A stretch of DNA of 33,842 bases from positions 1-33,842 of the IMG/VR virus record IMGVR_UViG_3300023170_002429; one strand, given 5' to 3'. This DNA comes from a virus. The notes under the pieces are model-generated. The model was not told the origin of the DNA, made no database searches, and saw only the letters and a list, made by a program, of their open reading frames with translations. Numbering within the stretch: the first letter of the stretch is position 1; every line of letters begins with the position of its first letter. A program made the translations under genes and the position numbers. This document shows positions 1 to 33,842 of this stretch, one piece after another.

Positions 1-139
1 TAACCGTACTTGTTGTTTCGGTATGGGAGGTCATCGAGCCCTGTGTAAAATTTGGTACTACAGGCACTGCCCGTGAAATCGACGGGACAAATGCATAGAA
101 CAAACCCACACTTAGGGCACCGATGATACTCCTCTTCAT
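1..139 (-). CDS. Small exported protein, 3' end outside the window (partial)
   Basis: This reading frame starts at an ATG whose complement lies at 137-139 and runs leftward out of the window without a stop, so about 46 residues are visible. The N-terminus (MKRSIIGALSVGLFYAF, then SISRA) has two basic residues, a hydrophobic core and small residues before a likely signal-peptidase site. The visible mature part is rich in Thr, Ser and Val. It lies 15 bases downstream of the next minus-strand gene, which also encodes an exported protein, so the two probably share a transcript. An out-of-frame ATG at 150-152 is less likely because it gives no signal peptide. I do not recognise the family. The export signal is an inference from composition. 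Confidence 0.55.
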   Translation of the reverse strand, partial: MKRSIIGALSVGLFYAFVPSISRAVPVVPNFTQGSMTSHTETTSTV

Positions 140-154
140 TACTAGACTCCATTA

Positions 155-646
155 TTATTTGATGGTCAGTTCCGAAACGAATTGTCCTGTTGCCGAAGTA
201 CCAGCACCACCAGCAGTCAATGCCATCGTTCCAGCAGAATCGATTGTTCCTGCCAGTGATCCTGCAGTTCCTCCAGAATATGTTGAGGAGTTGCCCTGCA
301 GAACTGGAGCAGTAAACTGACCAGTGCTCAGAGTGGTTTGTGCCGTTGTGGATACATCACCCTCAATGAAAGATTCTGTAAAAGTATATGCACTACCATC
401 GGTGGTGAGACCATATGCGGTTGGGGTATATCCAACTGCACTTCCTGCAGTAAGAGAACCAAGTCCACCTACGGTTGATGGTGTAATGTTATTCCCACTT
501 ACAGAATATGTAGAACCGATTCTGTTAGTTTGAACAACGGGACTATCAACAGTCAGTTGAACACTAGAGGATAGTTTATGAGTAATATCGGCATTAGCAG
601 GTGCCGCCATCAGTATCATTCCAAAAGCAATCAATGCTTTCTTCAT
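155..646 (-). CDS. Small exported Ser/Thr/Gly-rich protein, function unknown
   Basis: The 163-residue product begins with a clear signal peptide (MKKALIAFGMILMAAPANA, cleavage likely after ANA at residue 19). The mature part is almost entirely Ser, Thr, Gly, Ala and Val with alternating polar and hydrophobic residues, no Cys and few charges, which suggests a beta-rich extracellular or periplasmic protein. A late-type box (GATAAATA on the minus strand, 675-682) sits about 30 bases upstream of the start, so late expression is likely. It is followed by a second exported small protein. It may be a virion accessory or an envelope-targeted protein; no enzymatic motif is visible and I do not recognise the family. 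Confidence 0.7.
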   Translation of the reverse strand: MKKALIAFGMILMAAPANADITHKLSSSVQLTVDSPVVQTNRIGSTYSVSGNNITPSTVGGLGSLTAGSAVGYTPTAYGLTTDGSAYTFTESFIEGDVSTTAQTTLSTGQFTAPVLQGNSSTYSGGTAGSLAGTIDSAGTMALTAGGAGTSATGQFVSELTIK

Positions 647-674
647 TTTAGATTTTCAGGTATATAACTGTCTT

Positions 675-682
675 TATTTATC
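675..682 (-). promoter_or_regulatory. Late-type promoter box GATAAATA
   Basis: Read on the minus strand this is GATAAATA, one base from the T4-type late consensus TATAAATA. It lies about 30 bases upstream of the small exported gene at 155-646 and overlaps the stop codon of the minus-strand glycosyltransferase gene. The same TGATAAATA string occurs on the plus strand before the gene at 5457. Confidence 0.5.
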
Positions 683-1580
683 AATTTTCAATGTAACTAA
701 AAATCTTTTCTATATCATATAAATTTTCAGTTTCATTAAAAGGGTATTCATGTTCTATACCATCAAAATCAAAGTCAAATAAGTAACTTCCAGGAAGTTT
801 AAAATTTTGTGGTTTTACTGTTTCAATATTTGTATGAATATCATATCCAAACACTTTTGGACTGGTGCCATTCCATAGAACTAATGACGGCAAATTAAGT
901 GCAGAGGCCGCATGTTGCAAACAACTATCTATTAATATTCTCTTATCACTGTGAATAAGGATACTTAAATATTCCATAATTGATAATTGCATTTTATCAT
1001 CAAATTGAATTGGAATAACATTATTAAGTTTAGGAGAATTATTTTTTGTACACTGATATATCGTATATTTTTTATGATACTTATCTACTATTTGTTGTGC
1101 AATATCAAAAGGCATATCTCTTGCCCACATATAAGGTTTTGCATCAGGTGTGATTAAGCCACCATTAGTATGAATAACCATTACTGGTTTATCTTTTACC
1201 CATACATCTCTTGATATTTTATGTTGCAATCCATTAAAAATAACCTGAGGGGATTCTCCGCCATAGTTAAGTCCATACATCTTACACCAATTTTGAATTA
1301 GTGGAAGACGTTTATGAATATGATCTGTTGTATAATATGGTTCTTGATGGAAAATAATTGAATCTTTATTTTCAATATAATTTTGATAGAAATAACTTGT
1401 ATTACCAAGTTGATACACTCTATCAACGAAAGGTAGATTGATAAAAATGTCAGTATACACACAGACAATAATAAGTTTTCTGTCTGGATAATTATTCTTA
1501 ATACATTGTGCTACAGCTGTTGAAGCGATATGTTTTCCCAATCCACCTTGAACTTGGAAAATACTATAAGATTCTTTCAT
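681..1580 (-). CDS. GT9/heptosyltransferase-like glycosyltransferase (GT-B fold)
   Basis: The 299-residue product resembles ADP-heptose:LPS heptosyltransferases (GT9) in layout. The N-terminus has a beta strand followed by the glycine-rich turn QVQGGLGKHIAS, and the C-terminal half carries the nucleotide-sugar-binding signature IDSCLQHAASALNLPSLVLW, matching the D-S-x-x-x-H-x-A-x-A-L-x-x-P pattern of GT9 enzymes. The length is slightly short for the family (usually about 320-350). It would transfer a sugar from a nucleotide donor, but donor and acceptor cannot be read from sequence. It lies 3' of the large fibre gene with only one small gene between them, on the same strand, so glycosylation of the fibre is a reasonable guess; modification of host surface glycan is the alternative. 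Confidence 0.65.
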   Translation of the reverse strand: MKESYSIFQVQGGLGKHIASTAVAQCIKNNYPDRKLIIVCVYTDIFINLPFVDRVYQLGNTSYFYQNYIENKDSIIFHQEPYYTTDHIHKRLPLIQNWCKMYGLNYGGESPQVIFNGLQHKISRDVWVKDKPVMVIHTNGGLITPDAKPYMWARDMPFDIAQQIVDKYHKKYTIYQCTKNNSPKLNNVIPIQFDDKMQLSIMEYLSILIHSDKRILIDSCLQHAASALNLPSLVLWNGTSPKVFGYDIHTNIETVKPQNFKLPGSYLFDFDFDGIEHEYPFNETENLYDIEKIFSYIEN

Positions 1581-1587
1581 AATTTAA

Positions 1588-1851
1588 TTATTCCGCAGCA
1601 ACAAAAGCTTCTCCGAGTTCAACAGCTTCTTGAAATTGTGCAATTCTTGGTGATTCGGAATCAATTACTTGTTGTTTTCCGAGAATGATTTTAATGTGTT
1701 CAGTATTTCTTGTAATAGTATCATGAATTTCTTCGCTATGTTCATTATTAGAAACAAGACGACGAACTAAACCTTCACTGTCCCCTGTAGATTCTAGACA
1801 TTGATCTAAATTAAATTCTATATTTTCTCTATTTCTTTTTTCTTTTGCCAT
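1588..1851 (-). CDS. Small charged protein, unknown function
   Basis: The 87-residue product is polar and mostly helical in character. It has a basic N-terminus (MAKEKRNRE), a middle with Glu/Asn/His-rich segments and an acidic Ala/Val-rich tail. There is no signal peptide, membrane segment or Cys. It sits between the fibre gene and the GT9-like gene on the same strand, 7 bases before the latter. A late-type box (AATAAATA, 1871-1878) lies 20 bases upstream. A role as a small virion or fibre-accessory protein is possible from context only. Confidence 0.6.
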   Translation of the reverse strand: MAKEKRNRENIEFNLDQCLESTGDSEGLVRRLVSNNEHSEEIHDTITRNTEHIKIILGKQQVIDSESPRIAQFQEAVELGEAFVAAE

Positions 1852-1870
1852 TGTTTCTAAAAATTTTAAT

Positions 1871-1878
1871 TATTTATT
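1871..1878 (-). promoter_or_regulatory. Late-type promoter box AATAAATA
   Basis: The minus-strand reading AATAAATA differs by one base from TATAAATA and lies 20 bases upstream of the small gene at 1588-1851, in the short gap after the fibre gene. It could drive the small gene and the GT9-like gene late in infection. The surroundings are AT-rich, so chance occurrence is possible. Confidence 0.35.
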
Positions 1879-1895
1879 TTAGTGTTATTATACCA

Positions 1896-4800
1896 TTAAA
1901 CTGCAGAAGTTGAAAGATTTCCAGAGTCATCAACAACTAGACGATATTGTGTTCCATTTGGAGAAGTAAGTATAACACCCTGAGAAGTATCAATACCAAC
2001 TCTTACATCTCCTTGTAATGTAGAAATACCAGATACATTTAATCCACCAGAAACGGTTACACCATAACCAGTGGTCTCAAATTTCTTAAGATTATTATAA
2101 TAGAGTTCTACTGCACCATCTCTAACACCAGTAATTAATTTTTCACCATTTATACCAATTGCAAGATTATTGTTACCATTTACTGTAATACCTTTACCTA
2201 TTACAATATTATATGAATCAGATCCATTTGTGACATTTGCATCATCACCAAGTAAAATATTGTGATCGCCTGTAGTAACTGCAAATCCAGGATAATTACC
2301 AATTGCAATATTTCTATCACCACTAGTAAGATTCTGTAGTGATCCCTCACCAATTGCTTGGTTATATGAACCACTGGTTAAATTTTGTACAGCACTATAT
2401 CCAATAATATTATTGAAGTAAGCAAAATCACTTGCACCAACTACCCCCTGCTGGCCAGCACTAAATCCAATAATATTATTACCATTTCCCTGTTCAAAAT
2501 ATTGTCCCGCATTAAGTCCAATAAAAACATTTTCTATTGTCTTAGATAGATTAAGATCAATATAATCTGCAGTCTGAGGGTTTCCAATAACAATATTTGC
2601 AGCACTATTATATAATTCTAATCTACTCAATCCAGTAATGTTAGAAACACCACTAGTACCACCTAAACTTACGTTATTGTTAAATGTAGAAACACCAGAA
2701 ACATTCAGTGTTCCATTAACATCAAGAGTTGCTGTTGGTTGTGTAGAACCAATACCAACATTAAAGTTCTCATCACCGACTAACCAATGATTAGAACCAG
2801 AACCAATTGCTAACTGGTCATTTCCTGTGAGATTTGGAAGTTGGACATTATATCCAATTGCAATATTGTTATTACCAGAGGTTTGATTGCATCCTGCATT
2901 AAAACCAAAGAAGTTATTGCAACTCCCAGTGGTGTTGAAGAATCCTGATTGTTGACCCATGAGGATATTGCCAGATCCATTGGTCAGACACTTACCAGCA
3001 CTAGATCCAATTACTAAATTATTACCACCCACTATACTGGCTAATTGACCGTGACCAGCACACTCACCAATAAAAATATTATTATATGCAAGACCCAGAT
3101 ATTTACCAGCATATCTTCCAATAGTAATATTATTAGTACCAACGCCAACAGTTGGCTCGCGACCAAAACCAGAACACTCACCTAGAGCAATGTTATTGTC
3201 TCCGTCTTTAACACCATACCCCGCATGACGACCAATCAATATATTTCTGCAACCAGTGTCAACAAACTTACCTGCTTGAAATCCTAGGCCAATATTGTCG
3301 TTCGCATCTGGATCACTAAACGCTTGATTACCTGATAAAGCTTCACATCCTAAACCTATATTATCATTACCTCTTAAAACACGTCCAGCGCATCTTCCAA
3401 TATAGAGGTTACCATCCCCAGTAGTATTACCACATCCTGCACGATTACCTATAAATGTGTTATTTGATCCAGTGGTGTTCTTCAAACCTGGTTGTTGACC
3501 GGCGAAGAAGTTCCAACCTCCAGTGGTGTTAGAACATCCTGACCAATAACCAAGGAAGTTATTATAAAATCCAGTGGTGTTGGATTTTCCTGCCAATTGT
3601 CCAAAGAAGTTATTATGACTATTAGTGTTGTTGAATCCTGCACATTGTCCAAAGAAATTATTATGTCTTCCTGAAGCTTGATAACCTGCACATTCTCCAA
3701 AGAAATTATTATTGCACGTAAAGTTTCCAGAACTTTGTCCAGCACCAGGACCCATGAAAATATTGCAACTAGAATACGTCGCAATACCACATCCAGCATT
3801 ACGTCCAAAAAAGATGTTATCGTTGTTCTGGGCTGAACCCCCATTATCAGGGAATGTCGTTAAATCTGTTATTATGTTAGTACTATTTTTTATAATAAGA
3901 CCTGTACCAGTCTTTACCCAAGCGGTTCCGTTGTAAACTTCGAATGATTGTGTGGAACCATTGTATCTAACTTCATTTAAAGTTCCAACTGGACCTGGTG
4001 GTACTTGAAAGTTTGCAACATTAAGAGTTACTGTAGTAGTGCCAATACCAGTCGCACCGAAGAAATATCTTTGAGTTCCAAATAAACCATTTAATGATCC
4101 AGTAGTATCTCCATAAACTCGTATCGTATTAACGACCATTTCCTCTGGATAATCACCAAGAGTTACTCGTTCTATTTTTATGGTAGAACCAACAGAAACA
4201 TCATTTAATATCAAACTTAAGAAACTTAAAGCGTCTCCATTTCCATCATCTGGAATAGTAAGATTATCAGAAACTAATACATCATTAACGTAAACATCCA
4301 CCTCACCACCATTCCATCCATCACCAAAGTCATCTTCGAAAAGAATCTCAATGGCTGCGGTAGTTGAACTTGATATCCCTACATTGGGAACAATATTTTC
4401 TAAGGTGGATCCGTCACCCTCAAAAGAAGTTGCAGTCAATACACCAGTAACAACAGCACCAGAAGTATTTGCTTGGATCTTTACATTACCACCAGAATCT
4501 TTTAATGCTGTTGCATCAATACCCGTAAGGTTGGATCCGTCTCCATAGAATGCGCTTGCGGTTACAATACCAGTGGTGTTGATTGAACTTGTAGATCCAA
4601 AACCAACTTCACCTTTAATATCTCCACTAAGTTCATCAGTTACTTGGAGACTACCAGTTTCTAAGTTTTGAGAAATTACCAGTGTTGATGATCCTTGACC
4701 GACTTTAATTTGGTCAACACCTTGGATCGTTCTTGCATTAGCATCCAATGTAATTGATCCAGTACCAATGGTAAGAATTCCAGTAATTCTCGCATTACCA

Positions 4801-5360
4801 TTGATTACTAATTCATCAGTAAAAGTAGTTGCCGTACCAACTGTTATTCTATCAGTAGCTGTTAAGACTCCAGTGATTACATTGTCGCCTATGTCAGGGG
4901 TTGCCGTTACGTCTATATCTACTCTTCCAACTCCGTCTGGGGCAGATACAGTTATTCCATTACGGAAGTTTAACTCTTGTGCAACTCCTTTTCTTACATC
5001 ATTATCCAGAGCTTCTACACCAGAGTTTGTAGCAATTACGTTTTCTAATTGACTTCCATCACCAAAGTATTGAACAGCAGTAATAATGCCAGTTGAGTTT
5101 ATATTTCTTACTTCTATGTACTCTGTTGTTGTAATTCCACTATTAACTATTCCGCTGACTTCTATTGAGGGATCACCTGTTAGGCCTTCTGAAATACTTG
5201 ATATTCCAGAACTATTTGCGTAACTCTCTAGATTAAATCCATCACCAAAGAACTCATATAGTTCACTGAAATTGGCATTTATTTTGCCCATTGCAGATCT
5301 CAGAGTATCCCCCTGACTGTCATTTGCATTATTACCCGTATTAATTCCAAGTCTGGACAT
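1896..5360 (-). CDS. Large repeat-containing fibre/adhesin-like virion protein
   Basis: The 1154-residue product begins with a polar segment (MSRLGINTGNNANDSQGDT, then a conserved-looking SAMGKINANFSELYEFFGDG stretch) resembling the virion-attachment end of cyanophage structural proteins. Residues about 80-340 contain several copies of a module ending TAxxFxGDGSxLxxI. Residues about 340-400 carry an FGDGWNGGEVDVYVND domain. Residues about 513-855 are a long array of 16-22-residue units of the pattern NNxFFGxxAG, resembling the short repeats of YadA/Hep_Hag trimeric adhesin heads, and include about 15 Cys, the only Cys in the protein. A second, Cys-free array follows at about 945-1060 and a short C-terminal domain closes it. 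A role in host recognition is inferred. No endosialidase-type chaperone domain is visible. Nearby glycosyltransferases may modify it. Confidence 0.75.
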   Translation of the reverse strand: MSRLGINTGNNANDSQGDTLRSAMGKINANFSELYEFFGDGFNLESYANSSGISSISEGLTGDPSIEVSGIVNSGITTTEYIEVRNINSTGIITAVQYFGDGSQLENVIATNSGVEALDNDVRKGVAQELNFRNGITVSAPDGVGRVDIDVTATPDIGDNVITGVLTATDRITVGTATTFTDELVINGNARITGILTIGTGSITLDANARTIQGVDQIKVGQGSSTLVISQNLETGSLQVTDELSGDIKGEVGFGSTSSINTTGIVTASAFYGDGSNLTGIDATALKDSGGNVKIQANTSGAVVTGVLTATSFEGDGSTLENIVPNVGISSSTTAAIEILFEDDFGDGWNGGEVDVYVNDVLVSDNLTIPDDGNGDALSFLSLILNDVSVGSTIKIERVTLGDYPEEMVVNTIRVYGDTTGSLNGLFGTQRYFFGATGIGTTTVTLNVANFQVPPGPVGTLNEVRYNGSTQSFEVYNGTAWVKTGTGLIIKNSTNIITDLTTFPDNGGSAQNNDNIFFGRNAGCGIATYSSCNIFMGPGAGQSSGNFTCNNNFFGECAGYQASGRHNNFFGQCAGFNNTNSHNNFFGQLAGKSNTTGFYNNFLGYWSGCSNTTGGWNFFAGQQPGLKNTTGSNNTFIGNRAGCGNTTGDGNLYIGRCAGRVLRGNDNIGLGCEALSGNQAFSDPDANDNIGLGFQAGKFVDTGCRNILIGRHAGYGVKDGDNNIALGECSGFGREPTVGVGTNNITIGRYAGKYLGLAYNNIFIGECAGHGQLASIVGGNNLVIGSSAGKCLTNGSGNILMGQQSGFFNTTGSCNNFFGFNAGCNQTSGNNNIAIGYNVQLPNLTGNDQLAIGSGSNHWLVGDENFNVGIGSTQPTATLDVNGTLNVSGVSTFNNNVSLGGTSGVSNITGLSRLELYNSAANIVIGNPQTADYIDLNLSKTIENVFIGLNAGQYFEQGNGNNIIGFSAGQQGVVGASDFAYFNNIIGYSAVQNLTSGSYNQAIGEGSLQNLTSGDRNIAIGNYPGFAVTTGDHNILLGDDANVTNGSDSYNIVIGKGITVNGNNNLAIGINGEKLITGVRDGAVELYYNNLKKFETTGYGVTVSGGLNVSGISTLQGDVRVGIDTSQGVILTSPNGTQYRLVVDDSGNLSTSAV

Positions 5361-5388
5361 TAATTTTACCCATTATTCCTGCTTCTTA

Positions 5389-5396
5389 TATTTATT
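5389..5396 (-). promoter_or_regulatory. Late-type promoter box for the fibre operon (AATAAATA)
   Basis: On the minus strand this reads AATAAATA, one base from the T4-type late box, and lies about 29 bases upstream of the fibre gene start. A second box on the opposite strand at 5416-5423 makes this 96-base gap a divergent late promoter region. Confidence 0.5.
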
Positions 5397-5415
5397 TGTA
5401 AGAAAACTGTTCTAT

Positions 5416-5423
5416 GATAAATA
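5416..5423 (+). promoter_or_regulatory. Late-type promoter box GATAAATA for the 727-residue protein gene
   Basis: GATAAATA on the plus strand, 33 bases before the ATG at 5457. It is the divergent partner of the minus-strand box at 5389-5396. Both flanking genes look like virion proteins, which fits late expression. Confidence 0.5.
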
Positions 5424-5456
5424 CTATCATATAAAGTACTTTTTGTTGCAGTAAAG

Positions 5457-7640
5457 ATGGAAGGACAACACATTAAAGGTCTCATGGAGGCCTATTCAAC
5501 TATCTATAGTGAACCAGAACTTATTGATGAACAGTTATATATTGTTGAGGATTTCTTGGGAGAAGAAGTAGAAATTCTTGATGAAGAATTGAATTTTCTT
5601 AGAGAGTTTGATACTGAGGAGGGTTCTAATATTCCAAGTGCGGCAGAGAGACAGCGGAGAGAGAAAGAGAAAGAACGTGCTCGTATTGAAAGAGATCGTT
5701 TGATCCAACAAGCAGGTGGCGGTGCTGCTGGTGAGGCTCAGAGAAGAAAGGGTAAGGAAGCACAATATAACGCTCAATTTGGACTAAAGAATAGGGGATG
5801 GACCAATTCTTATGAAAGAAGTATGAGAAGTGATGCCGCACTTGATAGAGACGCAAGATATAGGACCAGACAGACTGGTGAAGCTAATTTAAGAAAACTT
5901 GGCGGTGGAGACCTTAATAAAGGTTTAGAGGTATTCAGAAAACAACAAGCGGAAAAAGACGCAAAAAATAAAAAACCAAACCCTACACCTCCAGCTGGAG
6001 GTGGTGGTGGTGGTGGCGGAGGATCTCGTCCTGCTGCTCCAGCATCGCAAACTGTTCTTGCTAAGAAAGGCGGAGTAGAAGGTAAACTTGATAAGGCGAC
6101 TGGAAAGTTCACTGCAGGTAACTTCAGTGACGCAGAGAAAGCTCGTTATAATAAAGTTGCAGGTCAAAAGAAAGATGCTGCAACCAATGCAAAGTACCAA
6201 GAACTCAGAAAAACTGATCCTGCAAAGGCAAAAGAGTTTGGTATGAAAGCAAATCAAGCCAAGTATGGTAAAGACTTTGCAAAACCAAAGACTCCAAATC
6301 CTTTGATGAAGGATATGCCTGGAAGAAACAAAGCAGAACTTGAGAGAGTTAGAGGAAATGCAGCTATTGCTAGTATTTCCAAGTCTCCTAATGCTAAGAA
6401 GATTCTTAGTACCAGTAAGATTGGTCAAGCAAGTGTAAACAGATCTCAGTTTGGATCTGCAACAAAACCTGCAGCACCTGCACCTAAACCAGCTGCACCT
6501 GCTCCCAAACCTGCAGCAGCTGCACCTAAACCAGCTGCACCTGCTCCCAAACCTGCAGCAGCTGCACCTAAACCAGCTGCACCTGCTCCCAAACCTGCAG
6601 CAGCTGCACCTACTCCAAAACCAGCACCTAAACCTACTGGAGCTCAACCACGCAAAGAACCACTTTGGAATAGTGTAGACCTCTTTGATCTAGTCAAAGG
6701 ATACCTTCTAGATGAAGGTTATGCAGAGACTGAAGAGAATGCACTCGTAATCATGACAAACATGAGTGAAGAGTGGAGAGATGATATTGTAGAACGTTAC
6801 AAGGGTAAGCACGGCCAGTCTTCCGATGAGTATAAGGATGACCGTTCCCAAGGTGGTAAGATGGTCTCTGGTGACTCCAAAATGAGTGGTGCTGAATACA
6901 CCCATGGTCGCAGAGTCAAGGCAGCAAACCCTGGTTCTCAACCTGATGAGGGTGGTAAGACCAAACCCAAGTCCCAAGGTAAGATGGACAAGGGAACTCG
7001 TGCAGATCTTGAGTATCGTAAGGCAAACCTTAAGAAAGAAGAAGCCTCAGTAACTCTTGACGCTATTCTTTCACTTTTAGATGAGAATCGTGAACATGAT
7101 CGTGAAATGAGAAAAGCTGCTGCAAGAGAAAGAGCAGAAGAGAAGAGGGGAAGGAAGGAAGACGGTAAGAAGTCCGCAAAGTCGCCTGGAAGACTCGGCA
7201 AGTCCGCTGGATCATCTTATGCAGACTATCAAGAGGTCTCTATTAAGGCCCATGATAAGGCTACCAAGGGTAAGTACATCCCTGGTATGGTAAAAAATGA
7301 GGAAGTTGAGTTAGATGAAAACCGTCGTGCTGCCCGTGCTGCTGGTGGTTCCAAGGATGATTCCAAGAAACAACCAGATCCTTCTAAGGATGGTTTCACT
7401 GGCATCGGTAACATGAGTATTAAAGATATTATGGCATTGAACAAAAAAATTCAGGCTAAAGAGGAAGTTGAGTTAGATGAGAATCGTCGTGCTGCCCGTT
7501 CTGCGGGCGGTTATAAGGATGACAGTAAGAAACAACCAGATCCTTCTAAGGATGGTTTCACTGGCATCGGTAACATGAGTATTAAAGATATTATGGCATT
7601 GAACAAAAAAATTCAGGCTAAAAAAGATAAAAAGGACTGA
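5457..7640 (+). CDS. Large low-complexity virion-type protein with internal repeats
   Basis: The 727-residue product has an acidic N-terminal segment (residues 1-60), then a highly charged Lys/Arg/Glu coiled-coil-like stretch (about 62-180), a Gly8-9 linker near 182-190, a basic Ala/Lys-rich middle, a Pro-Ala-Lys repeat (about 340-395), and a compact segment near 400-445 containing WNSVDLFDLVKGYLLDEGYA and MSEEWRDDIVE. The C-terminus is a 54-residue block repeated twice (VELDENRRAARAAGG... SIKDIMALNKKIQAK). No enzymatic motif is visible. The DLFDLVKGYLLDEGYA-type block is familiar to me from cyanophage structural or scaffold-like proteins, but a precise role cannot be given. The basic, disordered composition would suit a DNA- or capsid-binding protein. 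It is preceded by a late box. Confidence 0.7.
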   Translation: MEGQHIKGLMEAYSTIYSEPELIDEQLYIVEDFLGEEVEILDEELNFLREFDTEEGSNIPSAAERQRREKEKERARIERDRLIQQAGGGAAGEAQRRKGKEAQYNAQFGLKNRGWTNSYERSMRSDAALDRDARYRTRQTGEANLRKLGGGDLNKGLEVFRKQQAEKDAKNKKPNPTPPAGGGGGGGGGSRPAAPASQTVLAKKGGVEGKLDKATGKFTAGNFSDAEKARYNKVAGQKKDAATNAKYQELRKTDPAKAKEFGMKANQAKYGKDFAKPKTPNPLMKDMPGRNKAELERVRGNAAIASISKSPNAKKILSTSKIGQASVNRSQFGSATKPAAPAPKPAAPAPKPAAAAPKPAAPAPKPAAAAPKPAAPAPKPAAAAPTPKPAPKPTGAQPRKEPLWNSVDLFDLVKGYLLDEGYAETEENALVIMTNMSEEWRDDIVERYKGKHGQSSDEYKDDRSQGGKMVSGDSKMSGAEYTHGRRVKAANPGSQPDEGGKTKPKSQGKMDKGTRADLEYRKANLKKEEASVTLDAILSLLDENREHDREMRKAAARERAEEKRGRKEDGKKSAKSPGRLGKSAGSSYADYQEVSIKAHDKATKGKYIPGMVKNEEVELDENRRAARAAGGSKDDSKKQPDPSKDGFTGIGNMSIKDIMALNKKIQAKEEVELDENRRAARSAGGYKDDSKKQPDPSKDGFTGIGNMSIKDIMALNKKIQAKKDKKD
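6483..6608 (+). repeat. Three tandem 42-bp units coding for Pro-Ala-Lys repeats
   Basis: Three in-frame 42-base units (6483-6524, 6525-6566, 6567-6608) each encode PKPAAPAPKPAAAA. The copies look identical or almost so at DNA level, including the same synonymous codons, which points to recent slippage or unequal recombination. Partial units flank the array. The protein segment is a flexible, basic Pro-rich linker. Confidence 0.85.
7299..7622 (+). repeat. Tandem 162-bp duplication at the 3' end of the gene
   Basis: Two adjacent in-frame copies of 162 bases (7299-7460 and 7461-7622) each encode 54 residues starting EEVELDENRRAAR and ending NKKIQAK. The last 90-odd bases of the copies are identical, while the first part differs at a handful of positions, including Ala-Ala-Gly-Gly-Ser versus Ser-Ala-Gly-Gly-Tyr. 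This is a recent internal duplication. Confidence 0.9.
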
Positions 7641-7653
7641 ATAATAACTTATC

Positions 7654-7729
7654 GTCTTTTGGAAAATGATCAAAAAACTTATTAACTTAATTTCAAATTG
7701 GAAAAGGGAAAGAGAATTTTCCAAAAGAC
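7654..7729. repeat. Perfect 14-bp inverted repeat over the start of the 34-aa ORF
   Basis: GTCTTTTGGAAAAT at 7654-7667 is the exact reverse complement of ATTTTCCAAAAGAC at 7716-7729, with a 48-base loop. The left arm contains the GGAAAA purine run and the first bases of the start codon (7666) of the 34-residue ORF. In RNA the stem could hide that ribosome-binding site and so affect the coupled carbamoyltransferase gene. The repeat is directly visible; the regulatory role is inference. Confidence 0.7.
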
Positions 7730-7770
7730 TTAAAAAGTTACAGAAGAGGGATCCATTTATTTACAAATGA
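7666..7770 (+). CDS. 34-residue basic peptide upstream of carbamoyltransferase
   Basis: This short ORF encodes a Lys/Arg-rich, probably helical peptide: MIKKLINLISNWKRE at the start and KKLQKRDPFIYK at the end. It has a purine-rich ribosome-binding site (GGAAA) directly before the ATG, and its stop overlaps the start of the carbamoyltransferase gene in an ATGA arrangement (7767-7770), showing translational coupling. Small basic proteins ending in a DPFIYK-like motif are, as I recall, found next to NodU-type carbamoyltransferases in marine bacteria and phages, so it may be an accessory partner of that enzyme. The evidence for a real gene is position, coupling and composition. Confidence 0.65.
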   Translation: MIKKLINLISNWKREREFSKRLKKLQKRDPFIYK

Positions 7771-9197
7771 TTACTTGGGGGATTTCATCAGAAAGTCACA
7801 ATGCTGCACTTTCTGTTTTTGTTGGTGATACTATTATTTTTGCGAGTGAAAGTGAAAGATTCACAGGCATTAAGAATGATCCAACTATAAGTGACGATCT
7901 TATTAAACATGCATTATCATTTGGTAAACCGGAACTTGTTTGTTGGTACGAAAATCCATATAAAAAAACACTTCGACAAATTATTGCTGGCCAAGGGTGG
8001 AATCAAAACTTTAAAAAGTACATAGATTGTCCTATTCGTTATTACGATCACCACTACACTCATGCTTGTGGTGGTTATTTTACGTCTGGATATACTGATA
8101 GTGCTATTGTTGTTATAGATGCTATAGGAGAGTTTCAAACTCTTACTATATGGAAAGCTGAGGGAAATAAATTAGAACTTAAATATGAATTAAAATATCC
8201 ACATAGCATAGGATTATGGTATTCTGCCATGACTCAACGATGTGGATTAAAGCCAAATGAAGAAGAATATATTCTTATGGGGATGTCTGCATATGGAGAT
8301 CCTACAAGATTGACTTGTGATATTTTTGATGATTTTATTGGGGAAGAATTTAAATTTAAAAAAAATCTCCATCGAGGGTGTTTAGATTGGAGGCCAGATT
8401 TAAATACGGAAAGAGATTACTTTGATATTGCTGCGGGAACTCAAACAGTTTATGAGATTTTATTCAGAAAAATACTGGAGTTATCAAAGACATTGGTGAA
8501 ATCAGACAACCTTGTATTGATGGGAGGGTGTGCCTTAAATTGTTCTGCAAATCCTATTGCGTTTAATTATTATCATAATGTTTGGATAATGCCTGCACCT
8601 GGGGATAATGGCTCTTCAATTGGCGCCGTTCTTGCAGATAAGAAGAAACACATTAGTTGGACCAATCCATATCTTGGATATAATATTGGATCTAAAAACC
8701 ACAATATTGAAATAGTTAATTACCTGAGAAAATATAAAATTTGTGGATTAGCTAGAGATAGAGCTGAATTTGGACCAAGAGCCCTTGGAAATAGAAGTCT
8801 ACTTGCAGACCCAAGGGGAATGAGAATAAAAGATAGGGTAAATAAAATAAAGAAGAGACAGGAGTTTAGACCTTTTGCTCCTGTAATTCTTGAAGAGTAT
8901 GCGTCTGAATACTTTCAGATGCCAACAATTTCATCACCATATATGCAGTTCACTGTCAAATGCAAGAGACCTGATCTATTCCCAGCAATAGTTCATGTTG
9001 ATGGTACGAGTAGAGTTCAAACCTTATCCAAGAAAGATAATCCAAAGTTTAGAAAATTACTGGAACTTTGGTATGAAAAAACTGGTTGTCCAATGTTGTT
9101 GAATACGAGTTTAAATATTAAAGGTCAACCTATTATTAATGATGAAACTCAAGCAAGAGAGTGGGAAAATTTGTATAACGTAAAGGTGTGGACATGA
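7767..9197 (+). CDS. NodU/CmcH-type O-carbamoyltransferase
   Basis: The 476-residue product has the two-domain layout of the NodU/CmcH/TobZ family, which moves a carbamoyl group from carbamoyl phosphate through carbamoyl-AMP to a hydroxyl on a sugar or antibiotic. The N-terminal kinase-like domain has GISSESHNAALSVF at residues 4-17 and the metal-binding HHYTHA near 95-100. GGCALNCSANPI lies near 252. The C-terminal YrdC-like part has RDRAEFGPRALGNRS near 330, REFRPFAPV near 365 and LNTSLNIKGQPI near 444. The length is shorter than some family members (550-600) but all visible core motifs are present. It is coupled to the peptide gene upstream and, by ATGA overlap, to an SGNH-hydrolase-like gene downstream. 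The likely role is carbamoylation of a glycan. Confidence 0.88.
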   Translation: MITWGISSESHNAALSVFVGDTIIFASESERFTGIKNDPTISDDLIKHALSFGKPELVCWYENPYKKTLRQIIAGQGWNQNFKKYIDCPIRYYDHHYTHACGGYFTSGYTDSAIVVIDAIGEFQTLTIWKAEGNKLELKYELKYPHSIGLWYSAMTQRCGLKPNEEEYILMGMSAYGDPTRLTCDIFDDFIGEEFKFKKNLHRGCLDWRPDLNTERDYFDIAAGTQTVYEILFRKILELSKTLVKSDNLVLMGGCALNCSANPIAFNYYHNVWIMPAPGDNGSSIGAVLADKKKHISWTNPYLGYNIGSKNHNIEIVNYLRKYKICGLARDRAEFGPRALGNRSLLADPRGMRIKDRVNKIKKRQEFRPFAPVILEEYASEYFQMPTISSPYMQFTVKCKRPDLFPAIVHVDGTSRVQTLSKKDNPKFRKLLELWYEKTGCPMLLNTSLNIKGQPIINDETQAREWENLYNVKVWT

Positions 9198-9946
9198 AAA
9201 GAAAATTACTTGCTTTTGGCGATAGTCACACTTCGGGCGCAGAGATAGATGAAAAGTGGTCTGGTTCATGTTATGAAAACGCATATCCCGCACACATTGC
9301 AAATTATCATAACTGGGATTATGAAAATTATGCTCAATGTGGAGGTAGTAATGATTGGTTAATAAAAAAATTTATAGAAAGAATTCAAAAAGCTTTGATA
9401 GAAAAAGAAAAAGTTTTTGTTCTTTGTAATATTGCTGAACCATCTAGAACTTATATACAGTTAAGTGCCAAAAACATACGACATTGTACATCTTCTTGTT
9501 TAGATCCGAATGTACAAATAGAAATGTCAATGGATTCTCAATATACTAAACGTTATGCGAGATATTTAAGATGTCATACAGAAGAAGAACTAAATTTTAA
9601 ATCTTTATCTCATATTTTTACTATTCAAACTATATGTAAGGCTAATAAAATACCATACCTTTTTCATTTAAGCAATTGTTGGATTCCTGGAGATTGGAGT
9701 TTAATTGACAAAAACAATTTTTTTGGACATCACAAAACTAATAAGTTAAATTACAATCAAAGACAATCATATTTTATGCAACGTAATTATAGTTATTGGG
9801 GAGTGGCTCAACACCATCCAGACTGGAAACATCTCCAAAAAGAAGAAAGGTGGTCTATGCATTATCCAGAATCATTTCATGAGTTTTGGGCTAAAATATT
9901 ACTTAAGTTTATTCATGAACAATCTATACTTGACATAAGCCCCTAA
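9194..9946 (+). CDS. SGNH/GDSL-like hydrolase
   Basis: The start is taken at ATG 9194, which overlaps the stop of the carbamoyltransferase gene (ATGA); a GTG six bases upstream is less likely. The 250-residue product has block I of the SGNH fold (LAFGDSHTSGAE, nucleophile Ser11), a GGSND element near residues 49-53 that fits the Gly/Asn oxyanion-hole blocks, and a late His in MHYPESFHEFW near the C-terminus. There is no signal peptide. Family members remove or transfer acyl groups, often acetyl groups on polysaccharides. Next to a carbamoyltransferase, a role in editing ester groups on the same glycan is a plausible inference. Substrate cannot be read from sequence. Confidence 0.65.
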   Translation: MKRKLLAFGDSHTSGAEIDEKWSGSCYENAYPAHIANYHNWDYENYAQCGGSNDWLIKKFIERIQKALIEKEKVFVLCNIAEPSRTYIQLSAKNIRHCTSSCLDPNVQIEMSMDSQYTKRYARYLRCHTEEELNFKSLSHIFTIQTICKANKIPYLFHLSNCWIPGDWSLIDKNNFFGHHKTNKLNYNQRQSYFMQRNYSYWGVAQHHPDWKHLQKEERWSMHYPESFHEFWAKILLKFIHEQSILDISP

Positions 9947-9972
9947 TAACGTATACAATAACTCTGTCAGGG

Positions 9973-9996
9973 TTCAAGAGATAAATAGCTCTTGAA
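9973..9996 (+). promoter_or_regulatory. Late box ATAAATA in the loop of a perfect inverted repeat
   Basis: TTCAAGAG (9973-9980) and CTCTTGAA (9989-9996) form a perfect 8-bp inverted repeat whose 8-base loop is ATAAATAG, that is, a late promoter box (GATAAATA at 9980-9987). A start of transcription just downstream would favour ATG 10013 over TTG 9992 as the start of the GIY-YIG gene. Confidence 0.5.
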
Positions 9997-10012
9997 TTCT
10001 TATGAGCTTTTG

Positions 10013-10456
10013 ATGGGCTGTGATTATGAAAACCCATGGACCTTTATGGAGAGACCTTTTAGTTCTGATGATATTCTGGACTACTTTGGTTTTGTTTATC
10101 TCATTACCAATAAGTCCAACCAACGACAATACATTGGGCGAAAGTATTTTTGGTCGTTCAGAAAGCCAAAAGGAAAAAAGAGAAAAGTAAAACAAGAATC
10201 CGATTGGAAAAAGTATTATGGATCTTGTCCAGAATTAAAAGATGATTTAAAAAAGTACGGAAAACAGAACTTCCAACGAGAAATTTTATCACTACATAGT
10301 ACTTTAGGAAAAGTAAACTATGAGGAGACCCGTCAGTTATTCGTTCATAACGTCTTGACTGAATCGCTTGACAATGGTCTCCCAAGGTTCTACAATTCTA
10401 ATGTTCTCGGTCGTTATTACAGGAAGGACTATTTTCATGGAAAATCAACTGATTGA
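10013..10456 (+). CDS. GIY-YIG family endonuclease (Seg-like)
   Basis: The 147-residue product contains the GIY-YIG core: FGFVYLITNKSNQRQYIGRKYF (GIY strand as FVY, YIG strand as YIG, catalytic-type Arg after it), then a basic insertion (KPKGKKRKVKQ), W-KKYYGS, a helix with KKYGKQNFQREIL and a catalytic-type Glu in NYEET. Such proteins cut DNA; in T4-like phages free-standing members are homing nucleases. I chose ATG 10013. A TTG at 9992 extends the frame by seven residues but lies at the expected transcription start of the late box. It sits outside any obvious intron. The 3' end overlaps the next small gene by 20 bases. Confidence 0.75.
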   Translation: MGCDYENPWTFMERPFSSDDILDYFGFVYLITNKSNQRQYIGRKYFWSFRKPKGKKRKVKQESDWKKYYGSCPELKDDLKKYGKQNFQREILSLHSTLGKVNYEETRQLFVHNVLTESLDNGLPRFYNSNVLGRYYRKDYFHGKSTD

Positions 10457-10580
10457 TAATGTAGATGAGCTCAAAGATAGTATTATTGACCGACTTCATT
10501 ACCTCGTAGAGATTGGAGAATACTTCAACGCTTGCGCTGTATATGAAGAATTTAAAGAGTCTATTAATGGCTCTAAATAA
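10437..10580 (+). CDS. Small acidic helical protein (47 aa), unknown
   Basis: The ATG at 10437 follows a good ribosome-binding site (AGGAAGGA) and lies inside the end of the GIY-YIG gene, in another frame. The product (MENQLIDNVDELKDSIIDRL at the start) is acidic and predicted helical, without membrane segment or Cys clusters. A longer reading in the same frame from 10368 has no ribosome-binding site and is rejected. I do not recognise it. Confidence 0.6.
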   Translation: MENQLIDNVDELKDSIIDRLHYLVEIGEYFNACAVYEEFKESINGSK

Positions 10581-10636
10581 ACAGTGCCGTGAGGAATTGT
10601 TAATTCCTGTAACGGATGTTCTATACTAGTAATTTA

Positions 10637-11221
10637 ATGATTAGTCGAATAATTGGAGTGAGTTTACTCGCTACTGCTGGTGCTGCATGTGCTTATCCTA
10701 GCATTAGTGAAATTTCTGCTCCGCCAAAACCAGTAGAAATTCCTGTGGTAAAATATCAACCATCTTGGAAGTGCCCTGGTTGTAACGATAATGAGAAGTA
10801 CGTTCTTCAAAAACTCCAAGAAAAAACTAGAATCTCAGATCGTAATGCTCTTGCAACGATTATGGGAAACATTAAGTCTGAAAGCAATTTCATTCCCAAC
10901 ATATGTGAAGGTGGTGCCAGAGTTCCTTATCATCAATGTCGTCGAGGTGGTTACGGACTCATTCAGTGGACTTCAATAAATCGTTATCGTAATCTTGGTA
11001 AATTTGCCAAACGTTATGGTTATGATCCTTCGTCACTCGAAGGTCAGACGGCATATATGATCAATGAGTCTGTATTCCAGCGTTACCTTCCAGAGTTTGA
11101 AGGAACTGGTAGAACAGTAGATCAATACATGGTCGGTGCTTATTACTGGTTGGGTTGGGGTATCAAAGGATATCGTCAACAATATGCATATGACTATACT
11201 AAAAAAATAGTCTGGTCTTAA
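10637..11221 (+). CDS. Exported lysozyme-like protein (phage tail lysozyme type)
   Basis: The product has an N-terminal export signal (MISRIIGVSLLATAGAACA) followed by a Pro-rich linker with a CPGC pair, then a domain with NALATIMGNIKSESNF, GGYGLIQWT and GAYYWLGWG. This resembles the phage tail lysozyme domain (Phage_lysozyme2 type), in which Glu of the SESNF-like motif and the GLIQW strand form the peptidoglycan site. The likely role is local or final cell-wall cleavage. I favour ATG 10637 (194 residues) because it puts the signal at the N-terminus; ATG 10616 adds seven residues and cannot be excluded. Upstream, GGAATTGTTAATTCC forms a small hairpin near 10594-10608. Confidence 0.7.
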   Translation: MISRIIGVSLLATAGAACAYPSISEISAPPKPVEIPVVKYQPSWKCPGCNDNEKYVLQKLQEKTRISDRNALATIMGNIKSESNFIPNICEGGARVPYHQCRRGGYGLIQWTSINRYRNLGKFAKRYGYDPSSLEGQTAYMINESVFQRYLPEFEGTGRTVDQYMVGAYYWLGWGIKGYRQQYAYDYTKKIVWS

Positions 11222-11229
11222 CTTAGAGT

Positions 11230-11838
11230 ATGTCTGAACATTATCATGTACGAAATGAACTTGATTACATTTACAAAGAGAACTTCTTCACTGAAGAAGA
11301 GTTATGTTCTATTTGGAAAGAGTTGGAGTTTATTAACAGTCCTCTAATTTTAGAAGATCCTGGTGATACGGGTACAGCTGTAGATGATGATGGTGTTCCT
11401 CTAAAACAAAATTCTGGTGTATTCTTAGATAGATTATTCGTAGATTATGCAAGAGTATCTTCAATATATAATTGTGCGAGTAAAATATTTCAAGGCAGTA
11501 CATTAGAATATTCTAAGTTAAGTTTTAATTCTACTGCAATACTTTCCACAAGAAAATCTTCTTGTTTGGTAAGTTATTATGATCATGGTGATTCATATAA
11601 AGAACATCATGATCTATGTGTAGTTACCTGTTTATTTTGGTTCTATAAAGAACCTAAAAAATTTTCGGGTGGAGATCTTTTTCTCCCACAATTCAACAAG
11701 ACTTTTTCTGCAAAAAACAATTCAATGTTAATGTTTCCTTCTCATGCAAGACATTTGGTAACACCTGTTCTAATTGAAGAAGAAAATAGAGGTAAAGGTT
11801 TGGGAAGATATTGTGTAACGGTTTTCCTCCAACACTAG
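11230..11838 (+). CDS. 2OG-Fe(II) oxygenase (prolyl-4-hydroxylase-like)
   Basis: The 202-residue product carries the double-stranded beta-helix motif set of 2-oxoglutarate/Fe(II) oxygenases: YKEHHDLCVVTCLFWF, with an H-x-D pair near residues 126-128, SGGDLFLP, a distal metal His in FPSHARHLVTPV near 171-174, and an Arg about ten residues later (GRYCVTVF) to bind 2-oxoglutarate. Such enzymes are common in cyanophages, where many are annotated without known substrate; protein or small-molecule hydroxylation is the family activity. The gene starts 8 bases after the lysozyme-like gene and is the last gene before the tRNA block, where a new promoter begins. Confidence 0.78.
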   Translation: MSEHYHVRNELDYIYKENFFTEEELCSIWKELEFINSPLILEDPGDTGTAVDDDGVPLKQNSGVFLDRLFVDYARVSSIYNCASKIFQGSTLEYSKLSFNSTAILSTRKSSCLVSYYDHGDSYKEHHDLCVVTCLFWFYKEPKKFSGGDLFLPQFNKTFSAKNNSMLMFPSHARHLVTPVLIEEENRGKGLGRYCVTVFLQH

Positions 11839-11839
11839 T

Positions 11840-11868
11840 TTGACAAAGTTCCCCACATCCCTTATAAT
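11840..11868 (+). promoter_or_regulatory. Consensus sigma-70-type promoter for the tRNA block, -10 inside an inverted repeat
   Basis: TTGACA (11840-11845), a 17-base spacer and TATAAT (11863-11868) match the host housekeeping consensus exactly. CCCACAT (11852-11858) and ATGTGGG (11869-11875) form a perfect 7-bp inverted repeat that puts the -10 box in the 10-base interval. Transcription would begin about 10 bases before the tRNA-Arg gene. The dyad may act as an operator or as the terminator stem of the upstream transcript. Confidence 0.85.
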
Positions 11869-11884
11869 ATGTGGGTATTCAGAT

Positions 11885-11958
11885 GACTCAGTAGCTCAGT
11901 TGGATAGAGCATCTGCCTTCTAAGCAGTTGGTCGGGGGTTCAAGTCCCTCCTGAGTCG
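11885..11958 (+). tRNA. tRNA-Arg (anticodon TCT)
   Basis: The acceptor stem GACTCAG pairs with CTGAGTC. The D arm contains GCTCAGTTGGATAGAGC, the anticodon loop is CTTCTAA within TCTGC/GCAGT-type arms, and the T arm has GGTTCAAGTCC. The discriminator is G and no CCA is encoded. It reads AGA/AGG codons and is the first of the tRNA block after a consensus promoter. Confidence 0.95.
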
Positions 11959-11975
11959 TTGTCCTTTCTTCTTTT

Positions 11976-12191
11976 ATGGACAAATTTGATCGTAATAGAT
12001 ATAAGTTTGGTGGAAGACCACGAACTTCTATCAATCTTCTTCTACTCATAGGTGAGTTGGAAGGTGTATACCAACATCTCAAGTATATGGGATTTGAAGA
12101 AGATATGAATGTTATTGATGAAATGAAGAAGAGGTATTATAAACTTTACTTCAAAACCACAAAAGAAGAAAAGACAAATAATCCTCTGTAG
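11976..12191 (+). CDS. Small basic protein between tRNA genes (71 aa), unknown
   Basis: The product (start MDKFDRNRYKFGGRPRTSIN) is basic, with a helical middle (LLLLIGELEGVYQHLKYMGF) and a Lys/Thr-rich tail. It fills the gap between tRNA-Arg and tRNA-Asn, and its 3' end overlaps the first bases of tRNA-Asn (12182), an arrangement typical of compact cyanophage tRNA blocks. No domain recognised. Minus-strand reading frames over the same stretch come from tRNA sequences and are not believed. Confidence 0.6.
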   Translation: MDKFDRNRYKFGGRPRTSINLLLLIGELEGVYQHLKYMGFEEDMNVIDEMKKRYYKLYFKTTKEEKTNNPL

Positions 12192-12256
12192 CTCAGCGGT
12201 AGAGCCATCGACTGTTAATCGATTGGTCGCAGGTTCGAATCCTGCCGGGGGAGCCA
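12182..12256 (+). tRNA. tRNA-Asn (anticodon GTT)
   Basis: The acceptor stem TCCTCTG pairs with CGGGGGA using three G-T type pairs. The D arm is GCTCAGCGGTAGAGC, the anticodon arm TCGAC/TGTTAAT-type loop with GTT, and the T arm GGTTCGAATCC. Unlike the other tRNAs here, a 3' CCA follows discriminator G (12254-12256). It abuts tRNA-Leu with no gap and overlaps the end of the small gene upstream. Confidence 0.93.
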
Positions 12257-12338
12257 GTCGCTGTGGCGGAATTGGTAGACGCGCTGGGTTTAGGTTCCAG
12301 TGAGGTAACTCGTGGGGGTTCAAGTCCCTTCAGCGACA
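12257..12338 (+). tRNA. tRNA-Leu (anticodon TAG)
   Basis: The acceptor stem GTCGCTG pairs with CAGCGAC. The anticodon stem CTGGG/TCCAG encloses the loop TTTAGGT with anticodon TAG. A class II variable arm (TGAGGTAACTCG) and T arm GGTTCAAGTCC follow. It reads CUN Leu codons. The discriminator is A, with no encoded CCA. It begins immediately after the CCA of tRNA-Asn, so the two must be processed apart from one precursor. Confidence 0.94.
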
Positions 12339-12339
12339 C

Positions 12340-12368
12340 TTGACAATTAAATTCTTTATAGATATAAT
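12340..12368 (+). promoter_or_regulatory. Consensus sigma-70-type promoter overlapping an 8-bp dyad
   Basis: TTGACA (12340-12345), 17 bases, TATAAT (12363-12368) is a perfect consensus. GACAATTA (12342-12349) and TAATTGTC (12365-12372) are exact reverse complements, so one arm covers the -35 and the other covers the -10. It would drive tRNA-Gly and tRNA-Val and whatever follows. The dyad could bind a repressor; this is inference. Confidence 0.82.
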
Positions 12369-12376
12369 TGTCTCAT

Positions 12377-12448
12377 GCGGAATTAGTTCAGTGGTAGAAC
12401 GCCATCCTTCCAAGTTGGATGTCACCGGTTCGAATCCGGTATTCCGCT
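12377..12448 (+). tRNA. tRNA-Gly (anticodon TCC)
   Basis: Acceptor GCGGAAT pairs with ATTCCGC. The D arm is GTTCAGTGGTAGAAC, the loop CTTCCAA has anticodon TCC, and the T arm is CCGGTTCGAATCCGG. The anticodon stem CCATC/GTTGG appears to carry one T-T mismatch. The discriminator is T and no CCA is encoded. It starts 9 bases after a consensus -10 box. Confidence 0.92.
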
Positions 12449-12452
12449 CTCT

Positions 12453-12524
12453 GCTTGATTAGCTCAGCGGTAGAGCATCTCGTTTACACCGAGGCGGTCG
12501 GCGGTTCGATCCCGTCATCAAGCA
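12453..12524 (+). tRNA. tRNA-Val (anticodon TAC)
   Basis: Acceptor GCTTGAT pairs with ATCAAGC. The D arm is GCTCAGCGGTAGAGC, the anticodon stem CTCG/CGAG surrounds a loop with TAC, and the T arm is GGCGGTTCGATCCCGTC. The discriminator is A, with no encoded CCA. It follows tRNA-Gly by 4 bases, and a late promoter box begins 2 bases after it. Confidence 0.94.
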
Positions 12525-12525
12525 T

Positions 12526-12533
12526 TATAAATA
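12526..12533 (+). promoter_or_regulatory. Late promoter box TATAAATA
   Basis: An exact TATAAATA starts two bases after the tRNA-Val gene and 46 bases before the start of the zinc-ribbon-like gene at 12579. It suggests that this gene, and perhaps the two tRNA-Ser genes after it, are also transcribed late. Confidence 0.6.
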
Positions 12534-12578
12534 ACACCAATGAGGAAGTAACCTTATTGATATATAAAAATACATACA

Positions 12579-12830
12579 ATGTTAAAAGTAAGATGTAAGG
12601 TGTGTAACACCGAGTTGGAATCGCACCCAACAAAATCGGTCTGTTGTGGTTGTGACAATATGACCTTATTAAAAGGAGCCACATTAACAGCAATTGACTT
12701 AAATCAAGTTGTCATGTTAAACTCTATAAAAGAAAATAAAAATTCTAATGTACTTAGTGCCTCTGATCTTGCATATCAGGAATCTAGAAGGGCTCGTAAA
12801 GTCAAAAAACTGAATTTTGAAATCCGATAG
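12579..12830 (+). CDS. Small zinc-ribbon-like protein (83 aa)
   Basis: The N-terminal half has a four-Cys knuckle pattern: CKVCNTEL at residues 6-13 and SVCCGCDNM at about 20-28, spaced like a zinc ribbon. The C-terminal half is polar and ends basic (ARKVKKLNFEIR). Small Cys-knuckle proteins of this type are frequent among cyanophage genes of unknown function; nucleic-acid or protein binding is possible. The last base of its TAG stop (12830) is also the first base of the following tRNA-Ser, so gene and tRNA share a nucleotide. Confidence 0.75.
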   Translation: MLKVRCKVCNTELESHPTKSVCCGCDNMTLLKGATLTAIDLNQVVMLNSIKENKNSNVLSASDLAYQESRRARKVKKLNFEIR

Positions 12831-12921
12831 GAGGATTGGCAGAGTTAGGTTTAATGCAGGGGATTGCTAATCCCCCGATACACTTTAGGTGTATCCGTTG
12901 GTTCAAATCCAACATCCTCCG
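12830..12921 (+). tRNA. tRNA-Ser (anticodon GCT)
   Basis: Acceptor GGAGGAT pairs with ATCCTCC. The anticodon stem GGGGA/TCCCC encloses TTGCTAA with anticodon GCT. A long class II variable arm (GATACACTTTAGGTGTATC) and T arm TTGGTTCAAATCCAA follow. The discriminator is G, with no encoded CCA. It overlaps the stop codon of the gene upstream by one base. Confidence 0.94.
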
Positions 12922-12924
12922 TTT

Positions 12925-13009
12925 GGAAAGGTGGTCGAGTGGTTGAAGGCTCCAGTCTTGAAAACTGGCGAAGTGAAAGCTTCCGTGGGTTCGAATCCCA
13001 CCCTTTCCG
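12925..13009 (+). tRNA. tRNA-Ser (anticodon TGA)
   Basis: Acceptor GGAAAGG pairs with CCTTTCC. The anticodon stem CCAGT/ACTGG encloses CTTGAAA with anticodon TGA. A class II variable arm (GCGAAGTGAAAGCTTCCG) and T arm GTGGGTTCGAATCCCAC follow. Discriminator G, no CCA. It lies 3 bases after tRNA-Ser(GCT); together they cover AGC/AGU and UCN serine codons. Confidence 0.94.
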
Positions 13010-13069
13010 TTTAGAAAAGTTACAAATTTAATAATTGTTTAATGAGTGTTATCATTTGAACACAAAATG

Positions 13070-13097
13070 TTGACTTGAAAGCCTCCGTGACTAGTAT
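13070..13097 (+). promoter_or_regulatory. Probable early promoter for the small-gene cluster
   Basis: TTGACT (13070-13075) is followed after 16 bases by TAGTAT (13092-13097), or after 19 bases by TATATA. The element lies 27 bases before a small-gene ATG at 13124. The rest of the 114-base gap after the tRNA-Ser genes is AT-rich with no other clear signal. Confidence 0.55.
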
Positions 13098-13123
13098 ATA
13101 GCCATGTACAACTCAATAAACAC

Positions 13124-13273
13124 ATGGACGATCACACCTATCAGAATTGGGTGAAAATCAAGGAGACTTTCGAGGCTTCTGGTAACACCGACAACATGTT
13201 CTACAAAAGAGCATGTGCAATTGTGAAAGGTCAGAAAGATCCCCTGGCTAAAATTCTTGGAGATGAAAAATGA
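13124..13273 (+). CDS. 49-residue polar protein, unknown
   Basis: The product (start MDDHTYQNWVKIKETFEASG, end QKDPLAKILGDEK) is a small charged helical protein with the motif MFYKRACAIVKGQKDPL. I have seen similar small ORFs at the head of cyanophage small-gene clusters but know no function. It follows a promoter-like element, and its stop overlaps the next start (ATGA at 13270-13273). Confidence 0.65.
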   Translation: MDDHTYQNWVKIKETFEASGNTDNMFYKRACAIVKGQKDPLAKILGDEK

Positions 13274-13488
13274 TCAGTGATTATGATTGGCGATTTAAGG
13301 ATGAGTGCTTTGAAAAAAGATCTAAATTAATGGGAATTTTAATCAAACTTGGTGTAGTTCTTACAACAGATGTTTATGAGTTTTGCGATTTTACTCTTAG
13401 TCAAGGATGGAATCCCTCTGAAAAAAATGGTGGGGATCAGGTATTGGACATGTATCACCGTTACTTAAGAGAAGTAAGAAATGTCTGA
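13270..13488 (+). CDS. 72-residue soluble protein, unknown
   Basis: Start MISDYDWRFKDECFEKRSKL; a central hydrophobic helix (LMGILIKLGVVLTTDVYEF) is followed by polar residues. It is translationally coupled to the genes on both sides: ATGA with the previous gene and an 8-base overlap with the next. No family recognised; early small-gene cluster member. Confidence 0.65.
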   Translation: MISDYDWRFKDECFEKRSKLMGILIKLGVVLTTDVYEFCDFTLSQGWNPSEKNGGDQVLDMYHRYLREVRNV

Positions 13489-13690
13489 ACAAAAAGATGT
13501 TTTGGTAACCCGATCAGAAGTGAAGGAGATGATCGATGCTGCTATACGCAGACACAATCGGAATGCTTCCATTATTTCTATGTGTGTTGGTTGGGTGGTT
13601 CTTGCTTTATTTGCTGAGGGACTTCTGAGACTTATTGGCGTTATTCCACCTGTTCTACCATGGCTGAATATCACATTACCGAATGGGTAG
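13481..13690 (+). CDS. Small single-pass membrane protein (69 aa)
   Basis: A basic, helical N-terminal part (VLVTRSEVKEMIDAAIRRHN) is followed by one hydrophobic segment, about residues 30-58 (IISMCVGWVVLALFAEGLLR and IGVIPPVLPWL). It may be a membrane-anchored small protein with its N-terminus in the cytoplasm. The 3' end overlaps the next gene by 31 bases in another frame. Function unknown. Confidence 0.6.
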   Translation: MSEQKDVLVTRSEVKEMIDAAIRRHNRNASIISMCVGWVVLALFAEGLLRLIGVIPPVLPWLNITLPNG

Positions 13691-13845
13691 GAGTAGTAAC
13701 TCTATTCCTCTTTGGTATCACTATGATTGTCCAGGGTCATTTTATATTTCACGGTAAACATGGATATAGACATGCAGAACGTGAGAAAGAAAAGATGACC
13801 AATACTCGTAAACAAGTAGAGGACCTATTCAAAAGAGATGAGTAA
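13660..13845 (+). CDS. Small membrane protein with charged tail (61 aa)
   Basis: The N-terminal third is a membrane helix (VGVVTLFLFGITMIVQGHF); the rest is His/Lys/Glu-rich (HGKHGYRHAEREKEKM) and probably cytoplasmic. It overlaps its upstream neighbour by 31 bases and its downstream neighbour by 8. This kind of tiny one-helix protein is typical of cyanophage early clusters; the role is unknown. Confidence 0.6.
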   Translation: MAEYHITEWVGVVTLFLFGITMIVQGHFIFHGKHGYRHAEREKEKMTNTRKQVEDLFKRDE

Positions 13846-13969
13846 AGAAGAAAGAGAGGAGTTTTACCGACAAATTTACGAAAGAACGAGTCAACTTAGG
13901 ATGCAATATCTCTTTGAAGAACCTTGCCCTTTATACGAGGAGGACGATGACTACGACAGAATGGCTTGA
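13838..13969 (+). CDS. 43-residue acidic protein, unknown
   Basis: The frame begins inside the end of the preceding gene and encodes MSKEEREEFYRQIYERTSQL followed by an acidic tail ending EEDDDYDRMA. It is likely a soluble helical peptide. Overlaps on both sides (8 and 23 bases) fit the compressed cluster. Identification rests on continuity of overlapping genes. Confidence 0.5.
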   Translation: MSKEEREEFYRQIYERTSQLRMQYLFEEPCPLYEEDDDYDRMA

Positions 13970-14072
13970 GTTCATTGCATTTGTATCCCACATGTTATAT
14001 TTGTGGGTATCATTTATGTGTGGAGTTTTACTTGGTTACATTGTAGGATTCCGTAACGGAGGAGGAATGTGA
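13947..14072 (+). CDS. 41-residue one-helix membrane protein
   Basis: MTTTEWLEFIAFVSHMLYLW starts a peptide whose middle is hydrophobic (SFMCGVLLGYIVGF) and whose tail is RNGGGM. The ATG follows a purine-rich GAGGAGGAC stretch, a good ribosome-binding site. It overlaps the gene before it and shares its last base with the start of the next. Confidence 0.5.
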   Translation: MTTTEWLEFIAFVSHMLYLWVSFMCGVLLGYIVGFRNGGGM

Positions 14073-14161
14073 TGAATAGTCTGACTCTATATACCTTGGT
14101 CATCTTTGGAACCATAGGATTATTCGTTTTATGGGGAGTGACACATGCCTATCCTTTTTAA
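14072..14161 (+). CDS. 29-residue membrane peptide upstream of talC
   Basis: MNSLTLYTLVIFGTIGLFVL followed by WGVTHAYPF is a single hydrophobic helix. It has a strong ribosome-binding site (GGAGGAATG region just upstream) and an A-shared overlap with the previous stop. It ends 8 bases before the transaldolase start, so it may couple translation into talC. Confidence 0.5.
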   Translation: MNSLTLYTLVIFGTIGLFVLWGVTHAYPF

Positions 14162-14169
14162 AAAAACAG

Positions 14170-14838
14170 ATGAAAATATTTTTAGACACCGCAGACGTTG
14201 ACATGATCCGACCAGTTTATGAAACTGGTCTTTTGAATGGAGTCACGACAAATCCAACTCTTATTAAAAGAAGTGGACGTGATCCAATCGAAGTTATCAA
14301 AGAAATTCAAGAATCATTTCCCCAGTTAGAATCAATCTCTGCAGAGGTTGTTGCTGATACTGCGGAAGAAATGATTGATCAAGCACAAGCATTCCAAGGT
14401 CTTTGGAATGTGACTATCAAGGTTCCTTGTACTGTAGAGGGACTTAAGGCGTGTCTGGCACTTACGGTCGCTGGTTACAAAGTCAATGTTACCTTAGTCT
14501 TCTCAGTCGCACAGGCGATCCTTGCAGAGAAGTCTGGCGCTGCATACATTTCTCCATTCATTGGTAGATGGGAAGATAATTCAGTAGATGGTCTTGAACT
14601 CATCAAGAACATTCGTGAAGTATATACTGGACACGGTAGGTTCACTACCACCCAGATTCTTGGTGCATCCGTTCGTGATGTACGACAAGTTGAGAAGTGT
14701 GCCTTGTTTGGTGCTGATGTGGTAACCATTCCACCAGTAGTCTTCTGGGGCATGTATAAAAACATCATGACAGAGAAAGGTTTAGAACTATTCCAGAAAG
14801 ACTGGGATCAAGTACAAAAACAAGAGGGAAACAAATGA
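14170..14838 (+). CDS. talC: Transaldolase, TalC/FSA type
   Basis: The 222-residue product is a small transaldolase of the TalC/fructose-6-phosphate-aldolase family. MKIFLDTADVDMIRP is the first strand with Asp6; TTNPT is at 26-30 (Asn28); the Schiff-base Lys is K84 in WNVTIKVPCT; TQILGASVRDVRQV comes later. It moves a dihydroxyacetone unit in the pentose phosphate pathway, and cyanophage TalC is thought to push host carbon toward NADPH and ribose for nucleotide synthesis. I start at ATG 14170, where the family begins; an upstream in-frame ATG at 14131 would add 13 unrelated residues. It is coupled by ATGA to the next small gene, and a gnd-like gene lies 500 bases downstream. Confidence 0.95.
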   Translation: MKIFLDTADVDMIRPVYETGLLNGVTTNPTLIKRSGRDPIEVIKEIQESFPQLESISAEVVADTAEEMIDQAQAFQGLWNVTIKVPCTVEGLKACLALTVAGYKVNVTLVFSVAQAILAEKSGAAYISPFIGRWEDNSVDGLELIKNIREVYTGHGRFTTTQILGASVRDVRQVEKCALFGADVVTIPPVVFWGMYKNIMTEKGLELFQKDWDQVQKQEGNK

Positions 14839-14996
14839 AGGAATTCACCTTTACCGAAGAACAAGTAAAGATGTTGGCTGATGCCGTTTGGATGAGACAA
14901 CGTTGTTTTATCGCTGGAGATAGAAAATTCAGAGAGTATGGTGCAATTCTTGATCAAGTTTTAGAAGACATTGAATACGTACCTAGTAGAGTATGA
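14835..14996 (+). CDS. 53-residue helical protein, unknown
   Basis: MKEFTFTEEQVKMLADAVWM begins a charged helical peptide ending IEYVPSRV. It overlaps the talC stop (ATGA) and shares four bases with the next gene, so all three are translationally coupled. No family recognised. Confidence 0.6.
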   Translation: MKEFTFTEEQVKMLADAVWMRQRCFIAGDRKFREYGAILDQVLEDIEYVPSRV

Positions 14997-15163
14997 TTTA
15001 CCCATTAACACTCAGAGAGTGTCCACATTGCCATAAGAGTTTGGTTGACGCTGAAATCAGTGAACCAATCAAACAATTTTGTGAGTCTGGTGCATTCCAT
15101 TCAAGTCTACTTTTTGGTGATGAAGGATGGATGTGTCCTCATTGTAGAGGAGTAGTGGAGTGA
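14993..15163 (+). CDS. 56-residue zinc-finger-like protein
   Basis: The product contains two CPHC pairs, at residues 10-13 (ECPHCHKS) and 48-51 (MCPHCRG), spaced as in a zinc ribbon, plus one central Cys. It probably binds one zinc ion. It is coupled by overlaps to the 53-residue gene upstream and to the GTG-started gene downstream. Function unknown. Confidence 0.65.
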   Translation: MIYPLTLRECPHCHKSLVDAEISEPIKQFCESGAFHSSLLFGDEGWMCPHCRGVVE

Positions 15164-15366
15164 AAAAAGAAGACATGTGTTGGCATTTTGTAATGTCATC
15201 ACTTGCAAGAATATATGGAATTGATGTTGTTCATAACAATGTAAAATTTCATGAGTTCGCATTAGAATGGTGTGATGATCATGGATATACTTGCAATGTC
15301 CATCTTGATGATCTTAAAAAAGTTGATAGTTACTTTAGATCTCAATATCAGTCTTGGGAGGAATAG
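15160..15366 (+). CDS. 68-residue protein, unknown
   Basis: The start is GTG at 15160, overlapping the preceding stop (GTGA), with GAGG upstream. The product (MKKEDMCWHFVMSSLARIYG at the start) is mixed alpha/beta in character and ends YFRSQYQSWEE. No domain recognised. It ends directly before the gnd-like gene with no gap. Confidence 0.6.
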   Translation: MKKEDMCWHFVMSSLARIYGIDVVHNNVKFHEFALEWCDDHGYTCNVHLDDLKKVDSYFRSQYQSWEE

Positions 15367-15891
15367 ATGAAAATAGGACTTATTGGACTGGGACAAATAG
15401 GTGAAGGAATTTCTCGTCTATTAATCAAAAATGGCCATGAAATATGGGGTTATAGGAAAGATGTTAAAAAAGCAGATGAACAATATGAGAAGGGTTATAT
15501 CAGTGGATATACCACTTCTCTGGAAAGCCTTTCTCAAATGATACATAGTCATAAGAATATTTCTGATAAGAAACCAGGAATTTTTATGATTGCAGTTCCA
15601 CAAGAAAGCGTAGAGGATACACTCAATGAGTTACTACGATTATGTCGTGAAGGCGATATTGTTATTAATTATGGCAATAGCAGTATTGCGGACAGTTGGA
15701 AAAGAGAAGAGTACTGTTCAAAATTGGGCATCGCATATCTTGATTGTGATGTTAATCGTGATGTTTATAGTATGGACAGTGGATACAACCTTATGGTTAG
15801 GGGCGGAGATACTACGATCGCCACTTGTAAAAGCATTTTTAATTCCCTCGGAAAGTGGGATTACTCCACCAGATATTCATCTGTAATCTAA
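15367..15891 (+). CDS. 6-phosphogluconate dehydrogenase-like protein, NAD(P)-binding domain only
   Basis: The 174-residue product matches the N-terminal Rossmann domain of 6-phosphogluconate dehydrogenase: GLIGLGQIGEGISRLL (GxGxxG at 7-12), AVPQESVEDTLNELL, DIVINYGNSSIADSW (the GGNSxxxD substrate motif with Tyr for one Gly), and SGYNLMVRGG aligned with the usual GYCLMVGG. It stops just after this point, so the all-helical C-terminal domain with the catalytic Lys and dimer contacts is absent; family members are 300-480 residues. In the middle the usual SGG substrate loop is replaced by NRDVYSMDSG. It is probably a truncated or repurposed gnd. It sits downstream of talC, another pentose phosphate gene. 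An 86-residue frame overlapping it is a shadow. Confidence 0.7.
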   Translation: MKIGLIGLGQIGEGISRLLIKNGHEIWGYRKDVKKADEQYEKGYISGYTTSLESLSQMIHSHKNISDKKPGIFMIAVPQESVEDTLNELLRLCREGDIVINYGNSSIADSWKREEYCSKLGIAYLDCDVNRDVYSMDSGYNLMVRGGDTTIATCKSIFNSLGKWDYSTRYSSVI

Positions 15892-16022
15892 TGGAACATC
15901 TACTTGGAAAGGCTCTGACTATTATTGCAATACCTTTTGTTTTAACTACAATTTTTGTTGCTACTAGAAAAGGTGGATATTACGATACCGATAATTACAA
16001 AGGAAATGGAACAGCGCATTAA
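15891..16022 (+). CDS. 43-residue one-helix membrane protein
   Basis: MEHLLGKALTIIAIPFVLTT then IFVATRKGGYY: one membrane helix followed by a polar, Tyr/Asp/Asn-rich tail. Its ATG shares a base with the stop of the gnd-like gene. It overlaps the next gene by 17 bases. Function unknown. Confidence 0.5.
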   Translation: MEHLLGKALTIIAIPFVLTTIFVATRKGGYYDTDNYKGNGTAH

Positions 16023-16167
16023 AGAATTAGAAATAGAAAATAAGTGGCTCAAAGAAGAGATCCGAAGGTTGAGATATCAGTTATCAATGGAAAAGGAAAA
16101 CGAATGGGCTCATCCAAAGTCTTGTGTTCACAACTGCGATCCTTGGGAGACATGGCAGTACAACTAG
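16006..16167 (+). CDS. 53-residue coiled-coil protein
   Basis: The ATG at 16006 follows a clear AAAGGA ribosome-binding site. The product begins MEQRIKELEIENKWLKEEIR with leucine/isoleucine heptads over residues 4-30, then a short C-terminal part with two Cys and several Trp (PKSCVHNCDPWETWQYN). An in-frame upstream start at 15955 lacks a ribosome-binding site. It may dimerise; function unknown. Confidence 0.6.
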   Translation: MEQRIKELEIENKWLKEEIRRLRYQLSMEKENEWAHPKSCVHNCDPWETWQYN

Positions 16168-16235
16168 GCATTCTGTTTTTTATGTGTAGTTTTGGCGTAT
16201 TTTTATTTGTAGTTTCTATTTTATCAGATCAATGA
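16152..16235 (+). CDS. 27-residue membrane peptide
   Basis: MAVQLGILFFMCSFGVFLFV then VSILSDQ is almost wholly hydrophobic, a single membrane helix. It overlaps the genes on both sides by 16 and 4 bases. The call rests on its place in a continuous chain of overlapping genes and on hydrophobicity. Confidence 0.4.
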   Translation: MAVQLGILFFMCSFGVFLFVVSILSDQ

Positions 16236-16396
16236 TGCACGAATTGGGACATATCGCAAGAATGGTGATGGAGACTCCATGGTGTCTAGGCGTCATGGGG
16301 TTCTCTTTAATTTTTGTTCCTATTATGGGTATGTGGGCAGTCCATAAGTATGGTTGGGAACACTGGGAACCATTTGCCAAAAACTCTCATAAGTGA
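16232..16396 (+). CDS. 54-residue small membrane protein
   Basis: The product (MMHELGHIARMVMETPWCLG, then VMGFSLIFVPIMGMWAV) has one hydrophobic helix and a His/Trp-rich C-terminus (HKYGWEHWEPF). The first of two adjacent ATGs overlaps the previous stop. It is the last of the chain before tRNA-Pro. Function unknown. Confidence 0.5.
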   Translation: MMHELGHIARMVMETPWCLGVMGFSLIFVPIMGMWAVHKYGWEHWEPFAKNSHK

Positions 16397-16416
16397 TACT
16401 ATATAAAAATAATCAA

Positions 16417-16490
16417 CGGGGCGTAGCTCAGCTTGGTAGAGCGCTGCTTTTGGGAAGCAGAAGTCGTAGGTTCGAATCCTGTCGCCCCGA
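16417..16490 (+). tRNA. tRNA-Pro (anticodon TGG)
   Basis: Acceptor CGGGGCG pairs with CGCCCCG. The D arm is GCTCAGCTTGGTAGAGC, the anticodon stem CTGCT/AGCAG encloses TTTGGGA with TGG, and the T arm is TAGGTTCGAATCCTG. The discriminator is A. It lies 3.4 kb from the other seven tRNAs, and a late promoter box begins 3 bases after it. Confidence 0.95.
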
Positions 16491-16492
16491 CT

Positions 16493-16500
16493 TATAAATA
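16493..16500 (+). promoter_or_regulatory. Late promoter box TATAAATA
   Basis: An exact TATAAATA, three bases after tRNA-Pro and 10 bases before the antitoxin-like gene at 16510. If used, the transcript would have almost no leader. The same tRNA-then-late-box arrangement is seen at 12526. Confidence 0.5.
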
Positions 16501-16509
16501 TCCTCAACT

Positions 16510-16692
16510 ATGGACTTTTATTCTGTGGAATATTGGCAAGAAAACTGGGATGCCCTTTTGGAGAGAGTGGAGAATGGGGAGACTATAGGGATAGAAAATA
16601 AAGAAACTGGAGAAAGAGCGGTAATGGTTCCTACAGAAGAATTTGATGAATTCATAAAAATTCATACAGTATTAAATAATGATGCTGCTTGA
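16510..16692 (+). CDS. Phd/YefM-family antitoxin-like protein, no toxin partner
   Basis: The 60-residue product has the Phd/YefM N-terminal fold pattern: MDFYSVEYWQENWDALLERV aligns with the usual start in which a strand leads into a helix ending LLxRVENGE, then ENGETIGIENKETGERAVMV with the turn and strands, and PTEEFDEFIKI like the canonical PxxEYxxL. Family antitoxins bind DNA through this domain and neutralise a toxin through a C-terminal tail; here the tail is only about ten residues and no toxin gene follows. It may block a host toxin or act as a small regulator. The next feature is a tRNA remnant. Confidence 0.65.
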   Translation: MDFYSVEYWQENWDALLERVENGETIGIENKETGERAVMVPTEEFDEFIKIHTVLNNDAA

Positions 16693-16699
16693 TTTATAC

Positions 16700-16745
16700 G
16701 CTTCTCTGGTGACTAAAAGTGGGAGTTCGATTCTCTCAGGAAGCG
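16700..16745 (+). pseudogene. tRNA remnant: acceptor stem and T arm only
   Basis: GCTTCTC (16700-16706) pairs with AGGAAGC (16738-16744) with one G-T pair and one mismatch. GGGAG/TTCGATT/CTCTC (16721-16737) is a complete T arm that leads directly into the 3' acceptor strand, the exact geometry of a tRNA. Only 14 bases stand in place of the D, anticodon and variable arms. It cannot decode. It looks like an internally deleted tRNA gene; a small tRNA-like RNA is the alternative. Confidence 0.5.
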
Positions 16746-16746
16746 C

Positions 16747-16775
16747 TTGACGGATCTCCGTCAATCTCCTACAAT
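16747..16775 (+). promoter_or_regulatory. Sigma-70-type promoter with -35 in a palindromic hairpin
   Basis: TTGACG (16747-16752), a 17-base spacer and TACAAT (16770-16775) form a good promoter 24 bases before the gene at 16799. TTGACGGATCTCCGTCAA (16747-16764) is a perfect palindrome covering the -35. It may be a repressor site or the hairpin of an upstream transcript end. Confidence 0.65.
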
Positions 16776-16798
16776 TACTGGGTAATCAAAACACGACA

Positions 16799-17014
16799 AT
16801 GGCACTGACTGAAAAATTCAAGAAAGACATTCAAACCCTTCGTGGTGCATCAAATGGTGACTTTTATCTTGATGTAAAGAATCCAAAACTTTTTAAAAAA
16901 GTTCGTCGATTCTATGAAAATACTGGAGTAGTATTTTCTGGTGATCCTCTTGATGATTATGAAATGCTAATGGATTACATCGCTTCAGATCTCGAAACTG
17001 TTGAGGTTGCTTAA
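16799..17014 (+). CDS. 71-residue soluble protein, unknown
   Basis: The product (MALTEKFKKDIQTLRGASNG at the start) is charged and mixed alpha/beta, with FYLDVKNPKLFKKVRRFYEN in the middle and an acidic tail. A promoter lies just upstream and the next gene starts on the last base of its stop. No family recognised; early expression is likely. Confidence 0.65.
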   Translation: MALTEKFKKDIQTLRGASNGDFYLDVKNPKLFKKVRRFYENTGVVFSGDPLDDYEMLMDYIASDLETVEVA

Positions 17015-17256
17015 TGAAAATCATTCTAGAACGTTTCCCTTATCGTTATGTTGAGTGTGGGACTCTAGACAATGGATTCCCAGATTATCGAATTCAAAAA
17101 GCCGATAGTTGGACAAAACGTTACAGTGACATGTATCTTTGTGATAATGGTATGCAACTTACTACTGCAATGGAAGATTTTGAATATACAAAATGGTTAG
17201 ATCCAGCTCGTGTTCCCTGTTATGTCAGGGATGATGAAGACACGGAGAGTCTCTAA
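17014..17256 (+). CDS. 80-residue soluble protein, unknown
   Basis: The product (MKIILERFPYRYVECGTLDN at the start) is rich in Tyr, Asp and aromatic residues, with a likely beta-rich N-terminal half and the acidic end VRDDEDTESL. Its ATG overlaps the preceding TAA by one base. The long structured non-coding stretch begins straight after its stop. Function unknown. Confidence 0.65.
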   Translation: MKIILERFPYRYVECGTLDNGFPDYRIQKADSWTKRYSDMYLCDNGMQLTTAMEDFEYTKWLDPARVPCYVRDDEDTESL

Positions 17257-17465
17257 AAGTACTGGTGGAGTCATCCCCAATATGCCCGTCGCGGACAGAC
17301 GTTAATTGTGCCCTGGTCGGGATGGTCAAATGACCCTCGGAGTTTCCAGTTTCTCTAAAAAACTGGTGGTGCGGATGGGGCAATCCCGCCCAGTTTCTTG
17401 CTTCTGGTTAAAGAGCAAGTGGCGTGCATGAACCTCTATTTGGTGGGAGAAATCCCACCTTTTTT
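17257..17465 (+). ncRNA. Candidate structured non-coding RNA ending in a terminator
   Basis: This 209-base stretch has no credible ORF, is more GC-rich than its surroundings and is full of inverted repeats: CGTC/GACG near 17287-17303, GGTCA/TGACC near 17327-17338, CCAGTTT/AAACTGG with a 7-base loop near 17346-17370, CTTGC/GCAAG near 17398-17420, and a final GAAA-capped terminator. An ACTGGTGG motif occurs twice (from about 17260 and 17365). It follows two early genes and could be their structured 3' end or a processed stable RNA. It is not a tRNA. Comparison with cyanophage RNA families (for example wcaG or manA motifs) is the obvious test; I could not assign one. Confidence 0.4.
17442..17465 (+). 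terminator. Rho-independent terminator with GAAA loop
   Basis: GGTGGGA (17442-17448), loop GAAA, TCCCACC (17453-17459), then six T. The stem is perfect. It ends the plus-strand early transcript two bases before the 3' end of the convergent minus-strand gene; no T run follows on the minus strand, so it acts in the plus direction. Confidence 0.9.
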
Positions 17466-17466
17466 A

Positions 17467-18063
17467 TTAGGCTTTTACAAATGATATCAAAATTACATAC
17501 CTAGGATATTTGGAAGTTATTTCTGGTTCTGGGGTTATTGCAGTATGATGTAATCTAGGATCAAAAATAGTTAGTGAATTTTCTCTTCCATCTAATTTTA
17601 GTGAACCATTTTTTGTCCGTACTAAAGTTCCATATTTTTCATCAGGATTTTGTAGATAATATATGCAACTAATTAATTGCCCGTCGTGGTGAGAATGGTA
17701 GTGGTTATCGGTGTATGATTGTACATCCTCATCAAAATATAAAGTATTTTTTATATCCTCTTCATTGTATGATCCTACTTTGTTTATCCAACAAGATTCA
17801 AATCTTACATTAAAATCTAGGTATTTTCTTGCATATGTATTTGCACACGAAACCGATTTATTAAATAAATTTTTCCAACAGTGGAATTGAAGTATACTCG
17901 GTTCAAAAAACTTTTCTGCCATTAATGGCGGATGTAATTCTTCAACTTTTCTATGAGTAGTTAGATAAAGTTCTGATTGTGATATTAGGTCTTCTCTGTC
18001 TTTATCATTTAAAATTTCATATGATTTGGAAAAATAATTTCCATAAAAATTAAACGTTTTCAC
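17467..18063 (-). CDS. Putative 2OG-Fe(II) oxygenase
   Basis: The 198-residue product starts with GTG (complement at 18061-18063). It resembles the small 2OG-Fe(II) oxygenase group (PF13759-like): SCWINKVGSYNEED, then DNHYHSHHDGQLISCIYYLQ corresponding to the metal-binding His-rich strand and SGVYYL-like motif, a NSLTIFDPRLHHTA stretch with the distal His, and PRYVILISF with the terminal Arg. Substrate unknown; related phage proteins sit near structural or sugar genes. It is the only minus-strand gene between 5.4 kb and the right end, lies convergent to the terminator and divergent from the glycan island, and its start is 64 bases from that island's start. Confidence 0.65.
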   Translation of the reverse strand: MKTFNFYGNYFSKSYEILNDKDREDLISQSELYLTTHRKVEELHPPLMAEKFFEPSILQFHCWKNLFNKSVSCANTYARKYLDFNVRFESCWINKVGSYNEEDIKNTLYFDEDVQSYTDNHYHSHHDGQLISCIYYLQNPDEKYGTLVRTKNGSLKLDGRENSLTIFDPRLHHTAITPEPEITSKYPRYVILISFVKA

Positions 18064-18065
18064 CC

Positions 18066-18103
18066 TTGCAAATTCCCATCATTATTGATATACTATATAG
18101 TAT
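18066..18103 (+). promoter_or_regulatory. Promoter of the glycan island, overlapping a 14-bp palindrome
   Basis: TTGCAA (18066-18071), 17 bases, TATACT (18089-18094) is a good sigma-70-type promoter 33 bases before the first island gene. ATACTATATAGTAT (18090-18103) is a perfect 14-base palindrome that covers the -10 and the expected start point, and could bind a regulator or serve both divergent genes. No other clear promoter was noticed within the 12-kb island. Confidence 0.65.
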
Positions 18104-18126
18104 GATATTATTAGTTTGATCAAAAA

Positions 18127-19185
18127 ATGAGTCAATACATTAGAAAGGCACTGGTTCTCGGTGCTGGTGGATTTATTGGAAGTCATATGGTGAAACGCCT
18201 AAAATCTGAAGGATATTGGGTTCGTGGTGTAGATCTCAAACGTCCAGAGTATTCCCCTACCGAAGCGAATGAATTTGTTCAGGGGGATCTTAGAGATGAA
18301 GATTTTGTTCGTCGAGTACTAGAGTACAAAGGAGATAGGGGTAATTTTTATAACTCAGTTCCTTATCGTTATATTCAACCATTTGATGAAATCTATCAGT
18401 TCGCTGCTGATATGGGCGGTGCAGGTTTCGTTTTCACTGGAGAGAACGACGCAGACATCATGCACAACTCTGTTACCATCAATCTGAACGTTCTGGAAAT
18501 GCAACGTCAGATGAATGAGAGAGTTGGTAAAAACATAACTAAGATTTTCTATTCTGGATCTGCTTGCATGTATCCAGAACACAATCAACTGGATCCTGAC
18601 AACCCTGATTGCCGTGAAGAATCCGCATATCCCGCTAACCCCGACTCCGAATACGGATGGGAAAAACTATTCTCTGAGCGACTTTATTTTGCATACCATA
18701 GGAATTATGGTATTCCTGTTCGTGTTACCAGGTATCATAATATTTTTGGTCCAGAAGGAACCTGGGACGGTGGAAGAGAGAAGGCACCAGCTGCAATCTG
18801 TCGTAAAGTCGCTCTCCTCCCAGAGGACGGTGGATCCATCGAGGTGTGGGGAGACGGCTTACAAACTCGTTCCTTCCTGTACATTGACGAATGCATTGAA
18901 GCGTCTAGACGACTGATGGACTCCAATTTCATCGGACCTGTAAACATTGGTTCCGAAGAAATGGTTACCATTAACCAACTCGTTGAGACTGCAGCAAAAG
19001 TTGCAGGTAAAACCGTAGAGAAGAACCACATTGATGGACCTCTTGGTGTTCGTGGACGTAACTCCAACAATGATGTGATCCGCAGAGAACTCGGTTGGGA
19101 TTATCAGCAGACCCTTGAGGAAGGTATCCGCAAGACATACACATGGATTTCTGAACAAATTGCTAAAAAGAACGATGAAAATTGA
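18127..19185 (+). CDS. GDP-mannose 3,5-epimerase-like NAD-dependent epimerase
   Basis: The 352-residue product is an extended short-chain dehydrogenase. GAGGFIG at 12-18 binds NAD, AADMGGAGF and the GENDADIMHNSVTINLNV stretch follow, SGSACMYPE has the catalytic Ser, and Y176-GWE-K180 is the YxxxK pair. NIFGPEGTWDGGREKAPAA and ICRKVALL are strongly characteristic of plant and bacterial GDP-mannose 3,5-epimerase, which makes GDP-L-galactose (and GDP-L-gulose). Length is the family's usual. It is the first gene of the island, directly behind the promoter, and overlaps the next gene by 11 bases. GDP-L-galactose is the 6-hydroxy form of GDP-L-fucose, which links it to the fucosyltransferase-family enzymes downstream. 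Confidence 0.85.
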   Translation: MSQYIRKALVLGAGGFIGSHMVKRLKSEGYWVRGVDLKRPEYSPTEANEFVQGDLRDEDFVRRVLEYKGDRGNFYNSVPYRYIQPFDEIYQFAADMGGAGFVFTGENDADIMHNSVTINLNVLEMQRQMNERVGKNITKIFYSGSACMYPEHNQLDPDNPDCREESAYPANPDSEYGWEKLFSERLYFAYHRNYGIPVRVTRYHNIFGPEGTWDGGREKAPAAICRKVALLPEDGGSIEVWGDGLQTRSFLYIDECIEASRRLMDSNFIGPVNIGSEEMVTINQLVETAAKVAGKTVEKNHIDGPLGVRGRNSNNDVIRRELGWDYQQTLEEGIRKTYTWISEQIAKKNDEN

Positions 19186-19744
19186 AATTGATAAACAAGC
19201 TGTAAAAGATCTGGATGTTTCTCATCTTAGAGATATTTCGTTAAATAGAAACGATTGGTTGCCTGCAGGTCAGAGTGAATATCGTTTCTACGCTTACATG
19301 TCTACGTGGTTTAATAAAACCACTATTCTGGATATTGGTACTCGTACTGGTGGATCCGCTCTCGCTCTTTCTTATAATCCCACTAATAAAGTCAGAAGTT
19401 ATGATCTGATTGAACAGGGTGCTAGTGGAATTAAAAAAGATAATATCACCTGGAATATCGGTGACTTTATGGAAGATGAAGACATTGATTGGGATAACGT
19501 TTCTATCGTTATGATTGATGTTGATCCCCATGATGGTTCACAAGAACGTGTTATGATGGATTGGTTGCGTGAAAGGGGATGGAAAGGTATTCTCATGCAC
19601 GATGATATCGGTCCTGGTTGGCCTGATATTCAACTGATGTGGGATGAAATTCCTGAAGAGAAGTTTGATGTAACTGAGATTGCTCATATGAGTGGAACTG
19701 GTCTCGTAAACTTTGGAAATGCACACGAAATTACTATTGTCTGA
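19175..19744 (+). CDS. SAM-dependent methyltransferase-like protein
   Basis: I start at ATG 19175, inside the end of the epimerase gene. The 189-residue product has a Rossmann-type SAM motif (TTILDIGTRTGGSALALSY), an acidic second strand (SYDLIEQG), NIGDFMED and IVMIDVDPHDGSQERVMMDWL followed by GILMHDDIGPGW, a pattern of class I methyltransferases acting on sugars or small molecules (FkbM/TylF-like). The ATG of the next gene uses the last base of its stop. Its place between two epimerase genes suggests methylation of an activated or transferred sugar, but substrate is unknown. Confidence 0.65.
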   Translation: MKIEIDKQAVKDLDVSHLRDISLNRNDWLPAGQSEYRFYAYMSTWFNKTTILDIGTRTGGSALALSYNPTNKVRSYDLIEQGASGIKKDNITWNIGDFMEDEDIDWDNVSIVMIDVDPHDGSQERVMMDWLRERGWKGILMHDDIGPGWPDIQLMWDEIPEEKFDVTEIAHMSGTGLVNFGNAHEITIV

Positions 19745-20601
19745 TGAAAATTTTAAACTTAGGTTCTAGTGGGCAGATTGGTGCCTACCTTTCAGAGTAT
19801 CTTCGCAAGAAAGGTCATACTGTTATTGATTTCGATAAGAATGAAACTCCAAATCATGATTTGACTGTAATCCCAAATCAATATCTTGAGAACGCAATTG
19901 AGACTGCAGACTTTGTATTCTTCCTCGCATTTGATGTTGGTGGTTCACGTTATCTGAAGAAGTATCAACATACTTTTGATTTCATCAATAACAATACTCG
20001 TTTGATGGCCAATGTTTTTGGTCTTCTAGAGAAGTATAATAAGAGATTTGTCTTTGCATCATCTCAGATGAGTAACATGAGTTACTCTCCTTATGGTGTT
20101 ATGAAAAGAGTCGGTGAACTTTATACCACTGCACTGAAAGGACGGATCGTTAAGTTCTGGAATGTTTATGGTATTGAGAAAGATCACGAGAAGTCCCATG
20201 TTATTACTGACTTCATCCGTAAAGGATTTGAGGAAGGTGAGTTTGAGATGATGACCGATGGTACAGAAGAAAGACAGTTCTTGTATGCTGAGGATTGTTG
20301 TGAAGCTCTTGAGACTATCATGGAGAACTACACAGACTTCAAACCAGAAGATCCTCTTCATATCACTTCCTTCAGATCTACTTCAATTAAAGAAGTTGCT
20401 GAAACTATCCAAGGTCAGTTTAATCTCATCGGTAAATATGATGTAAGAATTAAACCAGGTCTTGCAAAAGATAGTGTTCAAATGGATAAGAGAAACGAAG
20501 CAGATACCTATATTACTGGATGGTGGGTGCCTAAGACTGGTATAGATAAGGGAATTGCTGCAGTCTTCAATGAAATGAAAAAGGAGTATGGCTATGTATA
20601 G
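19744..20601 (+). CDS. NAD-dependent sugar epimerase/dehydratase (WcaG-like SDR)
   Basis: The 285-residue product has GSSGQIG at residues 7-13, LAFDVGGSRY in place of the usual region after the third strand, FASSQMSNMSYSPYGVMKRV with catalytic Ser and Y117xxxK121, FWNVYG and TEERQFLYAEDCCEAL, typical of extended SDR enzymes acting on nucleotide sugars. It is slightly shorter than average (300-340). A reductase/epimerase step on the island's sugar is likely, and a WcaG-type GDP-fucose synthase role is possible but not shown. It overlaps the next gene by 8 bases. Confidence 0.75.
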   Translation: MKILNLGSSGQIGAYLSEYLRKKGHTVIDFDKNETPNHDLTVIPNQYLENAIETADFVFFLAFDVGGSRYLKKYQHTFDFINNNTRLMANVFGLLEKYNKRFVFASSQMSNMSYSPYGVMKRVGELYTTALKGRIVKFWNVYGIEKDHEKSHVITDFIRKGFEEGEFEMMTDGTEERQFLYAEDCCEALETIMENYTDFKPEDPLHITSFRSTSIKEVAETIQGQFNLIGKYDVRIKPGLAKDSVQMDKRNEADTYITGWWVPKTGIDKGIAAVFNEMKKEYGYV

Positions 20602-21223
20602 TCAGATTGATAACATTTTTCCAGAATTTAAAAACAGTAATACTTGTGATATCACAAGTTTTTCAAAAAAAATTATAGATCTCGAAGATGGTGATATTAT
20701 TGAGTTTGGTGTAGCTTCTGCACAAACTACGATAGAAATCGCTAGATTCAATTCCAGTCGTAAACTATTTGCTTTTGATCATTTCCAAGGACTTGAACAA
20801 TCTGCGAAACCCCTTCCCAGTCACGCTGGATGGCATGAAGGAGCATTTAGAGTTGGTGATCCAGATCACCCTTGGATTCCTGATTCTATCGAAGGTGTTT
20901 TCAAAAAGCTTGAACCCTATCCTAATGTGAATCTTTTTGTTGAGGATGTTCATGAGTTGAAAGATCCTTCTGAGTATGGTATCGGAAAAATTGTTGCGGT
21001 AAACATAGATGTCGATATTTACGAACCAACAGTTTCTTGCCTAAACTGGTTAAACAAATGTGATTGGGATAAACTTTATATTCGTTTTGATGATTGGCAT
21101 GGACATGAACCTCTATTTGATCACCACGAAAGACTTGCCGCAAAGGAATGGTTGGAAAGAACGGGGTATAACTATGATGTTCCAGAAAATGGACACGTTG
21201 GTGGAATGATTGTTTGGAGGTAA
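20594..21223 (+). CDS. TylF/macrocin-type O-methyltransferase-like protein
   Basis: ATG 20594 is preferred over 20588 because AGGAG at 20582-20586 is then correctly spaced; the product is 209 residues. IIEFGVASAQTTIEIA is the SAM-binding motif, FAFDHFQGLEQ the second strand, and VNIDVDIYEPTVSCLNWL plus IRFDDWHGHE match the Asp-rich metal-binding motifs of TylF-family sugar O-methyltransferases. It probably methylates a hydroxyl on a sugar. The first gene was an epimerase, and three methyltransferase-type genes occur in the island, so the final glycan may be methylated. Confidence 0.72.
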   Translation: MYSQIDNIFPEFKNSNTCDITSFSKKIIDLEDGDIIEFGVASAQTTIEIARFNSSRKLFAFDHFQGLEQSAKPLPSHAGWHEGAFRVGDPDHPWIPDSIEGVFKKLEPYPNVNLFVEDVHELKDPSEYGIGKIVAVNIDVDIYEPTVSCLNWLNKCDWDKLYIRFDDWHGHEPLFDHHERLAAKEWLERTGYNYDVPENGHVGGMIVWR

Positions 21224-21224
21224 A

Positions 21225-21440
21225 ATGAAACTATTGACCCTTGAAGACTACCAAAAGGCAGGTGAAACATTCTGGCCTAAGTATTGGTATATTTCCAAAG
21301 AGTTGGGGGAAGATGCAAAACCAGAAGACATTCTAAAAGTAATGGAAGCGGTCGGTGGTGTTGCTCTCAAACTTAAACTTGAAGAAGAAACGGCACCATT
21401 TGGATTTAACAAAAAGAAAGATGACGAAGTTCAAGATTAA
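21225..21440 (+). CDS. 71-residue small protein, unknown
   Basis: ATG 21225 follows a textbook GGAGGT ribosome-binding site in the end of the previous gene. The product (MKLLTLEDYQKAGETFWPKY at the start) is acidic and helical, with VMEAVGGVALKLKLEEE and a Lys-rich then Asp-rich tail. It overlaps the GT10 gene by 20 bases in another frame. The N-terminal EDYQKAGETFWPKYWYISKE pattern is unfamiliar to me; it may assist neighbouring enzymes. Confidence 0.65.
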   Translation: MKLLTLEDYQKAGETFWPKYWYISKELGEDAKPEDILKVMEAVGGVALKLKLEEETAPFGFNKKKDDEVQD

Positions 21441-22221
21441 TCTACACTGCAATGATTCACTAAAACCGTCTACATCTGATAAGAATACTTCTAAGTTTAC
21501 TGAGTGGGTTTATGATGGTTCTGGTGCAGTAAGTTTATATGTAAATCAAAGATCTTTAGATATATTTCAGGATATTTCTAATACTCCAAAGTATATTTGG
21601 CTACTTGAGTCTAAACAAATTGTTCAGAGTGTTTATGATTGGATTCTTGCAAACTATGACTTTGTTGCTTCCAGAGTGGACGGAATTTTTTCTCCCGATA
21701 AGGAACTTTGTGAAAAGTATCCAAAGTTTCAATATGCTTTGAGTAATGCAGCACCGTGGATTGAAGAACGAAAGATCTATGAAAAGACCAAACTGGTCTC
21801 TATGATCTCTTCAAATAAGGCTATGGTTCCTGGTCATCGTAAGAGACTTGAATTTGTAAACAAGTTTAGAGATCAAGTTGATCTTTATGGTCGTGGGTTC
21901 CGCGATCTTCCTAGAAAGGAAGAGGGTATGAAAGACTATATGTTCTCCGTGGCCGTAGAGAATGCCGTCTATGATACATACTTTACGGAGAAACTTACAG
22001 ATTGTTTCGCTACAGGGACAATTCCTGTTTTCTACGGATGTAGAGGAGTCACAGAATATTTCAACGAAGATGGAATTATATTCCTAGATGATGACTTTGA
22101 TGTTTCTACTTTGACAGAAGATCTTTATTATTCTAAAATGGATGCGATCAAAGACAACTTTGAACGTGCAAACAATCTGCCAGTGGCAGAAGATTACCTA
22201 TACGAAACTTATTGGAAATGA
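21421..22221 (+). CDS. GT10 (alpha-1,3/4-fucosyltransferase-family) glycosyltransferase
   Basis: The start is ATG 21421, inside the previous gene, giving 266 residues. The C-terminal half bears the GT10 donor-binding signature: GHRKRLEFVNKF, VDLYGRGF, then YMFSVAVENAVYDTYFTEKL and DCFATGTIPVFYGCRG followed by VTEYFNEDGIIFLDD, aligning with the FxLAFENSxxxDYVTEK...G.VPVY..P motif. GT10 enzymes use GDP-L-fucose; with GDP-mannose 3,5-epimerase upstream, GDP-L-galactose is a candidate donor. No membrane anchor is present. It overlaps the next gene by ATGA. Confidence 0.85.
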   Translation: MTKFKINLHCNDSLKPSTSDKNTSKFTEWVYDGSGAVSLYVNQRSLDIFQDISNTPKYIWLLESKQIVQSVYDWILANYDFVASRVDGIFSPDKELCEKYPKFQYALSNAAPWIEERKIYEKTKLVSMISSNKAMVPGHRKRLEFVNKFRDQVDLYGRGFRDLPRKEEGMKDYMFSVAVENAVYDTYFTEKLTDCFATGTIPVFYGCRGVTEYFNEDGIIFLDDDFDVSTLTEDLYYSKMDAIKDNFERANNLPVAEDYLYETYWK

Positions 22222-22994
22222 GTACATACAAAGGTTGGGAAGCAGAAGCTAAATATGCAAATGAATATCTAGATGCCTGTCGTAGTGCAGTTGCAGATGA
22301 TGATATCTTTGCAAGATTCAAATCATTGGAAGGATATAAACATATTCTAGAACATGTAACTCCACGTCAAGGTGCGGAGTATTTGCAACTTGCTTTGGAG
22401 ATGTCTGAGGAAGCTTTTTATAAAAATCTAAAAAAGTTTAAGGAAAACGATTCTATCGGAACTCCTGATACGTTTGCTTTTCCAGAAACGGGTAAAATCT
22501 CTCCCACTACAATCCGATACATCAAGAATGTATTTGAGATGGCTACTCTCTTAGGAGATGCACCAATCAGTCGTGTAGTAGAAGTTGGTGGCGGGTACGG
22601 TGGACTTTGCAAGACCTTGAGTGTGGTCTGTGATTTTGATGAATACGTTCTGGTTGATCTTCCAGAAGCAGTTGCAGTTCAAGAAAAATTTATTAGTAAC
22701 TTCCCAGAACTCCATAAGAAGTGTAAGTTCGTCAGTTGCGATGACGTAGAGGAAGTTAAGGACGTTGATCTGTTTATTAGTAACTATGCACTCTCTGAGT
22801 GTGATTACGATACCCAGGTGAATTACTATGATAAGTTGGTTGCAAATTCTAAGTTTGCTTATATTATCTACAACCTTGTCAACTTTAACGATTTCTACTA
22901 TAATAAATTTACCGAAAGGATGAGTGAACGGTTTGAGTTTACTACCGATAAGGACTACGAAAACACTGTTATTCTCGCAAAGGAAAAGAACTGA
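22218..22994 (+). CDS. Putative sugar O-methyltransferase
   Basis: ATG 22218 overlaps the GT10 stop; a frame start six bases upstream is less likely. The 258-residue product has TIRYIKNVFEMATLLG then SRVVEVGGGYGGLCKTL, a SAM-binding motif, VLVDLPEAVAVQEKFI as the second strand, and DLFISNYALSECDYDTQVNY. The ETGK/SPTTIRY and EVGGGYGGLCK pattern is that of the putative sugar O-methyltransferases found in polysaccharide clusters. It shares a base with the nadE start. Confidence 0.72.
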   Translation: MSTYKGWEAEAKYANEYLDACRSAVADDDIFARFKSLEGYKHILEHVTPRQGAEYLQLALEMSEEAFYKNLKKFKENDSIGTPDTFAFPETGKISPTTIRYIKNVFEMATLLGDAPISRVVEVGGGYGGLCKTLSVVCDFDEYVLVDLPEAVAVQEKFISNFPELHKKCKFVSCDDVEEVKDVDLFISNYALSECDYDTQVNYYDKLVANSKFAYIIYNLVNFNDFYYNKFTERMSERFEFTTDKDYENTVILAKEKN

Positions 22995-23782
22995 TGAATC
23001 GTATTCATGACTATGATGAATTAGAAGATCGGATTGTAAAATGGATCTCAGACTACTGTCTCTATTATAAAATCAAGAATCTAGTCGTAGGAATCTCTGG
23101 AGGAATTGATTCTTCAGTTGTTTCTACTCTCTGTGCATTGACTGGTATCAAAACCTATGTGGTTGGAATGCCTATCAATCAACTAGAGAATCAAGAGTCA
23201 TTGTCTGATGCTCATGGTCAGTGGTTAACTTCAAAGTTTAATAACGTGGAGTTTATGAAAACTGACATGAGTCAAGTTTATGATTCGTTCCTACAGACAG
23301 TATCCAATGATATCGGTGAACGGTTCGCAACTAATACTCTTGCACAAGCTAACACTCGTTCCCGTATCCGCATGGTAACTCTTTATCAGGTTGCAGGATC
23401 TGTTGGTGGTATCGTCGTTGGTACTGGTAATAAGGTTGAAGATTATGGTGTAGGTTTCTACACTAAGTATGGTGATGGTGGTATTGATATTGCTCCTATT
23501 GCTGATCTTTATAAGACGGAAGTGTGGAGACTTGGTGAACATCTAGGTGTTGATGAGAGAATCATCTCTGCTGCACCTACTGATGGTCTCTGGGATGATG
23601 GTCGCACTGATGAAGATCAGATCGGAACTTCTTATAGTATGCTTGAGTGGGTTATGGAGAAGGGTCTAACTGAAGATCCACTCTTCCTGAATGAAGAACA
23701 GACTAATGCAATCAATGTGTATCAGAAGTTCCACTCGCAAAACAAACATAAGATGGTAGAAATTCCCACATTCAAACTATGA
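22994..23782 (+). CDS. nadE: NAD+ synthetase, ammonia-dependent type
   Basis: The 262-residue product has the ATP-pyrophosphatase loop SGGIDSS at 35-41, NTRSRIRMVTLYQVA, VVGTGNKVEDYGVGFYTKYG, the GGIDIAPIADLYKTEVWRL stretch and APTDGLWDDGRTDEDQIG, together diagnostic of NadE, which amidates deamido-NAD+ to NAD+. No glutaminase domain is present. It lies in the middle of a glycan island, between a methyltransferase and a UDP-glucose dehydrogenase gene, overlapping both. Supplying NAD+ for the dehydrogenase and epimerases is the simplest reading; general NAD restoration in infected cells, including after NAD-depleting defences, is the other. Confidence 0.92.
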   Translation: MNRIHDYDELEDRIVKWISDYCLYYKIKNLVVGISGGIDSSVVSTLCALTGIKTYVVGMPINQLENQESLSDAHGQWLTSKFNNVEFMKTDMSQVYDSFLQTVSNDIGERFATNTLAQANTRSRIRMVTLYQVAGSVGGIVVGTGNKVEDYGVGFYTKYGDGGIDIAPIADLYKTEVWRLGEHLGVDERIISAAPTDGLWDDGRTDEDQIGTSYSMLEWVMEKGLTEDPLFLNEEQTNAINVYQKFHSQNKHKMVEIPTFKL

Positions 23783-24891
23783 AAATTGGACTAATCGGAG
23801 CAGGAAGACTTGGTATCTGTTTCGCACTTCTCTTGGAGGGTGCGGGATATGATGTTTTAGTTTCGGATATTAGGGAGGATTATGTAGATGGTCTTAATAA
23901 AAGAATCATTTCTACTAATGAGCCTTCTGTACAAGAACTTCTTAGTAAATCTGTAAAATTTGAAGCAACGACAGATAATAGGAGAGTCATTAAAGAGTGT
24001 GATATAATCTATACATTAGTTGCAACTCCATCATTGCCTGATGGAAGTTATGATGTGAGTGCTGTATGGAAAGTCATTGAGGATATTCAGTCTTGTGAAT
24101 TTGAATTGGATGGGAAAAGTTTTGTTGTAGGATGTACAACCAATCCAGGAGACTGTGAACTATTCCAAACAGAACTCAATCCATATGGAGTTGATGTTTA
24201 CTACAATCCAGAGTTTATCGCACAAGGATCAATTATCAGAGACTTGGAAAATGCCGATATGGTTTTGATAGGAGGCCAAGGTAAACATCTTGAAGATCTT
24301 ATTGGAATATACAATGGAATTCAGGTTACTAAACCTTCTATTTCTGTTATGTCAACTTCATCTGCTGAAATAGTTAAAATTGCAGTTAACTGTTTCATGA
24401 CTACTAAGATTAGTTTTGCAAATATGATTGGTGAGGTTCTTGTTCTTTCTGGACTTGAAGATGAAATTGATTCTGTTCTTTCCTCTATCGCAAGTGATAC
24501 TAGAATTGGAAACAAATACATGAAGTATGGATTTGGTTTTGGTGGTCCTTGTTTACCCAGAGACAATAGAGCCTTTGGTAAATATGCAGAGAAATTGGGA
24601 TTGAAATATAATCTTGGTACAACTACGGATGATTTTAATAATGAACATGCAAAGTTTTTGAAAGAGTATTTCATTAGAAAAAATGACAGGAACTTGCCAT
24701 TTGCTTTTCATTACATTTCCTATAAAGGAGGAACAGATATTCTTACCGAAAGTCAACAATATCGTTTGTGTCTAGATTTGTTAGATTCTGGATATAAAGT
24801 TTATGTTGTTGAAGATTATGTAAAAACTCAAAGTGATGGTAGAATAATCTTTGGCATTCCCAATGAAGAAGTATTTTGGATTGAATTATGA
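23779..24891 (+). CDS. UDP-glucose/GDP-mannose dehydrogenase family protein
   Basis: The 370-residue product has the N-terminal NAD-binding motif GLIGAGRLGICFALLL, TNEPSVQELL, TLVATPSLPDG, YNPEFIAQGSIIRDLENADM, and the catalytic Cys near residue 258 in FGFGGPCLPRDNRAF. This set identifies the UDP-glucose 6-dehydrogenase family, which oxidises a nucleotide sugar to its uronic acid with two NAD+. It is shorter than typical bacterial enzymes (about 390-440), mostly at the C-terminal domain. Which nucleotide sugar is used is not certain. Its NAD+ demand fits the nadE gene directly upstream. Confidence 0.85.
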   Translation: MKIGLIGAGRLGICFALLLEGAGYDVLVSDIREDYVDGLNKRIISTNEPSVQELLSKSVKFEATTDNRRVIKECDIIYTLVATPSLPDGSYDVSAVWKVIEDIQSCEFELDGKSFVVGCTTNPGDCELFQTELNPYGVDVYYNPEFIAQGSIIRDLENADMVLIGGQGKHLEDLIGIYNGIQVTKPSISVMSTSSAEIVKIAVNCFMTTKISFANMIGEVLVLSGLEDEIDSVLSSIASDTRIGNKYMKYGFGFGGPCLPRDNRAFGKYAEKLGLKYNLGTTTDDFNNEHAKFLKEYFIRKNDRNLPFAFHYISYKGGTDILTESQQYRLCLDLLDSGYKVYVVEDYVKTQSDGRIIFGIPNEEVFWIEL

Positions 24892-25748
24892 TTGGTTACA
24901 ATAGATTGGGTAGTAATGGTCGTCTGGGAAACCAGATGTTTCAGTATGCAGCTTTAAGAGGTATCGCTTCTAAACGTGGATATGATTTTTGTATTCCACC
25001 AGAAGATTATAATCATAAAGATAATTACGGACTTTTTGAAACCTTTAAACTCTCAAATGTTAAGGATTCCAACATAGGTTTTGTTGGAGATCAATATATA
25101 CAAGAGAATGATCATTGTTTTATTTCAGAATTTTTTGATCAATGTCCAGACAATGTAAGTCTTGACGGATACTTCCAAACAGAAAAGTATTTTGCACACA
25201 TTAAAGATGAAATACTGGAAGACTTCACGTTTAGAGAAGACTATCTCACTCCTTGTATGGAGTACATTGATAGCTTGGATGATGCTCCTATTTTCCTGCA
25301 TATTCGTCAGTCTGACAACATCGGCAGAGAAGAGTACCATCCCATCCTCCCTATCTCATATTTTGAAGACGCGCTAAAAGAATTCCCTGAAGATACTCCT
25401 TGTTTCGTCTTTACTGATGACATGGAGTGGTGTAAGTCTCAAGAGTTCTTTAAACAGGATCGTTTTCTGTTTAACGAAAGTAACGGAAGATATTCTTATA
25501 AAAATATTGATGGTACTGGAAAACTACAAAATACTTTACTTCCTCAAGTAGATCTTTGTTTAATGAGTCTCTGTTCTGGTGCTATTATCGCAAACTCATC
25601 GTTCTCCTGGTGGGGAGCATGGTTGCAAAATGATCGTGGTAAGGTAGTTGCACCAGATCCTAAGAAGTGGTTTGGTACTGCAATGACTCACCTAGATACA
25701 TCAGACATCGTGCCTGATCGTTGGACTATTCAAGAGTGGAGTAAGTAA
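24888..25748 (+). CDS. GT11 glycosyltransferase (alpha-1,2-fucosyltransferase family), copy 1
   Basis: The 286-residue product has the GT11 start NGRLGNQMFQYAALRGIA, a central DGYFQTEKYF, IFLHIRQSDNIG at the position of the family's HxRRxD motif, VFTDDMEWC, and the C-terminal LCSGAIIANSSFSWWGAWL. GT11 enzymes transfer L-fucose from GDP-L-fucose in alpha-1,2 linkage. This copy differs from the two others in having HIRQSD rather than HVRRG[DS], so one Arg of the GDP-binding motif is replaced by Gln. It overlaps ugd-like and GT11 copy 2 by a few bases. Donor GDP-L-fucose or GDP-L-galactose is inferred. Confidence 0.85.
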   Translation: MIGYNRLGSNGRLGNQMFQYAALRGIASKRGYDFCIPPEDYNHKDNYGLFETFKLSNVKDSNIGFVGDQYIQENDHCFISEFFDQCPDNVSLDGYFQTEKYFAHIKDEILEDFTFREDYLTPCMEYIDSLDDAPIFLHIRQSDNIGREEYHPILPISYFEDALKEFPEDTPCFVFTDDMEWCKSQEFFKQDRFLFNESNGRYSYKNIDGTGKLQNTLLPQVDLCLMSLCSGAIIANSSFSWWGAWLQNDRGKVVAPDPKKWFGTAMTHLDTSDIVPDRWTIQEWSK

Positions 25749-26644
25749 TGGCTGTATCATTTAAAGGACTTGGTAACGAGGGGCGCCTCGGAAACCAAAT
25801 GTTTCAATACGCATTTATCCGTGGTCTCGCTGCAAATCGTGGAATGGACTGGATGATTCCTGGCCCAGAAGCAGATAGACTGGATAATTATGGTTTGTTT
25901 GACGCATTTGAACTTACTAATTGTGATCTAAATAAGAACACTGGAGAACCCTTCTACAAGACTGTAGAGTATAGGGAAATGCACTTTAATGAAGATATCT
26001 TCAATAATTGCCAAGACAATACGAACTTTTCTGGTATCTTCCAAACGGAAAGGTATTTCGAGGCCATCACCTCGTCTATCCGTGAGGATTTCACTTTTAA
26101 AAGAGCGTATACGGAACCGTGTCAAGAGTTTATTGATTCTCTTGGCGGAAGGGATAATTGTATCTTCTTGCATGTTCGTAGAGGTTCTCCAAATCTTACT
26201 GGTAGGAGAGGTGAGAAGTGGTCTTACCAGATGGTGCAGGAATACCATCCACTCTGTAAAGCTGACTATTATCTTGAAGCTCTAAAACAATTCCCAGAAG
26301 ATAAAAATGTGATTGTTGTTTCCGATCTTATTGATTGGTGCAAACGCCAAGAGTGGTTACAAGGTGATAGGTTCCACTTCTCTGATTCATCTTATGAAAC
26401 CTTCGGAGACGGTGCTGCCGTCCCCTACATTGACCTTTGTCTTATGAGTCTGTGTGGTGGTGCGATTATTGCTAACTCTTCTCTGAGTTGGTGGGGAGCA
26501 TGGTTGCAAGGGGATATCGGTAAAGTTGTTGTTCCCGACCCTTGGTTTGGTCCTGCATACGCACACTACAACATGAAGGATATGATCCCTGAGAGATGGG
26601 TGAAGATTCATAATGACCCATCTCCCGTCGCTATAGAAGAATGA
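25748..26644 (+). CDS. GT11 glycosyltransferase, copy 2
   Basis: The 298-residue product repeats the GT11 pattern: EGRLGNQMFQYAFIRGLA, FSGIFQTERYF, CIFLHVRRGSPNLTGRRG, VIVVSDLIDWC, and LCGGAIIANSSLSWWGAWL. The HVRRG motif is intact, followed by Ser-Pro-Asn instead of Asp. It is the longest of the three paralogues. It directly follows copy 1, sharing one base, which suggests tandem duplication and divergence. DNA in parts of this gene is more GC-rich than in copy 1. Confidence 0.87.
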   Translation: MAVSFKGLGNEGRLGNQMFQYAFIRGLAANRGMDWMIPGPEADRLDNYGLFDAFELTNCDLNKNTGEPFYKTVEYREMHFNEDIFNNCQDNTNFSGIFQTERYFEAITSSIREDFTFKRAYTEPCQEFIDSLGGRDNCIFLHVRRGSPNLTGRRGEKWSYQMVQEYHPLCKADYYLEALKQFPEDKNVIVVSDLIDWCKRQEWLQGDRFHFSDSSYETFGDGAAVPYIDLCLMSLCGGAIIANSSLSWWGAWLQGDIGKVVVPDPWFGPAYAHYNMKDMIPERWVKIHNDPSPVAIEE

Positions 26645-27462
26645 ACGATTTAACTTTCCTACTACCGTGTAGAATCGAGTCTGAAGATAGACTTAGAAAT
26701 GTTATTACATCTGTAACATATCTCCTAAAAAATTTCCCAGAGTCTAAAGTCCTTATAAAGGAAGTAGATACACACTCACACTTTAAGTTTAGAGCACTTC
26801 CTGAAATTAAAAAATATGTGAACACTAATATGTTGACACATATTTTTGAAGAATCTGGAGATAAGTTTTTTCATAAGACAAGGATTCTTAATGATTTGCT
26901 GGTTGCTTCAGATACTGGAGTAGTTTATAATTACGATGTAGACGTAGTTCTTCCCAAGTCTAGTTATGAAACTGCATATAATCTAATCAAAAGTGATAGA
27001 CTTGATGCGGTTTATCCTTTTGGATGTGGTGCTTATGTTTGGTGTGTCAATTATCCTGCTCCGGCTTTTAATCAATTCTTAGATTCCAATTTTGATTTTT
27101 CAGTATTGGATGAGTATAAATTCAAACTTCCATCCACAATTGGTTGGGGACAAATGCTTAAGAGAGACGTTGAGATTAAAGTAGGACTCTGGAATGAAAA
27201 TTTTCTTTCTTGGGGAGCAGAAGATTGTGAATTCTACTATAGACTAAATGCTCTGGGATTTAAAGTTGGTAGAGTAAATGATGTAATCTATCATTTTGAA
27301 CATGGTAGAACATTCAATTCTCACTACAATAATCCAAAGTTTATGGATAATCATAATCTATGGCAAAATATTAGAACTTGGGATGCAGAAAAACTAGTAC
27401 AGTATTATGAACAACAACCTTACATTAGACAACGGGGAGAACAATTAAATGTTGGCGTTTAA
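26641..27462 (+). CDS. GT2/GT7-like glycosyltransferase
   Basis: The 273-residue product has FLLPCRIESEDRLRNVITS at the start, typical of GT-A transferases that begin with an LxPxRxE strand, then VYNYDVDVVLP with a DxD metal motif near residue 100, and GWGQMLKRDV, SWGAEDCEFYYRLNALGF with the WGxEDxEFxxR motif of the galactosyltransferase C-terminal (GT7-like) domain, ending VIYHFEHGR. It probably adds a hexose to the growing glycan. It sits between GT11 copies 2 and 3, with overlaps to each. Confidence 0.75.
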   Translation: MNDLTFLLPCRIESEDRLRNVITSVTYLLKNFPESKVLIKEVDTHSHFKFRALPEIKKYVNTNMLTHIFEESGDKFFHKTRILNDLLVASDTGVVYNYDVDVVLPKSSYETAYNLIKSDRLDAVYPFGCGAYVWCVNYPAPAFNQFLDSNFDFSVLDEYKFKLPSTIGWGQMLKRDVEIKVGLWNENFLSWGAEDCEFYYRLNALGFKVGRVNDVIYHFEHGRTFNSHYNNPKFMDNHNLWQNIRTWDAEKLVQYYEQQPYIRQRGEQLNVGV

Positions 27463-28303
27463 TCATCTTGGTAACATTGGTCGTTTAGGGAACCAAATGT
27501 TCCAGTATGCAGCATTAAGAGGTATTGCTGCAGCAAAAGGATATGATTGGTGTATTCCACCTTTCGGAATTTCTAGAGTTGATAATTATAGTCTTGCAAA
27601 TTGTTTCCTAATGGATGATGTCAAGTCTACCAATCAATATATTCTAGATCGTGGTCATGCTCCTATCGTTCAGGAACGTGGATTCAATTTTGATCAGGAA
27701 CTTCTTCAATTGTGTCCAAATGATGTTTCCATTCATGGATTTTTTCAGACGGAAAAGTACTTTGCACATATTAAAGATACTATTCGTAGTGAATTTACTT
27801 TCCATGATGATCTAACAAATCCAGTAAAAGAATTTGTAGATCAACTAAATGATCCCATTTTCTTGCATGTTCGTCGTGGTGATCCCAACCTTGTTGATGC
27901 TCGTGGATTTAAATGGGCATATACAGAATGTTCGGATCAACATCCTCCCCAACCTCTAGAGTACTACGAAAAGGCACTTGAACTCTTCCCAGAGGATCAA
28001 GAAGTTATTGTTGTCTCAGATTCGCCTGAGTGGGTTATGGAACAAGAAATTTTTAAACCAGATAGATTTTACGTTTCTACTCCAGAAGAGAAATATCCAG
28101 ATGGATCCTATACTCCATATGTTGACCTTTGTATTATGGCGAATTGTAAAGGTGGTATTATTGCAAACTCTACTTTGTCTTGGTGGGGTGCTTGGTTGCA
28201 GAATGGTGCTGGCAAGATTGTAGCCCCTAAAATGTGGTTTGGTCCTGCATACGCACAAAACGATACTAGTGATCTTTATTGCGAAGGTTGGGAAGTTATT
28301 TGA
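27449..28303 (+). CDS. GT11 glycosyltransferase, copy 3
   Basis: The 284-residue product shows the GT11 pattern again: IGRLGNQMFQYAALRGIA, IHGFFQTEKYFAHIKD, IFLHVRRGDPNLVD, VIVVSDSPEWV, and CKGGIIANSTLSWWGAWL. It carries the most canonical HVRRGD motif of the three, and its N-terminal half resembles copy 1 more closely (YAALRGIA, FQTEKYFAHIKD) while the centre resembles copy 2 (HVRRG-PN). It overlaps the GT2-like gene by 14 bases and shares a base with the GT25 gene. Confidence 0.87.
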   Translation: MLAFNHLGNIGRLGNQMFQYAALRGIAAAKGYDWCIPPFGISRVDNYSLANCFLMDDVKSTNQYILDRGHAPIVQERGFNFDQELLQLCPNDVSIHGFFQTEKYFAHIKDTIRSEFTFHDDLTNPVKEFVDQLNDPIFLHVRRGDPNLVDARGFKWAYTECSDQHPPQPLEYYEKALELFPEDQEVIVVSDSPEWVMEQEIFKPDRFYVSTPEEKYPDGSYTPYVDLCIMANCKGGIIANSTLSWWGAWLQNGAGKIVAPKMWFGPAYAQNDTSDLYCEGWEVI

Positions 28304-29112
28304 TGGAAACTACTGTAATGGACAAGAACAAATCTTCTTACAAACTTAAAGGAATTGGACCTATCTATTACATCAATTTAGATGGCCAACCAGAGAGAAA
28401 GACCTATATGGAGGGAATGTTTAATCGTTGGGAAATTGACGACTATGAACGTATCTCTGCATATGACGGTAGAGATGATGACCTGAGTGACATTATCCAC
28501 GGAAGGTATCCCGCAAACATGTCTTCTGGGGAAGTTGGATGTGTAACGTCTCATTTAAAACTTCTTAAACATTATTTGGAAACTTCTGATTCTCCATATT
28601 GTATTGTTATGGAGGATGATGTTGATATTGAAGTTGCTAAGTATTGGAATTTTACTTGGAATCAATTTGTTGCCAGACTTCCGTATGATTACGATGTAGT
28701 TCAACTTGCAATTATTTGTCCAGGAACTCTTCATGTCAATCTACATCGTAGATTTGTTAATGATTTTTCTACGGCATGTTATATTATTACCAGACATCAT
28801 GCAGAAAAGGTAGTTAGACTTCATTGTCGTGGAGAAAAATATAAGTTGGACCATGCAATTAAACCTCGTGCTGTCGCAGATGATTTAATATATAACTCTG
28901 GAAATACTTTTTCTATCCCTCTATTTTTGTATAGGATTGAATTGGGTTCTTCTATTCATCCGGAACATATTGAAATTTTCCATAGAGGATCTCATGATGG
29001 ACTTAGGAATCTTTGGCATACAAAAGGATCCGATTTAGAAATTGATAGACTCATGGACTTTGATCCTTATCTGGGAAGAACTTCTGAAGCTCAACCACCA
29101 CAACAAAGCTAA
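28303..29112 (+). CDS. GT25-family (LPS biosynthesis) glycosyltransferase
   Basis: ATG 28303 shares a base with the previous stop; a TTG 24 bases earlier is unlikely. The 269-residue product has the GT25 start IGPIYYINLDGQPERKTYM, SAYDGRD, SSGEVGCVTSHLKLLKHYL, CIVMEDDVDIEV with the EDD motif, and DVVQLAIICPG and ACYIITRHHAEKV further on. GT25 members transfer galactose or other hexoses to LPS or protein hydroxylysine. It is one of six glycosyltransferases in the island and could build the core to which the GT10/GT11 enzymes add branches. Confidence 0.82.
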   Translation: METTVMDKNKSSYKLKGIGPIYYINLDGQPERKTYMEGMFNRWEIDDYERISAYDGRDDDLSDIIHGRYPANMSSGEVGCVTSHLKLLKHYLETSDSPYCIVMEDDVDIEVAKYWNFTWNQFVARLPYDYDVVQLAIICPGTLHVNLHRRFVNDFSTACYIITRHHAEKVVRLHCRGEKYKLDHAIKPRAVADDLIYNSGNTFSIPLFLYRIELGSSIHPEHIEIFHRGSHDGLRNLWHTKGSDLEIDRLMDFDPYLGRTSEAQPPQQS

Positions 29113-30179
29113 TGAAACTGTCAAAAATTCCTGGTTTAGGTAGATTTGGTGTTTTTATTGATGATATAGATCTCAACAATGTCACTGAAGAAGAATGGAT
29201 GGAAATTGGTAAAATCCATCTTGATTCTTTGGTGACTATTATTCGTGGTAATAATATAGATCATAAAACTTATTATGATTTAGTTTTAAAGTTTGGAGAT
29301 CCACGTTGGTTAAAACCACTTCAATTGTATAAAAAATATGGTAAACCAGTAAGACAACTACTTTTAAAGAGACTATTAGATGAGTCTGATCGTAATGATC
29401 TCTTAAATGATAAGAGATGGGTTGTTGATAGAAAGTGTCCTGGTATGCTTAGAATTACGCCCAAGAAAGACTCTGAAGGCAGGTCTATTGGACTTTTTGG
29501 TGATGGAGAATTGTACTGGCATAGTAATGAATGTGGTAGTTTAGCCTTTACTCCTGGTGTGGCTTTGATGGGAGTAGAAAATATGGTAGGGAGTTCTACT
29601 GGATTTTGTACAACCGTTGATTGGTATGAAAAACAATCTGAATCATTTAAAAGTGAATTGGATGAGATGGTACTAGTTCATAATTTTAGAACCAAACATA
29701 GAGAGTTTGATGATAAAAATCGATTATATCTAGAGACTATGGTCGGATATGACCAACAACAAACACATTATTATCACAGTAATCAGTGTCCAAATAAAAA
29801 TACAGAATTTCCATTAGTGATTAAAAGTCCTGGTGAAATAAAGGGCCTTCATTATACTCCATGGACAATAGATTATATTAAAGGAATGAGTAAAGAAGAG
29901 AGTACCAAACTTCTTACTAAAATCAGTGAAGAGTTATTTACCGAAGAATACATATACGAACACAAATATCAGGACGATCACGATATATTACTGTTTGACA
30001 ATAGTATTACTCTTCATAATAGATCCGTTGAAAATGGATCCGCTCCAGATAGATTGGGGTATAGAATTCAGTTTGATTATGATAAGTTAATTCAAAAACA
30101 ATATCAACCATTTCTGCAAAAAGATTTTGCAGAAAGAAGAATATCTGACATGAATGACCTACATTTTGCAATGGCTTGA
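29112..30179 (+). CDS. TauD/TfdA-like dioxygenase with Asn at the usual Asp position
   Basis: The 355-residue product begins with a TauD-like segment (IPGLGRFGVFIDDIDLNNV), continues with GELYWHSNECGSLAFTPGVAL, where the H-x-D metal motif appears as H-S-N followed by E, and LMGVENMVGSSTGFC. The C-terminal part has HYTPWTIDY, DHDILLFDNSITLHNR with the distal His and SAPDRLGYRIQFDY with the terminal Arg. Fold assignment to the 2OG-Fe(II) clavaminate synthase/TauD group is good; whether Asn or the next Glu serves as ligand is unclear. It is the last gene of the island and may hydroxylate a glycan part or small molecule. Early and late promoter signals for the next gene begin at its stop. Confidence 0.75.
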   Translation: MKLSKIPGLGRFGVFIDDIDLNNVTEEEWMEIGKIHLDSLVTIIRGNNIDHKTYYDLVLKFGDPRWLKPLQLYKKYGKPVRQLLLKRLLDESDRNDLLNDKRWVVDRKCPGMLRITPKKDSEGRSIGLFGDGELYWHSNECGSLAFTPGVALMGVENMVGSSTGFCTTVDWYEKQSESFKSELDEMVLVHNFRTKHREFDDKNRLYLETMVGYDQQQTHYYHSNQCPNKNTEFPLVIKSPGEIKGLHYTPWTIDYIKGMSKEESTKLLTKISEELFTEEYIYEHKYQDDHDILLFDNSITLHNRSVENGSAPDRLGYRIQFDYDKLIQKQYQPFLQKDFAERRISDMNDLHFAMA

Positions 30180-30209
30180 CATTAACCTAAAGTTAAGGTA
30201 ATATAAATA
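30176..30209 (+). promoter_or_regulatory. Overlapping early and late promoters of the porin-like gene
   Basis: TTGACA (30176-30181), 17 bases, TAATAT (30199-30204) is a sigma-70-type promoter; TATAAATA (30202-30209) is an exact late box. The late box begins three bases into the early -10, the same geometry as in front of psbA. TTGACA itself overlaps the stop of the TauD-like gene. Confidence 0.75.
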
Positions 30210-30383
30210 ACAAGACGTGACGTAATGTTACGTTTTACAACAAACCGAAGCCTCAACTACTCGCCTAGGTCTTGTTGCCCGAACCACTTAGTTGTGGTAC
30301 ATTATTAATCGCGGTCGGAAAGTCGAACCCGACCCGTCATCTGCGGGTAACCATTCCGCAAGTAAACTAACGAGGTATCTAAA
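30210..30383 (+). promoter_or_regulatory. Long structured 5' leader of the porin-like gene
   Basis: The roughly 170-base leader has no convincing ORF but several short inverted repeats: CCAC/GTGG near 30281-30297, GGTCGG/CCGACC near 30313-30335, CCCG/CGGG near 30333-30348 and GCGG/CCGC near 30345-30360, some mutually exclusive. Near its 5' end it has AATGTTACGTTT, matching AATGTAACGTTT at the same place in the psbA leader. The later CCGCAAGTAAA also resembles ACGCAAGTAAA there. It may stabilise or regulate the mRNA. Confidence 0.5.
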
Positions 30384-30740
30384 ATGATCAAATCCGTATT
30401 CGCAGCTGCCGCTGCTGCTCCCCTTTTCGCTGGTGCTGCGTTTGCAGGGCCTTACGTTAACATCGAAGCCAACTCTGGTTTCGCTGGTAGCGACTACACC
30501 GGAACCACCACTGACTTCCATGTAGGTTACGAAGGCACCTCTGGTGCTGCTGCCTGGTACATCCAGGGTGGCCCTTCGGTTGTCAGCCCCGACGGTGGCG
30601 CTGCTGAGACCAAGTTCTCTGCTAAGACTGGCGGTTCTATCGCCGCTACCGATCGTCTTGGTGTTTATGGCGAAATCTCCTTCGTCAACGGTACGACCAA
30701 TTCGTACGGCACCAAAGCTGGTCTGAAGTACAGCTTCTGA
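30384..30740 (+). CDS. Exported porin-like / beta-barrel-type small protein
   Basis: The 118-residue product has a signal peptide (MIKSVFAAAAAAPLFAGAAF then AG) and a mature part of alternating polar and hydrophobic residues ending in Phe (AGLKYSF), which is the classic C-terminal signature of outer-membrane beta-strand proteins. It is far shorter than a full porin, so it may be a small barrel or a fragment-like paralogue. The gene is visibly more GC-rich than its neighbours with many C-ending codons, as in highly expressed or host-derived genes. It has its own early/late promoter pair, a long leader and its own terminator, so it is a strongly expressed single-gene unit. Confidence 0.72.
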   Translation: MIKSVFAAAAAAPLFAGAAFAGPYVNIEANSGFAGSDYTGTTTDFHVGYEGTSGAAAWYIQGGPSVVSPDGGAAETKFSAKTGGSIAATDRLGVYGEISFVNGTTNSYGTKAGLKYSF

Positions 30741-30760
30741 TAATCTGATCAGATAAAACT

Positions 30761-30786
30761 GAGGGGTGAGATTCCCCTCTTTTTTT
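30761..30786 (+). terminator. Rho-independent terminator after the porin-like gene
   Basis: GAGGGG (30761-30766), a 7-base loop, CCCCTC (30774-30779) and seven T. A separate perfect palindrome ATCTGATCAGAT (30743-30754) lies just upstream after the stop codon. The next small ORF starts on the base after the T run. Confidence 0.9.
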
Positions 30787-30966
30787 ATGATTAAAAAAAT
30801 TCTCTTTCATCCAGTTACGCACTTCAATCTTTTGGTTGTTGGGTTTCTAGTTTTGATTCAGGGTATGCACATGCACGCTCACTATACAATGGATATAGAT
30901 GTTGATTCGTATGTATATAATTTTTGTAGAAAAAACGTAGAGAAATGTCAGAGATTCATAAAGTAA
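30787..30966 (+). CDS. 59-residue one-helix membrane protein
   Basis: MIKKILFHPVTHFNLLVVGF begins a peptide with one membrane helix (LLVVGFLVLIQGM), a His/Met-rich patch (HMHAHYTMD) and a polar tail with two Cys. Its ATG follows the T run of the preceding terminator immediately, so its own transcript is unclear and it may depend on read-through. Plausible but modestly supported; function unknown. Confidence 0.45.
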   Translation: MIKKILFHPVTHFNLLVVGFLVLIQGMHMHAHYTMDIDVDSYVYNFCRKNVEKCQRFIK

Positions 30967-30993
30967 TAATTTAAACAGTAATCGTTACTACAA

Positions 30994-31020
30994 AGGAGCC
31001 CTTGACAGGGTTCCTTTTTT
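30994..31020 (+). terminator. Rho-independent terminator with a -35 box in its loop
   Basis: A 9-bp stem (AGGAGCCCT with AGGGTTCCT, one G-T pair) with a TGAC loop is followed by six T. The loop and flanks carry TTGACA, the -35 of the next promoter, so the end of one unit and the start of the next share the same bases. Confidence 0.88.
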
Positions 31021-31030
31021 ACTATATAAT
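31002..31030 (+). promoter_or_regulatory. Perfect-consensus sigma-70-type promoter for the hli cluster
   Basis: TTGACA (31002-31007), exactly 17 bases, TATAAT (31025-31030). It overlaps the terminator at 30994-31020. The predicted start is about 20 bases before the first hli ATG. A perfect consensus implies strong early transcription by host RNA polymerase. Confidence 0.9.
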
Positions 31031-31057
31031 ATGTAAAGATTTACAACAATATGTGAC

Positions 31058-31261
31058 ATGACTGTAACAACTAACGAATATGGCCAACAAAATATGTTCG
31101 CCAAAGAACCTCAAATGGTTGTGGAAGAGTACAACCGCAAGGGTCTCTTCTCCCCAATGCAACAACGTGAAATGTACAATGGTCGTTGGGCAATGATGGG
31201 TATTGTTATGGGCTTCGTCGCCTATGCCATCAACGGCAAATTCTTCTTTGGTATCTTCTGA
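31058..31261 (+). CDS. hli: High-light-inducible protein (Hli/HLIP)
   Basis: The 67-residue product has the chlorophyll-binding one-helix motif of high-light-inducible proteins: REMYNGRWAMMGIVMGFVAY, with the conserved E-x-x-N-G-R-x-A-M-x-G residues, then INGKFFFGIF. Hli proteins bind chlorophyll and carotenoid and protect photosystem II in cyanobacteria; cyanophage copies are thought to help during infection. It is the first gene after a perfect promoter and heads a run of tiny genes including a second hli. Confidence 0.93.
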   Translation: MTVTTNEYGQQNMFAKEPQMVVEEYNRKGLFSPMQQREMYNGRWAMMGIVMGFVAYAINGKFFFGIF

Positions 31262-31269
31262 GACAGACA

Positions 31270-31356
31270 ATGATTTCATCTTTATTTACAATTACTTCTG
31301 TTGCCTTCTTTGTATTGTTGGCATATTCTGTAGAGAAAGTGTGTGAAACCTATTGA
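31270..31356 (+). CDS. 28-residue membrane peptide
   Basis: MISSLFTITSVAFFVLLAYS then VEKVCETY is a single hydrophobic helix, the size of the small photosystem subunits, but I see no diagnostic match. It lies 8 bases after the hli stop and shares a base with the next ATG. Confidence 0.5.
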   Translation: MISSLFTITSVAFFVLLAYSVEKVCETY

Positions 31357-31505
31357 TGTCTAATGAAAATGCCTTGTGGGAAGACATGAGGAAACTTAAT
31401 GCCCTATACGAAGAACTCTGCTGGGGGCACGATGATGAACTAGTATTCACTCACGAAAATGGCAGAGTCGTTATTTACAACAAATCACTGGAGAAAGAAC
31501 AATGA
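31356..31505 (+). CDS. 49-residue soluble protein, unknown
   Basis: MSNENALWEDMRKLNALYEE is followed by LCWGHDDELVFTHENGRVVI and a basic end. It is acidic and mixed alpha/beta. It shares bases with the membrane peptide upstream and with the second hli downstream (ATGA overlap), so it is translated as part of the hli cluster. Confidence 0.6.
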   Translation: MSNENALWEDMRKLNALYEELCWGHDDELVFTHENGRVVIYNKSLEKEQ

Positions 31506-31621
31506 AATTTGGATTCACCCCTGAGGCCGAGATCCTCAACGCCCGTGCTGCAATGATTGGTTTTGTTGCTGCCGTCGGTTCCTACCTCACCACTGGACAG
31601 ATCATTCCTGGAGTATGGTGA
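31502..31621 (+). CDS. hli: Short high-light-inducible protein
   Basis: The 39-residue product is a minimal Hli: FTPEAEILNARAAMIGFVAA, with E-x-x-N-A-R-A-A-M-x-G (Ala for the usual Gly after Asn), then VGSYLTTGQIIPGVW, close to the typical cyanobacterial TTGQIIPG ending. It would form one chlorophyll-binding transmembrane helix that pairs with another. It is coupled to genes on both sides. Confidence 0.92.
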   Translation: MKFGFTPEAEILNARAAMIGFVAAVGSYLTTGQIIPGVW

Positions 31622-31749
31622 TGATTCTCCTAGCAACTATGATGCTGGGAGCATGGATTCTCATTAGTGCTATTGGCTCCGCTAATGACACTGACGATGA
31701 CGACGACATGGATGGGGGTATGATGATTCCCGCATATAACCCCATCTAG
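31621..31749 (+). CDS. 42-residue membrane-anchored acidic peptide
   Basis: MILLATMMLGAWILISAIGS is a membrane or signal-like helix, followed by NDTDDDDDMDGG and a hydrophobic end MMIPAYNPI. Its ATG uses the last base of the hli stop. The Asp run suggests a cation-binding or simply charged linker. No family recognised. Confidence 0.5.
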   Translation: MILLATMMLGAWILISAIGSANDTDDDDDMDGGMMIPAYNPI

Positions 31750-31753
31750 TCTG

Positions 31754-31782
31754 TTGACTTCTTAAGATTTTCTTGATAAACT
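31754..31782 (+). promoter_or_regulatory. Sigma-70-type promoter for the ferredoxin unit
   Basis: TTGACT (31754-31759), 17 bases, TAAACT (31777-31782), 24 bases before the ferredoxin ATG. It starts 5 bases after the previous stop. Confidence 0.65.
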
Positions 31783-31806
31783 TTTTACTGTCGTTTACTT
31801 CAAATC

Positions 31807-32100
31807 ATGACTACATATAACGTCACCTTCCAAACTCCCGATGGTACTGAAACTACGGTTGAATGTGCTGACGATCAATACATCCTTGAAGCTGCAGAAG
31901 AAGCAGGTATTGACCTCCCTTACTCATGTAAAGCAGGTGCTTGTTCAGCTTGTGCAGGAAAACTCATCTCTGGTTCCGTAGACAACAGCGATCAATCCTT
32001 CTTGGATGATGAACAGATGGATGAAGGTTTCATCTTGACTTGTGTTGCCTATCCGACTAGTGATTGTACCATTCTTACCGAACAAGAGGAGAACCTGTGA
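31807..32100 (+). CDS. petF: Plant-type [2Fe-2S] ferredoxin
   Basis: The 97-residue product is a normal-length photosynthetic ferredoxin: [20 protein letters not shown], then [17 protein letters not shown] with the C-x4-C-x2-C cluster ligands, and [14 protein letters not shown] with the fourth ligand. It carries electrons from photosystem I to reductases; in cyanophages it may feed biliverdin reductases or ribonucleotide reductase. It has its own promoter. The next gene starts at a GTG overlapping its stop. Confidence 0.96.
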
Positions 32101-32402
32101 CTGGAAATCTTGAACCTGAAGAACGAGTAATGTCTCAACCAGGTATCATTGAACAGATTTCTACAATTGTTGAAAAACTTGGGTGGGAAACTGGAGATGA
32201 TATCTCCGTAGATATCGGTGGTACTGTCGTATCTGGTATCAACCAAGGTGAAAACTATAATGAAAAATGGGCAACACCTTATGGTGTTCGCAAGTACAAC
32301 AAAGATGCGTTCATCGTGATTAAGAATCTATCACGGACGCCCTTTGAACCAAGTAAACCTAATCCTGAATTAAAAGCTAAACATGCCTCAACTGACTCCT
32401 GA
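32097..32402 (+). CDS. Conserved-looking small protein after ferredoxin, unknown
   Basis: I start at GTG 32097, which overlaps the ferredoxin stop (GTGA) and follows GAGGAG at good distance; an internal ATG at 32130 is the alternative. The 101-residue product has a helical start ([20 protein letters not shown]), a strand-rich middle ([20 protein letters not shown]), [17 protein letters not shown] and a polar tail. No domain recognised. Its 3' end overlaps the peroxiredoxin gene by 20 bases. Confidence 0.6.
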
Positions 32403-32916
32403 AGAAAAATCTGTAGTCCCTTCAGTGGACTTTATGTTCCGTGAAGACGGAGAGTTTGTGACTCGTTCTACCGAGGAACTCTTCAACGGAAAGAAAGTAG
32501 TTCTGTTTGCCCTTCCTGGTGCATTCACTCCTACTTGTAGTGCTTACCAACTCCCTGGTTATGAATCCTTCTATGACATGTTCGCAGAAGCAGGTGTTGA
32601 CGAGATCTATTGTCTGTCTGTCAATGATGCCTTTGTGATGAATGCATGGGCAAAAGATCAGAACATTGAGAAAGTCAAACTGATCCCCGATGGTAATGGT
32701 GAATTCACGACTGCTATGGGTATGCTTGTGAAGAAATTCAATCTTGGATTTGCATCTCGTTCCTGGCGTTATGCCATGGTTGTTAATGATGGTGTGATCG
32801 AACAGATCTTCATGGAAGATGGTAAAGAAGATAACGCTTCTGAAGATCCTTATAATTGGTCTTCTCCGGAAAAAGTGTTAGAATATGTGAGGACTTCTGT
32901 TCTTACAACTGCTTGA
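32383..32916 (+). CDS. Peroxiredoxin (Prx5/hybrid-type AhpC-TSA family)
   Basis: The 177-residue product has the peroxiredoxin active site FALPGAFTPTCSAYQLPGYE, with the P-x3-T-x2-C motif and peroxidatic Cys near residue 51, then EIYCLSVNDAFVMNAWAKDQ and KLIPDGNGEFTTAMGM, matching the Prx5-like group found in cyanobacteria and plants. It reduces hydrogen peroxide and alkyl hydroperoxides with thiol donors. Beside hli, ferredoxin and psbA, it would limit oxidative damage from continued photosynthesis. No glutaredoxin domain is fused. Confidence 0.9.
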   Translation: MPQLTPEEKSVVPSVDFMFREDGEFVTRSTEELFNGKKVVLFALPGAFTPTCSAYQLPGYESFYDMFAEAGVDEIYCLSVNDAFVMNAWAKDQNIEKVKLIPDGNGEFTTAMGMLVKKFNLGFASRSWRYAMVVNDGVIEQIFMEDGKEDNASEDPYNWSSPEKVLEYVRTSVLTTA

Positions 32917-32925
32917 TATAAAAAT

Positions 32926-33489
32926 ATGGCTGCTTCCCTTACCCTTGAAGACCTGAATACATATGCAACTAAACTTGAAAATTTGGTTGAAGATGTAAAT
33001 GAATATTCTACTTTTATTGAAACTGGTACTTCTTATGGTGCCAGTATCAACTCCATCTTTCGTTATTTTAAAAAGATATGGACTGTAGAATTATCTGAAG
33101 AACTTTACGCATTTGCAAAACCCCTTACAGATTCTATTCCACATTGCACTCATATCCGTGGTGATAGTTTAATTGAACTTCCAAAGTATCTGAATAGTAT
33201 CACTGAGAATGACAAGGCATTCTTTTGGTTAGATGCTCATTACTCTTCTGGTAACACTGCAAGAAATCATCTTGATGTTCCTCTCATTGAGGAGTGTGTT
33301 TTGATTGATAAACACTATAAAGGTGAAAGTGCAATCGTAGTTATCGATGATGTCAGACTCTTTGGTACTAATGAAAATGAAGACTGGAGTTACGTCAGCG
33401 AAGAAGGTGTAAGAAAGTCATTTGAAAATTTTGAAATTAAATTTTTCGAAATAATCCAAGATAGACTTCTACTTTATATTCAAAAATAA
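32926..33489 (+). CDS. SAM-dependent methyltransferase-like protein
   Basis: The 187-residue product has STFIETGTSYGASINSIF as a SAM-binding first strand and loop, IWTVELSEELYAFAKPL as the second strand, HIRGDSLIELPKYL, then AFFWLDAHYSSGNT and AIVVIDDVRLFG. The pattern is that of class I methyltransferase-like proteins common in phage and polysaccharide clusters. It starts 9 bases after the peroxiredoxin stop and ends directly before a terminator. Substrate unknown. Confidence 0.65.
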   Translation: MAASLTLEDLNTYATKLENLVEDVNEYSTFIETGTSYGASINSIFRYFKKIWTVELSEELYAFAKPLTDSIPHCTHIRGDSLIELPKYLNSITENDKAFFWLDAHYSSGNTARNHLDVPLIEECVLIDKHYKGESAIVVIDDVRLFGTNENEDWSYVSEEGVRKSFENFEIKFFEIIQDRLLLYIQK

Positions 33490-33493
33490 AGAC

Positions 33494-33522
33494 AAACCTC
33501 CACTTGACCGTGGGGGTTTTTT
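33494..33522 (+). terminator. Rho-independent terminator with TTGACC in its loop
   Basis: A 7-bp stem (CCTCCAC 33497-33503 with GTGGGGG 33510-33516, one G-T pair), extendable by A-T pairs, with a TTGACC loop and six T. It closes the ferredoxin-peroxiredoxin-methyltransferase unit. Confidence 0.9.
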
Positions 33523-33532
33523 ATTGTATATT
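33504..33532 (+). promoter_or_regulatory. Promoter whose -35 is the terminator loop
   Basis: TTGACC (33504-33509), 17 bases, TATATT (33527-33532). It repeats the terminator/promoter overlay seen at 30994-31030. A transcript would start near 33539 and run through a short imperfect dyad (GTCCC near 33558 with GGGAC near 33583) into the psbA promoter region. It may give a longer psbA mRNA or a short RNA. Confidence 0.55.
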
Positions 33533-33587
33533 AGCCATGTCTTCGGGTTTCGCCCCTGTCCCCAAATGGGAATCCCCAAATTGGGAC

Positions 33588-33621
33588 TTGACAGGTGGTG
33601 AAAACCGTAGTATTATAAATA
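33588..33621 (+). promoter_or_regulatory. Overlapping early and late promoters of psbA
   Basis: TTGACA (33588-33593), 17 bases, TATTAT (33611-33616) is a strong early promoter; TATAAATA (33614-33621) is an exact late box starting three bases into the -10. The arrangement matches that at 30176-30209 and implies psbA expression both early and late. Confidence 0.82.
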
Positions 33622-33801
33622 CATCAACACGTTAAGGAATGTAACGTTTCTTAAATTAGTTGTAACACTTGTGGAAAAGGGTCTAACCACCTTACCGAGG
33701 CTACGCAAGTAAAAGACGCCTCTTATATCTCTGTCTGAGGGTGACAGAGAAATAAGTACCTCCACCATTTCCCTGATGGACTTACTTACTTTTTCAAAAC
33801 A
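33622..33801 (+). promoter_or_regulatory. Structured 5' leader of psbA
   Basis: The 180-base leader has no credible ORF. It shows ACGTT/AACGT near 33630-33650, GAGGC/GCCTC near 33699-33722, and a perfect 8-bp hairpin TCTCTGTC/GACAGAGA near 33728-33751. A conserved RNA called PhotoRC-II is known upstream of psbA in cyanophage and marine DNA; this leader is a candidate, but I cannot verify the match. With the terminator and promoters before it, it fills the 312-base gap between genes. Confidence 0.55.
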
Positions 33802-33842
33802 ATGACTGCTACTCTTTCACGTCAAAAACAATCGAATACTTG
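33802..33842 (+). CDS. psbA: Photosystem II D1 protein, 5' end only
   Basis: Only about 13 residues are visible before the window ends (MTATLSRQKQSNT). They fit the start of D1 proteins, whose N-terminus reads MT-T-L-RR/QR-x-S before the first conserved WxxFC. The context supports this: overlapping early/late promoters, a long structured leader, and hli and ferredoxin genes upstream, the classic cyanophage photosynthesis block. D1 carries the redox-active Tyr and manganese ligands of photosystem II and is replaced often in light, so phage copies keep photosynthesis running. The product cannot be proven from so few residues. Confidence 0.8.
   Translation, partial: MTATLSRQKQSNT

Follow-up and report, generated by a model that had tools for sequence, protein, structure and literature searches.

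The window, that is, the whole 33.8-kb stretch of viral DNA analyzed here (33,842 nucleotides), contains an hli-ferredoxin-psbA region that matches T4-like cyanophages, with hli at 31058, the ferredoxin gene next and psbA from 33802 (Table 1). Between hli and a co-directional small ORF lies an element in which the bases of a predicted intrinsic terminator and of a predicted promoter overlap, termed composite below. The actual start of this upstream ORF is perhaps the ATG at 30787, just past a further hairpin (30761-30779) and T run, and the transcript ended by the terminator at 30992 is presumably that of the ORF. The embedded promoter would serve hli, a light-protection gene. Terminators and promoters were called by consensus, and the neighboring ORFs were called mechanically.

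Table 1. Predicted genes and regulatory features in the hli-psbA region of the window
Feature	Position	Strand	Description
Upstream ORF, 66 aa	30766-30966	+	Co-directional; stops 25 bases 5' of the hairpin
Hairpin of predicted intrinsic terminator	30992-31017	+	11 pairs, loop TGAC; from the fold and compensatory changes in relatives
-35 box TTGACA	31002-31007	+	Provides the hairpin loop and its closing pair
Promoter spacer	31008-31024	+	17 bases
T run of predicted terminator	31015-31020	+	Six T; first three T paired at the stem base
-10 box TATAAT	31025-31030	+	Spacing 17
hli (high-light-inducible protein), 67 aa	31058-31261	+	ORF; homologs annotated as high light inducible protein
Second, weaker composite	33494-33532	+	Hairpin 33494-33519, TTGACC at the loop, T run, TTGACC-17-TATATT
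psbA	start 33802		Our reading of the N-terminal sequence MTATLSRQ

The element comprises 39 bases of the plus strand (30992-31030; AAAGGAGCCCTTGACAGGGTTCCTTTTTTACTATATAAT). A preliminary description had placed TTGACA in the loop and flanks of the terminator and TATAAT exactly 17 bases further on, across the T run; both statements hold, with TGAC as the loop, the first T and the last A of TTGACA as the closing pair of the hairpin and the T run in the 3' part of the spacer. It had given the element 37 bases (30994-31030), which is exact as to the site but two bases short at the left. As in intrinsic terminators, a G+C-rich stem is followed directly by a T run (30992-31020), and, as in sigma-70-type promoters, TTGACA-17-TATAAT is conserved in relatives against diverging flanks. 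The RNA hairpin has a folding energy of -16.0 kcal/mol (z = -5.0; 0/200 shuffles). Within 20000-33842, the promoter at 31002-31030 is the sole 12/12 match, and the hairpin is one of two terminator-like calls with a long stem and a strong T run. A search of the window against Rfam gave no match at the element, returning only a wcaG RNA and tRNAs. The expectation that the overlap would exceed shuffled sequences was borne out: when all of the 60-bp region except the two hexamers was shuffled, a comparable structure, with at least eight pairs on the -35 box plus a T run, arose in 15 of 300,000 shuffles. Just 3' of the -10 box, an imperfect palindrome (31032-31049, TGTAAAGATTTACAACA), present in varied forms in many relatives, is possibly a leader hairpin or a regulator site.

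By our reading, the window holds four convincing intergenic terminators (17442, 30761, 30992, and 33494), two of which are composites. These two have unlike stems, and the promoter is weaker in the one at 33494, which lies 3' of an ORF ending at 33489 and upstream of psbA. The pattern TTGAC-N17/18-TATAAT matches three times in the window, against 0.08 matches expected; the other two matches (11840-11868 and 12340-12368) are full TTGACA-17-TATAAT sequences located just 5' of tRNA genes at 11885 and 12377. The hairpin and T run at 30992 are good by themselves, and one might hold that the terminator alone is functional and TTGACA in its loop incidental. This is extremely improbable in view of the excess of such matches, the placement of the other two before tRNA genes and the persistence of TTGAC-17/18-TATAAT at loci where the terminator is absent, described below. 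Elsewhere in the window, a psbA-proximal promoter, TTGACA-17-TATTAT (33588-33622), overlaps the T4-type late promoter sequence TATAAATA in TATTATAAATA, and DNA similar to this stretch recurs in other loci. A possible 32-aa ORF (33537-33635) was set aside because, apart from one close match, only its C-terminal stretch recurs, which corresponds to psbA promoter DNA. At 17338-17459, a wcaG RNA (Rfam RF01761) immediately precedes a terminator with a T run and the hairpin GGTGGGA-GAAA-TCCCACC. The epimerase gene at 18127 has no composite in the window (18030-18140), yet 38 composites precede its homologs elsewhere (compare loci L163, L172, and L066).

Comparison of 127 distinct hli upstream regions, collected from 80 IMG/VR loci encoding this hli and later additions, revealed a constant promoter and a variable hairpin; IMG/VR counts include related sequences. 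A promoter match was found in 125 of the 127, with a spacing of 17 in 108 and of 18 in 17; among these 125, the -35 box is TTGACA or TTGACG in 118 and the -10 box TATAAT or TATACT in 121. A hairpin centered on the -35 box is present in approximately 47 of the 127. Its stems are unlike one another (GGAGCCC/GGGTTCC, GCACCCC/GGGGTGC, GGCAGG/CCTGCC, GAGGGGC/GCCCCTC, and others), and it occurs in registers 2, 4, 5, 6, 7, and 8 relative to the -35 box. In the 12 sequences with register 5, 96.3% of cells are paired, both sides of a pair changed in 28 cells versus 8.3 in shuffles, and the covariation score is 0.83 versus 0.26; none of 500 shuffles reached the observed values, and sliding the pairing partner by one base abolished the signal. 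The T run is tied to the hairpin: both occur at 47 loci, a hairpin only at 0, a T run only at 10, and neither at 68 (p = 7e-25, not corrected for relatedness), and several of the 10 T-run-only loci appear by eye to have weaker hairpins. Covarying stems together with a T run tied to the hairpin suggest that selection acts on RNA pairing and the U run, while the promoter bases appear to be held constant. The claim of the preliminary description that one element ends one transcription unit and starts the next is supported computationally, and relatives retain both sequence signatures.

These data also bear on the view that the promoter alone is functional, with the hairpin either a palindrome arisen by chance or an operator for a protein bound over the -35 box. 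hli promoters devoid of a hairpin are indeed common, but a chance palindrome would have odds of 5e-5 per promoter, the hairpin is always accompanied by a T run, and the stems differ widely between loci with pairing kept, a pattern not required by a protein that recognizes a particular DNA sequence; we consider this view very unlikely. The many hli loci lacking the terminator, among them those of Syn9 and S-RSM4, indicate that the terminator is not essential. At approximately 25 such loci (e.g., L010, L060, and L093), the stop codon TGA of the upstream ORF appears to be the TGA of the -35 box TTGACA. The cultured phage S-SM2 carries the same element (167136-167203), unannotated, between a co-directional gene and hli03.

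The orientation of the upstream neighbor differs between hli loci with and without the composite. It was co-directional in 43 of 45 classifiable composite loci versus 51 of 74 loci without composite (Fisher p = 4e-4), and each of the two exceptions has two small candidate ORFs that differ little or hardly at all in size; on phylogenetically independent pairs, the orientation test was not significant (median p 0.375). Where the neighbor is clearly divergent, the promoter is kept and the terminator is absent. Mapped onto an hli DNA tree, presence or absence of the composite requires 27 changes, at least 11 of them on well-supported branches. These repeated changes imply that the terminator has been gained and lost while the promoter stayed in place, and its gain and loss may have proceeded by mutation or recombination. 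Hairpins can also act as DNA, as in the promoters of phage N4 and the Frpo site of the F plasmid. Were the hairpin a cruciform or single-stranded promoter rather than an RNA terminator, covarying stems would be selected as well; a strand-specific T run tied to the hairpin and an excess of composites below co-directional genes are, however, terminator traits that a cruciform would not need, and we regard a role as DNA as highly improbable.

The composite is not confined to hli. In a sample of 4.3 Mb of cyanomyovirus loci with 1,229 non-redundant terminators, we counted as composites those with a promoter match of at least 10/12 and a -35 box starting 6 to 20 bases before the stem end. The cyanophage enrichment predicted in the preliminary description was found: 130 terminators (10.6%) were composites, against 0.67% per 15 positions at other offsets. 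Five complete isolate genomes (Syn9, S-PM2, P-SSM2, S-RSM4, and P-SSM4) had 8 composites among 205 terminators. None was detected among 318 terminators in 1.45 Mb of cyanobacterial DNA, among the 49 terminators of T4, or in the T7-like cyanophages P-SSP7 and Syn5. Composites precede at least 38 downstream gene families, in an IMG/VR sample biased to its baits: of 143 elements, 81 belong to the hli and epimerase families. In psbD loci, some apparent promoters ahead of terminators were rejected, being the conserved coding end of psbD (LPRGNAL).

One version, with a consensus of approximately AACCGTCCACCACTCCTTGACGGGGGTGGTTTTTTATTGTATAATGACTTC, occurs in at least 70 distinct contexts and behaves as a mobile cassette, and near-identical copies (CCACTCCTTGACGGGGGTGGTTTTTTATTGTATAAT) lie 5' of at least 29 unrelated gene families. 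Sequence similar to the cassette was found in 74 named cyanophage records, and nearly all matches listed lie in unannotated DNA. This distribution, together with the at least 11 changes of the composite state on the hli tree, would be expected of an element that serves above all as a recombination cassette, the role suggested for the promoter-early stem-loops discussed below, with the regulatory overlap secondary. We consider such a primary role unlikely, since the hli stems are unlike, leaving little common sequence beyond the promoter, and since compensatory changes imply selection on pairing.

We therefore favor a bifunctional boundary element, which very probably serves as terminator for the upstream unit and as promoter for hli. 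RNA read through from upstream would carry the entire hairpin and the U run and would be released there, approximately 15 to 20 bases short of the next start site. Read as a consensus sigma-70-type promoter, the same DNA would start the hli transcript at approximately 31036-31038, 3' of the hairpin; the new RNA would thus lack the hairpin and escape termination. The likely outcome is insulation combined with fresh expression, the upstream polymerase being halted and hli transcription begun anew. The two codes fit together because each uses positions left free by the other: the free part of the terminator is its loop, which can be TTGACA, and the free parts of the promoter are its spacer and the bases before the -35 box, one stem arm plus the T run, approximately 17 bases, fitting the 17-base spacer. 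From the sequence we infer that RNA polymerase really stops and starts here, that a host sigma factor is used and where exactly transcription begins. The T4 functions by which host polymerase is redirected are missing from cyanomyoviruses, whose early genes are believed to be transcribed by the host sigma-70-type enzyme in unmodified form (PMC2984593). It is tempting to speculate on a relay, in which polymerase released at the U run stays on the -10/+1 region, rebinds sigma and restarts at the embedded promoter; upstream transcription would then feed hli rather than merely being insulated from it. Other systems are documented in which polymerase is retained after termination and initiates again (PMC6978322, PMC6978380), but we consider a relay at this element unlikely. 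Polymerase recycling after intrinsic termination resembles it as a way for a terminated polymerase to restart nearby, and differs in that the studies were single-molecule and E. coli work and not tied to overlapping elements (PMC6978322, PMC6978380).

A literature phrase search on promoter-terminator overlap returned no match. Composite promoter-terminators of T4-like myoviruses have, however, been described as promoter-early stem-loops (PeSLs; Arbiol et al. 2010; Comeau et al. 2014, cited in PMC4503421), so the composite is not a new kind of element. In PeSLs as in the cyanophage composite, a short intergenic stretch of a T4-like phage holds both an early promoter of sigma-70-like type and a stem-loop with terminator traits. 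Compared with RB49 and KVP40 sequences, the cyanophage composite appears to be of a PeSL-like kind with a different layout. The hairpin center, measured from the start of the -35 box, falls in bins 10-14 or 20-24 in RB49 and in bin 0-4 in cyanophages, i.e., with the -35 box in the loop. In RB49, ten elements have their hairpin between the two boxes (TTGACAGGGGATCGGTGATCCCCTATAAT) and eight around the -10 box, in either case lacking a T run, whereas in KVP40 the -35 box lies in the 5' arm of GGGTTGAC-TACG-GTCAGCCC, which has a short T run. These are probably the published PeSLs. None of them has the -35 box in the loop; in cyanophages, the -35 box is the loop, and a stem arm and the T run fill the spacer. 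The hli element further differs from PeSLs in that its stems are unlike one another and it is tied to one gene. Copies of similar sequence next to varied genes, a PeSL trait, were seen for the cassette (at least 29 families) but not for the hli element, the two composites of the window having unlike stems. Repeated gain and loss on the hli tree are nevertheless compatible with recombination or gene shuffling of the PeSL type. PeSLs were judged sparse in the cyanophage S-PM2 (PMC4503421), in which we found one composite, at an hli gene (124300-124325).

In the haloarchaeal virus HGTV-1, an inverted repeat and a TATA-like promoter precede many ORFs, and the authors of that study compare these motifs with PeSLs (PMC3950731); the promoter is archaeal in HGTV-1. 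Promoters and terminators were previously predicted separately by Sullivan et al. (2010; PMC3037559). A composite resembles the E. coli ampC-frd overlap in that one stretch closes one unit and opens the next, but differs in the position of its hairpin. In E. coli, the ampC promoter lies within frdD and the ampC attenuator is the frd terminator; the hairpin there follows the start site and acts as an attenuator on the newly begun RNA, whereas the cyanophage hairpin lies upstream of the predicted start.

The element illustrates that two codes, one read in DNA and one in RNA by the same enzyme, can share bases, the terminator loop and the promoter spacer being each other's free positions. What appears to be new is the layout with the -35 box in the loop, within a little-known class of phage elements; this layout recurs before dozens of other cyanophage gene families. 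Because the hli promoter is fixed while the hairpin varies in register and stem, the hli loci provide a natural series for tests in cyanophages, suited to promoter occlusion, insulation and polymerase reuse. The element also offers a simple signature for transcription-unit boundaries in many uncultured cyanophage genomes with unannotated regulatory sites.

A second overlap layout was observed in cyanophages, in which an extended -10 sequence, TGNTATAAT, abuts a terminator hairpin whose T run enters the ATG of the next gene (L031:12941, L046:9402, and approximately 60 other sites). Relative to the stem, TGNTATAAT is most frequent at offsets -6 and -8; its TG is in some cases supplied by a TGA stop codon, for instance that of psbD. 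In this layout, transcription of the next gene would begin within the hairpin, and the new RNA would thereby escape termination. Many cyanophage terminators have an ATG 4 to 8 bases 3' of the stem; at 30761-30787 of the window, hairpin, T run and ATG likewise abut, with no such extended -10 sequence.
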